From the NCBI GenBank assembly GCA_022827345.1, contig JAJDTB010000057.1, positions 1 through 64,000 on the forward strand: a DNA stretch of 64,000 bases. Direction: 5' to 3'. The first letter of the stretch is position 1, and the number at the start of each line of letters is the position of its first letter. Source of the stretch: Gemmatimonadota bacterium (lineage in GTDB: Bacteria; Gemmatimonadota; Gemmatimonadetes; Longimicrobiales; Gaopeijiaceae). Made by a program: the position numbers and the translations under genes. The notes beneath the pieces were generated by a model. That model was not told the origin of the DNA, ran no database searches, and saw nothing but the letters and a program-made list of their open reading frames with translations. Positions 1 through 64,000 of this stretch are shown piece after piece.

Positions 1-470
1 GAGGCGCAGTGGTCGACGGCCGCGAAGAGCCAGCACCAGCCCTCCTCCTTCGTCCAGAACCGCGACGCGTCCGTGCCCCAGAGCTCGTCCGGCTTCTCGG
101 TCCGGATCCGGCCGCTGTGGGTCCGGTCTCCGCGGGGATGCCCGCGTCGCACCGGCGCCAGCAGCCCGTGCTCTCGCATCAGGCGGAGCACCCGGTTCTT
201 GCCGACCCGGATCCCCTTGGCCGCAAGCCGCGCCTTCACCTTCCGGTGGCCCTCGCCGAGGAACGGACTCGCCTTCAGCACCGTCCGGATCTCTTCCACC
301 AGCTCCTCGTCGCTCAGTGCCGTCTTCGGGCCCCGCTTCCCGGGCTGTCGGCGATCGGACTCCGGCGGATTGCCGAGTCTCGGACGCAACGCGTACACGC
401 TCGAACGCGCGACCCTCCACGTCTCGCACACCATCGTCAGCGGATACCTCCGCCTCGTCGCCGGACTCAC
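1..470 (-). CDS. IS3-type transposase OrfB, integrase core (partial)
   Basis: This is the second transposase frame of the insertion sequence; its 3' end lies beyond position 1. The frame opens at a GTG overlapping the OrfA stop (GTGA), so it may be made by coupling or frameshifting, as is known for IS3 elements. About 156 codons are open without a stop. Visible are an HTH_21-like stretch (SDEELVEEIRTVLKASPFLG, then EGHRKVKARL) and the beginning of the rve/DDE core (ELWGTDASRFWT), whose Asp would be the first catalytic acid. The other catalytic residues lie outside the window, so activity cannot be judged. Confidence 0.8.
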   Translation of the reverse strand, partial: MSPATRRRYPLTMVCETWRVARSSVYALRPRLGNPPESDRRQPGKRGPKTALSDEELVEEIRTVLKASPFLGEGHRKVKARLAAKGIRVGKNRVLRLMREHGLLAPVRRGHPRGDRTHSGRIRTEKPDELWGTDASRFWTKEEGWCWLFAAVDHCA

Positions 471-829
471 CCGTCCATGCGCCTCAAGAGCTTCCTCAGC
501 TCGTCCCCGAACCCCCTTTTTTCGAGAAGCTCCGCCTGCAACTCGACCCGCATCGTCATCTCCCCCAGCTTCGCCCGGGTCCGCATCAGCTCGCCTCCCG
601 GCCGGTTCTTCTTCTTCAGGCCCTGCTGGCCGCCCTCCAGGAACTCCCGCCGCCACCGCTCCAGCTCCGGCGGCGCAACCCGAATCTCCCGGCTCACCTC
701 GCCGATGTCCTCGCCGCGCAGCAACCGCAACACCACCTCGGCCTTCCGCTGCGCGCTCCACCGCTTGGGGAGGCCGGCCGGCCTCCCCAAGCCGCCCGCT
801 CTGTCCTGCTCTTCCGTACTCCGAGACAT
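467..829 (-). CDS. IS3-type transposase OrfA (helix-turn-helix)
   Basis: A 120-residue basic protein with a transposase_8-type DNA-binding domain: 'RWSAQRKAEVVLRLLRGEDI' is the first helix region, followed by 'EVSREIRVAPPELERWRREF', the recognition part. The charged C-terminal half (about residues 70-115) looks like the leucine-zipper coiled coil used by IS3 OrfA proteins for multimerisation. Size and position directly upstream of OrfB fit the family. OrfA binds the element ends and, in known elements, is fused to OrfB by programmed frameshifting. Confidence 0.8.
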   Translation of the reverse strand: MSRSTEEQDRAGGLGRPAGLPKRWSAQRKAEVVLRLLRGEDIGEVSREIRVAPPELERWRREFLEGGQQGLKKKNRPGGELMRTRAKLGEMTMRVELQAELLEKRGFGDELRKLLRRMDG

Positions 830-865
830 CGTGTGCCTCCGCTCCCTTGGACCCCGGATGGCTTG

Positions 866-895
866 CTAAAGTACTGTCCAAGAAAATCGGGGGCA
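866..895. repeat. putative terminal inverted repeat of the IS element
   Basis: On the reverse strand this reads TGCCCCCGATTTTCTTGGAC and continues with AGTACTTTAG. It begins with TG, as IS3-family termini do, and lies just upstream of OrfA. The flank changes to AT-rich sequence immediately outside. The partner repeat is outside the window, so this is a positional inference. Confidence 0.35.
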
Positions 896-1002
896 CTATA
901 CTAATATGATAGTTACATCCGGGAACCAAGGCGCACCACAGGCGCGAAAAGCGTTCCAGCTGAAACGCGCTCGCCCTCTTCGATACTAAATATTCTAGTT
1001 AA

Positions 1003-2658
1003 CTATTGCGATTCCCCCCGCGCCGGCGGAAAGAAAATGGCGCTCGACCCCGGAAAACGCGCGCCAAGTTCCCGCAGAATCACCTCAGCCTCCTCGACCG
1101 TCACCCGGCTCGCCGCGGAAGCCCAGAACCCGTTGACCTCGTCAAACCCGAATCCCGCCTCGCCGATATCGGCCAAGCCCGCCCGGAACCCGTCCGGATC
1201 CCAGTCCTCCCTGCCCCCCGGCCGCACCCGCGTGGACGCGATCGCCTCCTCCAGCCCGTCCGGCGGGATGTCCCCCTCCACCCCCACATACATCCTGAAC
1301 ATCGCCGCGTACATGACGCCCCGGACGTAGGACACCTTCCACGCCCACTCCTCGGACGCCGGCGTCAACTCCACATCCGGCGGCTCGGCAATCAGCCAGT
1401 CTTCGACAAAGCCGGTGATCATGCCACCCTCGGGCGACGGATCCGGCAGGCTCCACTGATTGTGCGCCACCATGAGCGTCACCCCGAGCTCGGGCCACGC
1501 AAACCCCTCGGTCCTCCAGCCGAACATGTGACCGCCCGCATGATCGAACGACCAACGCCGGGTGCCGTAGTCACTGAGCCGCCACACCAGGCCGCTGGTC
1601 ACCCCGGGGGCAAGCTCGTCCTCGTATTGCGGCGTCAGCATCTCCTCGACGGTCTCGGCCGCGAGCACCCTGTAGCCGTTGTACTCGCCGCCGTTCATCA
1701 TGGCCGTCAGCAGCCGCACGTGATCGGCGGGCTTCGCCACCACGCCGCCGGCCGGGTAGTGACTGAAGTACAGCGGCACGCTCGGAACCCACGCCGAACC
1801 CATGCGCGCGTAGCCCGTGCTCATGTTCTCCCAGATGTCCGGCCGCACGTAGTCCTCGTGCTGAGCGGGCGGATACTGTGACGACTCCATCCCCAGCGGG
1901 TCCATGATGTGCCGCTGCACGTAGTCCGAAAACGACAACCCGTCCGGGTTGGCCGTCTGCACAATCAGTCCAAGCGTCGCGATGCCTGGGTTGGAATAGT
2001 TGTATTGAGTGCCGACCTTGCCGATCCAGAACGGGGTCGTCCGCCCGAGCAGTGGGCTTGTGTCGCTGGCGTAGCTTGCGCGGAGTGCCTCTTCGAGCGG
2101 CACGGGCTTGTCCCACACTCCCCTGGCGCCGCCGCCGGATAGCCCGGAGCGATGCGTAAGCAGATCGTGGACCGTGACGTCCCGGTCGCCGAGCGGGTTG
2201 TGCACCTCGAAGGGCAGGTGTTGGCTGACCGGGTCGTCCAGCGCGATCACGCCCCGGTCGACCAGGTGCATGATCGCGGTGGCCGTGTAGGTCTTCCCAA
2301 GGGAGCCGGAGTGGTACACGGTCTGGGGCGTCATCGGCTTCGAGCTCGCCACGTCGGCCCACCCGAAGCCGGCCTCCCAGATGAGCTCGCCGCGGTAGCC
2401 CATGGCGAGGTTGAGGCCGGGGGTGCCGTGCGCACGCATTGCGTGCAGGACGTAGTCGCGGGTGGCGTCGATGAGCCGGCTCTCGAAGGCGCGGTCGGTG
2501 TAGACGGATTCGGTGATTGGGATGTCGGGTAGCGCGCTGGGGGCCCGTTGCTGAGGCTCGCATGCGGCGACGGCCATTGGCCCAAGGAGCACCAGGAGGC
2601 GCGCGGCGGGCGAGCTCGCGAAGCGGCTTCGGCGAGGGGAGCGGATTCGGGGAGTCAT
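1003..2658 (-). CDS. serine hydrolase lipoprotein (beta-lactamase / class C PBP family)
   Basis: A beta-lactamase-fold serine hydrolase (PF00144 type), probably a D-aminopeptidase, esterase or DD-peptidase-like enzyme rather than a true beta-lactamase. From the ATG at 2658 (551 aa, with GGAGG six bases upstream) there is an arginine-rich n-region, a hydrophobic stretch and a lipobox with Cys33 (VAAC), so it should be a membrane-anchored lipoprotein. The catalytic motifs are present: Ser119-Leu-Gly-Lys122 (SxxK) and Tyr221-Ser-Asn223 (YxN), with an HAGG segment in the place of the KTG triad. An alternative ATG at 2685 overlaps the stop of the upstream ankyrin gene (ATGA) and would add nine residues. 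The C-terminal 100 residues are a family-variable extension. The substrate is unknown. Confidence 0.85.
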   Translation of the reverse strand: MTPRIRSPRRSRFASSPAARLLVLLGPMAVAACEPQQRAPSALPDIPITESVYTDRAFESRLIDATRDYVLHAMRAHGTPGLNLAMGYRGELIWEAGFGWADVASSKPMTPQTVYHSGSLGKTYTATAIMHLVDRGVIALDDPVSQHLPFEVHNPLGDRDVTVHDLLTHRSGLSGGGARGVWDKPVPLEEALRASYASDTSPLLGRTTPFWIGKVGTQYNYSNPGIATLGLIVQTANPDGLSFSDYVQRHIMDPLGMESSQYPPAQHEDYVRPDIWENMSTGYARMGSAWVPSVPLYFSHYPAGGVVAKPADHVRLLTAMMNGGEYNGYRVLAAETVEEMLTPQYEDELAPGVTSGLVWRLSDYGTRRWSFDHAGGHMFGWRTEGFAWPELGVTLMVAHNQWSLPDPSPEGGMITGFVEDWLIAEPPDVELTPASEEWAWKVSYVRGVMYAAMFRMYVGVEGDIPPDGLEEAIASTRVRPGGREDWDPDGFRAGLADIGEAGFGFDEVNGFWASAASRVTVEEAEVILRELGARFPGSSAIFFPPARGESQ

Positions 2659-2681
2659 CGTCGCCTCCGGAAGTGAGTGGT

Positions 2682-3497
<816 letters not shown>

Positions 3498-3670
3498 GGA
3501 GTGCCCCGAAGAAGCTCGCAGAGCGCCGCGACCGCCTGATCGCAGCTTTCCAAACCGTGCCGCCGCGGCGTACCTTGCGTCAGGCCAGTACACTGCGGCG
3601 GCGAGACTTGTGTCCAAGCCTGACGGACCATCCCGGGTGCCGCAACCCAAGCGCACAAGGAGTGCTCGTC

Positions 3671-5350
3671 ATGCGCATCTTCGCCGTCCTCGCCGTTGCG
3701 TCCCTCGCCGCAAGTCCCACCCTGGTCGCGCATGCCCAGCCGGACCGCTCCGGCACGATGGCGGGCCGCTCCACCGTCTACGCGCCGAATGGGGTCGTCG
3801 CCAGCAGCCAGCCACTCGCTACCGGTGCCGGGCTGGCCGTGCTGCAGCGCGGCGGCAATGCGATCGATGCCGCCGTGACCACCGCCGCCATGCTGAACGT
3901 GGTCGAGCCCATGATGACCGGCGTCGGCGGCGACATGTTCGCGATCGTCTGGCTGGCCGACGAGCAGCGCATGGTGGGACTGAACGCGAGCGGACGCGCC
4001 GGCGCGCTGATGACCCGGGAAGAGCTGGTTGACCGAGGTCACGAGAGCATGCCTCGCTCGGGCGCCGAGACGATCACCGTCCCCGGCGCCCTCGCAGGTT
4101 GGCAGACGCTGCTCGACACCCATGGCACGATCTCGCTCGCCGAAGCGCTCGAGCCCGCGATCCGGATGGCGGAGGAGGGATTCCCGGCGAGCCCGGTCAT
4201 CGTCGACTTCTGGGAGGGCGCGCAGGAGATGCTCAGCCGGGACGAGGGCGCGCGGGCGACCTTCCTGATCGACGGCAAGCGGGCTCCGCGCGCGGGCGAA
4301 TGGTTCAGCAACCCCGACTTCGCGCGCACGCTGCGCCTCATCGCAAAGGGCGGGCCGGACGTGCTGTATGGCGGGAAGCTGGGTGAAGAGATCGTGCAGC
4401 GCGTCTCCGAGCTGGGCGGCTTCCTCACCATGGACGATCTGCGGTCGCATCGCGTGGACTGGGTCGAGACTATCTCCGTCCCGTACCGGGGCTATCGCCT
4501 CCATGAACTGCCGCCCAACGGCCAGGGGATCGCCGCCCTTGAAATCCTCAGACTCCTGGAGCCGTTCGATCTGCAAGCCATGGGACACAATTCCGTCGCG
4601 TACCTGCACCACCTCATCGAGGCCAAGAAGCTCGCGTACGCCGACCTGGAGCATTTCGTCGGCGATCCGTCCACCATGGAGGTTTCACCGGACGAGCTGC
4701 TCAGCGACGCGTTCATCGATTCGCGCAGGGCGCTGCTCGACCCGGAGCGCGCGATCGAGCGGGCCGATCCCGGAACCGCGATCACCGCGAGCGAGACGAC
4801 GTACTTCACCGTCGCCGATCGGCATGGCAACATGGTGTCGTTCATCAACAGCATCGCCAGCGCGTTCGGGTCGGGCGTGGTGGTTCCGGGGACCGGATTC
4901 GCGCTGCAGAATCGCGGCGTGGGGTTTTCGCTCGACGCAGGGAGCGCAAACGCGGTGGCACCGGGACGGCGGCCGTTCCATACGATCATTCCGGCCTTCG
5001 TGACGAAGACGGCGGCCGATGGACGGGAGGAGCCGTGGCTGAGTTATGGGGTGATGGGCGGCGCAATGCAGCCCCAGGGCCACGTCCAGGTGCTGCTCAA
5101 CCTCGTGGAGTTCGGCATGGACCTGCAGGGGGCGCTGGACGCTGCGCGCTTCAATCACCTGGACGGGAATCGAGTGGCGATCGAGCCTGTCGTCCCGCTC
5201 GAGGTGCGCCGACAGCTGGAAGCGATGGGGCACGTGCTGGCCGACCCCGAGGGCGTGTTTTTCGGCGGCGGGCAGGCGATCATGCGGCTGGAGCGGGGAT
5301 GGGCGGCCGCCTCGGAACCACGAATGGACGGGATGGCGGCCGGGCACTGA
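3671..5350 (+). CDS. ggt: gamma-glutamyltransferase (Ntn hydrolase)
   Basis: Cleaves or transfers the gamma-glutamyl group of glutathione and related compounds, usually in the periplasm. From ATG 3671 (AAGGAG upstream) it encodes 559 residues with a Sec signal peptide ending near 'AHAQ'. The precursor has the large-subunit start 'GVVASSQPLATGAGLAVLQR' and the GGNAIDAAV motif. The autoprocessing site is at 'ETTYFTVAD', where Thr376 would become the N-terminal nucleophile of the small subunit. Downstream 'GSGVVVPGTGF' and 'FHTIIPAFV' match the small subunit. Length matches the family. In-frame codons upstream of 3671 do not look like coding sequence. It is monocistronic and convergent with the next gene. 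Confidence 0.93.
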   Translation: MRIFAVLAVASLAASPTLVAHAQPDRSGTMAGRSTVYAPNGVVASSQPLATGAGLAVLQRGGNAIDAAVTTAAMLNVVEPMMTGVGGDMFAIVWLADEQRMVGLNASGRAGALMTREELVDRGHESMPRSGAETITVPGALAGWQTLLDTHGTISLAEALEPAIRMAEEGFPASPVIVDFWEGAQEMLSRDEGARATFLIDGKRAPRAGEWFSNPDFARTLRLIAKGGPDVLYGGKLGEEIVQRVSELGGFLTMDDLRSHRVDWVETISVPYRGYRLHELPPNGQGIAALEILRLLEPFDLQAMGHNSVAYLHHLIEAKKLAYADLEHFVGDPSTMEVSPDELLSDAFIDSRRALLDPERAIERADPGTAITASETTYFTVADRHGNMVSFINSIASAFGSGVVVPGTGFALQNRGVGFSLDAGSANAVAPGRRPFHTIIPAFVTKTAADGREEPWLSYGVMGGAMQPQGHVQVLLNLVEFGMDLQGALDAARFNHLDGNRVAIEPVVPLEVRRQLEAMGHVLADPEGVFFGGGQAIMRLERGWAAASEPRMDGMAAGH

Positions 5351-5365
5351 GACGCCGGGGGACGC

Positions 5366-6871
5366 CTACTGGCAGCCTCCCCTCTGCCTCCGGTTCAGGA
5401 AGTCGTACTCCGCATCTTCCTGGCCTGCGCCCGCGGGCGCTCCGGCGGCGACGAGTGCTTCGACGACCGACTCGTACTTCAGTGCCCTGGCCTGGTCGAG
5501 CGCCGTGAGGCCTTCGGGGGATGTCCTGGCGAGGTCCACGCCCGCGTCCACGAGCAGCTGCACCTTCTCCAGGGTTTCCCGCTCGTGCTCCGGCGTGCAG
5601 ACGAACTGGTAGACCCAGGGCCTTCCTGCGTTGGCCATGCCCACGGCCGCCATGAGTGCCGTGGTGATCTCCAGTTGCCGCGCCGCAAAGATCCCGGAGG
5701 TCAGGGCGCCGTCGCTGCCGGCGAAGTACTCGCTCCGGTGGACGAACCGGGGGTCGGCGCCGTGCTCGAGCAGGCTGCGCAGGATGCCCGCCGTGCCGAA
5801 ACGGGCGGCCAGCCATACCGGACGGGCGCCGATCCAGCCGTTGTGGAAGTAGAAGGCCTGGTTTGACCCGCGCTGATGGGGTGTGAAGGTCGCAATCGGG
5901 AGGCTGAAGTCGGCCCCGTGCTCCAGGAGCAGGTCGACCGAGCGCTGGTCGTGGCGCAGAATCGCGGCGTGCAGTGCCGTGAACCTCTCGGATCCGGCGT
6001 CGGGGTCCGCGCCGGCCTCCAGCAGGAACTCCACGAGGTCTCCGAAGCGCCCGGGACGAAATCCCTCCCGGCCGCCCACCGTGTAGGGACCGCCCGATGA
6101 GAAGGTCGGCTCGGTTACCTGAGTGCGGAAGTTGGCGTAGGCGGCCATGGCCAATGCGCTGACGCCGAACCCGGATCTGTCGTTCAGGTCGGCACCGCCG
6201 GCCACCAGGTGCCGCGCCGATTCCACATCGCCCACCCGCGCTGCGAACAGCAGGGCGGTGTTGCCGCCGTGCTCGAACCAACCCTGGTTCTGAATGTGCG
6301 TATGGGGTTCGTGCGCCCTCATCTCCACCGTGACCACCGTTCGGACGTGCACATCGGCTCCGTGTTCCACCAGGACCCTCGTCACGTCAGGCGCGAGGTT
6401 CAACACCGCCCACATGAGTGCGGTCTGGTTCCGCGGCCCCGTGGCGTCCGGGTTCGCTCCGTTCTCCAGGAGCATCTCCGCCACCCGCGCGCTCCCCGCC
6501 CGTGCTGCGGCCATGAGGGGCGTCTCTCCGTGGCGCAATGCCCGGTTCGGATCCGCACCGGCATCCAACAGCAGCCCGGCCACCGCCACACCGCCGTTCT
6601 CGCCGGCGGCCCAGAGCGGCGTCGCACCCAGGTCGTTGGCCCGGTTCACATCCGCACCGGCCTCGATCAGCAGTTCCACGCTCTCGGGCAGATCGCGGTG
6701 GCTGGCCCACAGGAGCGCCGTTGAACCGTCGCCCGCCGTGGCGTTCACGTCCACACCTTCCTCGACCAGCGCGCGCAGAGCCGCCTCGTCGCCGTTCCTG
6801 GCGGCTTCCACCACCGGAGGCGGGTCGCCCGCCGCGGCGAGGACCGCCATGAGTGCCAGGGACAGCATCAT
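5366..6871 (-). CDS. secreted ankyrin-repeat protein
   Basis: From the double ATG at 6871 this encodes 501 residues with a short signal peptide (MMLSLALMAVLAAAG), so it is probably periplasmic. About ten ankyrin units follow, for example 'DGSTALLWASHRDLPESVEL', 'GATPLWAAGENGGVAV', 'TPLMAAARAGS' and 'TALHAAILRHDQ'. The start overlaps the stop of the preceding EF-hand gene by ATGA, so it is the last gene of the DUF1592-DUF1552-FmdB-NHL-EF-hand-ankyrin series. It lacks the C-terminal CVSC ending seen in the ankyrin proteins of the two tandem modules further right. The partner is unknown. Confidence 0.85.
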   Translation of the reverse strand: MMLSLALMAVLAAAGDPPPVVEAARNGDEAALRALVEEGVDVNATAGDGSTALLWASHRDLPESVELLIEAGADVNRANDLGATPLWAAGENGGVAVAGLLLDAGADPNRALRHGETPLMAAARAGSARVAEMLLENGANPDATGPRNQTALMWAVLNLAPDVTRVLVEHGADVHVRTVVTVEMRAHEPHTHIQNQGWFEHGGNTALLFAARVGDVESARHLVAGGADLNDRSGFGVSALAMAAYANFRTQVTEPTFSSGGPYTVGGREGFRPGRFGDLVEFLLEAGADPDAGSERFTALHAAILRHDQRSVDLLLEHGADFSLPIATFTPHQRGSNQAFYFHNGWIGARPVWLAARFGTAGILRSLLEHGADPRFVHRSEYFAGSDGALTSGIFAARQLEITTALMAAVGMANAGRPWVYQFVCTPEHERETLEKVQLLVDAGVDLARTSPEGLTALDQARALKYESVVEALVAAGAPAGAGQEDAEYDFLNRRQRGGCQ

Positions 6872-7524
6872 CCGATCCCCTCTCTTCTCATCAGCATTTG
6901 CAGGTGTTCCTGTGCCACGTACAGACCGCCCTCCCCCTCGTGCCATGTGACCAGCCCGTCTCCGTTCGCGTCCACGCCGTTCCGGAGCTGGAAGGCCAGG
7001 GTGTTGAGCTCGTCGGACAGTTGTTCCGCTTCCTCCGCGGACTCCGTCGCCAGGATGCCCTCGGTGATCTCCAGCATCCTGCGGGCGCGCTCCAGGGTGT
7101 TGCGCACGCAACTCACCACATGCGCTGCGTGTGTCCGCACATTTTCCGACGCATCGGGCGAATCGGCCGCCATCCGGATGTGTTCGATGGTGTTCCGGGA
7201 TGCCTCGAAGAGCCCGAAACCCAGGCCCGGGCCGCTCTCTCTGCGGGTGGGATCCAGAGCGTGAAGCACGTTGCCCGCGTGGGTCTTCATGGCCTGGAGG
7301 TCGCCGGGTCGCTGTTGACCGCCTGCGGCGAAGGCCGCGTATTCGGCCGCGGTGCCGGCTTCTCCCACGGCCTGCCGCAGGAAGCCCAGTTCCGCCACCG
7401 AGGTGGCCTCGGGATTGACTACCTGGAGAATGTGGGCGTGGGCCCCGTTCTGTGCGCCGGCGGTGGCGGTCGGGAGTCCCAGGAGGATCGTGAGTCCTGA
7501 CGCGATCGCGGCACGTGTGATCAC
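6868..7524 (-). CDS. secreted protein of unknown function with one EF-hand loop
   Basis: I do not recognise the family. The 218-residue product starts at a GTG that overlaps the stop of the propeller gene (GTGA). It has a Sec signal peptide ending around 'TATAGAQ'. The middle is helical and His-rich (about residues 75-135), and the C-terminus carries a textbook calcium-binding EF-hand loop, 'DANGDGLVTWHE', with Asp, Asn, Asp, Thr and Glu at positions 1, 3, 5, 9 and 12. Position in a coupled series with a DUF1592 cytochrome suggests a periplasmic accessory role, possibly metal- or haem-related; that is inference. Confidence 0.75.
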   Translation of the reverse strand: MITRAAIASGLTILLGLPTATAGAQNGAHAHILQVVNPEATSVAELGFLRQAVGEAGTAAEYAAFAAGGQQRPGDLQAMKTHAGNVLHALDPTRRESGPGLGFGLFEASRNTIEHIRMAADSPDASENVRTHAAHVVSCVRNTLERARRMLEITEGILATESAEEAEQLSDELNTLAFQLRNGVDANGDGLVTWHEGEGGLYVAQEHLQMLMRREGIG

Positions 7525-8474
7525 CTGTCTTCGACCTTCCGATACTTCCTCAGATACCAGACCTCGGAAGGATCGTCCCAGAACTGGCCCGTGGACGGCG
7601 CCGGAGTGGATGCGTAGACGCTCCCCTGCCCGTCTGCTGCGACCCAGTGGATGGCTTTGGTATCGTCGATGGTGCGCAGCAGCTCGCCGTCGCTGGCCCG
7701 GGCGATCCAGATCCTGGCGTTCACGAGGTCGGCCACGTAGAGCCGGTCACCGTCATCGATCGACAGGCCGTACGGCGAGCCCAGATGCTCCCAGATTTCC
7801 AGGAGGTTGCCGTCAAGGTCGAAGATCTGGATGCGCGCGTTCTCGCGATCACCCACGAGCACCCGGTTGCGTGCGTCGACAACGATGGTGTGCGGCAGGT
7901 TGAACTGTCCCGGCTCGGTGCCCGCCTCGCCCCACGCCGTGACGAAACGGCCGTTGCCATCGTACTTGGCCACCCGGTTGTTCCCATAGCCGTCGGAGAC
8001 GAAGAACTCCCCGTCCGGGCCAAAGGCCACGTCCGTGGGACGATTGAAGAGATCAGGGGTCTCGCCGGCCACTCCGTATTCGCCCAGGGTCATCAGGAGT
8101 TCCCGGCCGTCATGGCTCCACTTCTTGACCTGGTGCCCCTGCCCGTCGACGGTCCAGATCGACCCGTCGGGCCCGACCCGGATTCCGTGCGCCCACTGGG
8201 CGAAGTCCTGATCCCACTGCTCCAGCAGGTTTCCATCGGCGTCCAGCTTCCACACATCGTTGGCATCGCGCCGGAAGGCGTAGACGTTGCCGTCGTCGTC
8301 GACATCCACGGCCGTTACGGTTCCCACTTCCTCGCGGGAGCCGCCCCACCCCTCCACCAGTTCGTAGCCGGTGGCTTGCCCGGGTGTGGGTGCGGCGTCG
8401 GGGGCGGCCTGGCAAGCCAGCCCCGCGCCGATGACGAGGCTTCCCGCCACCAGCCACATTGACCCCTTGCTCAT
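7521..8474 (-). CDS. NHL-repeat / six-bladed beta-propeller lipoprotein
   Basis: 317 residues from ATG 8474 (GGAGG upstream). A lipobox with Cys21 (AGLAC) marks it as a lipoprotein. The rest is a beta-propeller of NHL-like repeats, with recurring 'D.DGNLLEQWD', 'GPDGEFFVSDGYGNNRVAKY' and 'RVLVGDRENARIQIFD' units. Such propellers occur alone as ligand-binding modules or within peptidylglycine-lyase-like enzymes; no catalytic residues can be assigned. Its stop overlaps the start of the EF-hand gene and it lies 28 bases after the FmdB-like gene, so it belongs to the same transcript as the DUF1552 and DUF1592 genes. Confidence 0.85.
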   Translation of the reverse strand: MSKGSMWLVAGSLVIGAGLACQAAPDAAPTPGQATGYELVEGWGGSREEVGTVTAVDVDDDGNVYAFRRDANDVWKLDADGNLLEQWDQDFAQWAHGIRVGPDGSIWTVDGQGHQVKKWSHDGRELLMTLGEYGVAGETPDLFNRPTDVAFGPDGEFFVSDGYGNNRVAKYDGNGRFVTAWGEAGTEPGQFNLPHTIVVDARNRVLVGDRENARIQIFDLDGNLLEIWEHLGSPYGLSIDDGDRLYVADLVNARIWIARASDGELLRTIDDTKAIHWVAADGQGSVYASTPAPSTGQFWDDPSEVWYLRKYRKVEDR

Positions 8475-8502
8475 GGCCGCCTCCCTGGAGTTCCAGCCCG
8501 GT

Positions 8503-8760
8503 TCAGTGGTCTTCCGTAAGATGCTCATGCAACTCCTTGTGATCCTCATGCTGCTTTTCCCGGCGGATCCCGCTCGCGTGCGCCCGGGCGCTCTGCCGCG
8601 CGCGCTTCCTGGTGTAGTCGGAGCTGACCACGTGAAGGGAGATCAGCTTCTCCAGCTCGCGGCTATCGCAGACGGGACACCGGGGCGGGCCGGACGAGCG
8701 CAGGATCAGGCACTCGAACTGCTCACCGCACTCCCGGCACCGGTACTCGAAGATGGGCAT
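8503..8760 (-). CDS. FmdB-family zinc-ribbon protein
   Basis: A small (85 aa) protein of the FmdB / CxxC_CxxC_SSSS family. It opens with 'MPIFEYRCRECG', the family signature, and pairs Cys8-Cys11 with Cys28-Cys31 to form a zinc ribbon. The tail is very rich in His, Glu and Lys ('HEDHKELHEHLTEDH'), which could bind metal. FmdB proteins are thought to regulate or support metabolic operons, but the mechanism is not settled. It is embedded between the DUF1552 gene (16 bases upstream) and the propeller gene, consistent with an operon-specific role. Confidence 0.85.
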   Translation of the reverse strand: MPIFEYRCRECGEQFECLILRSSGPPRCPVCDSRELEKLISLHVVSSDYTRKRARQSARAHASGIRREKQHEDHKELHEHLTEDH

Positions 8761-8776
8761 CGCCCGCCACGTCGGC

Positions 8777-10135
8777 TCAGAGTTCGCCGAGGGTGTCGAT
8801 GGGAAGCCGGCCGGTGCTGCCGCCGATCTTGTCCATCGGCATCTCCATCTTGTCCATCAGCGTCGCCAGCAGGTTCGCGTGCGTCGGTCCGCCCTCGTAC
8901 CTGATGTGCTGGCCACCGTTCAGCTTGCCGTTCCCGCCGCCCACAACGACCAGCGGGATGTTGTTGCCGGCGTGACGCTGGCTGTTGGAGATCCCCGATC
9001 CGTACAGCCCGGTGATCGAATCCAGCAGCGAGCCGTCCCCGTCCGGCGTCTGGCTCAGCTTGGTCAGGTGACGCGTGAAGAGCTCCACGTGGTAGCGGTT
9101 GATCTTCGAGAGGTACTTCACGATGTCCGGCCGGTTGCCGTGGTGCGACAGCGGATGCCACGCCTCCGGCACACCGATCTGCGGATACGGCCGCGCGTTC
9201 ACTTCACGCCCGATCATCATCGTCGACACCCTGGTGATGTCCGCCTGATAGGCCAGGATCTGCATGTCCAGGAGCAGTTCCAGGTGGTCCTCCAGCGTCT
9301 CCGGAATCCCCTGCGGCTGCTCCATGTTCGGGAGGTCGACGTCCAGCTGCTGCTCGGCTACCTGGATCCGCCGTTCCACATCGCGCACCGCCTCCGTGTA
9401 CTGCTCCACGCTGCGCTGGTCCTGCGGACCCAGCTCGCGCGCCAGTGCCCGCAACTTGTCGTTGACCGAGTCCAGCAGGCTCTTCTGCTGGTGCAGGCGC
9501 CGCTCCCGCGGCTCGCGATCCGTCGTACCGGTATCGCCGAAAAGCCGCTCGAATACGGTTCGGGGATGGTTCTCCATCGGGAGCGGCTGTGTGGGGCTCC
9601 GCCAGGAAATCGTGTGGGTATATGCACAGTTCAGAATGGCGCAGGTACCGGCGTTGGGCGGTCCGTCCAGGGACAGTTCGAGGGAGCCCAGCTGCGTCTC
9701 CCTGCCCCACTCGCGCGCCAGCATCTGGTCGATCGACTCCGCGGCGATGATGTCGGTGTTGTCCACCGCCTCGACATCGCCGAGCGACCTCCCGACCATG
9801 CCGGTGAGGAAGCTGGTGGGGCCGCCGGCGTGGTTGAAGTTCCACGACGCGTTCACTCCGGTCGGAATGATGATCCTGTTCCTGAACGGCTCCAGCGGGC
9901 CCAGGATCTCCGAGAGGACGAAGTCGCGGCCCTCGCCGGTCGGGGTCCAGTGGGGCATGGCCTGCCCGTTCGGCGTGTAGTAGGCGAGGAACCTGTGGGG
10001 AGACTTGCGCCTGGGGCCACTCACCGCCGTCAGCCGGGCCGGCGTCATCGCCTCCAGGAAGGGCAGCATCAGCGCCGCTCCGGCGCCGCGAAGCACCGTC
10101 CTCCGCGAGATATGCCTACCGGTGATGAAGTCCAT
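8777..10135 (-). CDS. DUF1552 (HXXSHH) Tat-exported protein
   Basis: 452 residues. The N-terminus 'HISRRTVLRGAGAALMLPFL' is a twin-arginine signal, so the protein should be exported folded. The body matches the DUF1552 family (PF07586), recognised by the HXXSHH motif, here 'WHPLSHHGN'. The family is abundant in Planctomycetes and relatives, usually paired with DUF1592-type cytochromes; its reaction is unknown, though distant similarity to the sulfatase/phosphatase-like DUF1501 group has been noted. The start overlaps the end of the DUF1592 gene by 20 bases, so the two are coupled. It is the most diverged of the three DUF1552 copies here. Confidence 0.9.
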   Translation of the reverse strand: MDFITGRHISRRTVLRGAGAALMLPFLEAMTPARLTAVSGPRRKSPHRFLAYYTPNGQAMPHWTPTGEGRDFVLSEILGPLEPFRNRIIIPTGVNASWNFNHAGGPTSFLTGMVGRSLGDVEAVDNTDIIAAESIDQMLAREWGRETQLGSLELSLDGPPNAGTCAILNCAYTHTISWRSPTQPLPMENHPRTVFERLFGDTGTTDREPRERRLHQQKSLLDSVNDKLRALARELGPQDQRSVEQYTEAVRDVERRIQVAEQQLDVDLPNMEQPQGIPETLEDHLELLLDMQILAYQADITRVSTMMIGREVNARPYPQIGVPEAWHPLSHHGNRPDIVKYLSKINRYHVELFTRHLTKLSQTPDGDGSLLDSITGLYGSGISNSQRHAGNNIPLVVVGGGNGKLNGGQHIRYEGGPTHANLLATLMDKMEMPMDKIGGSTGRLPIDTLGEL

Positions 10136-12896
10136 TTTTTTCCTCTCCAGATTCCTTGTTCTGCAATACCGATTGCCCGGCCGCCGGAGCCGTGGGTGTG
10201 CTCATCCGCATCAGGAACTGCGGGCTTTCCACAATCCCCAGGATGATCGACGACCAGGTATGGTCTTCCGCCGCCGCGTCCCGGATGATCCTGCGAATGG
10301 CCGGCTGGTCATAGTACTCGACATCGCGCCCGAGGGCATACTGCATGAGCTTCGTCGTCACGGTCCGGACGAACTGTTCCCGGTTGTCCAGCATGAGATC
10401 GCGGAGGCCTGCCAGTCCCTTGATCTCCTGTTCCGTCTCCGGCCAGAGACCGGTGTCGTCCACCGGGTTGCCGAGTTCGTCGATGTACCGGAGGCCGCCC
10501 GCGGCATCGTAGGCCTCCAGCGAGAAGCCCAGCGGATCGATCGTCCGGTGGCAACTGGCGCACATCGGCTCCGTGCGGTGCTTGGCGAGCCGCTCACGAA
10601 TCGTCGGCTTCCGAACCGTCCCCTGGTCCTCGGGTATTTCGAGGCTGGTGTCGAGGTTGGCCGGCGGTGGCGGAACGTGGCGGCCCAGGATGTTCTCGAG
10701 AATCCACTTGCCCCTGAGCACCGGAGTGGTCCGCTCCGGATACGACGTGAGGGTCAGGATGCTCGCGTGGCCCAGCAGACCACCCCGCTTCTCGAGATCG
10801 GGGAGTTCGACGCGACGGAAACGGCTCCCGGCCACGTTTGGAATGTTGTAATGCTCGGCCAGCCGTTCGTTGACGAAGGTGTAGTCGGCGCCGATCAGCT
10901 CCACGACGCTCCTGTCTTCGCGGATCGTGTGGTCGAGGAAGAGCCTGGTCTCCTCTTCCATGGCCTCGCGAAGGTTATGGTCGTACTCCAGGTAGATGTC
11001 GTCCTGCAGGAGCCGGTCGTCCAGTTCGCGCAGCTTCAGCCACTGGCTGGCGAAATCCTCCACGAGGGTCTCGCGGGCCCGGTCGCTGTTCAGCATCCGC
11101 CGGGCCTGCTCGCCGAGGACCTCGGGATCGGAAAGCCGGCCACGCTCAGCTTCCTGTAGCAGCGTCTCGTCGGGAATACTGCTCCAAAGGAAGAAGGAAA
11201 GGCGGGACGCAAGTTCCAGATCACTCAACGGATGGGGGTCGCCCCCGTTGAAGACCTGCGCCGCCTGCCCGGCCGCAAAGTGGACGACCGCATCGGTCGG
11301 CGGACCGTCTGCATCCGGTGTCCCGTCCGTCGCGCGTACGCCGGGGTCCCGATAGACGCGCAGCAGAAAGTCCGGATCAACCAGGACACGCTCGAGTCCC
11401 AGCTGAATGCCATGATCGAAGCTCCCGCCCTCCTCCCGGCCCATGCGGAAGAAGTGTAGGAGCACGTCCGTGTCCTCGCGGGTCACCGGCCGACGGTAGG
11501 CTCGCCGTGCCATTCGTGAAAGGATCTCTTCGGCACAGGCCTGCTCCGCCGAGGCCGACTCGGGCTCGCAGACGAAGATCGTCTCGCGGCTCAGTGTGTT
11601 GTCGGCCACATCGGTTCGGCCGAACGGGCCGTCGATCTCAATGCCGATCACGCCCGACATGCCGAAGTACTCGTTGTTGAAGTAGTCGATCTGGCTGCGG
11701 GTCTGAACCGGGGCTTGCGGGAGGAGGTACTCCTCACCGTAGCCGATGTCCCTGGCGTAGGAGAGACCGACCAGGCGGCTCCCCGCTTCTACCTGGATCG
11801 AGGCCACCAGAGCCGCCTCGGCCTCGAACTTGGCGTAATCCTCCCACTCGGGGGATCCGGGCCAACCGGGCCCCCCGCCCGCTCCGGCGTAGCTGTTGGC
11901 GACAGCCCGATGCTGCAGCGCCTCACCGCCGAACGCGAGCATGGACGCAAGTTCTCCGTCGATGCGGATTTCGAGTTCCTGTCTCCACCCCAGCCCACGC
12001 GCGTACCCCGCATAGTTCTTCTGGAGACGCACCCGGATCCGATACTCGCCGTCCACCGGGAAGGTGTGGCGGACCGCCATACCACCGCGGGAACCAAGCG
12101 GGAGATCGTCGCTCATTCTTACGTTCTGGCGCATGGCGTCGTCCGCTGCGTAGCGGAATGAGCCGGGACCGGCCGGAGGAAGCCCCACCGCCAGCCGGGT
12201 GACCGTTCGAGCCACGGACAGGTATCGCTCCATGTGGAGCGGCGAGATGCTCAGCGCGTCCGCCACGTTGTCGAAGCCGCCGCCCATGGTCTCGTCGCCG
12301 GGCAGCGCGTCGACGACATCGACGTCCAGTCCCAGCAGGTCGTTGACAGCGTTGTTGTACTCCGTCCGGTTCAGCCGGTGCACCGCGTTGATGCGGCCGA
12401 CATTCGGCTTCTCCGCCCAGGCGGCGTCCAGCTCGGACTCGAGCCAGCCCGCCACCGCGGCGTAGGTCTCATCGTCGGGCCGACTCACGCCACCCGGCGG
12501 CATGGCGCGCGCGCGCAGCTTGGCGGCCACCTTCTCCCAGATCTCGGGGTGGGCCGCAGGGTCCGCGGCGTGGTATTGATCCAGCTCCAGGGAAGCCGTG
12601 CGGCGGACATCGTTGTGGCACCGCAGGCAGTACCCGTCGACCATGGCCTGCGCTTCGGCACCCGTCGCCACGGGAACCGGCGGAGGCTCCGGGGCCTGGA
12701 CCACCCGGGGGCTTCCGTCTCCCTCGGGTGCCATGGCCCCACCTGTCGACGTCGATACGAACCTCGCGCACGAGATGAAAACCAGTCCGCCAAGGGCCAA
12801 CGCTACGGCCCATCCTCCCGGGAGGACTCGGTGACCCCTCACCAGACCGGTTTGGCACGTTGACGGCAGGCGCTTCTGCGGCCTCTCAGGCGCCAC
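10116..12896 (-). CDS. DUF1592-type diheme cytochrome (PSD/PSCyt multidomain protein)
   Basis: A large exported protein of the planctomycete-type DUF1587/1595/1592/1588/1585 architecture. Two c-type haem motifs are visible: CLRCH in the N-terminal cytochrome-like domain and CASCH in the DUF1588 domain ('CASCHRTIDPLG'). Between them are the DUF1587 region ('RINAVHRLNRTEYNNAVNDL'), a beta-rich carbohydrate-binding-like segment, DUF1595 ('RMARRAYRRPVTREDTDVLL') and DUF1592 ('ELASRLSFFLWSSIPDETLL'). DUF1585 closes the protein ('LMQYALGRDVEYYD'). The start is uncertain: the frame is open to a TTG at 12926, with GTG at 12896 (GGGGG four bases upstream, chosen) and at 12842. A hydrophobic export segment lies at 'GGWAVALALGGLVFISC'. 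Activity is unknown; oxidative catabolism or electron transfer is likely. Confidence 0.88.
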   Translation of the reverse strand: MAPERPQKRLPSTCQTGLVRGHRVLPGGWAVALALGGLVFISCARFVSTSTGGAMAPEGDGSPRVVQAPEPPPVPVATGAEAQAMVDGYCLRCHNDVRRTASLELDQYHAADPAAHPEIWEKVAAKLRARAMPPGGVSRPDDETYAAVAGWLESELDAAWAEKPNVGRINAVHRLNRTEYNNAVNDLLGLDVDVVDALPGDETMGGGFDNVADALSISPLHMERYLSVARTVTRLAVGLPPAGPGSFRYAADDAMRQNVRMSDDLPLGSRGGMAVRHTFPVDGEYRIRVRLQKNYAGYARGLGWRQELEIRIDGELASMLAFGGEALQHRAVANSYAGAGGGPGWPGSPEWEDYAKFEAEAALVASIQVEAGSRLVGLSYARDIGYGEEYLLPQAPVQTRSQIDYFNNEYFGMSGVIGIEIDGPFGRTDVADNTLSRETIFVCEPESASAEQACAEEILSRMARRAYRRPVTREDTDVLLHFFRMGREEGGSFDHGIQLGLERVLVDPDFLLRVYRDPGVRATDGTPDADGPPTDAVVHFAAGQAAQVFNGGDPHPLSDLELASRLSFFLWSSIPDETLLQEAERGRLSDPEVLGEQARRMLNSDRARETLVEDFASQWLKLRELDDRLLQDDIYLEYDHNLREAMEEETRLFLDHTIREDRSVVELIGADYTFVNERLAEHYNIPNVAGSRFRRVELPDLEKRGGLLGHASILTLTSYPERTTPVLRGKWILENILGRHVPPPPANLDTSLEIPEDQGTVRKPTIRERLAKHRTEPMCASCHRTIDPLGFSLEAYDAAGGLRYIDELGNPVDDTGLWPETEQEIKGLAGLRDLMLDNREQFVRTVTTKLMQYALGRDVEYYDQPAIRRIIRDAAAEDHTWSSIILGIVESPQFLMRMSTPTAPAAGQSVLQNKESGEEKNGLHHR

Positions 12897-12993
12897 TGTA
12901 CCCCCAATCGAACACCTTGAATCCAAGACTGCATACCAACATTGTACGCTAGCGTTCTCGCAGTCACAAGTCCACTTAGAACGAAGCGAACCG

Positions 12994-14412
12994 ATGTCCA
13001 GGACACCTGTGAGGAAAGGTGAGGAGCGTAGTGCCGATGCGCAGTCACGCAGCCTGCTCGATGCGGCTCGCTGTCCCCGGTGCTCCTCGAGGATCGACCT
13101 GGCTCCGCAGGCCGTCAGATGCCGGAAGTGCGGGCAGGTCTATCCCCGGCTGGGGCCCATTCCGGTGCTCCTTCCCGAACCGCTCGATTATTTCGCGTCG
13201 TGCGGGCGCCAGCTCGCCGGGCTCGAGGAACAGGTGGAGCGAGTAGTGAAGGATGTCCGGGAGCAGCTTCGGTCGGCGGACCTTCTGCCTTCCACCCGGC
13301 AGCGCTGCCGGACGCTGATCGAGGGCATCACCGGACAGCTGGCCGACGTCCGTGCCATTCTCGAGCCGAATCTGCCGGCTGCGGCCCGGGGCGATGTCCG
13401 CGACCGATCCGGCCGGGCACCCGCGACCCTTGACCATCTGCCGTATCTCTACCGGGACTGGGGATGGGCGCCGGAAGCGGACGGCGAGAACGAGCGGGCA
13501 CTGGCCCTTGCAGAAAGCGTCCTGCAGGGGCGGTGTCCCGGACGCACGCTGGTCATGGGTGCCGGGGCGTGCCGCTTCGCCTACGAGCTGTACCGCCGGT
13601 ACCCCGACGCGGAACTCATGGTGATGGATCTCGATCCGGTCCTCTTCTCGGCCGCGCACGCCGTAACCCACGGTGAAACCGTCACCATCCGCGAAGCCAA
13701 TCTGGAGATGGGCGACCTCGGCCAGGCGGTGAAGGAGTGGACCTTGTCGGCTCCAAACGGCCCCGTGGACGACGCACGCTTTCACTTCCTCGTGGCGGAC
13801 GCCGTCGACCCCCCGTTGGCTCCCGGGATCTTCGACACGGTACTCACGCCGTGGTTCATCGATCAGGGACCCGAGGACGTGCGTGACCTGATCAGCACGC
13901 TCCATCGGATGCTGATGCCAGGTGGGCGCTGGGTGAACCTTGGACCGCTCAAGTACAGCCTGGACGTTCCCTTCTCGCATCGCTTCGCCAGGGAGGAACT
14001 GTTCGATCTGGCCGAGCGCGCCGGGTTCCGGCTCGGACCCTGGAAGAGCGAAAGCGGGCCCTACCTGGTGTCACAGCTCAACGGCCGCGGCAAGACGGAG
14101 TGGGTGCTGGCGTTCTCTGCTACGAAAACCGTGTCAAACGAGCCGGGACCGGGGCAACAGGACGACCCGCCCCCGTGGCTCATCTTCCGGCACCTGCCCG
14201 TTCCCACCTTCGAGGGCCAGGCTCTGTTCTGGTCCGAAGCGTCCATGGTTCGCATGGTGGTCTCGTCCATAGACGGGCGCAGAACGCTGGACGACATCGC
14301 GGTCATGGTCGCCGAGCGCGCGCGCCAGTCCGACATCTCCATGGGCCAGGTCCGCACGGCAGTCAGGCAGTGCCTCCAGAAGGTCCATCCGGCGTGCGGA
14401 GCGGCCGGCTGA
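12994..14412 (+). CDS. zinc-ribbon + N2227-like methyltransferase
   Basis: 472 residues with an unusual order of domains. Residues 27-46 form a Trm112-like zinc ribbon (Cys27, Cys30, Cys43, Cys46). Residues 145-370 resemble the N2227 / carnosine N-methyltransferase-like SAM enzymes: 'LPYLYRDWGWAPEADGENER', the SAM-binding loop 'TLVMGAGACRFAYEL' (about 185-199), an acidic 'MDLDP' near 211 and a late 'MLMPGGRWVNLGPLKY' strand. The C-terminal 90 residues ('SIDGRRTLDDIAVMVAERA') look like a PqqD/winged-helix binding domain. It would methylate a small molecule or peptide; the substrate is unknown. It is divergent from the DUF1592 operon and convergent with the serine hydrolase. Confidence 0.75.
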   Translation: MSRTPVRKGEERSADAQSRSLLDAARCPRCSSRIDLAPQAVRCRKCGQVYPRLGPIPVLLPEPLDYFASCGRQLAGLEEQVERVVKDVREQLRSADLLPSTRQRCRTLIEGITGQLADVRAILEPNLPAAARGDVRDRSGRAPATLDHLPYLYRDWGWAPEADGENERALALAESVLQGRCPGRTLVMGAGACRFAYELYRRYPDAELMVMDLDPVLFSAAHAVTHGETVTIREANLEMGDLGQAVKEWTLSAPNGPVDDARFHFLVADAVDPPLAPGIFDTVLTPWFIDQGPEDVRDLISTLHRMLMPGGRWVNLGPLKYSLDVPFSHRFAREELFDLAERAGFRLGPWKSESGPYLVSQLNGRGKTEWVLAFSATKTVSNEPGPGQQDDPPPWLIFRHLPVPTFEGQALFWSEASMVRMVVSSIDGRRTLDDIAVMVAERARQSDISMGQVRTAVRQCLQKVHPACGAAG

Positions 14413-14428
14413 CCCGCACCTCTGGTTT

Positions 14429-16057
14429 CTAGTCCCGTGCCGCCCTGACGAAGCCACCGGCGTTGACATGGGCAAACATCCGCATCGACCCGTCACTCTG
14501 CCGGGCGAACACGTAGCGGTTGGAATCCCTGAAGCCGGCCTCGACGGGCAGTTGGCCATCGAGGGTGAACGCCTCGGGTCCCGACGGACGGTAGGGCCCC
14601 AGCCCGTCGATCACGAGCCCCCCGTCACCGCTGTCCTCCACGAGGCGACCGGCGCCTCCCGGTGCTTCGGCCTGGTCCGCGGGGATGCGGTGGTAGAGGC
14701 CGGTGTACCGGCTGACGTCCACCTCCAGATTCTCATCGACCGGCAGCCGTCCGAGGAAGTGCTCGAGCACGAGGGCGCGGACACCGCTGTGCGACGCCTG
14801 CGCCAGCACAGGTCCGGTGATCGGCTCCATCGACGAGTCGGCTGCGGCCACGTCGTCGGGGCTCGGTTCACCGCCGCCGGCCATCGTGACGAAGACTCCG
14901 ACCTGGGCGTCGAGCATGATGATCTCCAGCGAGCGGTAGCGGATGCTCCCGTAATGCTCGATCACCGGCTCGCCGTTGTACTCGTAACGGAAGAACTGGA
15001 TGCCGAACCCGCTGGCGTCCGGATGGTTGCCGCGGTCCCAGCGGTGCATGATCTCGTAGCTCTCGGGCGCCATCAGGGCCGGTGTGCTGCCCTGGCCCTG
15101 CAAGGCGTGGGCCCGGATGAAGCGGGCCATGTCGCCGGCCGAGGAGTTGACGTCGCCCGCGTACGAAATAAAGGGAGTAAGAGAGGGATAGGAGAGCGCG
15201 ACCGGTGGTTTGCCTGCAGCGAATGCGTACTGGGTCACCACGTCGGCACTGGGCGCCTGCAGGGAATTGACCAGTGTGGTGTGCGTCATGCCCAGCGGCT
15301 CGTACACGTTCTCGCGCAGGTACTCCTCCAGCGTCTGCCCGGTGATGTCTTCCACCATGAATCCCATGACGGCACTGCAGGCATTGCAGTAGTCGGAGAA
15401 CGTGCCCGGCTCGCGGACTACCGGCGGCACATTGGCCTCCAGGACCGCGGCCGAAAGCGGCGGTTGGGGGCGCTCCTCGCCCACCGAAGTGAACGGCGAG
15501 CGTGATCCCCTCGGAACCATGCCGCCCTGGTGGGTGACCATGTCCCGTATGGTGATCTCGTCGTCCCCGAAGGGGTTCTGCAGCTGGATCCGGGTCAGGT
15601 AGTCGTTGACGGGGTCGTCGAGGGACGCGATCTCGCCGCGCTCCAGGAGCTGTGCGATGGCCGTCCCGAAGAATGTCTTGGTAAGCGACCCGATACGGAA
15701 CTGCGACACGTCGGGATCGACGGGCCGCATGGTGGCGTAGTCGTGGTATCCGTAGCCCTTCTTGAAGAGCACCTCATCGCCGTGGGTTACCGAGATCGCG
15801 AGCGCGGAGATCCGGTGTTCGTCCAGCAGCGCGCCGAAGGTGCCGTCGGCCCACTGCTCGATGTTTCGCGGCTCCAGCGTCTCCGCCGCGACATTGCCTG
15901 TGACCACCGCCGGTGGCTGGGACGCCTGATCGCGCGAGTCGCACGCGGCCAGCACTCCCGGCAGCCAGGCGAGGACGAGTGCTGCCGGCAGGCGGCCCGC
16001 GGAGCGTCGGGACACTGAGCGCGGATCGTCGGGGTTGGCAAATCCTGTCATGACCAT
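14429..16057 (-). CDS. serine hydrolase lipoprotein (beta-lactamase family)
   Basis: 542 residues from ATG 16057 (AGGGAG upstream). A lipobox at 'GVLAAC' (Cys39) predicts membrane anchoring. The PF00144 fold is shown by Ser124-Leu-Thr-Lys127 in 'FRIGSLTKTFF', by Tyr223-Cys-Asn225 in 'FSDYCNACSAV' and by 'EHYG' as the third motif. The last 120 residues are a variable C-terminal domain. It lies downstream of susD on the same strand with a gap of about 75 bases and could be cotranscribed; an esterase or peptidase role on imported peptides or amides is plausible but not shown by sequence. Confidence 0.85.
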   Translation of the reverse strand: MVMTGFANPDDPRSVSRRSAGRLPAALVLAWLPGVLAACDSRDQASQPPAVVTGNVAAETLEPRNIEQWADGTFGALLDEHRISALAISVTHGDEVLFKKGYGYHDYATMRPVDPDVSQFRIGSLTKTFFGTAIAQLLERGEIASLDDPVNDYLTRIQLQNPFGDDEITIRDMVTHQGGMVPRGSRSPFTSVGEERPQPPLSAAVLEANVPPVVREPGTFSDYCNACSAVMGFMVEDITGQTLEEYLRENVYEPLGMTHTTLVNSLQAPSADVVTQYAFAAGKPPVALSYPSLTPFISYAGDVNSSAGDMARFIRAHALQGQGSTPALMAPESYEIMHRWDRGNHPDASGFGIQFFRYEYNGEPVIEHYGSIRYRSLEIIMLDAQVGVFVTMAGGGEPSPDDVAAADSSMEPITGPVLAQASHSGVRALVLEHFLGRLPVDENLEVDVSRYTGLYHRIPADQAEAPGGAGRLVEDSGDGGLVIDGLGPYRPSGPEAFTLDGQLPVEAGFRDSNRYVFARQSDGSMRMFAHVNAGGFVRAARD

Positions 16058-16133
16058 TTCACTTCTCCCTGATTCCGCGCCGCCCCGCCGGGCCGGCCTG
16101 CCGGGTCAAATCATGGCGACTCTCCCCAACCGT

Positions 16134-17381
16134 CTACGGAATGTTCTCGTTGTTTTCCCTCTCGACGTCGGGCAGAGGGAAACAGGTCGTCTCACCGTAC
16201 CGCCGGTCGTTGAACTGATCCGCTCCGGAAGGGAACGGGATGTTCAGCCGCAACATGTCGTTCAGTCGATGGCCTTCGATGAACAACTCCCGCCTCCGCT
16301 CCTCGTAGACCTGAGCCATGATCTCGGCGGGGTCTTCACTCGCGAAAGGAGGCAGCCCCGCACGGGCGTGGAGCTCGTTTATGTTGTCGACCGCCGTCTG
16401 GCCGCCCGCCGCTTCGGCGATGATCAGGAGTGCTTCGGCGTACCGTCCGATGGGAATATCCGCATCGTAGTTCGGGTACTTGGTCTGGAGCACTTCGGGG
16501 TTCAGTCCGTTGCGACCGGTATTCCCGGTGTGGATCAGCTCCACGCGCGGATCCGGCACCCCTTGCCACTCCAGATTCCAGAAGGGCACATCGACCTCGA
16601 TGTTCCGGTCGACCCAGTTGCTGCCGTACAGGTGGTTCTGCCGGGAGTTGTCCGCGGACGAGCGCGTCGCGTAGTAGGCGAATCCATCGGGCACCTGCTG
16701 GGCATCGGAGATGGCGCCGGCCATGTCACCCTGGTTGAGTCTGGCTCGGGCGCGACCCAGATAGGCCAGGGTCTGCAACTCTCCCGATCCGCTGGAGATC
16801 GCCGTGGAGAAGCGCTCTTCGGCCAACGCCAGGCTTTGGGGCGGAGAGACTTCCGGCCCGCCGTCGTAGGCCGCCGAGCAGAACCCCTCGCCGAACAGCG
16901 TGTAGGCGTAACCGGCCAATACAGCCGACCGCGCGACCATACTCTGTGATCCGGCTTCCTGGGCACGCTGGAGGTTCGAGTCCGTGAACCACCTGGCCTG
17001 CGACAGTGGCGTATAGAGACCTGCAAGCTGGCCGCCGGGACAGCCGCCGCTCGAGTAGGTACCGGTCGCCGGGGTGATCTCGCGCTGGTCGTAGATGTAG
17101 TAGGCGCCGTCGGACCCACCGCTCATGAATTCGTCCACCAGCTGGGCCGACAGGAGCACGTACTGCTGGTAGGCGCATTCGAAAACGCCTTCGGCGCTGG
17201 TGACCAGAAGAGGAAGATCTTCCGGCTGTTCCAGCTCTTCGGCCGTGATGTCGCCGGGCAGCTCCACGGCCAGGTCGCATGCTCCCAGCAGCATGCTCGC
17301 TACCAGGGCGGTGAGCCCGGCCAGGGCCCCTCCGAGGGGGCTTCCGCGCCGGTTTCGTTCACTTCGCTTCGTTCTATTCAT
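16134..17381 (-). CDS. SusD/RagB-like outer-membrane lipoprotein
   Basis: The substrate-capturing partner of the SusC receptor encoded just upstream. From ATG 17381 (AGGGA upstream) it has 415 residues, a basic n-region and the lipobox 'LLGAC' (Cys35). The body is helical and TPR-like, with 'QSMVARSAVLAGYAYTLFGE' and 'ELHARAGLPPF', and ends with the SusD-type 'YEERRRELFIEGHRLNDMLR' helix that is strongly diagnostic of the family. SusD proteins sit as a lid on SusC in the outer membrane. The substrate cannot be read from sequence; nearby peptidase and hydrolase genes hint at peptides or small organics rather than glycans. Confidence 0.87.
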   Translation of the reverse strand: MNRTKRSERNRRGSPLGGALAGLTALVASMLLGACDLAVELPGDITAEELEQPEDLPLLVTSAEGVFECAYQQYVLLSAQLVDEFMSGGSDGAYYIYDQREITPATGTYSSGGCPGGQLAGLYTPLSQARWFTDSNLQRAQEAGSQSMVARSAVLAGYAYTLFGEGFCSAAYDGGPEVSPPQSLALAEERFSTAISSGSGELQTLAYLGRARARLNQGDMAGAISDAQQVPDGFAYYATRSSADNSRQNHLYGSNWVDRNIEVDVPFWNLEWQGVPDPRVELIHTGNTGRNGLNPEVLQTKYPNYDADIPIGRYAEALLIIAEAAGGQTAVDNINELHARAGLPPFASEDPAEIMAQVYEERRRELFIEGHRLNDMLRLNIPFPSGADQFNDRRYGETTCFPLPDVERENNENIP

Positions 17382-17460
17382 GACACGTTCCCTCGGTTCG
17401 ATGATGAATGAGCGCTCTGTCGATGCTTGAAATGGGCAGTGCATTGATTCCTCTCATTCG

Positions 17461-20445
17461 TCAAAAGGACACACGGACCGATCCCTCGAGCCGTGTCAGC
17501 TGAGGGAAGATGTTCTGGCGCTGGTGGTAGTAGAAATCACTGCTCCCCCGGCTTTCGGGATCGGTATCGGCCACATCCTCGTGCACGTAGAGGAATCCGG
17601 GGTTGCGAGCCAGGAGCCCCAGCGTCGCTCGCGAAGCGCCCATTCGAGCTGCCCAGTCGCCGGGCAGCGTGTAGTGCGCCGCAACCTCGCGGATCCGGAT
17701 GTAGTCGTTCCTGTTGATCCAGTAGCCGTAGGCGTTGGACGTCTGGATCGCCGCCGCCAGAAGCGGGTTCTGCTCCAGCATGGCCGCCTCCGGGCTGTTC
17801 CTGAACACCTCGTCACGCGCCCACTCCTGGATGCTCATCACGCGCATCTGGAAGAATCCTTCGGCCATGGCCGAGAGTCTCAGGTTCTGCCCGATCTGCA
17901 TCGACGTCATCAGCGATGCGTTCCAGTCCGGGCCGGGTGAGCCGAGGAAGACCTCGCCGGCCTGGTTGCAGGGCATGGGGCCACCGTTCTCGCTGGCGCA
18001 GAGAATGTTGACTGCCCGCTGAGTTACCGGATCCCAATCCGCCGAGACCACGTTGTGGGCCCACATGCCGCCCACGGGATAGCCCTCGGCGTGGGCGTTC
18101 CCCCGTCCGCGGCTGATGAAGTCGATGTCGCCCATGTCGACGATCTCGTTCGACGTGTGGCTCAGATTCAGCGTCACGTCCCAGCTGAGGCCGGAACGCA
18201 CGAGCGGTACGACCGTCGTGGAAAAATCGAAGCCCTGGTTGTCCACCTGACCAAGGTTCACCCACTGCGAACCGGAGAAACCGGTCGAGGGCGCCACGCT
18301 TCTCTGCAAGAGCGCGTCCGTCGTCGTCTGCCGGTAGCCGGTGAACTCCACCGACCAACGGCCGTTCAACATCTCAGCGTCGAGACCGAACTCGACTTCG
18401 GAACTGCGCTCCGGCTTCAGGTTGGGGTTGCCCGGGTTCGCCGGACGGACACCGGGCTGGTCGCCTCGCGCGATCGCGGGTGCGTACGTCCGGATCGCGT
18501 CGAAGGAGCCGGGCTGGCGGCCCGCCTCGCCCCAGGCCGCGCGGACCTGGAGCTGGTCCACCCAGTTCACGTTGAAGAAATCGGCGTCGCTGAGCACCCA
18601 TGAACCGCTCAGCTTGGGATAGATGACCGGGTCGATCTCCACGCCGAATGCGCTGTTGTCGTCACCGCGGATCGCGGCGGTGATGAAGATCTGATCCCGC
18701 CATTCGAACCGTTCCTGGATATAGGCGCCCCAGGTCTTGTTCTCGCTGAAGAACTCTCCTGCGAAGCGCTGCGACGCCGTGGTCACCGTCGTCAGGGCGG
18801 GTGCGGGGAAGTTCAACCCCTCGGCGTTCGTGGTGTGCGTCTCGCGGGTATAGTACTGGATGCCTGCCGACGTCGCCGACCGTATGTCCGACGTGAGGTC
18901 GAATGTCGCCGTCGCCGCGTAGTCCAGCGTCGTCTGGAGTTCGGTGCCCTCGTCCACCTCCCTCCAGCCTTGTGCCAGGCGAAGGCCCCACATGTGGTTT
19001 GACGGGTCCTCCTGACGCGGGAACAGTCTTCCGTTCTGCTGATAGACCAGGTCGATACCGCTGGTCAGGCGGTGGGAGAACCAGTCGAACGGGTCGTGAT
19101 TGACATTGACGTTCCACGTCGTGTGGTGGACGTCGTCACGGTGGCGCACCTTCCACGTCTCCTCCGGCACCGACTGCAGGAAGCCGCGGCGCACCGTGTT
19201 CAGCGTCAATGGACTGGCAAAGATCACCTGTCCGAAGTAGCCCAGAGTACCGGTGAATCCCTCGGGTGCGCGGCCGATCTGTGCCTTGGTGTAGCTGAGG
19301 CCTGCAGTGATGCGCAGATCCTCCCTGGCTAGTGCATTAACGTTGACGCGGCCCGAGATCTGCTCGATCCAGTTGTTCGGAACAATCCCCTCGTCGTCCT
19401 GATACGAGAGCGCGGCATAGTAGCCGAAGTCACCGGTACCGCCCGTCACGTCCAGGTTGTACGTCTGCGTCATGCCGTTGAAGATCACTTCCCGGCCCGC
19501 CTGCTCCTCGGCCAGAAGCGGGTGGTGCAGGACTACGTTGCCGCTCGCGGGGTCCCGGGCGCCGTTCGTGGGAATCCACTCCGACGCGTCGTTCCAGAAC
19601 TGTGAGCCGAGGCGTACCTGGGCGTTGAACTGGGCGTCACCCGCCTGACCCTTCTTGGTGATGATCTGGATCACCCCGTTGCTGGCCTCGCTTCCGTATA
19701 GCGTCGACGCCGCCGGACCCTTCACCACCTCGACGCTCTCCACGTCCGCCGGGTTGAGGTCGTTCAGGCGCGCACCGTCCCTCGACACGCGTACCCCGTC
19801 GATATAGACGAGCGGGGTGGACCTCATGGAAACGCTGGAGATCCCGCGCAGCGCCACTGTGGTGCCGCTGCCGATGTTGCCGGATCGCTGCAGAATCGAC
19901 GCGCCGGCAATTCGTCCCTGCAGCAGCTGGTTCACCGTGGTGATAGGGGCGATCTCTACAAGCTCTGCCGCCTCGACGATGCCGATCGAGTGGCCGATCT
20001 GACGACGCTCCGTCACGCCTGCCGTCCCGGTCACAACGATCTCGTCCAGTGCAAATGCCTGCTGGCGGAGATTGAACTCCAGCAGCGTAGTCTGGCCGGC
20101 CACGACCTGGACTTGCTGGCTGGCGGTAGCGTAACCGATGTACTGTACCGATACCGTGTAGGTGCCAACCGGTATGTCCTCCAGCAGGAAACGGCCCCCG
20201 GCTCTCGCCAGACCGCCCCGTTGCAGGTTCGAGATTGTCACCTGCGCCCCCTGGAGGGCGTTGCCGCTGCCATCCTCACGAACCAGGCCCGAGATGCTGC
20301 CCTGCTGGGCCTGAAGCCCGCCCACTCCCAACAGCACCATGATGCATGCCGCCGGGAAGGGAACGAGCAGCCCCCTGGGTAGCCATCCCCGACGCCGACA
20401 TCGGGGCGGCGGTGTCGATCGGTTGCTGGGACTATCAATCCACAT
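17461..20445 (-). CDS. SusC/RagA-type TonB-dependent receptor
   Basis: A 994-residue outer-membrane active transporter. After a signal peptide ending near 'GGLQAQ' comes a carboxypeptidase-regulatory-like domain (about 45-130, 'GRFLLEDIPVGTYTVSVQYI'), then 'ALDEIVVTGTAGV', then the plug domain with 'PLVYIDGVRVSRDG' and 'EVVKGPAASTLYGSEASNGV', the SusC signature. The remaining 700 residues alternate aromatic strands of a 22-stranded barrel and end in Phe ('LEGSVRVSF'), as barrel proteins do. GGGAG lies seven bases before the ATG at 20445. susD follows 79 bases downstream, making a Sus-type uptake pair energised by the TonB/ExbBD genes at 47411-51405 or elsewhere. Confidence 0.92.
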   Translation of the reverse strand: MWIDSPSNRSTPPPRCRRRGWLPRGLLVPFPAACIMVLLGVGGLQAQQGSISGLVREDGSGNALQGAQVTISNLQRGGLARAGGRFLLEDIPVGTYTVSVQYIGYATASQQVQVVAGQTTLLEFNLRQQAFALDEIVVTGTAGVTERRQIGHSIGIVEAAELVEIAPITTVNQLLQGRIAGASILQRSGNIGSGTTVALRGISSVSMRSTPLVYIDGVRVSRDGARLNDLNPADVESVEVVKGPAASTLYGSEASNGVIQIITKKGQAGDAQFNAQVRLGSQFWNDASEWIPTNGARDPASGNVVLHHPLLAEEQAGREVIFNGMTQTYNLDVTGGTGDFGYYAALSYQDDEGIVPNNWIEQISGRVNVNALAREDLRITAGLSYTKAQIGRAPEGFTGTLGYFGQVIFASPLTLNTVRRGFLQSVPEETWKVRHRDDVHHTTWNVNVNHDPFDWFSHRLTSGIDLVYQQNGRLFPRQEDPSNHMWGLRLAQGWREVDEGTELQTTLDYAATATFDLTSDIRSATSAGIQYYTRETHTTNAEGLNFPAPALTTVTTASQRFAGEFFSENKTWGAYIQERFEWRDQIFITAAIRGDDNSAFGVEIDPVIYPKLSGSWVLSDADFFNVNWVDQLQVRAAWGEAGRQPGSFDAIRTYAPAIARGDQPGVRPANPGNPNLKPERSSEVEFGLDAEMLNGRWSVEFTGYRQTTTDALLQRSVAPSTGFSGSQWVNLGQVDNQGFDFSTTVVPLVRSGLSWDVTLNLSHTSNEIVDMGDIDFISRGRGNAHAEGYPVGGMWAHNVVSADWDPVTQRAVNILCASENGGPMPCNQAGEVFLGSPGPDWNASLMTSMQIGQNLRLSAMAEGFFQMRVMSIQEWARDEVFRNSPEAAMLEQNPLLAAAIQTSNAYGYWINRNDYIRIREVAAHYTLPGDWAARMGASRATLGLLARNPGFLYVHEDVADTDPESRGSSDFYYHQRQNIFPQLTRLEGSVRVSF

Positions 20446-20636
20446 CGTTTACTCCCGGATACGAGAAAGCCGTGCGTACGCGGTCGCGCACGCGATACAT
20501 CTATTCCAAATCCATCGGCGCGAGCAGACGGATTAAGCGTATTTGTATGTCAATTTGTATTCCGATATGGGGCTCACTACGTGTGCGCGCAAGCCCTGAG
20601 TTGCTGTTGTCGGAGCGTGGACTGCCAGCCCGACGT

Positions 20637-22718
20637 TTACCAGGACCGTTCTGCAGCGTCCCTGACGAGCACCGCGGCATCCCGCTCCAGCAGGTATCCC
20701 CGCCCCATCAACTCCCGGCACACCCGCTCGACCTCGGCAACGTATGCCTCGTGGGTGGGATAGCGTTCCTGCACCGACCGTCGCGGATCCTGCAGGCCCG
20801 CCCGCTCCGCCTCGGTCCGCGGGAAAGCCAGATACGACCCCATCCACCGGGTGAGCATGCCGCCGGCGCCCCACGACGCGTCCCGCAGGTTCCACCCCGT
20901 GTAGGTCGCGAGCGGCACCGCCACATGCGGCAGGCGGATGCCCGCGACCTCGTTCCCGTCGGCGTCGACCGCAGGCACCAGGGTGGTGAACGCCGGTCCA
21001 ATCTCGGGCGGCACTTGGTCGGCAATCCCCTGGCTGGCCCAGCGCGGGCCGGGATCCAGTCGGAACGGCTGGTAGTAGTCCTCCGGCGCCAGGGCTCCGG
21101 GGATTGCGGGCCAGCCGGCACGGAACGCCGCCAGATCCACCAGCGTGCCATCGTCGATACGCGGATACCGGCTCTCGGGCGGCTCGACCCCGTCGGCAAC
21201 CCACCGATCGAGCGCCACGAGCAACGCCCTCATCACGGGCCGGGTGCTGGCCCGGTTCACCGGACTCTGATAGACGCCTCCGGTCATCGAATTATGCGCA
21301 GTCCCCGCGATCATGTAGATGCGCACGGACGGGTCGAGATCGGCGTCGGCGGTGCCTTCCACATCGGTATGCAGCAACGAAGCGGCGCGCGACCAGTACT
21401 CTGTCGAGGTCTGCGTGAAAAAGATCCTCGGGACGTGACCGCTCGCACGCGCCCGGTCGAGCATCGACCCGCTGGCTCCCGTCACCGGATCGACCTGGTG
21501 GACGGAGTTGAACGGGAAGAAGTCCGACGGATACAGCGTCTCCTCGTGATGGCTGCCGTGGCGCGTGGTCTGGCCGAAGCGATGGTTGAAAACCCCCTTC
21601 CCCGCGCCCGCGACATGGGGCATGATGGCATCGAAGACGAAGCGCCCATCCAGGTCCGCGTTGAACCCCTCGTAGGTGAAGTGATGGAGGAAGCGGCCGG
21701 ACTGGGATCCTCCGTAGCCGTAGGCGTACTCGACCGCGCCCGCCAGCGGATTGGCGCGCGGGCCCTCCGTGTCCGACCCGTAGCGGAAGAACGAGATCAC
21801 GTCGCGCGTGGCCGCCAGCCCCAGCCCGGTGACCCTGGGGTCCTTCCCCTCGTAGACGAGGTCGTAGAGCCAGCCCGGCTCGAACCCTTCGTCGAGGTAG
21901 ACCCAGTTCGGATCGGGTACAACCGCACCGTTCTCCAACCGGCCGAACCTCCACTCGTCCCGCGGGATCTCCACCCCCTTTGCGTCGCGGCTCGGCCGCT
22001 TCACCAACGTCGCCCTGTCGTTATCCAATGAAACGGACGGATAGGGCCGCGAACTTCCCCAGTCGAAGGGCAGGCTGTGGTACCTCCGCATCGCGGCGTC
22101 GCTGCCCGGTTCGATCACGTTCGCGATGTACAGCCCGTAGACGGTCGACTCCATCTCGGCGTAGATGCTTCCGACGATGGCGCTTCCGTCCGCGTTGCGA
22201 GCGATCGGCACCCCGATCTGAACGCGGTCGTTGCCGGCCAGCACGTCCCCGCTCCACCCGCTCCACAGGATCGAGTAGCCCTCTTCCATGAGGAACCCGT
22301 CACCGGCGTCGTCCAGCGTGGCCGGATCGTTCCCGCCCCCGCCGTTGAAGGTCCCCAGCGCGACCTTGTTGCCGCGGTTGGCCACGTCGTAGAGCAACCG
22401 GCCGTTCCCGCGACCGGGATCGACGGGCTTGAGCAGGAAGAAGTCGGTCCAGACCTCGACGCGTCCGCGGTCGTTGGTCGGCGCCAGACCCAGGTCGCTC
22501 ACGCGGGCATTGGCGGGGTCGTTCGGGTCGACCTCGATGTGGAGCCGGCCGACGATCTTCTCGTACGGTCCGGTCTCGGCGAACGCGTGCCCGCCGGCGA
22601 AGGGGACACGTTCCTCGACCTCGACGCGCACGACCTGGGCGTCCATTGCGGCCGGGCATATGGCCGCCACCGGCGTGACGACGCCGAGCGCGGTGACAAC
22701 GGTGTAGACGGATCGCAT
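20637..22718 (-). CDS. secreted alpha/beta hydrolase (PF20091-like)
   Basis: 693 residues from ATG 22718 (GGAGG upstream) with a signal peptide ending near 'PAAMDAQ'. It matches the large secreted alpha/beta-hydrolase domain family: 'VRVEVEERVPFAGGHAFAET', 'GRLLYDVANRGN', and the nucleophile elbow 'YGYGGSQSGRFLHHFTYEGF', where the Ser after GG would be catalytic. 'AGTAHNSMTGGVYQSPVNRA' near the C-terminus probably holds the catalytic His region. Members are poorly characterised esterases. It is monocistronic and has a repeated operator-like site directly upstream, so it is probably regulated on its own. Confidence 0.82.
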   Translation of the reverse strand: MRSVYTVVTALGVVTPVAAICPAAMDAQVVRVEVEERVPFAGGHAFAETGPYEKIVGRLHIEVDPNDPANARVSDLGLAPTNDRGRVEVWTDFFLLKPVDPGRGNGRLLYDVANRGNKVALGTFNGGGGNDPATLDDAGDGFLMEEGYSILWSGWSGDVLAGNDRVQIGVPIARNADGSAIVGSIYAEMESTVYGLYIANVIEPGSDAAMRRYHSLPFDWGSSRPYPSVSLDNDRATLVKRPSRDAKGVEIPRDEWRFGRLENGAVVPDPNWVYLDEGFEPGWLYDLVYEGKDPRVTGLGLAATRDVISFFRYGSDTEGPRANPLAGAVEYAYGYGGSQSGRFLHHFTYEGFNADLDGRFVFDAIMPHVAGAGKGVFNHRFGQTTRHGSHHEETLYPSDFFPFNSVHQVDPVTGASGSMLDRARASGHVPRIFFTQTSTEYWSRAASLLHTDVEGTADADLDPSVRIYMIAGTAHNSMTGGVYQSPVNRASTRPVMRALLVALDRWVADGVEPPESRYPRIDDGTLVDLAAFRAGWPAIPGALAPEDYYQPFRLDPGPRWASQGIADQVPPEIGPAFTTLVPAVDADGNEVAGIRLPHVAVPLATYTGWNLRDASWGAGGMLTRWMGSYLAFPRTEAERAGLQDPRRSVQERYPTHEAYVAEVERVCRELMGRGYLLERDAAVLVRDAAERSW

Positions 22719-22750
22719 CGGTACCTCCAGGGAATCGGGCAGATTTGTAT

Positions 22751-22786
22751 TGTTTACTTTACATTATGTAATGTTTGCTTTACATT
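22751..22786 (-). promoter_or_regulatory. tandem operator-like repeats upstream of the alpha/beta hydrolase
   Basis: Two copies of a 15-base element, TGTTTACTTTACATT at 22751-22765 and TGTTTGCTTTACATT at 22772-22786, match at 14 of 15 bases and start exactly 21 bases apart (two helical turns). The first overlaps a 13-base palindrome TTACAT-T-ATGTAA (22759-22771). The block is AT-rich within GC-rich surroundings and begins about 33 bases upstream of the ATG at 22718, so it overlaps the likely promoter. This is the layout of a dimeric repressor or activator site; no regulator gene is adjacent. Confidence 0.55.
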
Positions 22787-22825
22787 GCGTTTCGTGTGGG
22801 GGCCGGCCCAGCTGCTGTCCCGCCT

Positions 22826-23974
22826 CTATCGATTCACTCGGTGAACATGCACCGTCTCGACCCCGAGTGCGTCGCGACGGATCCCGACCACGGCCGTGCG
22901 CGTGATCTGCGTCAACGCCAGACCCTCCGGAATCCCGACAGGTCCGGCGTAACGGCCATCCGCAGTGAACACCCACCACAGACCCCCGCTGCCGCTGCGC
23001 CCGGCAAGACTGGCCCCCAGCGCGAAGGCATGATCCAGTGGCTCGTAGGGTTGGACCCAGAGGAACCCTTCCCGGTCCGGCAGAAAGTCCCAGTACACCG
23101 ACACCCGCGCCGGGACGGGCGCGACTTCAAGTCTCTCGCGTGTGAAGAACCCCTGATCTGCCGAACCCTCCGCCAGCGCGACCTCGATCACCTGCTCGAG
23201 GGCGGCTTCACCCGAGATCGATTCAGCCGGTTCCCACGCGATCTCGTTGTCCGTTCCCCCATTGCGAACACTGCGGATGGACGGCACCTCGGTGTCTCCC
23301 AGATAGGCCCGGGTCCCATCCGAGGCGAACACCGCGCGTGGCGACAGAGGATGCGGGCTGCCTCCACCCGCAGAGGCGTAGCGAAAAAACCCCTCGAGCG
23401 AGCCGAGTTCACCGAGGTGGGCGCCGTCCCGGTCAAAGCGATGAACCAGAATCCTGTCGCGCTCGCCGTGCCCCGCGGCCACGACTCCACCCAGCACCCA
23501 ACCCTCCCCCAGCGGGCCCACGGCGACACTCATGTCGGGGTACGCGCCGGTCGGAATCGCCACGACCTCCACCGTGCCGTCCGGCAGGAAGCGGCTGACC
23601 CGTCGCAACCGGCTGTCGAACGCCTCGATCGTGTCCCCCCGCGGCCACGCAGCCGAGAGATACCTGAACTCGCCGGGTCCCTCCCCACTGCCGCCCAGCC
23701 GCCCGACGAACGTCCCCTCCCGGCTGAACATGCGGATTTCGCTGCTCCCTCCCAACGGCACGACGAGCCGCCCGTCCGGGAGGACGAATGGAGACACGAC
23801 CCGGTCGAACTCCTGCAGCGTATCGCCCGTGACAACGCCCACGCTCAGCACCGCTTCGGCCTCGATCGTCGGGGGCGCCCCAGCACCCGGGTCCACCACC
23901 AGGCCGGCATCGGGATCTGCGTCGCAACCCGCGAGCGCGACCAGCGCGCCGTGCACCAACGTGAGCCTCTTCAT
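22826..23974 (-). CDS. six-bladed beta-propeller lipoprotein
   Basis: 382 residues. 'ALVALAGC' is a clear lipobox with Cys17. The body has repeated propeller units such as 'FVLPDGRLVVPLGGSSEIRM', 'DTIEAFDSRLRRVSRFLPDG' and 'GEGPGEFRYLSAAWPRGDTI', typical of the 6-bladed propeller lipoproteins common in Bacteroidota and Gemmatimonadota. No enzymatic residues can be named; a ligand-binding surface role is likely. The gene lies about 30 bases downstream of the end of the frameshifted dimethylformamidase-like gene, on the same strand, and may share its transcript. Confidence 0.78.
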   Translation of the reverse strand: MKRLTLVHGALVALAGCDADPDAGLVVDPGAGAPPTIEAEAVLSVGVVTGDTLQEFDRVVSPFVLPDGRLVVPLGGSSEIRMFSREGTFVGRLGGSGEGPGEFRYLSAAWPRGDTIEAFDSRLRRVSRFLPDGTVEVVAIPTGAYPDMSVAVGPLGEGWVLGGVVAAGHGERDRILVHRFDRDGAHLGELGSLEGFFRYASAGGGSPHPLSPRAVFASDGTRAYLGDTEVPSIRSVRNGGTDNEIAWEPAESISGEAALEQVIEVALAEGSADQGFFTRERLEVAPVPARVSVYWDFLPDREGFLWVQPYEPLDHAFALGASLAGRSGSGGLWWVFTADGRYAGPVGIPEGLALTQITRTAVVGIRRDALGVETVHVHRVNR

Positions 23975-24001
23975 CGCACCCGCCTCCTTGCCATCTCTAC
24001 C

Positions 24002-24945
24002 TCATCGGGACGACCACGGGATTTCCACCCTCCTGGCCCGGCCCGGCGCCTCCAGATTGCCGCTGTCGTCCACCGCCCGGGTGAGCACCGCAACCTCGCT
24101 CGTCCCCGCGTCCGGCTCCCACTCATACCGCCAGGACGTCCGTCCCTCCGCCGGGTGCCACGTCGCCCCACCATCCACCGACACCTCCACCCCCGCCACC
24201 TCCCCACCCCCGCCGTCCGCGGCCGACCCGCTCAGGTAGGTGGTCACGACATCACCCCTGCGCACGAACGCCACCGAGTCGATCCCCGAAGCCGGCGCCA
24301 CATCGTCCGTCGAAGCCTCGGCCCTCACCAGACCCTCCTCCAGCGTCGCCGGCTGCACCCCCATGTCCGCGAACAGGTTCACGGTAGCCTGCTGCAGCAC
24401 GCGATCAGGCCCGTGCGGATCCACCCCCACGCGCGTATCCACCGTATTCTGCCGCTCCGGCGGCACCCCCGTCTCGCTGTCGTGGTGCGCATCGAGCCCC
24501 CACGACCACTGCAGCGTCCCAGCGCCGAACACCAACGCCCCGCTCTCGTGCCGGTACATCACCGCGTGATGCGTCGCCGACCCCGCCTCGCACCCCCGCC
24601 CCGGGTGCACGCAGTACAGCACGTTGTCGAAAGTGCTCGCCGCCAACCGGAACAGCCCCGGCGGCCGGAACCCGTTGTCGATGTCCGAGTCCCATTCGTG
24701 CCCCAGAATCCCCTTGATCGAGACGTAGCGCTCGCCGGGCTGCAGCCGCGCCACCGCCGTGTTCCGCCAGAAGCGCAGCCCCGCGAACTCCGCATCCACG
24801 ACGATCGGGTCGTTCCGCCAGGCGTTCACCGTGAACAGCGTCCCCGTCAGCGCGTTCTCCGGCCACGGCCCCTCGGCGTTGATCGACCGGTGGTCCCGGA
24901 ACTCCCCTGTCCACTCGACCGGGTCGAGCCGCGCCGGTGGTCCTG
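24002..24945 (-). pseudogene. N,N-dimethylformamidase-like protein, 3' part after a frameshift
   Basis: This frame continues the protein of the upstream open frame. From about 24945 it reads 'PARLDPVEWTGEFRDHRSIN' and then 'TVNAWRNDPIVVDAEFAG', the expected continuation of the DMFase-beta-like C-terminal domain (PF20254 type). An internal ATG or GTG could restart translation (275 residues from 24829). It ends with a beta-sandwich-like segment, 'VAGVEVSVDGGATWHPAEGR', of the kind found at the end of these enzymes. Loss of one C in a CCC run near 24941 would explain the shift. Whether it is a real mutation or a base-call error cannot be told from one sequence. Confidence 0.7.
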
Positions 24946-26136
24946 CGAATCCTTGTACGTCACCAGCGTGCGGTAGGGCTGCCCCGAGCCGTCGATGCTC
25001 GTCTCCCAGCGCACCTTCCAGTAGACCTCGTTCGAGCTGAAGAAGGCGAGGTGCACGCCAGCCGCCCGCGCGGCCTCCACATTCCGGCGCTGGCGCCCCG
25101 TCCAGTACTCGTCGTGCCCGACCGAGAGGAAGACCCTGTGCTCCAGCAGCTCCCCACCGCGCCGGTCCGTGTCGACGCCTGACGAATAGCTGACGTCGTA
25201 GCCGTTCCGCTCAAGCCAGCGCACCATCGGATACTCGGAGTTGAAAGGCATGTTCACGGCCCGGTAGTGCCGCGTCTCGAAGGGCCGGTTGTAGCTGACC
25301 TTCGGCGCCCGCGGCTCGCCGCCGTGCAGCCGCAGCCGCTCCGGATGAAGCCGCCCGTAGACGCTGTGCCCGCCGTAACGGTTGTAGGCCTGCCAGGTCA
25401 GGTCCGAGGTCTGGAAAAGCATGTCCGACTCGCCGTCGTCGTCCCGCACCACGAAGTAGACGTGGCTCGCCCGCGGCTCGCGCAGCGCGTTGCGCATGAC
25501 CGCCCGGAAGCCGTCCGCCTCCCACAGCGAGTCGCGCCCCGTCGGCGGCAGCGGCGTGGGCCCGAACCGGTCGTTCTTGACCCAACCCTCCACCGGATCC
25601 TCGCGCACCAGCCGCGCAAAGTAGATCCCCGACGTCGCGTCCTCCGGCGCCCGCCACGACGCCGACACCGCCCAGTTGCCGCAGTCCACCAGCGGCGCGG
25701 GCCAGGTGTCCATCCCCCCGTCCTCGCCCAACACCGGGATCGGCCCCCGCAAACACTCCGGCTGCTCCTGCGGCAGCGCGGCCGAAGGCTCGATCGAGTC
25801 CACCCTCCGCGCGCCCATCCCGCCGTAGTAGCCCATGCGGTAGATGTCGATCCGGTAGTCGTCCGAATCCGTGTCGACCTTGAACTCGACCGTCTCCCCC
25901 TGCGCGATCGCGATCTCCGTCCCGAACCCCTGGATGCTCGGATCACCGTACCCGTTGATGTCCCACTCGGTCGCCGGATGCCCCTCGAGGCAGTTCTCCG
26001 CGACAATCTCGTTGGCGGGCCTGGTGCACGCGTACGCAAGCATCAGGTCCTCCAGGCCGCAGCCGGCGGCGAGCATCGCAAGCGTGAAGGGCAGGAGGGT
26101 GAGGAGAGGGCGGCGCAGCGGACGTGGCAGAATCAA
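24847..26136 (-). CDS. N,N-dimethylformamidase-like lipoprotein, 5' part (frameshifted)
   Basis: The amino-terminal two thirds of a DMFase-beta-like hydrolase. The start is uncertain: a TTG at 26136 with GGAG upstream gives the short hydrophobic leader 'LLTLLPFTLAMLAAGC' (lipobox), while the frame remains open to 26256. Family features include 'FKVDTDSDDYRIDIYRMGYY', 'DATSGIYFARLVREDP', 'YFVVRDDDGESDMLFQTSDL' and 'YNRYGGHSVYG', with a later 'HRVFLSVGHDEYWTGRQRRN' that contains the probable metal-site histidine and glutamate. The reading frame breaks after 'LVTYKDSQ' near 24941 and ends out of register at 24847; the correct continuation is in the -1/+2 frame down to 24002. Confidence 0.75.
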   Translation of the reverse strand: MILPRPLRRPLLTLLPFTLAMLAAGCGLEDLMLAYACTRPANEIVAENCLEGHPATEWDINGYGDPSIQGFGTEIAIAQGETVEFKVDTDSDDYRIDIYRMGYYGGMGARRVDSIEPSAALPQEQPECLRGPIPVLGEDGGMDTWPAPLVDCGNWAVSASWRAPEDATSGIYFARLVREDPVEGWVKNDRFGPTPLPPTGRDSLWEADGFRAVMRNALREPRASHVYFVVRDDDGESDMLFQTSDLTWQAYNRYGGHSVYGRLHPERLRLHGGEPRAPKVSYNRPFETRHYRAVNMPFNSEYPMVRWLERNGYDVSYSSGVDTDRRGGELLEHRVFLSVGHDEYWTGRQRRNVEAARAAGVHLAFFSSNEVYWKVRWETSIDGSGQPYRTLVTYKDSQDHRRGSTRSSGQGSSGTTGRSTPRGRGRRTR

Positions 26137-26487
26137 GGCGATGATCTCCGAGGAGGCGTTACCGGGGCGGGAGGAGTTGTGCTGCACGCTGGCACCACGC
26201 CCGCAAGGTGCGCGCGGGAACCCATCGCACCGGTCCGCGTTGCGCACCGATAGCACAACGGCAAGTGTCGGTCGGACACCGTACTTTCGTCAACACTAAA
26301 CCTTTATGTTAAGTATCAACAACGCCTGTCGGAGGGAACCCTGCGAACCATGTGCACAGTATCATTACGTGACCCCGGCAACGACTACGGCGAAGACTGG
26401 CTCGGCAAGCACTACGAGGAGCACCACGAACGGCGTTAGTCCCCTGCCCTGACTTGACAATCAGCAAGACATCCGGGAGGACACGCC
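26137..26487. other. intergenic region between the DMFase-like gene and the Rieske-GltS gene
   Basis: A divergent gap of about 350 bases. It holds the likely promoters of both flanking genes, an AT-rich core around 26285-26320, an imperfect dyad GTGTCGGTCGGACAC near 26257-26271, and the tiny candidate reading frame at 26350. No RNA gene was recognised. Confidence 0.5.
26350..26439 (+). CDS. candidate 29-residue small protein
   Basis: An ATG at 26350 opens a 29-codon frame ending at TAG 26437-26439, 48 bases before the Rieske-GltS gene. The peptide has an acidic, aromatic and His-rich second half ('GNDYGEDWLGKHYEEHHERR'). Its codons end almost exclusively in C or G, as in real genes here. GGAGGG lies upstream but about 13 bases away, which is too far for an ideal ribosome binding site. 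It may be a leader peptide, a small protein or a decayed remnant. Confidence 0.3.
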   Translation: MCTVSLRDPGNDYGEDWLGKHYEEHHERR

Positions 26488-28131
26488 ATGACCATGCTAT
26501 CCGCGGCTGCGACCGCCGTTAAGGTCGCCACCTGGAGCAAACTCGACGACCGCAGTCCGGCTTACGCGCTGGTGGCCAATGTGGACCTCGTGGTCATCCG
26601 CTACGACGACCAGGTCTCGGTGTTGTACGGGCGATGCCTTCACCGGGGCGCGCTTCTCTCCGATGGCCACATCCGCGGCGACGACCTGATCTGCGGCGTG
26701 CACAACTGGGACTACCGCTTCGACACGGGCGTCAGTTCGTACAACCCCGACGAAGCACTGCACAAGTTCGGAGCCTGGGTCGATCACGACGCCGACGCGG
26801 TCTTCGTCGACGAGGCCGAGGTGGCGGCGTGGCACGACCGGTTCCCGCAGGCCTACCGGCGCGACGAATACCTGGGCCTGCATGCGGATGTGCACGGCAC
26901 GCCGGAAGAGCCGCACAACCACTACATCCAGGAGCTCGCGCGGAACGGGCTGGAGAAGGTGGGCCACCACGGGGTGGTGTCGGCGATGGGGGTGCCGCTC
27001 ACCGAACTGCCGCGCTGGAACGACATCCAGATCCTGACGGCTCAGCTGGCCGCGCGTCCGTTGGCGGACGATGCGGCCGTCGGGACGGAGCTGGTCATCG
27101 GGCCGCGCGCCAGGCGGCCGCTGCGCCTGGAGATCCCCATCTTCGTGAGCGACATGAGCTTCGGCGCCCTCAGCGAGGAGGCCAAGATCGCGCTGGCGAC
27201 GGGAGCCGAGAGGGCCGGCACCGGGATCTGCTCGGGCGAAGGCGGGATGCTGCCCGAGGAGCAGGAGAACAATTCGCGCTACTTCTACGAGCTGGCGTCG
27301 GGGAAGTTCGGGTGGTCGTTGGACAGGGCGTGCCGCTCGCAGGCCCTTCACTTCAAGGGTGGACAGGGAGCGAAGACCGGCACGGGAGGGCACCTGCCCG
27401 GTACAAAGGTGATCGGCAAGATTGCCGAGGTGCGGGGGCTGGCGCCCGGAACGCCCGCGATCAGCCCGTCACGGTTTCCCGACCTGGTGACGCCGGAGGA
27501 CTACCGGGAACTGGCCGAAGGGGTTCGTGACCGCACCGGCGGCATCCCGATCGGTTTCAAGATGTCTGCCCAGCACATCGAGGACGACATCGACTTCGCG
27601 CTTGCCGTCGGTGTCGACTACATCATCCTCGACGGGCGCGGCGGCGCGACCGGCGCGGCCCCCGAGATCTTCAAGAACAACATCTCGGTGCCGACCATTC
27701 CCGCGCTCGTCCGCGCCCGCCACCACCTGGACGCTTGCGGCGTGGGCCGTCACGTCACGCTGATCATCACGGGCGGCCTCCGCACCGAGTCCGACTTCGT
27801 CAAGGCGATGGCGCTCGGCGCCGACGGCGTGGCCATCGCGAACTCGGCGATCCAGGCGATCGGCTGCCTCGGGATGCGCGCCTGCCACACCAACAACTGC
27901 CCCGTCGGGATCGCCACGCAGAAGAAGGACCTGCGGGCCCGGCTGCAGATCCACGCCTCCGCGCAGCAGCTGGCCAACTACCTGAACGCCACGGTGGAAC
28001 TGATGAAGATCCTGGCCCGGGCCTGCGGCCACGATCGCCTGGACCGGTTCAGTGCTCGCGACCTCACGACCTGGAACCGCGAGATGGCGTATTTGACGGG
28101 GGTGCGGTACGCGGGGGTGGGAGCGCCCTAG
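26488..28131 (+). CDS. Rieske domain-glutamate synthase-like FMN protein fusion
   Basis: 547 residues from ATG 26488 (GGGAGG upstream). The first 110 residues form a Rieske [2Fe-2S] domain with Cys50-x-His52 and Cys69-x-x-His72 ('CLHRG', 'CGVHNW'). The rest is a GltB-type FMN-binding barrel (PF01645): 'FVSDMSFGALSEEAKIALA', 'SGEGGMLPEE', 'KGGQGAKTGTGGHLPG', 'IILDGRGGATGAAPEIF'. The 3Fe-4S cysteines are Cys460, Cys466 and Cys471 in 'CLGMRACHTNNCPVGIAT'. There is no glutaminase domain, so it resembles stand-alone FMN glutamate-synthase-like proteins, some of which act on small amines. The fused Rieske domain probably delivers electrons to the 3Fe-4S/FMN centre. The substrate is unknown. Confidence 0.88.
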   Translation: MTMLSAAATAVKVATWSKLDDRSPAYALVANVDLVVIRYDDQVSVLYGRCLHRGALLSDGHIRGDDLICGVHNWDYRFDTGVSSYNPDEALHKFGAWVDHDADAVFVDEAEVAAWHDRFPQAYRRDEYLGLHADVHGTPEEPHNHYIQELARNGLEKVGHHGVVSAMGVPLTELPRWNDIQILTAQLAARPLADDAAVGTELVIGPRARRPLRLEIPIFVSDMSFGALSEEAKIALATGAERAGTGICSGEGGMLPEEQENNSRYFYELASGKFGWSLDRACRSQALHFKGGQGAKTGTGGHLPGTKVIGKIAEVRGLAPGTPAISPSRFPDLVTPEDYRELAEGVRDRTGGIPIGFKMSAQHIEDDIDFALAVGVDYIILDGRGGATGAAPEIFKNNISVPTIPALVRARHHLDACGVGRHVTLIITGGLRTESDFVKAMALGADGVAIANSAIQAIGCLGMRACHTNNCPVGIATQKKDLRARLQIHASAQQLANYLNATVELMKILARACGHDRLDRFSARDLTTWNREMAYLTGVRYAGVGAP

Positions 28132-29918
28132 CAGCTCACGCAGCGGTGGTTGTTCTTCGCCCCGAGCCGTTCCAGCAGCGCCACAGTCTCCACGAACGGC
28201 TGAATCCGTTGCACCGGTCCGTTGGCCATGTCGACCGTGGTCTGGCCTCTCCGTGATACAGCGGTGACGTCGGCGCCCTTGTCGACGAGGTAGAGGATCA
28301 TCTCGTTGTCGCCGCGGGCGGCGGCGTGGTGCACCGGGGTGTAGCCGTTGAGGTCGCGCGCGTTCACGTCGGCGCCGAGCTCTTCGACCAGGAAGCGCAT
28401 GGTGGGCATCCAGCCGTCGGGCGCGTGGCGGTGGGAGTTGCCGGCGAAGCCCTGGCCGTAGCCCACGCCGGCCGCCGCGTGGATGGGGTACACCGCGGGG
28501 CCGCCGATCGGAACGGGGGGCAGACCGGAAGCGTCGGTGTCGTTGCGGGGACCGAAGCTGCGCTGCGGCACCTTGATGGTGGGCAGGTGGGGGTCGGCAC
28601 CGTACTCGAGGAGCAGCTTCATGGCCGGGACATCGGTCGCGTGGACGGCGCGCCAGAATGCGGTGGCGCCGGTGCGGTCCACGCCGAGGAGGTCGCGGTT
28701 GTAGGTCGTGAACCAGAGGGTGCGGTTGAGGCGGGCGTCGACGTCGGCGCCGGCTTCGAGCAGGGTGCGCATCAGCTCCAGGTAGCCGGTTTCCTGCTGC
28801 TCGTATTCGAGCGGCTGGGGATGCCGGGCCTTGGGAGCCCAATGCATGTTGAGGACGGCGTACAGGGGGGTAGCCCCTGCGTCGCTCGCGAGATTGGGGT
28901 CGGCGCCGCGCTCGAGGAGGTCGGCGACGAGGTCGAAGTAGCCGTTGATCGCCGCCATCAGCATGGGCGTGATGTTGTCCGCCGCGCTGGGCATGTCGAT
29001 GTCGACGCCGCCGTCGAGGAGCGCCATGACGGTGGACGTCTGACCCTCGCGGGCCGCGAGGTGGATCGCGGAGAGGCCGCCGTGCTTGCCGACCAGGTCG
29101 GCGTAGTTGAGGGGGATGGGCTCGCCGGTCTGGCGCCGTGCTTCCAACGCCTCCTGGGCGGCCTGTCTGGCCTGTTCCTCACGCGACGTCGCCGGGGCGG
29201 TCGACGCCTGCGGCGTCCGGCCTGCCACGCCCGACTCGACCGGATAGCTCAGTGCGTCCGCGCCGCCGCGCATCGCCGCGATCTCCGTCCGCCGCCGCCG
29301 CTCCGACGCGCGGTCGAGGATGTCGCGCTCGACGAGATCCATCACGCGGGCCGTGATCGTGGCGTCGGCGCCGGCTTCGAGCAGCGCCTCGACAGCGCCC
29401 GTCCGGCCCAGCGCCGCCGCGAACATGAGCGGCGTCTGCCCCCACTCCGGCTCCATGGCATCGACAGGGGCGCCGCGTTGGAGCAGCGCAGACACGGCAC
29501 GCACATCCCCCGCCGCCGCGGCGAAGTGAAGCGGGCTGGCTCCCGTTTCGGTGACGGCGGCCACATTCGCCCCCGCCTCGGCCAGGATCGCGACGATCTC
29601 GCCGTTCCCTTCCTTCGCCGCCACGTGCAGGGCCGTATGGGCGCCGATGCGGGTCGCCGCTTCGAGATCGGCACCGGCGCCGATGAGCAGGCCGGCAATC
29701 TCCACGTTGCCGTGCAGCGCCGCCCAGTGCAGCCCCGTCATGCCGTCGCCCCGGGGCGTGTTCACATCGGCGCCGTCGGCCAGCAGGGCCCGCACGGCCA
29801 CCGCATCGTCGCGCATGGCGGCGTCGGCGACCGGGGACTCGCCGCGCGGTGCCGGGGCCACGCTCACCAGCGCGGCCAGCAGCACGGCTCCGATCAGGTC
29901 GACGCGCGCCCTCTTCAT
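28128..29918 (-). CDS. secreted ankyrin-repeat protein with C-terminal CVSC (module A)
   Basis: 596 residues with a signal peptide ('LIGAVLLAALVSVAPAP'), so probably periplasmic. About eleven ankyrin units surround a charged insert ('DRASERRRRTEIAAMRGG'). Late repeats contain the conserved 'GGPAVYPIHAAAGVGYGQGF' and 'NGYTPVHHAAARGDNEMILY' segments shared with the paralogue at 33841. The protein ends abruptly in 'NNHRCVSC'. It starts five bases after the DUF1552 stop and is the third gene of module A. The role is unknown; periplasmic ankyrin proteins may scaffold the partner cytochrome and Tat protein. The stop overlaps that of the plus-strand Rieske gene by four bases. Confidence 0.88.
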   Translation of the reverse strand: MKRARVDLIGAVLLAALVSVAPAPRGESPVADAAMRDDAVAVRALLADGADVNTPRGDGMTGLHWAALHGNVEIAGLLIGAGADLEAATRIGAHTALHVAAKEGNGEIVAILAEAGANVAAVTETGASPLHFAAAAGDVRAVSALLQRGAPVDAMEPEWGQTPLMFAAALGRTGAVEALLEAGADATITARVMDLVERDILDRASERRRRTEIAAMRGGADALSYPVESGVAGRTPQASTAPATSREEQARQAAQEALEARRQTGEPIPLNYADLVGKHGGLSAIHLAAREGQTSTVMALLDGGVDIDMPSAADNITPMLMAAINGYFDLVADLLERGADPNLASDAGATPLYAVLNMHWAPKARHPQPLEYEQQETGYLELMRTLLEAGADVDARLNRTLWFTTYNRDLLGVDRTGATAFWRAVHATDVPAMKLLLEYGADPHLPTIKVPQRSFGPRNDTDASGLPPVPIGGPAVYPIHAAAGVGYGQGFAGNSHRHAPDGWMPTMRFLVEELGADVNARDLNGYTPVHHAAARGDNEMILYLVDKGADVTAVSRRGQTTVDMANGPVQRIQPFVETVALLERLGAKNNHRCVSC

Positions 29919-29925
29919 ACGGTCC

Positions 29926-31320
29926 TCATACCGAAAGCGGGAAGGCCCCGGTGCTGTTGCCGAAGCTCTTCATGTCGTCAATCCCCAGCTTGTGCATCAG
30001 GCTGAGCATGACGTTCGCCATCGGCGTTCCGGCATCAGCACGCAGGTGCAGGTCGCCGTCCATGCGGCCGTTTGCGCCTCCGACCACGAAGAGCGGGCAG
30101 CGCTTGTGGTTGTGCACGTTGGAATCGCCCATCGGCGAGCCGTAGACCAGCATGGTCTTGTCGAGGAGGCTGCCGTCAGCCTCCTGGATGCCGGCCAGCC
30201 GGTCCAGGAAATAGGGGACGAGCCCCACGTGATATCGGTTGATCTCGGCGAATTCGAGGACGGCGTCGGGCCGGCCCCCGTGGTGCGACGACGGGTGGAA
30301 GCCCTTGTCGACGCCACTCTCCGGGTAGACCCGGCTGGAGGCATCGCGGCCCATCTTGAACGAGAAGATCCCGGTGACATCGGCCTGGAAAGCGAGCGCC
30401 TGCAGGTCGAACATCAGCTTGACGTGCTCCTCGAAGGAATCGGGCACGCCCGCCGGGGCGCCGGGAAGCTCGCGCTGCTCGCCGCTCTCGTTGCGCTCCA
30501 CCACGCGCGCGATCCGCCGCTCGATCTCGCGGATATCGCTCAGATAGCGCTCGACGCGCTGCCCATCGACGGGATCGAGCTCCCGCTTGAGCGCGTTTAC
30601 CTCGCCGACGATGAAGTCGAGGATGCTGGCGCTGGACCGCCGCCGTGCCTCGCGCGCCTCCGGGGTGCCGCCCGCCCCGAAGAGCTGGTCGAAGGCGACG
30701 CGCGGGTCCCGCACCATGGGGAGGGGCTGGTCCGGGGCCGCCCACGAGATGGTGTCGGTGTAGACGCAGGCGTAGCCGTACGCGCACCCGCCGGCCTGAT
30801 CCACATTCTCAATGCAGAGCTGCATGGAAGGGATCGGCGTGTCCTGGCCGAAGCGCTGGGCGTACAGCTGGTCGATCGAGGGGCCGACCCAGACGTCGGA
30901 GCTCTCGGTCTGCTTGGGGTGGGCCTGGGTGAGGAAGGTCGCGCTGGAGCGGAAGTGGTCGCCGCCGATCTCCTTGGGCTTGCGCGCCTCGGCGCCCTCC
31001 ACATCGGTATCGCTGATGATCGTGAGGTAGTCGCGGTACGGTTCGAGGGAGCTCAGCACGCTGGGGCCGAAGTCGAAGCCGCGGCCCGTTTCGGGGGGTG
31101 ACCAGAGGTGCTGGGTCGCGCCCCAGGCATTGCTGCCCGCCGAGCCGTGCACCATCTCGATCGCGACGAGGCGGGTGCGGTCCAGGGCGGTGCGCGCCCG
31201 TGTGACAGCCCACCGTTCGCGCGCCGGGGCCATTGCGTCCAGGAAGGGCAGCGCAACCGTGGCTCCGAGGCCGCGCAGGAACGTCCGGCGTGGCAGGTGC
31301 CGTCCGGTAATGACGTGCAT
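29926..31320 (-). CDS. DUF1552 (HXXSHH) Tat-exported protein (module A)
   Basis: 464 residues with the Tat signal 'LPRRTFLRGLGATVALPFLD'. The DUF1552 hallmark HXXSHH is 'FHPSSHHGG'. Other conserved stretches are 'EMVHGSAGSNAWG', 'SMQLCIENVDQAGGCAYGYA' and 'NVHNHKRCPLFVVGGANG', all nearly identical in the module B copy. Three cysteines cluster around residues 155-175, which could hold a disulphide or metal site. It starts six bases after the DUF1592 gene stop. Family function is unknown; the Tat signal implies folding or cofactor loading before export. Confidence 0.92.
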   Translation of the reverse strand: MHVITGRHLPRRTFLRGLGATVALPFLDAMAPARERWAVTRARTALDRTRLVAIEMVHGSAGSNAWGATQHLWSPPETGRGFDFGPSVLSSLEPYRDYLTIISDTDVEGAEARKPKEIGGDHFRSSATFLTQAHPKQTESSDVWVGPSIDQLYAQRFGQDTPIPSMQLCIENVDQAGGCAYGYACVYTDTISWAAPDQPLPMVRDPRVAFDQLFGAGGTPEAREARRRSSASILDFIVGEVNALKRELDPVDGQRVERYLSDIREIERRIARVVERNESGEQRELPGAPAGVPDSFEEHVKLMFDLQALAFQADVTGIFSFKMGRDASSRVYPESGVDKGFHPSSHHGGRPDAVLEFAEINRYHVGLVPYFLDRLAGIQEADGSLLDKTMLVYGSPMGDSNVHNHKRCPLFVVGGANGRMDGDLHLRADAGTPMANVMLSLMHKLGIDDMKSFGNSTGAFPLSV

Positions 31321-31325
31321 CGCGT

Positions 31326-33833
31326 TCAGCCTCCGTTTCCGTTCACCGGTTCTTCGTCGACCACGACCGGCGCGGCCTTCATGAGAAAGGCGTCGCTGCT
31401 CGCCACCCCGACGATGAACGCGGATACGCGGTAATCCTCTTCGGCGGCCATGCGGGCAATCCTGCGCACGGCCGGCATGTCATAATACTCCAATCGGCGC
31501 CCCAGCGCATACGCCATGAGGTTCTCGGTGAAGGTGCGGACCAGCGGCTCGGGCCGTTTCAGCAGCGCCGCGCGCAGGTCGGACGGGGATGCGATCGGCG
31601 TACCGTCGTAGAAATCGCTGGCCGCGTCGACCGGCATGCCCTGCTCCTTGATGCGCCACGCGCCCGACACGTCGAAGTTCTCGAGGGCGAGGCCGATCGG
31701 GTCGATCATGCGGTGGCAGGAGTTGCAGGTCGGGTTGGCCGCGTGCATCTCGAGCCGCTCGCGCACCGTCAGGAGACGGCCGTCCTCCACCGCTTCCTCC
31801 TCCAGTTCCGGGACGTCGGGCGGGGGCGGAGGCGGCGGTGTGCCCAGGAGGACTTCCATCACCCACTTGCCGCGCAGAACCGGCGACGTGCGCCCGGCGT
31901 GCGAGGTGAGGGTGAGGATGCTCCCGTGACCCAGCAGGCCGCGCCGCTCAGGGCTGACGTAGTCGACGCGCCGGAAGCGCTCCCCCGCCACGTCGGGGAT
32001 CCCGTAGTGGCGTGCCAGACGCTCGTTCACGAAGGTGTAGTCGGCGGTGTAGAGGTCCATCACCGAGCGGTCTTCGCGGACCAGGTTGTCGAAGAAGGTC
32101 TCGGTCTCTTCGAGCATCGCGCGCTTGAGCGGCTCGTCGAAGTCAGGCTGGACGCGCACGTCGGGCTGGATCTTCTCGAGGTCCTGCAGGCGCAGCCATT
32201 GGCCCGCGAACCGGGTCGAAAGGGCCGTAGAGCGGGGGTCGCGCAGCATGCGGTGGACATGGTCGCCGAGCGCCGCCGGATCCGACAGCCGGCCGTCGCG
32301 AGCCGCCGCCATGAGCGCTTCGTCGGGCCCCGTACCCCAAAGGAAGAAGGAGAGCCGGGCGGCGAGGTCGTGGTCGCTGAGCCGGTAGGCGCCCTGCCCC
32401 GCTCCGTCCGCGGTCGGTTCCTCGATCCGGAAGATGAAGTGCGGGCTGGCGAGCATTCCCTCGAGCGCCGTACGCACCCCGCCTTCGAAGCCCTCGGCCT
32501 CGGCGCCGGCGTCGTACAGACCCATCAGCCCGGCCAGGTTGGCGTCGGTCAACGGGCGGCGGTAGGCGCGGGTGGCCAGCCGGGTGACGATCTCCCGCGC
32601 GCAATCGCGGGCCTGCGCGTCGCCGGCCCCATCCGCGGGACGGCAGGAGAACACGGCTGCGCGACTGGGCGTGTCCGAGACGCCCTGCGGGTCGTACGGC
32701 CCACCGATCGCCAGGTCGCGCAGGTGCGGCAGGACCGTGAAGCCGTACGTCCCGGCAATGCTCGTGCTCGCCAGCGACCAGTCGTGCGGTGAAATCAGGT
32801 CCTGCAGCGGCCCCTCCGAGCGCCGGATGAACGCGGCCGACACCTGACGCGGTCCCGCCTGCACGAACACGCGCTCCGAACGGATGTTGACCCCGTCCGG
32901 ATCGGAGGTGTGCATCCAGCGGTTGACCTCGAGGAGCGCCACCCGCTCGCCGTCGATCGAGATCTCGATCAGCTCCGGCTCGCCGTCCTCGGTGTGAAGC
33001 GCGTTGCGGCCGTTGCCGACGAGCGCGCCCGTGGTCTCGTGGTGGAACGACACGCGGAAGCCGTAGTAGCCGTCGGCGGGGAAGTTGTGCCGCACGGAAA
33101 CCCCGCCCCGGGTGCCGTAGGGCGCGCCCTCCACCCGCTCCGCCTGCGAGTCCCAGCGCGATACGCGGTAGGTCGACTCGCTCGCCGTGACGTGGGGGTC
33201 GCCGATGGCCAGGCGGCTGATCTCGGCCGCGGCCCTCAGGTAGCCGTCGGTCAGGGTGGCCGAAAGAAGCTGCGCGTCGGCGATGTTGTCGAAGTTGGCG
33301 CTCTTGGTGTCGAGCGGGAGGAACGCGCCCGGGTCGATCTCCAGGTCGAGCAGGTCACGGATCGACGCCCGGTACTCCGCCCGATTGAGGCGCTGGAAGG
33401 TGCGGCGCCCCGGGTTCGGGTTCGCAGCGGCGGCCTGGTCCATCTGCCCCTCGAGCGACTCGACCAGACCAAGCAGGGTTTCGTCGCCGGGCCGGTTTGT
33501 CCCGGGCGGAGGCATCAGCCCGGCACGCAGCTTGCGGATCACCTTCTCGGCGAGCTCGCCGTTCGATGGCGCGTCGGCCGCGTCGAACTCCTCCAGCGAC
33601 ATGTTGCCGAGCAGGCGCCGCTCGTTGTGGCAGCGCACGCAGTATTGCCGGATGACCTCGTTGTCGGTGGGGGATCCGTCATCCACGAGAGCAGCGAGTG
33701 CGTGGCCCGACGACGCGCGCAGCAGATCACCCGATTCGCGCGCGACCCCGACGGAGGACACAGGGCCGAGCGACAACCCGACACCGACAGCAACAACCCC
33801 GGCCGCCGTCACGGGAGCCACGTACTTCAGCAT
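31326..33833 (-). CDS. DUF1592-type diheme cytochrome (module A)
   Basis: 835 residues with an export signal ('VTAAGVVAVGVGLSLGPVSS'). It has the order cytochrome-like domain (CVRCH in 'QYCVRCHNERRLLGNMSLEE'), DUF1587 ('FQRLNRAEYRASIRDLLD'), a beta-rich binding segment, DUF1595 ('TRAYRRPLTDANLAGLMGLY'), DUF1592 ('LAARLSFFLWGTGPDEALM'), DUF1588 with the second haem motif CNSCH ('CNSCHRMIDPIG') and DUF1585 ('LMAYALGRRLEYYDMPAVRR'). A run of prolines after 'VLLGTPP' is a linker before the second haem domain. It follows the module B ankyrin gene by seven bases, so both modules probably form one transcript. The substrate is unknown. Confidence 0.9.
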   Translation of the reverse strand: MLKYVAPVTAAGVVAVGVGLSLGPVSSVGVARESGDLLRASSGHALAALVDDGSPTDNEVIRQYCVRCHNERRLLGNMSLEEFDAADAPSNGELAEKVIRKLRAGLMPPPGTNRPGDETLLGLVESLEGQMDQAAAANPNPGRRTFQRLNRAEYRASIRDLLDLEIDPGAFLPLDTKSANFDNIADAQLLSATLTDGYLRAAAEISRLAIGDPHVTASESTYRVSRWDSQAERVEGAPYGTRGGVSVRHNFPADGYYGFRVSFHHETTGALVGNGRNALHTEDGEPELIEISIDGERVALLEVNRWMHTSDPDGVNIRSERVFVQAGPRQVSAAFIRRSEGPLQDLISPHDWSLASTSIAGTYGFTVLPHLRDLAIGGPYDPQGVSDTPSRAAVFSCRPADGAGDAQARDCAREIVTRLATRAYRRPLTDANLAGLMGLYDAGAEAEGFEGGVRTALEGMLASPHFIFRIEEPTADGAGQGAYRLSDHDLAARLSFFLWGTGPDEALMAAARDGRLSDPAALGDHVHRMLRDPRSTALSTRFAGQWLRLQDLEKIQPDVRVQPDFDEPLKRAMLEETETFFDNLVREDRSVMDLYTADYTFVNERLARHYGIPDVAGERFRRVDYVSPERRGLLGHGSILTLTSHAGRTSPVLRGKWVMEVLLGTPPPPPPPDVPELEEEAVEDGRLLTVRERLEMHAANPTCNSCHRMIDPIGLALENFDVSGAWRIKEQGMPVDAASDFYDGTPIASPSDLRAALLKRPEPLVRTFTENLMAYALGRRLEYYDMPAVRRIARMAAEEDYRVSAFIVGVASSDAFLMKAAPVVVDEEPVNGNGG

Positions 33834-33840
33834 CGCCGGC

Positions 33841-35592
33841 TCAACAGGAAACGCAGTTGTGATTGTTCACCGCGCCGAGACTCTCGAGCAGCGCGATGGT
33901 CTCGGGGAACGGCTGGATGCGCTGAACCGGCCCGTTCGCCATGTCGACCGTCGTCTGACCCCGCCTGCTGACCAGCGTGACGTCGGCCCCCTGTTCCACC
34001 AGATACAGGATCAGTTCGTTGTCGCCGCGGGCCGCCGCATGGTGCACGGGGCTGTAGCCGTCCTTGTCGCGGGCGTTCACGTCCGCGTCCAGCTCCTCGA
34101 CCAGATAGCGCACGGCTGGAATCCAGGCATCGGGCACGTGGCGGTGCGCGTTGCCGGCGAAGCCCTGGCCGTAACCCACCCCGGCCGCCGCGTGAATCGG
34201 GTAGACCGCGGGTCCGCCGACCGGGACCGGGGGCAGCCCGGAATGATCGGTCTCGTCCCCTCCCCTGCCGTAGCGCCGCGACGGGACGTTCTCGGTCGGG
34301 ATGGAGGGGTCGGCGCCGTGCGCGACCAGCAGCTTCATCGCTTCCACGTCCAGCGCGTGAGCCGCCCGCCAGAACGGTGTCGCGCCCTTCGCGTCGATCT
34401 GCAACAGGTCGAAGTTGTACGACATGAACCAGAGGTGCTTGGCGAGACGCGCGTTGGGATCGGCTCCCGCTTCGAGCAGCTTCCGCATGACCTCCATGTA
34501 CGTGTGGTCCTGCTGCATGTAGATGTGCTGCTGGGGGTAGCGTGACTTGGGCGCCCAGTGCGTGTTGATCGCCGCGAACAGGGGGGTGGCGCCCGCGTCG
34601 CTGGCGACGGTGGGGTCGGCCCCGAGTTCGAGGAAGCGCATGGCGAGGTCGTAGTGGCCGTTGATCGTGGCCATCAGCATTGGACCGGTGCCGTCGCCCG
34701 CACTGACCTGATTGATGTCGGCGCCGCCCTCGATGAGCGCCAGCGCGGTCTCGGAGTGACCTTCGCGGGCCGCGTGCAGCAGCGCTGTCAGGCCGCCGTG
34801 CCCACCGACCAGTTCGCCGTAGGAAAGCGGCTCCGGCTCCTCGATCATGCGGGTCTCGGCCTCCTCCGCCGACGCTGCCTCGGCGAGCATGCGGCGGCGG
34901 CTCTCCTCCTCATGCGCCAGGCGCACCTCGGCGGCGATCTCGGGTCCCCACCGCTGTCCCTCCCGGATCCGCCGGTTGCGTTCGGAGCGTTCGATCCGAT
35001 CGTACACGGCGCGCGAGGTGACATCCATGACGCTGGTGTGGACGGCCGGATCGGCGCCCGCCTCCAGCAGCGTCCGCACGACCGCGGCCCTGCCCTTCGA
35101 CGCGGCAAAGATCAACGCGGTCTGCCCCCACGACTCCTCGGTCGCGTCGACATCCGCTCCCGCAGCCACCAGCGCCGCGACGGACTGCACGTCGCCCGAG
35201 GCACCCGCGAGGTGAAGCGGACGCGCGCCGCCGCCCGCGGTGAGGGGCATTTCGGGGTCGGCCCCCGCGCCGAGCAGGATCTCCACTACCTCCCCCGCCC
35301 CGGCCTGCGCCGCGACATGCAACGGCGTGTAGTGCCCGATCCGGGTTCCCGCGCCAACATCGGCACCCGCGGCCAGCAACACGCCGGCCAGACCCGGATC
35401 CCGATTGCTCGCCGCCCAGTGCAACGCGGTCATGCCGTCGCCCTGGGCCGCGTCGACGTCCGCGCCGTCCGCAATCAGGGCCCGAACCGCCGCCGCGTCG
35501 CCGCGCATCGCCGCGTCGGCCACGGGGCTGTCCGTGCCGCGCCACACCGGCACCAACGCGGCCAGCAGCAGCACGGAAACCCACCCGTTCAT
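33841..35592 (-). CDS. secreted ankyrin-repeat protein with C-terminal CVSC (module B)
   Basis: 583 residues from ATG 35592 (GGGAGG upstream); a longer frame to 35646 adds only an arginine-rich stretch. The leader 'MNGWVSVLLLAALVPVW' should direct export. Ankyrin repeats run through most of the length, broken by a long charged helical insert around residues 220-280 ('AEEAETRMIEEPEPLSYGEL' at its end). The second half matches the module A paralogue closely ('GGPAVYPIHAAAGVGYGQGF', 'TLVSRRGQTTVDMANGPVQR') and ends in 'NNHNCVSC'. The CVSC ending resembles a CxxC pair that lacks the His required for haem attachment. Third gene of module B. Confidence 0.88.
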   Translation of the reverse strand: MNGWVSVLLLAALVPVWRGTDSPVADAAMRGDAAAVRALIADGADVDAAQGDGMTALHWAASNRDPGLAGVLLAAGADVGAGTRIGHYTPLHVAAQAGAGEVVEILLGAGADPEMPLTAGGGARPLHLAGASGDVQSVAALVAAGADVDATEESWGQTALIFAASKGRAAVVRTLLEAGADPAVHTSVMDVTSRAVYDRIERSERNRRIREGQRWGPEIAAEVRLAHEEESRRRMLAEAASAEEAETRMIEEPEPLSYGELVGGHGGLTALLHAAREGHSETALALIEGGADINQVSAGDGTGPMLMATINGHYDLAMRFLELGADPTVASDAGATPLFAAINTHWAPKSRYPQQHIYMQQDHTYMEVMRKLLEAGADPNARLAKHLWFMSYNFDLLQIDAKGATPFWRAAHALDVEAMKLLVAHGADPSIPTENVPSRRYGRGGDETDHSGLPPVPVGGPAVYPIHAAAGVGYGQGFAGNAHRHVPDAWIPAVRYLVEELDADVNARDKDGYSPVHHAAARGDNELILYLVEQGADVTLVSRRGQTTVDMANGPVQRIQPFPETIALLESLGAVNNHNCVSC

Positions 35593-35654
35593 GCGCAGAG
35601 TCCTCCCGCGGACTGCCGTTCCTCGCGTCCCTCGCGTCGCTCTCATCGGCGCGA

Positions 35655-37037
35655 CTAAACCGTCAGGGAAAAGTCGGAGGTGCTGTTCCCGAACTGATTC
35701 ATGTCGTCGAGCCCGAGCTTGTGGGCCAGGCTCAGCATGACGTTCGCCATCGGCGTGCCCGGGGCGGCCCTCAGATGCAGGTTGCCCTCCAGCCCGCCAT
35801 TCGCGCCGCCGACCACGAAGAGCGGACAGCGCTTGTGGTTGTGGATGTTCGGGTCGCCCATCGGGGAGCCGTAGATGATCATCGTCCGGTCGAGCAGATG
35901 CGCGTCGCCCTCCATGGTGCTCTCGAGCTTCTCCAGGAAGTACGGCAGCATCCCCACGTGATACCGGTTGATCTGCGCGAAGTCGGTGATGTTGTTCTCG
36001 TTGCCGCCGTGGTGCGACGCCGGGTGGAACGGCTTCTCGACGCCGCTCTCCGGGAACACGCGGGCCGACGAATCACGCCCCATCTTGAACGAAAACACCC
36101 GGGTCACGTCGGACGCGAAGGCCAGCGCCTGCAAGTCGAACATCAGCTGGACGTGCTCGCGGAAGGAGTCGGGCACACCGGCCGGCGCCTCGGGCAGTTC
36201 GCGGCCCTCGCCACTGGCGTTCTGCAGCTCCACCTGCTCGATCCGCCGCTCCAGTTCGCGCACGTGCTCGAGGTATCGGTCGAGCCGGATCATGTCGGCC
36301 GGCCCGAGCTGCCGCTTCAGCTGCGACACCCGCCCGGTGATGAAGTCCAGAATGCTCTTGTTCACGCGCCGGCGCGCGGCCCGCTCCTCGGGGCTCCCGC
36401 CCGCGCCGAAGAGCTGGTCGAAAGCCACGCGCGGATCCCGCACCATCGGCAGCGGATCGGTCGGCGAGGCCCAGCTGATCGTGTCGGTGTACACGCACGC
36501 GTAGCCGTATGCGCACCCGCCCGACTGGTCCACGTTCTCGATGCAGAGCTGCATCGACGGGATCGGCGTGTCCTGCCCGAAGCGCTTGGCGAACATCTGG
36601 TCGAGCGACTCCCCGACGAAGATGTCGGATCCCTCGGTCTGCCGCGGATGCGACTGGGTGAGGAAGGTCGCGCTGGAACGGAAGTGGTCGCCACCGATCT
36701 CCTTCGGCTTCGTAGCCTCGGCGGGCTCGATATCGGTGTCGCTCACGATCGTCAGGTAGTCGCGGTAGGACTCCAGCGGGCTCAGCGCGCTCGGCGACAG
36801 ATCGAAGTCGCGACCGGCCGCGGCCGGAGACCAGTAGTTCTGCGTCCGGCCCCAGGCGTTGCTGCCCGCCGCGCCGTGCACCATTTCGATTGCGACCAGC
36901 CGGGTCGGACCCTCGGCCGCCGCGCTCAAGCCCCGTCCCGCCGGCACCATCGCGTCGAGGAACGGAAGCGAAATGGAGGCCCCGACACCCTTCAGGAAGG
37001 TCCTGCGGGGAATCGTTGCACCCGTGAGATATTGCAT
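35655..37037 (-). CDS. DUF1552 (HXXSHH) Tat-exported protein (module B)
   Basis: 460 residues, start at ATG 37037 with GAGGAGAC upstream. The Tat signal reads 'IPRRTFLKGVGASISLPFLD'. The HXXSHH motif is 'FHPASHHGG'. 'EMVHGAAGSNAWGRTQNYWS', 'SMQLCIENVDQSGGCAYGYA' and 'NIHNHKRCPLFVVGGANGGL' are shared with module A, so the two genes are clear paralogues from a tandem duplication. It is flanked by its module B DUF1592 gene upstream (25-base gap) and ankyrin gene downstream (62-base gap). The function is unknown. Confidence 0.92.
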   Translation of the reverse strand: MQYLTGATIPRRTFLKGVGASISLPFLDAMVPAGRGLSAAAEGPTRLVAIEMVHGAAGSNAWGRTQNYWSPAAAGRDFDLSPSALSPLESYRDYLTIVSDTDIEPAEATKPKEIGGDHFRSSATFLTQSHPRQTEGSDIFVGESLDQMFAKRFGQDTPIPSMQLCIENVDQSGGCAYGYACVYTDTISWASPTDPLPMVRDPRVAFDQLFGAGGSPEERAARRRVNKSILDFITGRVSQLKRQLGPADMIRLDRYLEHVRELERRIEQVELQNASGEGRELPEAPAGVPDSFREHVQLMFDLQALAFASDVTRVFSFKMGRDSSARVFPESGVEKPFHPASHHGGNENNITDFAQINRYHVGMLPYFLEKLESTMEGDAHLLDRTMIIYGSPMGDPNIHNHKRCPLFVVGGANGGLEGNLHLRAAPGTPMANVMLSLAHKLGLDDMNQFGNSTSDFSLTV

Positions 37038-37062
37038 GTGATTCTGTCTCCTCGGTTGGCCC

Positions 37063-39522
37063 TCAGCGGGACCCCTCGCGTTCAGCGGGTTCTTCCACCA
37101 CCACGTCGGCCTTCGTCATCCGGAACGGATCGCTCCGCACCACCTCCCTGACGAACGCCGACAGGCGGTAGCCGTCTTCTCCGGCCGCCTTCGCAACGCT
37201 GCGCACGGCCGGCATGTCGTAGTACTCGATCCTCCGCCCGAGGGCGTAGGCCATCAGATTCCGGGTAAAGTTCCTGGACAGCGTTTCCGGGCGCCTGAGC
37301 AGGGCCTCCCGCAGGTCGCCGGGTCCATCCAGCGGCGTCCCGTCGTAGAGTTCGCCCAGCGTCTCGACCGGCGTTCCGGTGTCGCGCACCCGCCATGTCC
37401 CCGTGACATCGAAGTTCTCGAGCGCGATACCGATGGGGTCGATGAAGCGGTGGCAGGAGTTGCAGGTCGGATTCGCGGCGTGCTGTTCGAGTCGCTCGCG
37501 CACCGTGAGAAAGCGGCCGTCCGTCGCTTCGGCGGTCGCTTCGAGCTCCGGAATGTCGGGCGGCGGCGGTGGCGGTGGCGTTCCCATCAACACTTCCATC
37601 ACCCACTTCCCCCTCAGCACGGGCGACGTGCGGTTGGCGTGGGAAGTGAGGGTGAGGATGCTGCCGTGGCCCAGAATTCCGCGCCTGGCATCTTCCGTGT
37701 ACTGCACCCGGCGGAAGTTCTCGCCGGAGACCCCGGGGATGCCGTAGTGCCTGGCCAGCCGCTCGTTCATGTACGAGTAATCGGCGGTGAGCAGATCCCA
37801 GAGGGTTCCGTCGTCGCGCACCAGGCCGTTGAAGAAGGCGACGGTTTCCCGGCGCATGTCGCGCGCCAGCTGGTCGTAGAAATCCGGATAGCGGAGCGCG
37901 TCGGGGTGCACCTTGTCCAGGTCCTGGAGGCGCAGCCACTGCGCGGCGAAGCGGGTGCCCAGCGCCTCGGCGCGGGGGTCGGCGAGCATGCGTTCGACCT
38001 GGGCCTGGACCATGTCGGGATCGGACAGACCGCCGGCCGCGGCGACGTCGATCAGCTCCTGGTCGGGGAGGCGTCCCCACAGGAAGAAGGACAGGCGCGA
38101 GGCAAGCGCGACATCGCTGATCGGGCGCATCCCGCCGGGGGCCGCGCTGCCCGCCTCCGCCTCTTCGAAGCGGAAGACGAAATCGGGGCTCGCGAGGATC
38201 CCCTGCAGGGCGGTCCGCACGCCGATGTCGAAACCGCCCTCGGCGGCGCCCTGTTCGTACAGGCCCACGAGCCCATCGACCTCGGCGCCGGTGACCGGGC
38301 GGCGGAAGGCCTGCGTGGCGAGCCCCTCGACGATCCTGCGCGCGCAGCCCGGTTCATCGGCGGGACTGGACGGGCGGCAGGTCATCACACGCTCCCACGC
38401 CGGCGTGCGCGTGATCCCGGTGACGTTGTACGGGCCGCCGATCGTCATGTCCCGCAGGTGCGGCACGCCGGTGATCCCGTAGGAGTACCCGATCTTCTTG
38501 TCGGCGAGCGACCACTCGTGGGGCGAAGTCAGGTCCTCCACAGGCCCCTCGGTGACCTTGATGAAGGCTGCCGATACCCGGTGCGGCCCGGCGGTCACCG
38601 CAATCGGCTCGGTGACGACCTCCACGCCGCCCGGATCCTGGCGGTGCATCCACCGGTCGAGCGGGATGAGCGCCACGCGGACGCCGTCGATCGACACCTC
38701 GATCTCTTCGTCGAACGGCGCGGTCTGGCCGAAGAAGTTCCCGGTCGACTCGTGCTGGAAGGCCAGCCGGAAGAAGTAGTCCCCGTCGGCCACGAAGTTG
38801 TGCATGACCGAGATCCCGCCGCGGGTCCCGAAGGGCGCGCCGGGAACGTGCTCGCGCTGCTCGGCGTACCGCGAAACCTCGTAGGTGGCTTCGGATGGCG
38901 TCGCGTTGGCGTCGCCGAGGGCCAGGCGGCTCACCTCGCTGGCCGCGGTCAGGTAGGATTCCAGCAGCGTCGCCGACAGGTTCTGCACGTCGGCGATGTT
39001 GTCGAAGCCCGCGCTGACGGTCTCGTTCGGAAGGTAGGCCGACGCGTCGATGTCGATGCCGAGGAGATCGTGGATCGCCGCGGCGTATTCCGCACGGTTG
39101 AGGCGCTGGAAGGAGCGGCTCCCCGGGTTCGGGTTGCGCGCGGCGGCCCCGTCGAGGTCCTGCTCGAGCCGGGTGACGAAGGCCGTGATCTCTTCCTGCG
39201 GCGGGCGGCTGACCCCGGGAGGCGGCATCATGCCGGCCCGGAGCTTGCGGATCATCTTTTCCGCGATCGGCGCGTTGGCAACCGGATTGGCGGCGTCGAA
39301 CTCCTCGAGCGACATGTTGCCGAGCAGTCGCCGCTCGTTGTGGCAGCGCACGCAATACTGCTGGACTAGGTCGTCGCTGGCGGCGTCCCTGCCCGCCGCC
39401 GCGAAGTCACCCACATGGAAAACGCCCCCTCGCTGGTCGCGATCGGGGGGTGCGTCGCTCCTCGTAGCGAGGATCGACGGGACAGCCACTGCGAGCAGGA
39501 GCGCTGGGACGAGTTTCGTCAT
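37063..39522 (-). CDS. DUF1592-type diheme cytochrome (module B)
   Basis: 819 residues from ATG 39522, with a TTG nine bases earlier as an alternative. The leader 'LVPALLLAVAVPSILATR' predicts export. It has the same domain order as the module A copy: CVRCH ('QYCVRCHNERRLLGNMSLEE', identical over twenty residues), DUF1587 ('FQRLNRAEYAAAIHDLLG'), DUF1595 ('TQAFRRPVTGAEVDGLVGLY'), DUF1592 ('LASRLSFFLWGRLPDQELID'), DUF1588 with CNSCH ('CNSCHRFIDPIG') and DUF1585 ('LMAYALGRRIEYYDMPAVRS'). It is the first gene of the six-gene series, so the promoter should lie in the AT-richer stretch near 39540-39600. The reaction is unknown; two haems point to redox chemistry. Confidence 0.9.
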   Translation of the reverse strand: MTKLVPALLLAVAVPSILATRSDAPPDRDQRGGVFHVGDFAAAGRDAASDDLVQQYCVRCHNERRLLGNMSLEEFDAANPVANAPIAEKMIRKLRAGMMPPPGVSRPPQEEITAFVTRLEQDLDGAAARNPNPGSRSFQRLNRAEYAAAIHDLLGIDIDASAYLPNETVSAGFDNIADVQNLSATLLESYLTAASEVSRLALGDANATPSEATYEVSRYAEQREHVPGAPFGTRGGISVMHNFVADGDYFFRLAFQHESTGNFFGQTAPFDEEIEVSIDGVRVALIPLDRWMHRQDPGGVEVVTEPIAVTAGPHRVSAAFIKVTEGPVEDLTSPHEWSLADKKIGYSYGITGVPHLRDMTIGGPYNVTGITRTPAWERVMTCRPSSPADEPGCARRIVEGLATQAFRRPVTGAEVDGLVGLYEQGAAEGGFDIGVRTALQGILASPDFVFRFEEAEAGSAAPGGMRPISDVALASRLSFFLWGRLPDQELIDVAAAGGLSDPDMVQAQVERMLADPRAEALGTRFAAQWLRLQDLDKVHPDALRYPDFYDQLARDMRRETVAFFNGLVRDDGTLWDLLTADYSYMNERLARHYGIPGVSGENFRRVQYTEDARRGILGHGSILTLTSHANRTSPVLRGKWVMEVLMGTPPPPPPPDIPELEATAEATDGRFLTVRERLEQHAANPTCNSCHRFIDPIGIALENFDVTGTWRVRDTGTPVETLGELYDGTPLDGPGDLREALLRRPETLSRNFTRNLMAYALGRRIEYYDMPAVRSVAKAAGEDGYRLSAFVREVVRSDPFRMTKADVVVEEPAEREGSR

Positions 39523-39742
39523 GCTGGCCAATACGGTCTCAGTGGGCGGATCTGTACTCCACGTGCGTTAAGTTAACAGACACTCATCCCATGGAAATTG
39601 CTGGAGACGGGTGTGCTTTGCAAGGGTACGAGGGCCAATTGGTGGCAGTCGGTTTCCGGCCGATTCCCATCCTCGAAACTGGAGCCTGCGGACCGGACAC
39701 GACCCGGCCCGATGACGTGGTCCGCAGCCCTGGACTGCCCCC

Positions 39743-41089
39743 TCAGCCTCCCCCGGCTACCAGCACGACGTTGAACGACATCCGCTCGCCGTCCCGAAGC
39801 ACCACGATCTCGACCTCGTCGCCCGGGTCGAACTCCCCCAGCGCCGCCATGTAGTCGTAGACATCGTCCACCTCGTGCGGGCCGAATCCCACGATGATGT
39901 CGCCGCCTTGCATGCCCGCCTCGGCCGCCGGGCTCCCCGCGCGCACCGCGGTGATCGCCATGCCGCCGGACTCGCGCGAATAGTCCGGGATGGTCCCCAG
40001 CCGCACCCGGAAGCCGCTGCTCATGCTGCCGGCGTCACCCGATTGGACGCCGTGCGGATTCCCCGCATTCTCCACCGGGGTCAGCGAGGCGAGGCCCGAA
40101 GCCGGGACCACATCGCGCACCACCGCCGCGACGAGCGCGGTGACCTGGTCCATCCCTTCGGCGTTGACCAGCTCCCAGTCGTCCTCGACGCGGTGGTAAT
40201 CGGGGTGCGTGTTGGAGAAGAAGTGCAGGACCGGGATCCCCCGCGCATAGAACGAGGTGTGGTCGGAGGCGCCGAATCCGTCGCTGTTGAAGCGGAGGTC
40301 GAGGGGCGCTTCGATGCGGGCGTTGGCGCGATCGAGGGTGGCCTCCCACTCCTCCGCCGTGCCGGTTCCGAGCACCGTGAGCACGCCGTCGCGGACGCGG
40401 CCCACCATGTCGAGGTTGAGCATGGCGACCGTGGCGTCGACATCGAGGAGCGGCGAAGCAACGTAGTGGGCGGAACCCCACAGGCCGCGCTCTTCGCCGG
40501 TGAATGCGATGAAGACGACATCCTGCGCCAGTGGCGGTCCGGACGCGAGTGCGCGGGCGGCCTCGATCAGCACTGCCGTGCCCGATGCGTTGTCGTCGGC
40601 GCCGTTGTGCACCTCCCCCGCCTGGTCGGGCGACAGCGAGCCGAAGCCGCCCAGCCCCAGGTGGTCGTAGTGCGCGCCGATTACCAGCGACTGCGTGCCG
40701 TGGGGGTCGGAGCCCGGCAGGACTGCGACGACGTTGCGCGCCTCGCCGTGCACCGCGCCGCCGTGGGGGGCGTCGCTGGTGACGGTCCAGCTCTGGAACC
40801 ACGTGCCGTCCTCCCCGCCCGGTTGCAGGCCGAGCGCCTCGAACCGGGCAGCGATGTAGTCGCCGGCGCACCGCTCGCCGCGGGTCGCGACGGCACGGCC
40901 CTCCAGCCGGTCATCGGCGAGGTAGCGGACGTGCGCGAGGGTGCCCTCGATGCCGGCGATCACCGATGCGGGGTCGGGGCATCTCCACTCTGCTTCCTGC
41001 GCGGCAAGCTGTGGTGCAGCGCCGAGGGACAGCGCGGCGGCGAGGCCTGGCGCGCACAGGGGCAGGAGGCCCCGCGACAGGCCGCCCAT
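39743..41089 (-). CDS. M28 family zinc aminopeptidase with PDZ domain
   Basis: A secreted 448-residue metallopeptidase with a signal peptide ending near 'PQLAAQ'. The M28 zinc site is complete: His140 ('GAHYDHLG'), Asp165 ('NGADDNASG'), Glu199-Glu200 ('FTGEER', catalytic base and ligand), Asp227 ('LNLDMVG') and His299 ('HPDYHRVEDD'). Residues 340-445 form a PDZ domain ('LGTIPDYSRESGGMAITAVR', 'AGMQGGDIIVGF') likely to bind peptides or position the substrate. The start overlaps the stop of the small membrane-protein gene (ATGA), so the two are coupled. It removes N-terminal residues from peptides outside the cytoplasm. Confidence 0.92.
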   Translation of the reverse strand: MGGLSRGLLPLCAPGLAAALSLGAAPQLAAQEAEWRCPDPASVIAGIEGTLAHVRYLADDRLEGRAVATRGERCAGDYIAARFEALGLQPGGEDGTWFQSWTVTSDAPHGGAVHGEARNVVAVLPGSDPHGTQSLVIGAHYDHLGLGGFGSLSPDQAGEVHNGADDNASGTAVLIEAARALASGPPLAQDVVFIAFTGEERGLWGSAHYVASPLLDVDATVAMLNLDMVGRVRDGVLTVLGTGTAEEWEATLDRANARIEAPLDLRFNSDGFGASDHTSFYARGIPVLHFFSNTHPDYHRVEDDWELVNAEGMDQVTALVAAVVRDVVPASGLASLTPVENAGNPHGVQSGDAGSMSSGFRVRLGTIPDYSRESGGMAITAVRAGSPAAEAGMQGGDIIVGFGPHEVDDVYDYMAALGEFDPGDEVEIVVLRDGERMSFNVVLVAGGG

Positions 41090-41283
41090 CAGAGGATGAT
41101 CGCGAGGGGCAGCAGCACGACGTAGCCCAGGACCAGGAGGACCGGGGCCAACGTGATCGAGCCCTGCGCCAGCAGGTAGTAGCCGAGACCGATCGTCGCC
41201 AATCCGCCGACGGCGAACCAGAGGTTGATCTTCGAGAACTTCAGCGTCGGCTCGGAGCCGCGTTTCTGCCTTTGTCGCGCCAT
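41089..41283 (-). CDS. small two-helix membrane protein (DUF3098-like)
   Basis: 64 residues: a short basic N-terminus ('MARQRQKRGSEP') followed by two membrane helices, 'LWFAVGGLATIGLGYYLLAQ' and 'LAPVLLVLGYVVLLPLAIIL'. The pattern around 'SITLAPVLLVLGYVVLLP' resembles the DUF3098 family of Bacteroidota and relatives. Function is unknown. The stop overlaps the start codon of the M28 peptidase gene. Confidence 0.7.
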   Translation of the reverse strand: MARQRQKRGSEPTLKFSKINLWFAVGGLATIGLGYYLLAQGSITLAPVLLVLGYVVLLPLAIIL

Positions 41284-41349
41284 TATGGGACGCTACCGAG
41301 ACAGGGGACGGAGGTCAACGGGGAAGCCGCCCGGAGCGGGCCGCCCTAG

Positions 41350-42327
41350 CTAGCCCTCCGCCCAGTACTCCGGCGTGTCCGGCGGTTCGCCCGCCCGCAG
41401 GCGCGCCATCTGCTCGCGGCGGTAGCGTCGCCGGACCAGGAACATCGCCGCCAGGGCAGCCACCAGAGCCGTCCAGAAGACCGCCGAGTGCGAGAGCACC
41501 ACCAGCCACCCGTAGCGCCGCTTCACCCACCCGCGCCAATCGGTCTCGAGCTGGCCCGGAGTCGCGCCGTAGACGACGCGCGTCGCACCGTCGAATGAAC
41601 TTCCGCGCTTCCACTCGGCGATGAACGCCTCCAGCCCCTCGACGCCGCTCGACTCGACCAGGTATTGGATGACGGACGCCGACAGCAGATAGGCCACCTC
41701 CGCCGATACGCGGTCACGTGGCCAGCCCAGGACGAGGGAGTCGAGCGGCGGCGTGTCCCCGAACGCCAGCGCGAGACCCAGGTTGAGGCTTCCGTTGTCC
41801 CGCCAGCTGCCGGCCGCCCACTCCGCGTAGCCCTCGTTGAACCATCGGGGGATCCGCAGCCGGCCGAGTTCGTGGGCGAGCGCGAGGTGGGCCCACTCGT
41901 GGCGGAGCACCCGCACCTCCTCTTCGCGCGACCCCGGCCAGAGGCCCCCGCTCGGCACGATCATCTCCATTCGCTCGGAGATCGCCACGGCGCCCGCCCA
42001 CTCGGGAACGCGCCCGCCCACCAGCGAATCCATCACCTCGCGGGTTGGGGCGACGGTGAGGGTGACGTGCAGATCGACCGAGCCGTTGCGCGAGCTCAGG
42101 GCGGGAAGCTCTCCGATGGCGTCCAGCGTCGCCACTGCGCGCGCAGCCCTCAGGGAATCGCGCCCCTGGTAGCGGGCGGTGACGGATCTGCCCTCCAGGG
42201 TCCGCCACAGGGATGTGCTGTCCTGTTGTGCAGGCGACACTGTTGCACCATCAAGAGGTGCATGCACAATAATCATGCACAACATGAGCGCCGCGATTCC
42301 GACCCGCCGCTGCGCCGCCCAACCCAT
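41350..42327 (-). CDS. MA-clan (gluzincin) metallopeptidase-like membrane protein
   Basis: 325 residues. After an N-terminal signal ('AALMLCMIIVHAPLDGATV') comes a peptidase MA-like domain with His143-Glu144-x-x-His147 ('HEWAHLAL') and a downstream Glu in 'FNEGYAEW' (Glu165 or Glu169) as third zinc ligand. Near residues 275-300 a single membrane helix ('LVVLSHSAVFWTALVAALAA') is followed by a basic tail, so the catalytic domain should face the periplasm. It starts directly after the pseudouridine synthase stop. Family members are uncharacterised; specificity is unknown. Confidence 0.78.
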   Translation of the reverse strand: MGWAAQRRVGIAALMLCMIIVHAPLDGATVSPAQQDSTSLWRTLEGRSVTARYQGRDSLRAARAVATLDAIGELPALSSRNGSVDLHVTLTVAPTREVMDSLVGGRVPEWAGAVAISERMEMIVPSGGLWPGSREEEVRVLRHEWAHLALAHELGRLRIPRWFNEGYAEWAAGSWRDNGSLNLGLALAFGDTPPLDSLVLGWPRDRVSAEVAYLLSASVIQYLVESSGVEGLEAFIAEWKRGSSFDGATRVVYGATPGQLETDWRGWVKRRYGWLVVLSHSAVFWTALVAALAAMFLVRRRYRREQMARLRAGEPPDTPEYWAEG

Positions 42328-42328
42328 C

Positions 42329-43279
42329 CTAGGCCCCGGCCAGCGCCCAGTCGCGCACCGCGGCGAGATCGGGCGGGAGCGGGGCCTCGAAGCTCATCGT
42401 CCGGCGGGTGACCGGGTGGTCGAACGCCAGGCGGTGCGCGTGGAGGAACTGGCGCGCGCTCCGCCTCGCGAGCGCCATGGCCCACGGACGCTGCGGCCCG
42501 GCGAACCCGCGCTCGCGCCCCGCCCCGTACAGCGTGTCGCCCACGACCGGGTGGCCCACCGCAGCCGCATGCACGCGGATCTGGTGCGTGCGCCCGGTGT
42601 CGAGCTCGGCCTCGCACAGCGATGCGGCCTCCCAGCGCTCCAGGTGCCGGAACCGGGTGCGTGCGCGCCGCCCCCCCGCCACCACCGCCATCCGGACGCG
42701 GTCGCGCGGATGCCTCCCGATCGGCTGATCCACCACCACGCTAGGCTCGCTCAGCGTCCCCCACAGCGCGGCCAGGTAGGTGCGCTTCACGCTGCGCACC
42801 CTCAGCGCGGCCGACAACGCCTGGTGTGCACGGTCGCTCTTCGCCACCACCATCAGCCCCGAGGTGTCGCGGTCCAGCCGGTGCACGATCCCGGGACGGA
42901 GCGTCCCGCCGATCCCCGCCAGGTCGCCCACATGGTGCAGGAGCGCGTTGACCAGCGTCCCGTCGGGATGCCCCGGCGCGGGGTGCACCACCATCCCGGC
43001 CTGCTTGTCGACGACGACCAGCTCCCCGTCCTCGAACACGATCTCGAGCGGGATATCCTGCGGCTCGGCGGTGGCGGCGACCGGCTCGGGGACCCGCACC
43101 TCCAGCTCCTCGCCGGGGCTTACCGGCTCGGACTTCTTCGGTACGCGGCCATCGACCAGAACGTCGCCCGCCGCCAACAGGGCCGCCACCCGGCTGCGAG
43201 AGAGACCCAGCGCTTCGGACACGTAGCTGTCGACGCGACCGCCGGCGCCGGGGTCCGCGACCCATCGGTGCCGGGTCAA
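42329..43279 (-). CDS. rluD: RluA/RluD-family 23S rRNA pseudouridine synthase
   Basis: Isomerises uridine to pseudouridine in large-subunit rRNA. The chosen start is the TTG at 43279, which overlaps the ileS stop (TTGA) and gives 316 residues. An S4 RNA-binding domain covers about residues 14-62 ('RVDSYVSEALGLSRSRVAAL'). The catalytic motif is 'GIVHRLDRDTSGLMVVAK' with Asp136 as the nucleophile; 'ELDTGRTHQIRVHAAAVGHP' is the second conserved block. Frame upstream of 43279 is antisense-like sequence inside ileS. Whether it is RluD or another RluA-type enzyme cannot be settled by sequence alone. Confidence 0.9.
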   Translation of the reverse strand: MTRHRWVADPGAGGRVDSYVSEALGLSRSRVAALLAAGDVLVDGRVPKKSEPVSPGEELEVRVPEPVAATAEPQDIPLEIVFEDGELVVVDKQAGMVVHPAPGHPDGTLVNALLHHVGDLAGIGGTLRPGIVHRLDRDTSGLMVVAKSDRAHQALSAALRVRSVKRTYLAALWGTLSEPSVVVDQPIGRHPRDRVRMAVVAGGRRARTRFRHLERWEAASLCEAELDTGRTHQIRVHAAAVGHPVVGDTLYGAGRERGFAGPQRPWAMALARRSARQFLHAHRLAFDHPVTRRTMSFEAPLPPDLAAVRDWALAGA

Positions 43280-46200
43280 GGCGCCGCCGCGACGGAGAGC
43301 CCCCACCCCGCGGCCTCCCCGTCCAGCCCGCCCTCCTTGTGGTGGTCGTAGCGGTCCAGCCGCGCACCCACCTCCACCGCGACGGCGAGGGTCTCGCGCG
43401 CGATCGCTTCGCCGTGCTCGCGGGCGGCCGAACGCACCACGTCTCCGCCGGCGATCCCGAGGCGGATGCGGTCGGTCACCGCGAGGCCCGAGTCGCGGCG
43501 CAGTCGCTGAATGCGGCTGACCAGTTCCCGCGCCAGCCCCTCCATCCTCAACTCGTCGCTGATGACGGGATCGAGGCCGACCGTGCAGCGGCCCTCGCTG
43601 CGCACCACCCAGTCGCCCTGCGCCTCCTCCACCACCTCCATCTCCTCCGCGCCGACCTCGTGCCACTCGCCGGCCACCGTGATGCGCGCGGTGCCGCCCC
43701 CGCGCACGGTCGCCAACGCCTCGCCACCCAGGCCCCGGACCTGCGCGGCCGCCTCCTGGGTGAGCTTGCGGAAGCGCTTGCCGAGCGCACGGAAGTCGGG
43801 ACGGGCGGCCAGCGTCACAAGCCCCTCGGACGAGGCCGCGAACTCGACTCTCTTGACGTTGATCTCGTCGCGCAGCAACGCCAGCACATCGTCGGCGGGG
43901 GGCGCGCCGGGGATCACCGCGAGGAGGCGTCCAAGCGGCTGCCGCACCCGGATGCCCACCTCCTCACGCGCGGCCCGGCCCAGGGTGCTGAGGGTGCGGA
44001 CGCGGGCCATGTCGGTGTCGAGGGGGCCGTCGATCAGCGCTTCATCGGCCTCCGGGAAGGGCTCGGTGTGGCTGGAACGGCCCGTCAGCGCGCGGTGGAG
44101 CCAGTCGGAGGTGAAGGGCGTGACCGGCGCGATGAGCAACGCCGTTACGCGAAGCGCCTCGTGCAGGGTCGCGAACGCCGCCGCCGAGTCGGCCGCATCG
44201 GCGCTGCCCCAGAAGCGCGAGCGGGAGCGCCGGACGTACCAGTTCGAGAGCTCGCCGTCGACGAAGGCGGCCACGGCCCGGTAGGCGCGCGTGGGATTGT
44301 AGCCGTCGAGTTCGGCGCGGACCGTGCGGATCAGCCGGTTCAGCCGCGAGAGGAGCCAGCGGTCGAGCGGGGGCCGGGACGGCGCCTCCGGGGCGGCGAC
44401 CTCGGGGCCCCAGTCCTCCAGGTTCGCGTACAGGGCAAAGAACCGGTACGTGTTGAGCAGCGTGTCGAAGAAGCGCGCCGCCGACTCCCGCACGCCGTCC
44501 GGGTCGAAGCGGGTCGGCAGCCACGGGTTGCTGACCGTGACCATGTACCAGCGCACCCCGTCGGCGCCGTGATCCGCGACCGCGTCCCACGGGTCGACCA
44601 CGTTGCCCTTCGACTTCGACATCTTCCGCCCCTGCGCGTCCAGGATCAGGTCGTTGACGATCACGTTGCGGAAGACCGGGCCGAGGCCGAGCATCGTGGA
44701 AATCGCGTGGAGCGAGTAGAACCATCCGCGCGTCTGGTCCACCGCCTCGCAGATGAAGTCCGCCGGGAAGTGGCGCTCGTATTCCTCCACGTTCTCGAAG
44801 GGGTAGTGCCACTGCGCCCACGGCATCGCGCCCGAGTCGAACCAGACGTCGATCACCTCCGGGCTGCGCCGCATGACCGATCCCGTCTCCGGGCAGCGCC
44901 AGGTGATCTCGTCGATGAAGGGGCGGTGCGGATCGAAGTCCTCCGGCAGCCCCCCCGCTCTTTCGGCGAGCTGCTCGAAGCTCCCGATCCACTCCACGTT
45001 CTCCGGATCGTCCTCGGACACCCAGACCGGCAGCGGCGTCCCCCAGTAACGGTCGCGCGAGAGCGCCCAGTCCACATTCCCCTTCAGCCACTCCCCGAAG
45101 CGCCCCTCGCCGACCTGCGCCGGATACCAGTTGACCTGTGCGTTGTTCGCCAGCAGGTCGTCGCGCAACGTGGAGGTGCGCGCGAACCAGCTGTGCCGGG
45201 CCATGTAGACCAGCGGGGCGTCGCAGCGCCAGCAGTGCGGATACGAGTGCGACTCGCTCGTGCAGGCGAAGACCAGGCCGCGCTCCTCCAGGTCGCGCAC
45301 GAGGTGCTCGTCGGCGTCCTTGAAGAACTTCCCCCCGATCAGGGGCAGGTCCGCCGCGAAGGTGCCGTCGCTCTGCACCGGCTCCATCACCGCGAGGCCG
45401 AACTCCCTGCCCGCGTCGTAGTCGTCGGCGCCGTATGCGGGCGCCATGTGCACGATCCCCGACCCTTCCTCGTCCGACACGAAGTCGCCGGTGACGATCT
45501 CCCACGCCCGCCCCCGCACCCGGTCGGCCGGAATCAACTCGAACGGACGCCTGTACTTCGCCCCCACGAGCTCCGCGGCCGGCACCGCATCGCCGATCCG
45601 GTCCTCCCCGAAGAGCGCCTCTGCCCGGTTACGCGCCAGAATCAGCCGCTTGCCGGCGTCCTGGACCTCCACGTACTCGATCTCCGGGTGCACGGCCAAC
45701 GCCGCGTTCGACACCAGCGTCCACGGGGTCGTCGTCCACACCAGCAGGTGCCGCCCCGTTCCGTCGAGGAGTTCGAGGGTGACCCAGAGCGACGGATCCT
45801 TCACGTCGCGGTATCCGAGCGAGAGCTCGTGGGACGACAGCACGGTCTGGTCGGAGGGGCACCACGGCACGACCTTGTGGCCCTTGTACAGCAGCCCCCT
45901 GTCGGCCATCTGCTTCAGGAGCCACCAGATCGACTCGACGTACTCGGCATGGAAGGTGACGTACGGCCGCGAGTAGTCCAGCCAGTATCCGATCCGCTCC
46001 GAGAAGCGCTCCCACTCGTCCTTGTAGGTGAAGACCGACTCCTTGCAGCGCTCGTTGAACCAGGCGATGCCCCGCTCCTCGATCTCGCGCTTGTCCTCGA
46101 TGCCGAGCTGTCTCTGCGCCTCGATCTCCACGGGGAGCCCGTGCGTGTCCCAGCCCGCGATGCGCGTGACGTGGCGGCCGAGCATCGTCTGATAGCGGCA

Positions 46201-46401
46201 CACCAGGTCCTTGATCGCGCGGCTGATGATGTGGTGCAGGCCGGGGCGGCCGTTCGCGGTGGGGGGACCTTCGTAGAAGACGAACTGCTCGCCGTCCGCG
46301 GTGGCCTCGAGGGTGCGGCGGAAGGTGTCCTCCTCGCGCCAGCGTTCGAGGACGGCCTCTTCGAGCGCGACGAGGGTCGCCGGGCGTTCGGGGAAGCGCA
46401 T
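43276..46401 (-). CDS. ileS: isoleucyl-tRNA synthetase (type 2-like)
   Basis: Charges tRNA-Ile. 1041 residues. The class I signature is present as 'GLHH' at 54-57 (HIGH equivalent, after 'YEGPPTANGRPG') and KMSKS at 593-597 ('KMSKSKGNVVDPWDA'). The editing domain occupies about 190-400. 'WCPSDQTVLSSHELSLGYRD' followed by 'VKDPSLWV' and the absence of the C-terminal four-cysteine zinc finger fit the eukaryote-like type 2 enzymes, which are known to tolerate mupirocin in other bacteria. It starts inside an ATGA overlap with the nucleoside phosphorylase gene and ends in a TTGA overlap with rluD. Confidence 0.95.
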   Translation of the reverse strand: MRFPERPATLVALEEAVLERWREEDTFRRTLEATADGEQFVFYEGPPTANGRPGLHHIISRAIKDLVCRYQTMLGRHVTRIAGWDTHGLPVEIEAQRQLGIEDKREIEERGIAWFNERCKESVFTYKDEWERFSERIGYWLDYSRPYVTFHAEYVESIWWLLKQMADRGLLYKGHKVVPWCPSDQTVLSSHELSLGYRDVKDPSLWVTLELLDGTGRHLLVWTTTPWTLVSNAALAVHPEIEYVEVQDAGKRLILARNRAEALFGEDRIGDAVPAAELVGAKYRRPFELIPADRVRGRAWEIVTGDFVSDEEGSGIVHMAPAYGADDYDAGREFGLAVMEPVQSDGTFAADLPLIGGKFFKDADEHLVRDLEERGLVFACTSESHSYPHCWRCDAPLVYMARHSWFARTSTLRDDLLANNAQVNWYPAQVGEGRFGEWLKGNVDWALSRDRYWGTPLPVWVSEDDPENVEWIGSFEQLAERAGGLPEDFDPHRPFIDEITWRCPETGSVMRRSPEVIDVWFDSGAMPWAQWHYPFENVEEYERHFPADFICEAVDQTRGWFYSLHAISTMLGLGPVFRNVIVNDLILDAQGRKMSKSKGNVVDPWDAVADHGADGVRWYMVTVSNPWLPTRFDPDGVRESAARFFDTLLNTYRFFALYANLEDWGPEVAAPEAPSRPPLDRWLLSRLNRLIRTVRAELDGYNPTRAYRAVAAFVDGELSNWYVRRSRSRFWGSADAADSAAAFATLHEALRVTALLIAPVTPFTSDWLHRALTGRSSHTEPFPEADEALIDGPLDTDMARVRTLSTLGRAAREEVGIRVRQPLGRLLAVIPGAPPADDVLALLRDEINVKRVEFAASSEGLVTLAARPDFRALGKRFRKLTQEAAAQVRGLGGEALATVRGGGTARITVAGEWHEVGAEEMEVVEEAQGDWVVRSEGRCTVGLDPVISDELRMEGLARELVSRIQRLRRDSGLAVTDRIRLGIAGGDVVRSAAREHGEAIARETLAVAVEVGARLDRYDHHKEGGLDGEAAGWGLSVAAAP

Positions 46402-47312
46402 CAGGAGACGGGCTCCGAGGCGGGGTCACCTGCGCCTTCGCCCGCGGGGTGGGCTTGCCCGGCCGCGGGGGTATCCAAGCCGCGGAGAACAGCCGGCTCG
46501 TCGGCCATGCGGCTTACGACCCCTGCGACCACTCGCGTCAGCTTCGGCCCGGCGGCGGTCGCCGTCGCGATGATTCTCTCGATGTCGACCTCATCGAGCG
46601 CGTCGGGAAGGCACTGGTCGGTGATGACGGCGATGGCAAGCACCCGCATGTCCATGTGGCGCGCGGCGATGACCTCGGGCACGGTCGACATGCCCACGAC
46701 ATCCGCACCCATCGCGCGCAGCATGCGGTACTCGGCGCGCGTTTCGAGCTGGGGTCCCGGGACGGCGACATACACACCGTGCCGCACGGCGATGCGCTGC
46801 TCCATGGCCACGGCCGCCGCCGCATCTCGCAACTCGCGATCGTACGGCACCGACATGTCCGGGAAGCGCGGACCCAGTTCGTCCAGGTTGGGCCCGATCA
46901 GCGGGCTGTCGCCCATGAAGTTGATGTGGTCGTCGAGGACTACGAGGTCCCCCGGGCTCCACAGCGGGTTCATGCCGCCGCACGCCGCCGAGACGATCAG
47001 GGTGTCGGCGCCGAGCAGCCGCATGACGCGGACAGGAAAGACGATCTGCTGATGCGAGTAGCCTTCGTAGCGGTGGAAGCGGCCCTGCATCGCCACCACG
47101 GGCACGCCCGAGAGCGTCCCCAGAATGAGCTTGCCCTGGTGCGACATGACGGTGGACACCGGGAAGTGCGGCAGATCCTCATAGTCGATCGCGGCGTCGA
47201 CCTCGATCGCGTCGGCCAGCCCCCCCAGCCCCGTGCCCAGAATGATCCCCACGCGGGGGGCGGCCGCCCCCCGGCTCTGCACGGCCAGCGCGGCTTCGCG
47301 GATGCGGTCCAT
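46401..47312 (-). CDS. punA: purine nucleoside phosphorylase (trimeric type)
   Basis: Phosphorolysis of guanosine or inosine to base and ribose 1-phosphate in purine salvage. 303 residues from ATG 47312; a GTG 27 bases upstream is also possible. The type I PNP pattern is complete: 'GIILGTGLGGLAD' (phosphate loop), 'FPVSTVMSHQGKLILG', 'GRFHRYEGYSHQQIVFPVRV', 'VSAACGGMNP', 'PGPQLETRAEYRMLRAMGAD' and 'GMSTVPEVI'. Asn or Glu purine-binding residues lie in the last blocks. The stop overlaps the ileS start. The C-terminal ~20 residues are a Pro/Ala-rich tail. Confidence 0.92.
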   Translation of the reverse strand: MDRIREAALAVQSRGAAAPRVGIILGTGLGGLADAIEVDAAIDYEDLPHFPVSTVMSHQGKLILGTLSGVPVVAMQGRFHRYEGYSHQQIVFPVRVMRLLGADTLIVSAACGGMNPLWSPGDLVVLDDHINFMGDSPLIGPNLDELGPRFPDMSVPYDRELRDAAAAVAMEQRIAVRHGVYVAVPGPQLETRAEYRMLRAMGADVVGMSTVPEVIAARHMDMRVLAIAVITDQCLPDALDEVDIERIIATATAAGPKLTRVVAGVVSRMADEPAVLRGLDTPAAGQAHPAGEGAGDPASEPVS

Positions 47313-47350
47313 TTCGCTATTTGGGCTCACGTAGTTGTTTCCCGAACAGA

Positions 47351-47386
47351 GAACGCCCCGCCAGCCACTCGGCCGGCGGGGCGTTC
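47351..47386 (-). terminator. GC-rich hairpin downstream of tonB copy 1
   Basis: A stem of sixteen base pairs with one A-C mismatch and an ACTC (plus strand) loop lies 25 bases after the tonB stop. Arms are 47351-47366 and 47371-47386. There is no long T-run, only TCTGTT on the minus strand, so it may act as a terminator, an mRNA-stabilising hairpin or an attenuator before the nucleoside phosphorylase gene. Confidence 0.6.
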
Positions 47387-47410
47387 CCGCACGTGGGTGT
47401 ACCGAGCGCG

Positions 47411-48088
47411 CTACTTCGCTCTGAAGGTAATCGGAAGCGCCACCCAGACTGGAACCGCTTGGTCGCGGTTGAGCGCCGGAGTGAACTTGAAGACCGGCGC
47501 CACGCGCAGCGCGGCGGCGTCGAGCGCCTCGTGACCGGAACTCTCCATCACCAGCTGGTTCTGCACGACACCGTTCTCGTCGATGAAAAACCACACCTTG
47601 ACGGTCCCGCCGATTCCAGCGTCCCGCAGCAGGGGCGGGTATTCTCGTTCCAGCGCTCTCCGCACCTCGCCCGCGTTGATGTAGGCAGGTTCGACGGTGC
47701 GCGGAGTGAATCCGGGCGCGGACGAAATGTCCGCCACTACCTCACCGGGCGGCAGGGGAAGCTCTCCGACCGGGTTCTCCTCGAAGGTCACCGGAGCAAT
47801 CGTGATGTCTTCGTCGATCTCGGCGGTCGCCACCACGGGGGTGGCCGGACGGACGATCGGTTCGGGCGCGGGAGGAGGAGGGTCGACGAGGGGAGGGACG
47901 ATGATCATGGGATCCTCCACGCTCACGCTCATGTCGGGCGGCTCTCCGAACTCCAGGTAGGCGAAGAAGCCGAAGTGCGCCGCGGTAGCCGCGATCGTCG
48001 AACCCCAGAACCAGGACGAAAATGAGCTCTTGAAGCGATTGTTCGCGCTTGCGGACGTCGAATGCTGCAGCGTGGTCTGTTCGTTCAT
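47411..48088 (-). CDS. tonB: TonB family energy transducer, copy 1
   Basis: Couples the proton motive force to outer-membrane receptors such as the SusC protein at 17461. From ATG 48088 (GGGAG upstream) it has 225 residues: a cytoplasmic N-terminus, one membrane helix ('FWGSTIAATAAHFGFFAYLE'), a proline-rich periplasmic linker ('IVPPLVDPPPPAPEPIVRPA') and a TonB C-terminal domain ('ALEREYPPLLRDAGIGGTVK', 'VWFFIDENGVVQNQ', 'FKFTPALNRDQAVPVWVALP'). It is a close paralogue of the gene at 49103 and is separated from it by yggS. It has its own upstream dyad and downstream hairpin, so it may be expressed separately. Confidence 0.9.
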   Translation of the reverse strand: MNEQTTLQHSTSASANNRFKSSFSSWFWGSTIAATAAHFGFFAYLEFGEPPDMSVSVEDPMIIVPPLVDPPPPAPEPIVRPATPVVATAEIDEDITIAPVTFEENPVGELPLPPGEVVADISSAPGFTPRTVEPAYINAGEVRRALEREYPPLLRDAGIGGTVKVWFFIDENGVVQNQLVMESSGHEALDAAALRVAPVFKFTPALNRDQAVPVWVALPITFRAK

Positions 48089-48176
48089 CGTCTTCTCCCG
48101 GTCGGACCTCGTTGGAGTTCGGCTGCGACCCCTTGCATTGTCGCAATGGGTATTGGTACCGGTTCCGGGTGCAGAA

Positions 48177-48194
48177 GGTTCCCGCCGCGGAACC
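48177..48194. promoter_or_regulatory. inverted repeat GGTTCC-N6-GGAACC upstream of tonB copy 1
   Basis: Perfect six-base arms GGTTCC and GGAACC with the spacer CGCCGC, 89 bases before the tonB ATG. The same dyad with the same spacing is at 50712-50729 upstream of exbD. Both sit in gaps before genes of the same transport complex, so a shared operator is plausible. The flanks also agree (A before, CG/CC after). Confidence 0.45.
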
Positions 48195-48282
48195 CGGTTC
48201 GACTCAGTGGTATGGGGGTCTCCGCACACTGTTGCCGAAGGGCCGGAAGTGCGGGAGATCCGCGGCGTTGACGGGTGTGTGA

Positions 48283-49005
48283 TTACGTCGGCCGCCTGCC
48301 AAGCAGCGTCGTCCCCAGCCTCACCATCGTGCTCCCCTCCTCCACGGCAATCTCGTAGTCGTTCGACATGCCCATCGAGAGCTCGCGCCCCTCGACCCCG
48401 TCGATTCCCCGCGCGGCCTCGAGCACGGCGCGGGTGGTGCGGAACGTGGCGCGCACGGTGGCCTCGTCGGCGACGAAGGGCGCCATGGTCATGAGGCCGT
48501 CGACGCGCAGGCCCGGCAGCTCGGCCACCCGCGCGATACCGGTGACCGCCTCGTCCGGGGCACGCGCCGCCGGGAAGCCGCCCTTGGTGGCTTCGCCGGA
48601 GGCGTTGACCTGGACGAGGACGGGGATGCGCCGCCCTTCCGCCACGCCGAGACGCGACAGCTTCTCGGCGAGGCGGAGGGAGTCGACGCTGTGGATCAGC
48701 GCCGCGAGGCGGGCGGCGCCGGCCGCCTTGCGGCGCTGGATGTGGCCGATCGCGTGCCAGGTCACCGGCTCGGCCTCGAAGAGCGGCACCTTCCGCTGCA
48801 GCTCCTCCACGCGGTTCTCGCCGATGTCGCGCAGCCCCGCCGCCAGCGCGGCCTCGATCGCGCCGGGCGGATGGCCCTTCGTGACCGCCACGACCCGCAC
48901 TGCGCCCGGATCGCGGCCGCTCCGCTCGGCGGCCGCGGCGATTCGGTCGCGCACGCGCGGCAGGTTCTCCGCGACAGCATGGTGGTAGGGGTCGTGCCCG
49001 GTCAT
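48283..49005 (-). CDS. yggS: YggS-family PLP homeostasis protein
   Basis: 240 residues, start at ATG 49005. It has the single-domain alanine-racemase-like fold: 'VVAVTKGHPPGAIEAALAAG' with the PLP lysine at Lys43, 'DIGENRVEELQRKVPLF', 'WHAIGHIQRRKAA', 'LVQVNASGEATKGGF', 'MTMAPF' and 'LSMGMSNDYEIAVEEGSTMV'. The family buffers free pyridoxal phosphate and has no racemase activity. It lies between the two tonB copies on the same strand, an unusual place; the hairpin at 49042 separates it from the exb/tonB operon. Confidence 0.95.
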   Translation of the reverse strand: MTGHDPYHHAVAENLPRVRDRIAAAAERSGRDPGAVRVVAVTKGHPPGAIEAALAAGLRDIGENRVEELQRKVPLFEAEPVTWHAIGHIQRRKAAGAARLAALIHSVDSLRLAEKLSRLGVAEGRRIPVLVQVNASGEATKGGFPAARAPDEAVTGIARVAELPGLRVDGLMTMAPFVADEATVRATFRTTRAVLEAARGIDGVEGRELSMGMSNDYEIAVEEGSTMVRLGTTLLGRRPT

Positions 49006-49041
49006 TCGCTTCGCAACACGGGTGGGGTGGCAGCCGGACAA

Positions 49042-49081
49042 GGGAACGCCCCGCCGGCCACTCGGCCGGCGGGGCGTTCCC
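49042..49081 (-). terminator. perfect GC-rich hairpin downstream of tonB copy 2
   Basis: An 18-base-pair perfect stem (arms 49042-49059 and 49064-49081) with an ACTC (plus strand) loop, 21 bases after the tonB stop and 37 bases before the yggS start. The loop, the right arm and the sequence up to the tonB stop are shared with the hairpin at 47351, so the element was copied together with the gene. No clear T-run follows. Confidence 0.65.
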
Positions 49082-49102
49082 GCGCTTGTGCGGCCGAGCG
49101 CG

Positions 49103-49780
49103 CTACTTGGTAGTGAAGGTAATCGGAAGCTGCACCCAGACCGGAACCGCTTTGTCGCGGTTCAGCGCCGGGGTGAACTTGAACACCGGAGCCACGCGGA
49201 GCGCGGCGTCGTCCAGCGCCTGGTGCCCGGAACTATTCTGCACCACCTGGTTCTGCACGACGCCCTGCTCGTCGATGAAGAACCACACGATGGTCGTCCC
49301 GCCGATCCCGGCGTCGCGCAGCAGCGGCGGATACTCGCGCTCGAGCGCTCTCCGCACTTCGTTGGCGTTCGTATAGTCGGGCTTCACGGTATACGGCGTG
49401 AAGACCGGGGCCGCTCCGATGTCCGTCTCGACCTCGTCGGGCGGCGGCGGCAGGTTCTCGACCGGGTTCTCGTCGAAGGTGACCGGCGCGATCGTGATGT
49501 CCTCGTCGATCGTGGCGCTCGTCACCACCGGCGTGGCCGGGCGGGCGATCGCCTCGGGCGGCGGCGGAATCTCGATCTCGGGCGGGATGTCCATGGTGAT
49601 GATCTCGTCCATGCTCATGCTCACATCTTCGGGCTCACCGAAGTTGAGGAAGGCAAAGAACACGAAATGAAACACCGTGGCCGTGATCATCGAGCCCCAG
49701 AACCACGTCGAGAATGAACTCTTGAAGCGGTCGTTGGCGGTTTCGGTGATGATTGACTGTTGTTCGACTTGCTCGCTCAT
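49103..49780 (-). CDS. tonB: TonB family energy transducer, copy 2
   Basis: 225 residues, the same length and layout as the copy at 47411: a membrane helix ('WFWGSMITATVFHFVFFAFL'), a proline-rich linker ('IPPEIEIPPPPEAIARPATP'), then 'ITIAPVTFDENPVENLPPPP' and a TonB C-terminal domain ('ALEREYPPLLRDAGIGGTTI', 'VWFFIDEQGVVQNQVVQNSS'). The start overlaps the stop of exbD by ATGA, so this copy belongs to the exbB-exbD-exbD-tonB operon and is probably the main TonB for that motor. Confidence 0.93.
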   Translation of the reverse strand: MSEQVEQQSIITETANDRFKSSFSTWFWGSMITATVFHFVFFAFLNFGEPEDVSMSMDEIITMDIPPEIEIPPPPEAIARPATPVVTSATIDEDITIAPVTFDENPVENLPPPPDEVETDIGAAPVFTPYTVKPDYTNANEVRRALEREYPPLLRDAGIGGTTIVWFFIDEQGVVQNQVVQNSSGHQALDDAALRVAPVFKFTPALNRDKAVPVWVQLPITFTTK

Positions 49781-50220
49781 CGTCTCTCCCTCGTCATGTC
49801 CTGTTCCAACTCGGTCGCAAACACGACCCTCAATAAACCTGCTGCCACCAGCTCCTGCTGCACCGCGTCGATGTAGCGGTACGGCACCGTCCGGTCCGAC
49901 CGGATCGACACCACCAGCTCGCGGTTGACCCGGTACATGGGAGCGATGATGGCGCTGACCTCTTCCATCGCCGTCGCCACATCGTTGATGTAGACGTCGC
50001 CGTTCGGATCAAGCCAGATGTTCTGAATGTTCTTCTGCTTCTGGTCGATCTTCTCCGTGGCCTCGGCCTGCGCCCACTCGATGGGGCGGTTCGTGTCCTT
50101 CTGGAACACGGTGGAGACCATGAAGAAGATCAGAAGCAGGAACGCGATGTCCGCCATCGAGGAGGATGGAATCTCCTGCGATGCCTTGGACTTTCGTTGC
50201 AACCCTCCGCCTTTGACCAT
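49777..50220 (-). CDS. exbD: ExbD/TolR biopolymer transport protein, copy 2
   Basis: 147 residues. 'IPSSSMADIAFLLLIFFMVS' is the family's single N-terminal membrane helix, with the functionally critical Asp after 'SSMA'. The periplasmic domain ends with 'VVSIRSDRTVPYRYIDAVQQ', the conserved C-terminal strand-helix. It works with ExbB and TonB as the proton-driven motor. It starts six bases after the end of the first exbD and its stop overlaps tonB copy 2. Confidence 0.93.
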   Translation of the reverse strand: MVKGGGLQRKSKASQEIPSSSMADIAFLLLIFFMVSTVFQKDTNRPIEWAQAEATEKIDQKQKNIQNIWLDPNGDVYINDVATAMEEVSAIIAPMYRVNRELVVSIRSDRTVPYRYIDAVQQELVAAGLLRVVFATELEQDMTRERR

Positions 50221-50226
50221 TGCGCG

Positions 50227-50649
50227 CTACTCCAGGACCTGCAGCGAGATACGTTCGGAGCCCGCCGACTGGAGGGCGTCCAGGACATCGATCATGAAAC
50301 GATACGGTGCATCGGGGTGGGTCTTTACAGCGGCGATCAGATTCTCGTTCTGGGCCACGTCCTGCCGCCAGATCGCCTCCACGTCGCTCGGACGCACCGT
50401 CTGCTCCTGCTGACTCTCGCCCCGCCGGATCGTTACGGCGCCCGTGGGGTTGATGAGGATGTGGAGGATGTTCTTCTGGCTGACCTCCTGCTCCTCGCCC
50501 TGCTCGGGCAGGACGATCGCGAGCCCCTTGTCCTTCGGGAAGGTCGTCGTGACCAGGAAGAAGATCAGAAGGAGGAATGCGATGTCGGCCATTGACGAGG
50601 ATGGGATCTCGTCAGAGACCTTGGACTTCTTGCCGCCGAGAACCGCCAT
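50227..50649 (-). CDS. exbD: ExbD/TolR biopolymer transport protein, copy 1
   Basis: 140 residues with the motor helix 'IPSSSMADIAFLLLIFFLVT' (Asp after SSMA) and the periplasmic block 'LIAAVKTHPDAPYRFMIDVL'. Two consecutive exbD genes in one operon are common in phyla with many TonB receptors, and the motor probably uses a mixed dimer. It is separated from exbB by about 100 bases that contain the GGTTCC-N6-GGAACC dyad. Confidence 0.93.
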   Translation of the reverse strand: MAVLGGKKSKVSDEIPSSSMADIAFLLLIFFLVTTTFPKDKGLAIVLPEQGEEQEVSQKNILHILINPTGAVTIRRGESQQEQTVRPSDVEAIWRQDVAQNENLIAAVKTHPDAPYRFMIDVLDALQSAGSERISLQVLE

Positions 50650-50711
50650 GGGTGCTCTCCCGTCCGATTGTTTGCCGCGCCTTGTTGTTTGCTACCACCT
50701 GCGGGGCCAAA

Positions 50712-50729
50712 GGTTCCGCCAGTGGAACC
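50712..50729. promoter_or_regulatory. inverted repeat GGTTCC-N6-GGAACC upstream of exbD copy 1
   Basis: Arms GGTTCC and GGAACC with the spacer GCCAGT, 63 bases before the exbD ATG and just after the end of exbB. Identical arms and spacer length to the site at 48177. It could be an operator for a secondary promoter inside the exb operon or an mRNA processing hairpin. Confidence 0.4.
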
Positions 50730-50748
50730 CGCCCCGAAACTGCCAAGC

Positions 50749-51405
50749 CTAGGACAGAACCCTGAGCTTTCCTTCGCGCTCCATGTCCCAGGCGATGTTC
50801 AGGATCTTCTGGGTGCTCTCCTCCATGTCGACGACGAGCTTGTCGATCCTCGACACGAAATAATTGTAGCCGATATTGACCGGAATCGCGATGGTGAGCC
50901 CCGCCGCCGTAGTCAGCAGAGCCACCTTGATTCCGCCCGCAACCGTCGCCGGATTCACGTCGCCCGCGGCGGCGATCGACTCGAAGGCCACGATCATGCC
51001 CGCCACCGTGCCCAGGAATCCCATGAGCGGGGCCACGTTGGCGATCGTCGCGAGGACGACCAGGCCGCGCTCCAGGAAGCTCAGCTCGATCGCGCCGGTG
51101 GTCGAGATGACCTGCTCCAGCTCGCCCTTGTTCAGGGTGAGGTGCTTGATCCGGCGCAGCCCCGCCAGCAGGATCGCAGCGGCCGGACCCGGGGTCGAAG
51201 CCGCGATCTCGATGGCTTCCTCCACCCGGCCGCCCATCGCCGCCTCTTCGACTTCCTCGATCACCCGGACCGCGCTGCGGTGGGCGATCCACAGGGTCCA
51301 GGTCTTGGCGATGATGACGCCGAGGCCGATGAGCGAACAGATGACGAGCGGGTACATCATCAATCCGCCGTCTGCAAAGAGGGTAAGTAGATCGTAGGTT
51401 TCCAC
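50749..51405 (-). CDS. exbB: ExbB/TolQ/MotA proton-channel protein
   Basis: The membrane stator of the TonB motor. From GTG 51405 (GGAAG upstream) it has 218 residues; a TTG at 51486 also opens the frame, but it lies upstream of the predicted -10 element. Three membrane helices are visible: '[20 protein letters not shown]', '[20 protein letters not shown]' and '[20 protein letters not shown]', the last two carrying the MotA_ExbB family pattern. '[20 protein letters not shown]' is the most diagnostic stretch. First gene of the exbB-exbD-exbD-tonB operon. Confidence 0.93.
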
Positions 51406-51451
51406 GTCTGCTTCCGTTGAGCCAGGTTGGATGGAGTGCGGAACAGGCGCC

Positions 51452-51480
51452 AATGTAGGCGGCTCGCGCGTTCGAGTCAA
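51452..51480 (-). promoter_or_regulatory. sigma-70-like promoter of the exb operon
   Basis: On the minus strand TTGACT (51480-51475) is followed after exactly 17 bases by TACATT (51457-51452). The predicted start of transcription is near 51446, about 40 bases before the exbB GTG at 51405. The elements match the consensus at five and four of six positions with ideal spacing, which stands out in this GC-rich gap between divergent genes. Confidence 0.55.
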
Positions 51481-51572
51481 CGACAACGTGCAGGGCGCGC
51501 GCGGTTGGCGCCACCCCGTTCATCGATATGACGGGAACCGCGGCCTTCCGTCGGCTGTTACTGTTCAGAGTC

Positions 51573-52418
51573 ATGAACGGATTCTTTCAGCAGCTGCAGT
51601 TCCTGAGCCCGGGATGGACCGATCTGGTCGAGATCGCGATCGTCTCGCTGCTCATCTACAGGATCCTGCTCCTGATTCGCGAGACGCGGGCCATGCAGAT
51701 GCTCTTCGGCATCCTGCTGCTCGCCGGACTCTACCTGATGTCGGTGATCTTCGGCCTGTCGCTGATCCGCCGGCTCATCGAGGCACTGCTCCAGTACGGC
51801 GCGATCGCGGCGCTGGTGGTGTTCCAGCCGGAGATGCGCGCCGCCCTCGCGCGTCTGGGCCAGACCCGGCTGGTGAGGATGCTGGGATCGGCGCGGCAGG
51901 AGCGGATCGTGGACCGCCTGGTCGAGGGGGTCGAGCAGCTCGCGCAGTCGGGGGTGGGGGCGATCGTGGCGGTCCAGCGCGAAACCGGGCTGAAGGAGTA
52001 CGCGCAGACCGGCAGCAGTGTGGAGGCGATGCTGTCGCCCGAGCTGCTCGGCACGATCTTCGCACCGCAGTCTCCGCTTCACGACGGTGCCGTCATCATC
52101 GTGGGGGACGTGATCAAGGCCGCCGGCGCCATCCTGCCCCTGACGCAGAATCCGGTGCGGGACCGTTCGCTGGGGACGCGCCACCGCGCGGCCCTCGGCC
52201 TCAGCGAAGAGACCGACGCCATCGTGATCGTCGTGAGCGAGGAGACGTCGCGCATCTCGATCGCGTACCGCGGCAGCATCGAGATGGGGGTGGACGGGAA
52301 TCGGCTCAGGCAGCTGCTGGAGCGGACGCTGCCGCAATCGGCGCTCGCTGCCACTCCACCGCTGGACTCGGCATGGGACGACGGCGGATCCGCCACTCGG
52401 AGTGTAATGAGAAGGTGA
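51573..52418 (+). CDS. cdaA: diadenylate cyclase CdaA
   Basis: Makes the second messenger c-di-AMP from two ATP. From ATG 51573 it has 281 residues; an ATG at 51528 adds 15. Three N-terminal membrane helices span about residues 18-65, then a DAC domain with the catalytic Asp171-Gly-Ala ('[20 protein letters not shown]') and the Arg203-His-Arg motif ('GTRHRAALG'). '[12 protein letters not shown]' precedes it as usual. The last 40 residues are a variable tail. No YbbR gene follows; ftsH is convergent, two bases beyond the stop. Confidence 0.94.
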
Positions 52419-52419
52419 C

Positions 52420-54411
52420 TCAGCCGGGTGACGGCAGCGGGTCAGCACCGCCCAGTCCCGGTTGCGGCACCGATGCCGGCTGGGGCGTGGCCCCGGGAAG
52501 GGGCACGGACTCCTGGTCCGACTCGAAGTCGCTCGTAACGGGGGGCAGCGCCTTGCCCTCGCAGAGCAGATCGATCTCGGACGAGTCCAGGGTTTCCCGC
52601 TCCAGAAGGGCGAGCGCAAGGGCTTCCAGCAGATCCCGGTTCGCCTCGATGATCGTTCGCGCCCTCGAATGCGCATCGTCGAGGATGCGCTTCACCTCTT
52701 CGTCCACCTGCTGCGCGGTGTGGTCGGACACCTCCCGGCGCTGGACCAGTTCGCGGCCCAGGAAGACCTCCTGGTCGCTGTCTCCCACCGCCATCAGGCC
52801 GATGCGGTCGGACATCCCGAACCGGGTGACCATGCGCCGCGCCATCGCCGTGGCGCGCTCGATGTCGTTGCCGGCCCCGGTTGTGACCTTCTCCGGGCCG
52901 AACTCCAGTTCCTCGGCGACGCGGCCGCCGAAGAGCATCGCCAGCTGGCCGTTGAGCCAGTCCAGGGTGTGGGAGTGGCGGTCCTCCTCCGGTAGCGAGG
53001 CGGTCAGCCCCAGGGCGCGCCCCCGCGGCACGATCGTGACCTTGTGCACCGGGTCGAGACCCGGAACCTTGACCGCGATCACGACGTGTCCGGCCTCGTG
53101 GAAGGCCGTCAGCCGCCGTTCCGCGTCGGTGAGCACCATGCTCCGGCGCTCAGTGCCGAGCATGACCTTGTCCTTGGCCTGCTCGAAGTCCTCCATGGCG
53201 ACGAGGTCGACCCCGCGCCGAGCCGCGAAGAGCGCGGCTTCGTTGCAGATGTTGGAGAGGTCGGCCCCGCTCAGGCCCGGCGTGCCGCGGGCGACCAGCG
53301 ACAGCTCGACGTCCTCCGCCAGCGGCAGCTTCTTCGCATGCACGCGCAGGATGCCTTCCCTGCCCTTCACGTCGGGAAGATCGACGACGACCTGGCGGTC
53401 GAAGCGGCCGGGGCGAAGCAGCGCCGGATCCAGCACGTCGGGCCGGTTGGTGGCGGCCAGCAGGATGACGCCTTCGTTGGCCTCGAACCCGTCCATCTCC
53501 ACCAGCAGCGCGTTGAGGGTCTGCTCGCGTTCGTCGTGGCCGCCGCCGAGACCGGCGCCCCGGTGCCGTCCCACGGCGTCGATCTCGTCCACGAAGATGA
53601 TGCACGGCGCGTGTGCCTTCCCCTGCTCGAAGAGGTCGCGCACCCGCGACGCCCCGACGCCGACGAACATCTCGACGAAGTCGGAGCCTGACATCTGGAA
53701 GAAGGGACGGGCCGCCTCGCCCGCCACCGCGCGGGCCAGAAGCGTCTTTCCGGTGCCGGGAGGACCGACCAGCAGCACGCCCTTGGGCAGCCGCCCGCCC
53801 AGGCGCGAGAAGCGGGGCGGGTCCTTCAGGAATTCGATGATCTCCTCGAGCTCGACCTTCGCCTCTTCGGCGCCGGCCACGTCGGCGAAGGTGACCTGGG
53901 GCGTGTCGGGGCTGATCATCCGCGCCTTCGAGCGGCCGAACTGGAACGCGCGGTTCCCCCCGCTCTGCATGGCCCGGAAGATCCAGATCCAGAAGGCGAT
54001 GAAGAGGAAGACCGGCAGGATCGAGATCATCAGGGTGCCCCAGCCCAGCCCGCGCGAGCGTGCCGTGATCTCGACCTCCCTCTCGCGCATGAGCCCGACG
54101 AGCTCGGCGGTGACCTCGGCCGCGGGAAGTTCGGTGACGAACTCGTTCACGTCGGTCTCGTCGACCGTGATCGTGTTCTTGAGTTCGCCCTCGACCCGCG
54201 TCTCACCCTGGAAGGTGACCTCGAGGACGTTGTCGTTCTCGATCTGGCGGTACAGTTCGGAGACGGTGATCTCACCTGCCGTGCGGTCGTCTCCCCGCAT
54301 GAACTGGAAGATCAGCACCGACATGAGCGCAAAGAGAAACCAGACGGACGCCGCGCGCGACACGCGCTTCAGCTTCGGGTCCTTCTGGGGTGTTTTCTGT
54401 TGTTCGGACAT
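52420..54411 (-). CDS. ftsH: ATP-dependent zinc metalloprotease FtsH
   Basis: A membrane-bound AAA+ protease that degrades unassembled and regulatory membrane proteins. 663 residues: a helix near the N-terminus ('[17 protein letters not shown]'), a periplasmic domain, a second helix ('[20 protein letters not shown]'), then the AAA domain with Walker A 'GPPGTGKT' (216-223), Walker B 'IIFVDEID', and '[14 protein letters not shown]' (second region of homology). The M41 zinc site is 'HEAGH' at 438-442, with the third ligand expected in the following helix region. The Pro-rich tail of 40 residues is variable. Last gene of the tilS-hpt-ftsH cluster, an order known from many bacteria. Confidence 0.97.
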
Positions 54412-54426
54412 ATGTCTATCCGCGAA

Positions 54427-54963
54427 TCAGATTGAGCCGATATAGGGAAGGTGCCGAAAATCCTCGGCAAAATCCAACCCGTAGCCCACCAGAAACTCCA
54501 GCGGCGCGTCGAATCCGACCCACTTGGCTTCCCTGGGGAGGCGAATCAGCCGCTTGTGCAGCAGCGTGCAGAGCTCAAGGCTCGCGGGGTTCCTTTCCAT
54601 TAGCACGGGCATCAGCCGTCTGAGCGTGTTGCCGCTGTCGACGATGTCCTCGACGAGCACGACATTTCGACCCTCTATGGAGGCCCGAGGGTTGTACATG
54701 AGCTGGACCTTGCCGCTGCTCACCTGCCCCTTGCCGTACGACCCGGCGACGATGAAGTCGACATGAATCGGGTGCGGGATCTGGCGGACCAGGTCGGCGA
54801 CGAAGATGAAGGATCCCTTGAGCAGTCCGAGTACGAGCAGGTCGTCTTCCGGGGTGTAGCAGGCGCCGATCTCGCGGCCCAGTTCGGCGACCCGCCTGCG
54901 GATGTCCTCTTCGCTGAATACGATCCTTCGCAGCGGCTGGGGTCCAAGCTGTTCAGTTGTCAT
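54427..54963 (-). CDS. hpt: hypoxanthine phosphoribosyltransferase
   Basis: Purine salvage: joins hypoxanthine or guanine to PRPP. 178 residues from ATG 54963 (GAGG eleven bases upstream); a GTG at 54984 is an alternative. The PRPP loop is '[17 protein letters not shown]', preceded by '[20 protein letters not shown]' and '[11 protein letters not shown]'. '[20 protein letters not shown]' is the conserved C-terminal purine-binding region. The start overlaps the 3' end of tilS by about ten bases, and ftsH follows 15 bases later. Confidence 0.95.
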
Positions 54964-56437
54964 CGTGCAAAGATACCTCGACACAGCAGGTCGGACCCGT
55001 CCGTGCGGTTCGGGGGGCGGCAGGCTCTGTTACGCCCGGGATCCAGAGGACGAGTCCCGACGCGTCGGTGAGGACGACGAGGCGGTTCCTTCGGTGGGCG
55101 GGGATGCGCGCTTCGAGGAGGAGCTTCTTCACCTTCTTGTGGCCGTACGGCATCCGGGCGCGGTCGCCGGGCTGCCACGGGCGGAGGACCAGGGGGAATT
55201 GTTCGTCGCCGGGCGCGAAGTGTGCCACGTGGGGGTAGCCGCGGCGGGGTGCGGGGCCCCAGGCGACCCGGGCGGAGCCGTCGTTCCACGCGATGGCGCC
55301 GGCGCCGGATGTGATGTCGTCGTCCTCGTGATCGTCGTCGTGGCGGTGCTCGGGGACACCGATGTACACGCGTGGTCCGGTGGCGGTGGGTGTGGGGGCG
55401 TCGTCGTCGCTGGGCGCGGGTGGGTCCCCGGGCCTATGGATGCGCACCGTGCCGAGATGCCGTTCGATGGTGACGCCGCCGGCGACGGCGACGCGGCGGC
55501 CGCTCCGGGCTTCGCGCACGAAGCGCACGAGGGCGGCGGTGGCGGTGCGGCCGGGGTCGCCCCCCAGGCGGGCCGCGGCGCGGCGGAGGATCAGGGCGAG
55601 GACGGGGTCGGCGAGGGCGGCGAGGGCGGCGCGGTCGAGGGAGAGTTCGTGGGATTCGGGGGCGGCGGGTCGGGGGCCGGCGGGGGGCGGCTCGCCGGTG
55701 TGGCCCGGTTCGCCGGCGGCCAGCGCGGCGATGCGCGCGTCCAGAAGCTCGTCGAGGGCGGTGACGTGGTCGCGGGCGGTGTCGGCGAGGGCGGCCAGCG
55801 CGCGGGCGGCTCCCGGGACGGCCTCCTCCAGCGCCGGGAGGACCTGGTGGCGGAGGCGGTTGCGGGTCCAGCGCGGGTCGCGGTTGGTGGGGTCGTCCCG
55901 GAAGGGGATCTCGCGCTGCAAGGCGAAGGCCTGCAGTTCGGCGCGCCGGAAGGGGAGCAGCGGCCGCACCACGGCTGGCGGGCGGCGGGGCCGGATCGCA
56001 GAAAGGCCGCGTGGGCCGCTCCCCCGCGCGGCGCGGAAGAGGACGGTCTCGGTCTGGTCGTCGGCTGTGTGCGCGGTCATCGTCACCGCGCCGGGGTGGA
56101 GGCGCGTCCTCGCCTCCTCGAAGCACCGATAGCGCAACGCCCGTCCGGCGGCCTCGGTCGTGACCGGCTCGGCCGCCCTGTGTACATCACACTCCACCCC
56201 CCACTCTGCACACGTCGACGCCACCCATTCGGCGTCGGTGCCGCTGCCGGGGCGCATGCGGTGATCGATATGGGCTGCGCGGACCGGGATCGGCGGCGCG
56301 GCGGCGCCGAAGCGCATGAGGTGCAGCAGGGTCATGGAGTCCAGCCCGCCGGAGACGCCGACGACCACGCCGGTTGCGCCTTCGAGCAGGCCGGTGGCGT
56401 GCAGGTGGGCGGCGAGCCGTTCGTCGAGCGCGCTCAC
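54953..56437 (-). CDS. tilS: tRNA(Ile)-lysidine synthase TilS
   Basis: Converts the CAU-anticodon wobble C of tRNA-Ile2 to lysidine, so it can read AUA. 494 residues from a GTG at 56437 that overlaps the GDPD stop (GTGA). The PP-loop is 'VVVGVSGGLDSMTLLHLM' (Ser29-Ser34), followed by 'AAHIDHRMRPGSGTDAEWV', 'MTAHTADDQTETVLFR' and 'DPTNRDPRWTRNRLRHQVLP'. A Pro/Ala-rich spacer and an acidic His-rich insert ('HRHDDDHEDDD', about residue 355) precede the C-terminal domain ending with 'LLLEARIPAHRRNRLVVLTD'. Confidence 0.93.
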   Translation of the reverse strand: MSALDERLAAHLHATGLLEGATGVVVGVSGGLDSMTLLHLMRFGAAAPPIPVRAAHIDHRMRPGSGTDAEWVASTCAEWGVECDVHRAAEPVTTEAAGRALRYRCFEEARTRLHPGAVTMTAHTADDQTETVLFRAARGSGPRGLSAIRPRRPPAVVRPLLPFRRAELQAFALQREIPFRDDPTNRDPRWTRNRLRHQVLPALEEAVPGAARALAALADTARDHVTALDELLDARIAALAAGEPGHTGEPPPAGPRPAAPESHELSLDRAALAALADPVLALILRRAAARLGGDPGRTATAALVRFVREARSGRRVAVAGGVTIERHLGTVRIHRPGDPPAPSDDDAPTPTATGPRVYIGVPEHRHDDDHEDDDITSGAGAIAWNDGSARVAWGPAPRRGYPHVAHFAPGDEQFPLVLRPWQPGDRARMPYGHKKVKKLLLEARIPAHRRNRLVVLTDASGLVLWIPGVTEPAAPRTARTGPTCCVEVSLHDDN

Positions 56438-57282
56438 TGGCCGGGTCCCGGGAGCCGCGCGGGCGCGGGAGGACGGCCCGCGACGTCGGTGAGCACTTCG
56501 GCGAGGAGGTCCGGCCGGTCGGTCATGATGCCGTCGGCCCCCCAGCCCAGGAGGCGGCGCATGTCCGCCGGGTCGTTGACGGTCCAGACGTGGACGGGGA
56601 TGTTCGCGGCGTGCGCCGCGCGGATGAACGGCGGGGTGACGACGTGGATCCGGCCCGACCGTTCGGGGAGCTGGAATCCGTCGACCGCGGGAGCGTACCA
56701 GCGGCCGGCGAGGCGCAGCCGGTGCAGGAACCAGAACCGGGCGGCATGGCGCCGGGACGCGCCCCAGGGGCCCGTATAGCCGCGAGCGCCGGCCCGGGTG
56801 ACCTCGAACTCGGCGCCGATGAGCACGCGGTCCTCGGCGTTGTGGGCCCGGATGGCGCGGACGAGGGGCTCGGCGGCCTCGGCGGCCTTCGGCTCGACGA
56901 TGATCCGGGTATCGGGAAGGGCGGCGAGGACTTCTTCGAAGAGCGGGATTCGCGTGCCGGCGGCGCGATAGGCATGCCGGCCCTCGGGGTCACGGAAGCA
57001 GTAGCCGGCGTCCAGGTCGCGAGCCTGGGCCCAGGTCATCTCGCGGATCGGGCCGGTTCCGTTGGTGGTGCGGTCCACCGTCGGGTCGTGGATCACCACC
57101 ACCATGCCGTCGGCGGTGAGGCGCACGTCCATCTCGAGGATGTCGGCGTCCCACCTGTTCACGGCCTGGTCGAAGGCGGCCATGGTGTTCTCCGGCGCCA
57201 GCGCCGCCCCGCCGCGGTGCGCGATGAGGAGCGGGGCCCCACCGAAGAAGGGGTGGCCCGGGCGGGGGCGGCGGAACGGCAT
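56434..57282 (-). CDS. glycerophosphodiester phosphodiesterase
   Basis: Hydrolyses glycerophosphodiesters to glycerol 3-phosphate and an alcohol. 282 residues. The GDPD barrel is recognised by 'LIAHRGGAALAPENTMAAFD' (His22, Arg23, Glu31), 'DILEMDVRLTADGMVVVIHD' (Glu50, Asp52, His65), 'EPKA' and, at the end, 'IPVHVWTVNDPADMRRLLGW' followed by 'GADGIMTDRPDLL'. No signal peptide is evident, suggesting a cytoplasmic enzyme. It follows the S46 peptidase gene by 12 bases and overlaps tilS. Confidence 0.92.
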   Translation of the reverse strand: MPFRRPRPGHPFFGGAPLLIAHRGGAALAPENTMAAFDQAVNRWDADILEMDVRLTADGMVVVIHDPTVDRTTNGTGPIREMTWAQARDLDAGYCFRDPEGRHAYRAAGTRIPLFEEVLAALPDTRIIVEPKAAEAAEPLVRAIRAHNAEDRVLIGAEFEVTRAGARGYTGPWGASRRHAARFWFLHRLRLAGRWYAPAVDGFQLPERSGRIHVVTPPFIRAAHAANIPVHVWTVNDPADMRRLLGWGADGIMTDRPDLLAEVLTDVAGRPPAPARLPGPGQ

Positions 57283-57294
57283 TGGCGGCGGGTG

Positions 57295-59538
57295 CTAGCG
57301 CAGACGCCCCGTTGTCAGCTCTTCGGCGATCCTCGCGGCCCCGTAGATGTCCTCCAGAGCCTCCAGAATGCCGCGCGCGTCGACGGCGACCGAGCGGTTC
57401 AGCTGCGGCAGGTAGATGTAGTCGCCCGGCAGGCTCTGGATGTTGCCGTCGAAGACGAGCCCGACGATCTCGAGGTCGCGGTTCACGACCGGGGAGCCCG
57501 AGTTGCCGCCGATGATGTCCGCCGTGCTGACGAAGTTGAGGGGTGTGGACAGGTCGAAGTCGGCACGCGGGTTCTGCCAGCGCTCCGGCAGCGCCCATTC
57601 GTCGGACTCGGGGTTGGAGTGATGACGGTCGTAGAGGCCGTAGAAGGTGGTGTGGGTGGGCGCCACGGTGCCGTTGTAGGGGTAGCCGGAGACCACGCCG
57701 TCGGCGAGGCGCAGGGAGAAGGTGGCGTCGGGGGGGACGCGGGTGCCGTCGACCTCGAAGTGGGCGCGGCCGAGCCGCGCTGCGATTTCCTCTTCTTCGG
57801 AGAACGCGGTGGACATCACCCCCTGGTAGGGGCCGAAGCGGGCGAAGATGCCCTGCAGGAAGGCGAACACCGGCTCCGATGCGGGGTCGAGCGTGCCGCT
57901 CAGCAGGGCTTCCTCCGCGCCAGCCGAGTCGGCCATGAACGAGTTGGCGATCAGCGATGCGGCAGCGACCTCGGGGCTGCGTCCCTGCAGGAGCATGCCG
58001 ACGGCCGGATCGGTTTCACCGAATGCACTGGCCATGTCTTCGTAGCGGGCGCGCAGCAGGGCCTCGTCGAGTTCGGCGGGGCGGTTCTCGACCCCGCGCA
58101 GCTCGTCGAGGTAGCCGTCGAGCTCTTCCCGGGTGGCGCCCTGCTGCTGCCCGATCAGGTACTGGAAGGCGGCAAGGCCGCGAAGCACCACCGACGCCTC
58201 GTAGTCGGGGCTGCCGAAGGCCGCGAAGGCGCTGACCTCGGCCCCCACGGTCCGCTTCTGCTCCTGCACCGCCGCGACCTGGTCGAAGAGCGGCAGGTAG
58301 GTCTCGGCGAAGGCCGGGTTGGCAGCGAGGGCTTCGCGGAAGTCGCGCTCGGCCGCGGCCCGGCGCGCGATCACGTACGGGTCCTGCAACCCGCGCAACA
58401 TCCCCCGGTATGCCTTCTGGGAGTTGAGCAGTCCGAAGACGCTGTTGCGCACCTCGTCGATGCCGGGCTCGTCTTCGCGCCCCTCGAGGTAGCCCTGGAT
58501 GGCCTCGATCCGGGAGTCGAGGAAGGCCAGGAGCGCGGGCGTCTCCACGTCGCGGCGGTATTCGAGTTCGGCGACGGTCTGCAGGCGCGACGTGCTGCCC
58601 GGGTTGCCGATGATGAAGATCAGGTCGCCCGCGGTAGCGCCTTCCGCGCTCCAGCTGAAGTGGTCGTCGGTGCCGAGCGGCCGCCCGTCGTCGCCGTAGA
58701 GGCGGAAGAAGGCGAAGTCGAGGGAATAGCGGGGGTAGGTGAAGTTGTCGGGGTCGCCGCCGAAGTAGCCGAGCTGCAGTTCGGGGGCCATGACGAGCTT
58801 CGCGTCGCTGTAGCGGCGGAAGACGTAGGCGGAGTAGAGGCCGCCGTTGTACAGCGAGACGATCTCGACTTCGATCCCGGCGTCCTCGCCGCCGCGCTCG
58901 GCCGCGATCCGCTCCGAAACGGCCTCGCTGAGGCTGTCGCGCACCGCGCCCCGGGCCTCGGTGTCGGTGACGGCATCCACCGCCGCGCGGATTTCGGCGG
59001 TGACGTCCACGATCTCGATGAGCTGGTCGGCGTCGAAGTCGGTGACCGGGCGCTCGTCGGCCAGCGTTGCCGCGTAGAAGCCGTCGTCGAGGAGGTTCTC
59101 GCCCTCTTCGGCGACCTGCGTGATGAAGTCGCGGGCGCAGTGGTGGTTGGTCATGACGAGCCCGTTGGGCGAGACCAGGGAGGCCGAGCAGTTGGGGATC
59201 CTGAGGGCGCCGAGGCGGGCGCGGGCGTACCAGTCGTCGTCGGGCGAGAAGCCGTAGGTCTCCGTGAGGTAGGCGGTGGGCGGGGCGTCGAAGGTCCACA
59301 TCTTGCCGTTGTCGAAGGCGCCGGCCTGAACGGTGTCGGTCCAGGAGGGGGTGGCGGGCGCGGGCGCGGTGGCGGGGGCGGCGGCGGCAGGCGAGACGGG
59401 TTCGGCCGGGACTGCCGCGTCGGCCGCGGCCGGTGGAACGTCCCGGTCGGTTCGCGGCGGTGTGGGCGTTGATGCAGGCGGGGGCCCGCCGCAGGCCGTC
59501 AGGAAGAGGAACAGCAGGGTGCTCAAGCCGGTTCGCAT
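57295..59538 (-). CDS. S46 family dipeptidyl-peptidase (DPP7/DPP11-like)
   Basis: Releases dipeptides from peptide N-termini in the periplasm. From ATG 59538 (GAGG upstream) it has 747 residues and a lipobox-like 'FLTAC' (Cys16), followed by a long Pro/Ala linker (residues 20-65). The chymotrypsin-like triad is visible in part: 'MTNHHCARDFIT' (catalytic His at 132-133) and Ser680 in 'IIGGNSGSPVVNRDLEIVGL', with 'LVFDGNIQSLPGDYIY' as the substrate-binding end. 'DNGKMWTFDAPPTAYLTETY' is the family's N-terminal mark. The residue that decides acidic versus hydrophobic preference could not be assigned. It pairs functionally with the M28 peptidase and GGT elsewhere in the window. Confidence 0.93.
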   Translation of the reverse strand: MRTGLSTLLFLFLTACGGPPPASTPTPPRTDRDVPPAAADAAVPAEPVSPAAAAPATAPAPATPSWTDTVQAGAFDNGKMWTFDAPPTAYLTETYGFSPDDDWYARARLGALRIPNCSASLVSPNGLVMTNHHCARDFITQVAEEGENLLDDGFYAATLADERPVTDFDADQLIEIVDVTAEIRAAVDAVTDTEARGAVRDSLSEAVSERIAAERGGEDAGIEVEIVSLYNGGLYSAYVFRRYSDAKLVMAPELQLGYFGGDPDNFTYPRYSLDFAFFRLYGDDGRPLGTDDHFSWSAEGATAGDLIFIIGNPGSTSRLQTVAELEYRRDVETPALLAFLDSRIEAIQGYLEGREDEPGIDEVRNSVFGLLNSQKAYRGMLRGLQDPYVIARRAAAERDFREALAANPAFAETYLPLFDQVAAVQEQKRTVGAEVSAFAAFGSPDYEASVVLRGLAAFQYLIGQQQGATREELDGYLDELRGVENRPAELDEALLRARYEDMASAFGETDPAVGMLLQGRSPEVAAASLIANSFMADSAGAEEALLSGTLDPASEPVFAFLQGIFARFGPYQGVMSTAFSEEEEIAARLGRAHFEVDGTRVPPDATFSLRLADGVVSGYPYNGTVAPTHTTFYGLYDRHHSNPESDEWALPERWQNPRADFDLSTPLNFVSTADIIGGNSGSPVVNRDLEIVGLVFDGNIQSLPGDYIYLPQLNRSVAVDARGILEALEDIYGAARIAEELTTGRLR

Positions 59539-59774
59539 GGGATGGATCCTCGTGACATTGCGGTGGTGGCCGGCGCCGGGGACGCCGGAACACTCGACGT
59601 GAAAGTCGAGTTCACGCCTTCGTGCACGCAAGATAATCGCCGCTGGTCCTTTTGACGCCCGGCGCGCGGGCTGGCAGAGTACGAGCCACGACGACTCGGC
59701 CCGGGTGCGGTGGTCAACCGCTTGCCCCGAGACCGAGTCGACGGATGACCTTCGGCCAGAGGATGCACCTGAGG

Positions 59775-61061
59775 ATGATCAATCGACGGTTGATCGCGGC
59801 TGCGGCGTGGGTGGCGGCCGCGGCATGGGTAGTGACCGGTTGCGGCGGAGAGGCCGACACCAGCGGAGGTGCGGCGCCGGCCGCCGCCACCATCGTCCTG
59901 CGCCCGGACCGTATCCTGGACGGCCGCGGCGGCGCGCTGACCGGCAGCGAGGTGGTCGTGCGCGATGGACGCATCGCAGCAGTGGCCGATGCCGGAACCA
60001 CGGACGGCCTCGTCTACGACCTTTCCGGCACCACCCTCCTCCCCGGCCTCATCGACACCCACGTGCACCTCGGCTGGCATTTCGACCGCGACACCGGCCG
60101 GCTCCACACCGCCGGATCCACCGACACCCCCGAAGACGAAGTCCTCTACGCCGCCGCCAACGCCTGGAGCATGCTCCAAAGCGGCGTCACGACCGTGCAG
60201 AGCCTCGGCGGCCCCGAGGACATCCCCATGCGCGAAGCCATCGCCGCCGGCGCCCTGCCGGGCCCGCGCATCATCACCTCGGTGAGCCCGGTGACGGCCG
60301 GCACCGGCGACCCCGCGGCGATCCGCGGGCACGTCGACGAGATGGCCGCGGCCGGCGCCGACGTCATCAAGATCTTCGCCTCCGCCAGCATCCGCGTCGG
60401 CGGCACCCCCACCCTCTCCCAGGAACAGCTCGACGCCGCCTGCGGCCAGGCGCGCACCCACGGCCTCCGCGCGGTGGTCCACGCCCACAGCTCCGAAAGC
60501 GCCAAGCGCGCCGCCCTCGCCGGCTGTCACCAGATCGAGCACGGCGCCCTCCTCGACCGCCCCACCCTGGAGCTCCTGGCCGAGCGCGGCCTCTACTACG
60601 ACCCCCACATCCACGTCATCTTCGACAACTACTTCACCAACGCCGAGCGCTACATCGGCATCGGCAACTACACCGAAGAGGGGTTCGCGCAGATGCGGGC
60701 GGCGGTGCCGGTGGCGCTGGAGGTCTTCCGCGAGGCGCTCACCGTCCCCGGCCTCAGGACCGTCTTCGGGACCGACGCGGTCGCGGGGGCGCACGGCCAC
60801 AACTGGCGCGAGCTGGCCTACCGCGTGCAGGAGGGCGGGCAGGACCCCATGGCCGCGGTCGTCTCCGCGACGAGCCTGGCCGCCGAGTCGCTGGAGCTTG
60901 GCGATGCGATCGGCACCGTCGCCGAAGGATTCGAGGCCGATCTGATTGGATTGGAGGGCGACCCGTCCGCCGACATCGAGGCCCTCGGGAGGGTCGTCTT
61001 CGTCATGCGCGCGGGGCGGGTGCACCGGAACGACCCCGCCCGGGGGAGTGCCGGGCGATGA
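59775..61061 (+). CDS. amidohydrolase-superfamily lipoprotein
   Basis: 428 residues from ATG 59775; ATG 59763 is an alternative. The leader 'AAAAWVVTGC' gives a lipobox at Cys23. The metal-binding barrel shows His96-x-His98 ('LIDTHVHLGWH'), Lys199 ('VIKIFASAS'), His236/His238 ('AVVHAHSS'), His256 ('QIEHGALL') and Asp334 ('FGTDAVAGAHGHNW'), so the binuclear site looks complete. The order resembles prolidase- and imidazolonepropionase-like periplasmic amidohydrolases. It is coupled to the VOC gene by ATGA. The substrate may be an amide or a dipeptide. Confidence 0.88.
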   Translation: MINRRLIAAAAWVAAAAWVVTGCGGEADTSGGAAPAAATIVLRPDRILDGRGGALTGSEVVVRDGRIAAVADAGTTDGLVYDLSGTTLLPGLIDTHVHLGWHFDRDTGRLHTAGSTDTPEDEVLYAAANAWSMLQSGVTTVQSLGGPEDIPMREAIAAGALPGPRIITSVSPVTAGTGDPAAIRGHVDEMAAAGADVIKIFASASIRVGGTPTLSQEQLDAACGQARTHGLRAVVHAHSSESAKRAALAGCHQIEHGALLDRPTLELLAERGLYYDPHIHVIFDNYFTNAERYIGIGNYTEEGFAQMRAAVPVALEVFREALTVPGLRTVFGTDAVAGAHGHNWRELAYRVQEGGQDPMAAVVSATSLAAESLELGDAIGTVAEGFEADLIGLEGDPSADIEALGRVVFVMRAGRVHRNDPARGSAGR

Positions 61062-61918
61062 TCCTCCGTGTGCAGCACATCGGCATAGTGGTGCGGGATC
61101 TGCACGAGGCCTGTGGCCGTTTCGAGCGTGTCCTTGGCCTGCCCGCGATCGATTTCCGGGACGATCAGGGCCGGGGAATGCAGCTCGACGCGCGCATCCT
61201 CCTCGGCAACGAGTGCTGGCTCCACCTCGTGCAGAACTGGAACCCGGAGACGCGCGTCCACCGCTTCCTCCGCGAGCGCGGCGAGGGTCTGGAGCACATC
61301 TGCATCGAGACCGACAGCATCGAGGCGGATGTCGACCACCTGCGCGAGATCGGTGTGGGCGTCTGGGAGGACCGGATTCTGGACGCCAACGACGGCTACG
61401 AGGCGTTCGTATTCCCCGACAAGCTGCCCGGGCTCACCGTAGAGCTCATCGAGTCGCACGAGCGGAGCTGGGTCTACCCGCCCGACGCCGTGGGCGAGCC
61501 GATCAGCACCGCGATGGCGCTGACCCGCCTGCACCATATCGGGCTTTGCGTGCGAGACCTGGACGATGCGCGCGGGCGGTTCGAACGCTTCTTCGGTCTG
61601 GCCGCGACGGATCCGGCCGGAGAAGAGAGCCCGGCAATGCGCGAGGCGTATATCGACTTCCCCAACCGGTGCTCGCTGCAGCTCCTGGAGAGCCGGGATC
61701 CGGCGTCGCGGGCGGGGCGGTTCCTGCGCGAGCGCGGCGAGGGGCTGGAACACATCGCGCTGGAGACGAGCGACATCGAAGGCGACGTGGCCGGGTTGCG
61801 CGAGCGCGGCGTTCGCATCCTCGACGACACGATCCACCGGTTCGACGAGGGTGCCGTTGCTTTCGTCCACCCGGACGAGTTGCCGGGGATGGCGGTTGAG
61901 CTGGTGGAGTTGGCGTAG
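61058..61918 (+). CDS. tandem VOC (glyoxalase-fold) protein
   Basis: 286 residues with two vicinal-oxygen-chelate domains of about 135 residues each. The first begins 'VQHIGIVVRDLHEACGRFER' and the second 'LHHIGLCVRDLDDARGRFER'; both contain 'FLRERGEGLEHI' and end in 'LPGLTVELIES' and 'LPGMAVELVEL'. The metal ligands expected are His of the first strand, Glu or His of 'GLEHI', and Glu near the end. The best match in pattern is methylmalonyl-CoA epimerase-like, but that enzyme is a single-domain dimer; this looks like a fused, internally duplicated version. The start overlaps the amidohydrolase stop (ATGA). Confidence 0.85.
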   Translation: MILRVQHIGIVVRDLHEACGRFERVLGLPAIDFRDDQGRGMQLDARILLGNECWLHLVQNWNPETRVHRFLRERGEGLEHICIETDSIEADVDHLREIGVGVWEDRILDANDGYEAFVFPDKLPGLTVELIESHERSWVYPPDAVGEPISTAMALTRLHHIGLCVRDLDDARGRFERFFGLAATDPAGEESPAMREAYIDFPNRCSLQLLESRDPASRAGRFLRERGEGLEHIALETSDIEGDVAGLRERGVRILDDTIHRFDEGAVAFVHPDELPGMAVELVELA

Positions 61919-62088
61919 CGGTTGCCCCTTTCGTTGTCGCGGGCGTGACGCAGGGTCACGGGATGGTCCGTCCGAGCGCGGACCGGTGATGTCATCGCAC
62001 CGGCGAGGGGATTCCTTGCGGGGCCGCCGAACGTAGATTCCGTTGTGGTTCACTGTGGCTGCCCCCTGATCGACTTCCGGAGGTTGGT

Positions 62089-64000
62089 ATGCGTTGTCTC
62101 TTTTCCGCTCCTTCCCTGCTCTCTCGCCTGCGCCGTCTGAATGTCCTGAGCGTGTCGGGTGCGCTCGCGCTCGGCGTATTGTCGGCTGGCCTCCCGGCGC
62201 CGACCGCGGCCCAGGCATTCGGTGGAGCCGTTCTCGTGGCCGACGGCCAGGTGCTGGTCGGCGAGGCCGCTCACGAGCGCGACCCCGGCACCGTGCGCGG
62301 CTACGCCTTCGACGGCGAATGGACCGAGGTCTGGTCGTTGCGCGCGCCCGAGCCGGCGGTGCAGGACGGTTTCGGCAGAGCGCTTGCCCGGTCGGGCGAT
62401 CACCTGCTGGTCGGGGCCGACGGCGGAGACGAAGGGCGCGTCTATGTGTACAGCCTCGCGGAGGTCCGGACCGGCAACGCGGAGCCGATCCAGACGATCG
62501 GGGGCACGGGATTGGATGGCTTCGGCGCGTCGCTGATGGCTTCGGGCCGAGAGATGATCGCAGTCGCGGCCCGCGAAGGAGACGGACGCGTGCTTGCGAC
62601 ATTTGGTCTCGGCGAGGATGGGATCTGGTCGCCGGGCGCCACGGTAGCGCTGTCCGACGACGTTGGAAACCAGTTCGCCCTGGGCGACAACCTGCTGGCG
62701 AGCGCGAGCGCGACGGGCCGAGCGGCCCATGTGTTCGAGCGTGGCGAGGGAGGATCCTGGGGGTCTTCGACGGAGCTTGCCCCGCCTGACCCGGACGCTG
62801 CGGGACTCGTGATGTTCGGAACCTCGGTGGCGGTCGCCGGCGATGAGATCCTTGTGGGTCAGTTGACGATGGGAGGTTCCGAGCAGCCGGTACTGCACCG
62901 ATTCGCCAGGACCGACGGCACGTGGGCGGCGATCGGGACGCTGTCGCCCGAGGACGATCGGGACGGCGGCTTTGGCCTGTCGCTGGGGACCGACGGGGCT
63001 ACGCTCCTGGTGGGCGGCGGAATGCTCCTGTCCTCCTACACCCGGGAGGACGACGAATGGATCCTGGCCGGCGTCACCGAGATTGCCGATGCGGGTGATG
63101 GCCGGACCGTGGTCGGCAGCCAGCAACTGGAGTTCGCGGACGGCATCGCCGCATTCGGCAACCCCGCCGCCGACTTCGGACTGGGAGCCGTCACGGTCTT
63201 GTCCAACGAATCCGGAACCTGGGCCCGCACCGGGTACCTCACGGTCGACTACGCTCCCTTGCCCGCCATCAGCGGCGGCGAGGTTCCCTGCGCCGACGGC
63301 GATGCCGCGGGCTATGACTGCGATCATGTGGACCTGCTGTCGTTCGTCCCGTGGGGGGAACTGGGCGCGGGACGGGGCGCGCGTCTCAACGACGTGTGGG
63401 GGTGGACGGACTCGGAGTCGGGGCGGGAGTACGCGCTGGTGGGGAGGATGGACGGGACCGCGTTCGTCGACGTGACCGACGCGTCCAACCCCCGCTATCT
63501 CGGCAACCTGGCCATGACCGAGGGGAGCCGGGCCAACAGCTGGCGCGACATGAAGGTCTTCAGGGACCACATGTTCGTTGTCGCCGACGGCGCGGGCCAG
63601 CACGGGATGCAGATCTTCGACCTCACCCAGCTCCGGGATGTCACCGAGCCGCGCGAGTACGAGGCGACCGCGATGTACGACGGCATCGCGTCGTCGCACA
63701 ACATCGCGATCAACGAAGAGACGGGCTTCGCCTACCTGGTCGGCTCGTCGGACGGCGGCGAGACCTGCGGGGGCGGCTCCCACATGGTCGACATCAACGA
63801 CCCCCTCAACCCGGTCTTCGCGGGATGCTTCGCCCATCCCAACACGGGGCGCCGCAACACCGGCAACTCGCACGACACCCAGTGCGTGATCTATCACGGA
63901 CCGGACGAGGACTACGCCGGCCGCGAGATCTGCGTCAACTCCAACGAGACCGCGCTGTCGATTGCGGACGTGACCGACAAGGACAACCCGGTCGCGGTGG
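62089..64000 (+). CDS. choice-of-anchor B family secreted protein (partial)
   Basis: Starts at ATG 62089 with a perfect GGAGG six bases upstream and is open to the window end (637 codons seen). A signal peptide ends near 'PTAAQA'. Residues 40-390 are FG-GAP/propeller-like repeats ('DGFGRALARSGDHLLVGADG', 'DGGFGLSLGTDGATLLVGGG'). After a Cys-rich hinge ('EVPCADGDAAGYDCDHVDLL') comes the choice-of-anchor B domain: 'RLNDVWGWTDSESGREYALV', 'GTAFVDVTDASNPRYLGNL', 'FVVADGAGQHGMQIFDLTQL', 'GSHMVDINDPLNPVFAGCFA'. It is probably a surface or secreted protein; the C-terminal sorting signal would lie outside the window. Confidence 0.85.
   Translation, partial: MRCLFSAPSLLSRLRRLNVLSVSGALALGVLSAGLPAPTAAQAFGGAVLVADGQVLVGEAAHERDPGTVRGYAFDGEWTEVWSLRAPEPAVQDGFGRALARSGDHLLVGADGGDEGRVYVYSLAEVRTGNAEPIQTIGGTGLDGFGASLMASGREMIAVAAREGDGRVLATFGLGEDGIWSPGATVALSDDVGNQFALGDNLLASASATGRAAHVFERGEGGSWGSSTELAPPDPDAAGLVMFGTSVAVAGDEILVGQLTMGGSEQPVLHRFARTDGTWAAIGTLSPEDDRDGGFGLSLGTDGATLLVGGGMLLSSYTREDDEWILAGVTEIADAGDGRTVVGSQQLEFADGIAAFGNPAADFGLGAVTVLSNESGTWARTGYLTVDYAPLPAISGGEVPCADGDAAGYDCDHVDLLSFVPWGELGAGRGARLNDVWGWTDSESGREYALVGRMDGTAFVDVTDASNPRYLGNLAMTEGSRANSWRDMKVFRDHMFVVADGAGQHGMQIFDLTQLRDVTEPREYEATAMYDGIASSHNIAINEETGFAYLVGSSDGGETCGGGSHMVDINDPLNPVFAGCFAHPNTGRRNTGNSHDTQCVIYHGPDEDYAGREICVNSNETALSIADVTDKDNPVAV

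Follow-up and report, generated by a model that had tools for sequence, protein, structure and literature searches.

A seven-gene unit around a diverged DUF1552 gene in a genus of Gaopeijiaceae

The DNA analyzed here, a stretch of 64,000 nucleotides from contig JAJDTB010000057.1 that we call the window, carries a DUF1592/DUF1552/ankyrin trio joined by four further genes, coding for an FmdB-type zinc ribbon, an NHL propeller, a protein with an EF-hand-like loop and a CARME-like methyltransferase. The trio is a standing unit, and within the genus, whose members are uncultured, the seven genes are present or absent as one block. That the four extra genes are kept or lost together points to a shared job at the cell surface.

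Layout of the locus

Six co-directional genes occupy positions 5366-12926 on the minus strand. In order, they code for a DUF1592-type PSCyt3 protein with two CXXCH motifs (10116..12926, with an uncertain start between 12734 and 12926), a DUF1552 (HXXSHH) protein of a diverged type (8777..10135), an FmdB-type zinc ribbon of 85 aa (8503..8760), an exported NHL propeller and possible lipoprotein (7521..8549, likely start 8474), a His-rich helical protein of 218 aa with one EF-hand-like loop (6868..7524) and an exported ankyrin-repeat protein of 501 aa (5366..6871, start 6871). The seventh gene, on the plus strand (12994..14412), encodes the divergent CARME-like methyltransferase, which has an N-terminal CxxC/CxxC zinc-finger-like segment; an earlier note on this DNA had missed it as part of the unit. 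ORF coordinates and a Pfam profile search otherwise bear out the gene order and positions given in that note, including the location of the FmdB, NHL and EF-hand-loop genes between DUF1552 and the ankyrin gene. The note had also described several four-base overlaps, of which two exist (NHL/EF-hand and EF-hand/ankyrin); DUF1592 and DUF1552 overlap by 20 bases, and a gap of 16 bases separates DUF1552 from FmdB. As a whole, the earlier interpretation is partly supported.

As had been proposed, this is the third copy of the DUF1592/DUF1552/ankyrin core within the window. The other two, copies b (28128-33833) and c (33841-39531), have the same trio order and strand and differ in having no accessory genes, and their DUF1552 proteins are only 39-40% identical to that of the 5366-12926 copy. 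The whole genome holds seven DUF1592 and seven DUF1552 genes. Elsewhere in the window, an ORF with a transposase-type helix-turn-helix lies near the left end (467-829), a dimethylformamidase-like (DMFA2_C) gene is read as two consecutive ORFs (24002-26256), the second with a Mo-co dimerisation match and the split also found in a related genome (G067), and a single ORF at 26488-28131 combines a Rieske [2Fe-2S] domain with a glutamate-synthase/FMN domain.

The core trio and its partner genes

The ankyrin gene lies at most 2 kb from the DUF1592-DUF1552 pair in all 57 complete loci (9, 12, 5 and 26 by DUF1552 identity class, plus five with no assigned class), being downstream and on the same strand in 51 of them. 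The comparison of versions suggested by the earlier note thus does separate essential from accessory parts. The same trio is found on a plasmid of a soil Novosphingobium (DUF1552 43% identical), on which profile searches found none of the accessory genes, and in Sphingobium herbicidovorans genes annotated as cytochrome c and cytochrome b come after the DUF1592-DUF1552 pair. In locus L084, which belongs to the group with 44-55% DUF1552 identity, an NHL gene (7638-8744) directly follows DUF1552 in the usual place of the ankyrin gene, which is there divergent and upstream.

The DUF1592-type protein scores above the Pfam cut-off for all five of PSD4, PSCyt3, PSD3, PSD2 and PSD5; in the 872-aa reading its CXXCH motifs fall at residues 36 and 725, and its N-terminus reads as lipoprotein-signal-like. 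The adjoining DUF1552 protein (PF07586, 2.4e-86) carries the HxxSHH site and starts with a twin-arginine-like SRRTVLRG. The histidines kept in at least 90% of the 64 rows of its alignment include those of the HxxSHH site, and over 452 aa it is 95-99% identical in eight further loci of the genus. Sequence searches found no PDB relatives for DUF1592 or DUF1552, and an AF2 model of DUF1552 built from only 11 sequences failed (pLDDT 34). The ankyrin protein (Ank_2, 4.5e-48), whose signal peptide was judged by eye, is 80-97% identical in the same eight loci.

FmdB clears both curated cut-offs (PF09723, 9.4e-13, 48.4 versus 34.4 bits; TIGR02605, 5.2e-13, 48.9 versus 31.3 bits), has the CxxC...CxxC ribbon and a His-rich C-terminus, and shows no signal peptide. 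The family takes its name from a protein with a regulatory role. Sorted by DUF1552 identity, FmdB is present in 9 of 9 genus loci, 8 of the 12 relatives at 55% identity or above, none of five with 44-55% and 2 of 26 with lower values, a count that leaves aside six DUF1552 loci with no assigned identity, loci cut by contig ends and loci with no DUF1592, and in which the group of other loci is non-random, being made up of copies from the genome itself, about 20 chosen loci and others retrieved for their EF-hand relative. The difference between 8/12 and 2/31 gives a Fisher p of 1.2e-4 in a test that treats related loci as independent. One further locus with FmdB (L095) was omitted for its short downstream end and one lacking it (L086, 62% identity) for a missed gene call; including both, the nearer relatives stand at 9/14. 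L099, also lacking FmdB, has 54% or 57% identity by two comparisons and was counted in the 44-55% group; with all three among the nearer relatives the figure becomes 9/15. In the complete loci with no assigned identity, ankyrin was found in 5/5, FmdB in 1/5, NHL in 0/5 and EF-hand in 1/5; FmdB occurs in one of 40 loci devoid of DUF1552. The diverged DUF1552 type thus has FmdB as a recurring companion. FmdB sits after DUF1552 in all nine loci of the genus, but directly upstream of DUF1592 in the relatives.

The earlier note had suggested testing whether the diverged DUF1552 type is always found with the accessory genes. By these counts it is so within the genus (9/9) and not outside it, where the nearer loci have FmdB in 8/12, in the upstream position, and neither NHL nor EF-hand in any of the twelve complete loci with at least 55% DUF1552 identity. 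Since four of the twelve do without FmdB and none has NHL or EF-hand, none of these genes is needed by DUF1552 as such.

Regarding the NHL propeller (PF01436, 1.3e-24), the cysteine of its signal peptide is kept in 9/9 orthologues, with position -3 of the lipobox often not L/V/I. Its downstream neighbour, called an EF-hand protein in the earlier note, does have one canonical-looking DxNxDGxVxxxE loop that recurs in its family, but the matching profile hit is missing: the search gave no Pfam family at E 0.01 and no NCBIfam at 0.1, nor did a sequence search find a PDB match for this unnamed family. Among the 41 aligned rows, the loop residues are kept in 40 (D185), 37 (N/D187), 38 (D/N189), 39 (G190) and 29 (E196), together with seven histidines (37 to 41 of 41 each) and a GPGxGxG stretch. 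The AF2 model is a helical bundle (pLDDT 72), and its best Foldseek match, a designed bundle at E 0.038, was set aside. Members of this protein family occur in 29 of the 58 genomes from the taxonomic family and in 21 of the 23 from the genus, mostly away from DUF1552. In several genomes, a second copy of the EF-hand-loop family adjoins a small CXXCH protein (G000:C15:58440-59033, L050, L056, L073 and L078).

Outside this operon, NHL and the EF-hand-loop protein form a single ORF in L052 and L140, from two genera, and are adjacent genes in L053 and L054, from a third. The pair, whether fused or side by side, can thus be found without DUF1552, and the fusions and adjacencies are independent evidence that the two work together. 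About 4 kb separate the L052 fusion from a DUF1552 gene of the 44-55% group; joined to the DUF1552 operon, the pair is seen only in the genus of the window. The NHL genes of the closest outside relatives (L127 and L128) have neither EF-hand nor DUF1552 beside them. In L128, the closest NHL outside the genus (9000-10751, 61%) appears, by eye, fused to a beta-lactamase-like N-terminal domain. Within the genus, comparison of the window with L119, its nearest relative, gives a DNA identity of mostly 94-100% in the bins on either side but of 71-94% at about 8650-7401 (the FmdB end and NHL), and this drop suggests a replacement of the NHL allele by recombination.

The methyltransferase reaches 42.0 bits against PF07942 (cut-off 27), the match being to the domain's C-terminal part (163-234 of 268), and gives E 1.6e-05 against the carnosine N-methyltransferase structure 5yf0 and a weak, below cut-off match to the C-terminal domain of OvoA. 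By profile similarity, its nearest relatives are enzymes methylating an imidazole nitrogen. It was found in 10 of 394 genomes of the class; in the tenth (G038) its neighbour is a CXXCH protein, and the contig, a short one, lacks DUF1552. The Asp of the FID motif is kept in all ten sequences, and the His of the aligned YHF stretch in one of ten, the others having Ser, Asn, Asp or Glu; in the CARME family, the former is the imidazole-binding residue and the latter a His of the active site.

Co-inheritance of the seven genes and proposed function

Searching 154 genomes from the order, we found a near-identical DUF1552 in eight more genus genomes, nine of 23 in all. We compared the window with these eight loci, which come from records labelled Gemmatimonadetes/Gemmatimonadota and one Longimicrobiales MAG. 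In each of them the six genes recur in unchanged order, and the methyltransferase gene is divergent from them. The earlier note would have deemed the arrangement accidental if the accessory genes stood in this place in one genome only; they do so in 9/9 genus genomes with this DUF1552 type, so the arrangement is not accidental. Protein identity to the window ranges from 72 to 99% across the module genes. Against the eight orthologous loci, dN/dS is 0.035-0.27 for the six ORFs and 0.035-0.29 over every gene compared, with 0.11-0.18 for the DUF1592-type gene and 0.035-0.071 for DUF1552, which has the lowest of the ten genes measured in seven of the eight loci. According to these low values, all are genes kept by selection. 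The tight NHL/EF-hand spacing is kept in L119-L122, and small gaps are seen there in L123-L126.

The methyltransferase is present in exactly the nine of 23 genus genomes that carry the module. On the left, the module is flanked by a gamma-glutamyltranspeptidase gene (3671..5350, plus strand), with orthologues of 89-98% identity in the nine carriers and in one non-carrier, G067 (89%). There, the right-flank Abhydrolase_10 gene (20637..22718 in the window, minus strand) lies about 0.1 kb from the transpeptidase gene, leaving an empty site, and the right flank also keeps further genes and tandem copies b and c. From the shared distribution of the methyltransferase and this empty site, we delimit the unit as seven genes. 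Three carriers (L123, L125 and L126) have only these seven between the flanks. In the other six (L119-L122, L124 and the window itself), the interval further contains genes for a serine hydrolase, SusD and SusC (14429..20445 in the window, minus strand), which lie outside the minimal unit.

In an rpoB tree of 21 genus genomes, which omits the carrier G074 and also G072 because their rpoB match was missing, the eight remaining carriers fall into two clades with non-carriers between them. Both clades have the unit at one and the same site, which fits a single gain with later losses; exchange by homologous recombination could also account for its spread between the clades. As the co-inheritance rests on two carrier clades, it reflects few independent events.

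This last point would suit a history in which NHL/EF-hand, FmdB and the methyltransferase entered the module of a single ancestor and have since travelled with it by linkage, with no shared function, and so would the lack of NHL and EF-hand in all twelve nearer relatives and the G038 methyltransferase away from any DUF1552 on its contig. We nevertheless regard such chance stacking as unlikely, since gene order and purifying selection on all genes persist down to 72-80% protein identity, FmdB has been kept despite a position unlike that in the relatives, and NHL/EF-hand is a fusion pair in its own right. In addition, the SusC-SusD-serine hydrolase block, missing in three of the nine carriers, came and went, and the seven genes, missing in none, did not.

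Our preferred reading, held tentatively and at a little short of an even chance, is that a core exported trio with layered additions acts as one redox or metalloenzyme complex. Given its Tat-like start and kept histidines, DUF1552 would likely be the subunit that binds metal and carries out catalysis, and would fold in the cytoplasm before Tat exports it, as its family traits suggest. DUF1592 may pass the electrons of DUF1552 through two c-type hemes; this putative redox role is proposed from the CXXCH motifs and the neighbour genes. Ankyrin would hold the complex together. FmdB, having no signal peptide, would act in the cytoplasm before export, its task being metal loading, quality control or expression. 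NHL and the EF-hand-loop protein might be an extra exported sub-complex binding substrate or metal, and the methyltransferase might modify an imidazole, either in a partner protein or in a small substrate.

A more specific version, in which an exported heme/metal complex is matured by its own histidine-type methyltransferase and NHL/EF-hand is a new redox or metal-carrying sub-complex, is a long shot. The human enzyme CARNMT1 methylates protein histidines in C3H zinc fingers, according to passages of PMC12275196, which provides a lead for methylation of partner histidines. Candidate sites for modification before export would be the His-rich tail of FmdB, the EF-hand-loop protein and the HxxSHH site of DUF1552.

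One could argue instead for nutrient uptake, SusC/SusD and the serine hydrolase importing a substrate oxidised by an exported DUF1552/DUF1592 enzyme. Their block does share the presence/absence interval in six of nine carriers, and passages of PMC5615132 link PSCyt proteins to carbohydrate use. Even so, L123, L125 and L126 keep the seven genes without the block, and we consider this explanation quite improbable. We give still less weight to the idea that ankyrin serves the bacterium in a sponge host as a eukaryote-like effector, exported or anchored by the rest of the operon. Ankyrin proteins are reported in passages of PMC8163846 to be enriched in sponge-associated Gemmatimonadota MAGs, and some locus records look, by isolate name, like sponge MAGs; but ankyrin accompanies the pair in every complete locus across the family and on the soil Novosphingobium plasmid, and Pfam found no secretion-system gene among the module genes. 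Anti-phage defence was rejected, PADLOC having given generic ankyrin and methyltransferase matches only.

DUF1592/DUF1552 genes are abundant in several phyla, and this locus offers several handles on them: the ankyrin partner is invariant, FmdB goes with one DUF1552 type, fusions show NHL and the EF-hand-loop protein of the unnamed His-rich family to be a pair, and the unit is cleanly present or absent, with an empty site for comparison. These features indicate which proteins to co-express and test first.

Relation to known systems

Our literature searches on DUF1552, on DUF1552 with DUF1592 and on related domain names found no functional study of the pair; those on ankyrin in Gemmatimonadota found no DUF1592, and those on the FmdB family or zinc ribbon with cytochrome had nothing on this subject among the matches listed.

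The methyltransferase resembles CARNMT1 (5yf0; described in passages of PMC12275196) in its PF07942 match above cut-off, including the FID and PGG-W-N-GPL stretches, and differs from it by the extra N-terminal CxxC/CxxC segment and an extra C-terminus. Cbp2D of Cellvibrio japonicus, which has been studied as an electron donor, likewise bears DUF1587 and has c-type heme domains, but carries CBM, YceI and FN3 domains as well, and the passages on it in PMC8981238 mention no DUF1552 partner.

The closest known arrangement is that of He et al. 2017 (PMC5615132), in passages of which PSCyt2 and PSCyt3 genes adjoin gene families of unknown function in Verrucomicrobia; the function of these pairs is there stated as unknown, with carbohydrate metabolism suggested from CBM domains. 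Like the Verrucomicrobia/Planctomycetes PSCyt3 pairs, the locus in the window has a PSCyt3-type cytochrome gene next to a gene whose family has no known function, and it has the PSD2-PSD5 domains; it departs from those pairs, as those passages describe them, in its ankyrin, FmdB, NHL, EF-hand-loop and methyltransferase partners. The kind is thus already known, if functionally dark, and its seven-gene version is new.
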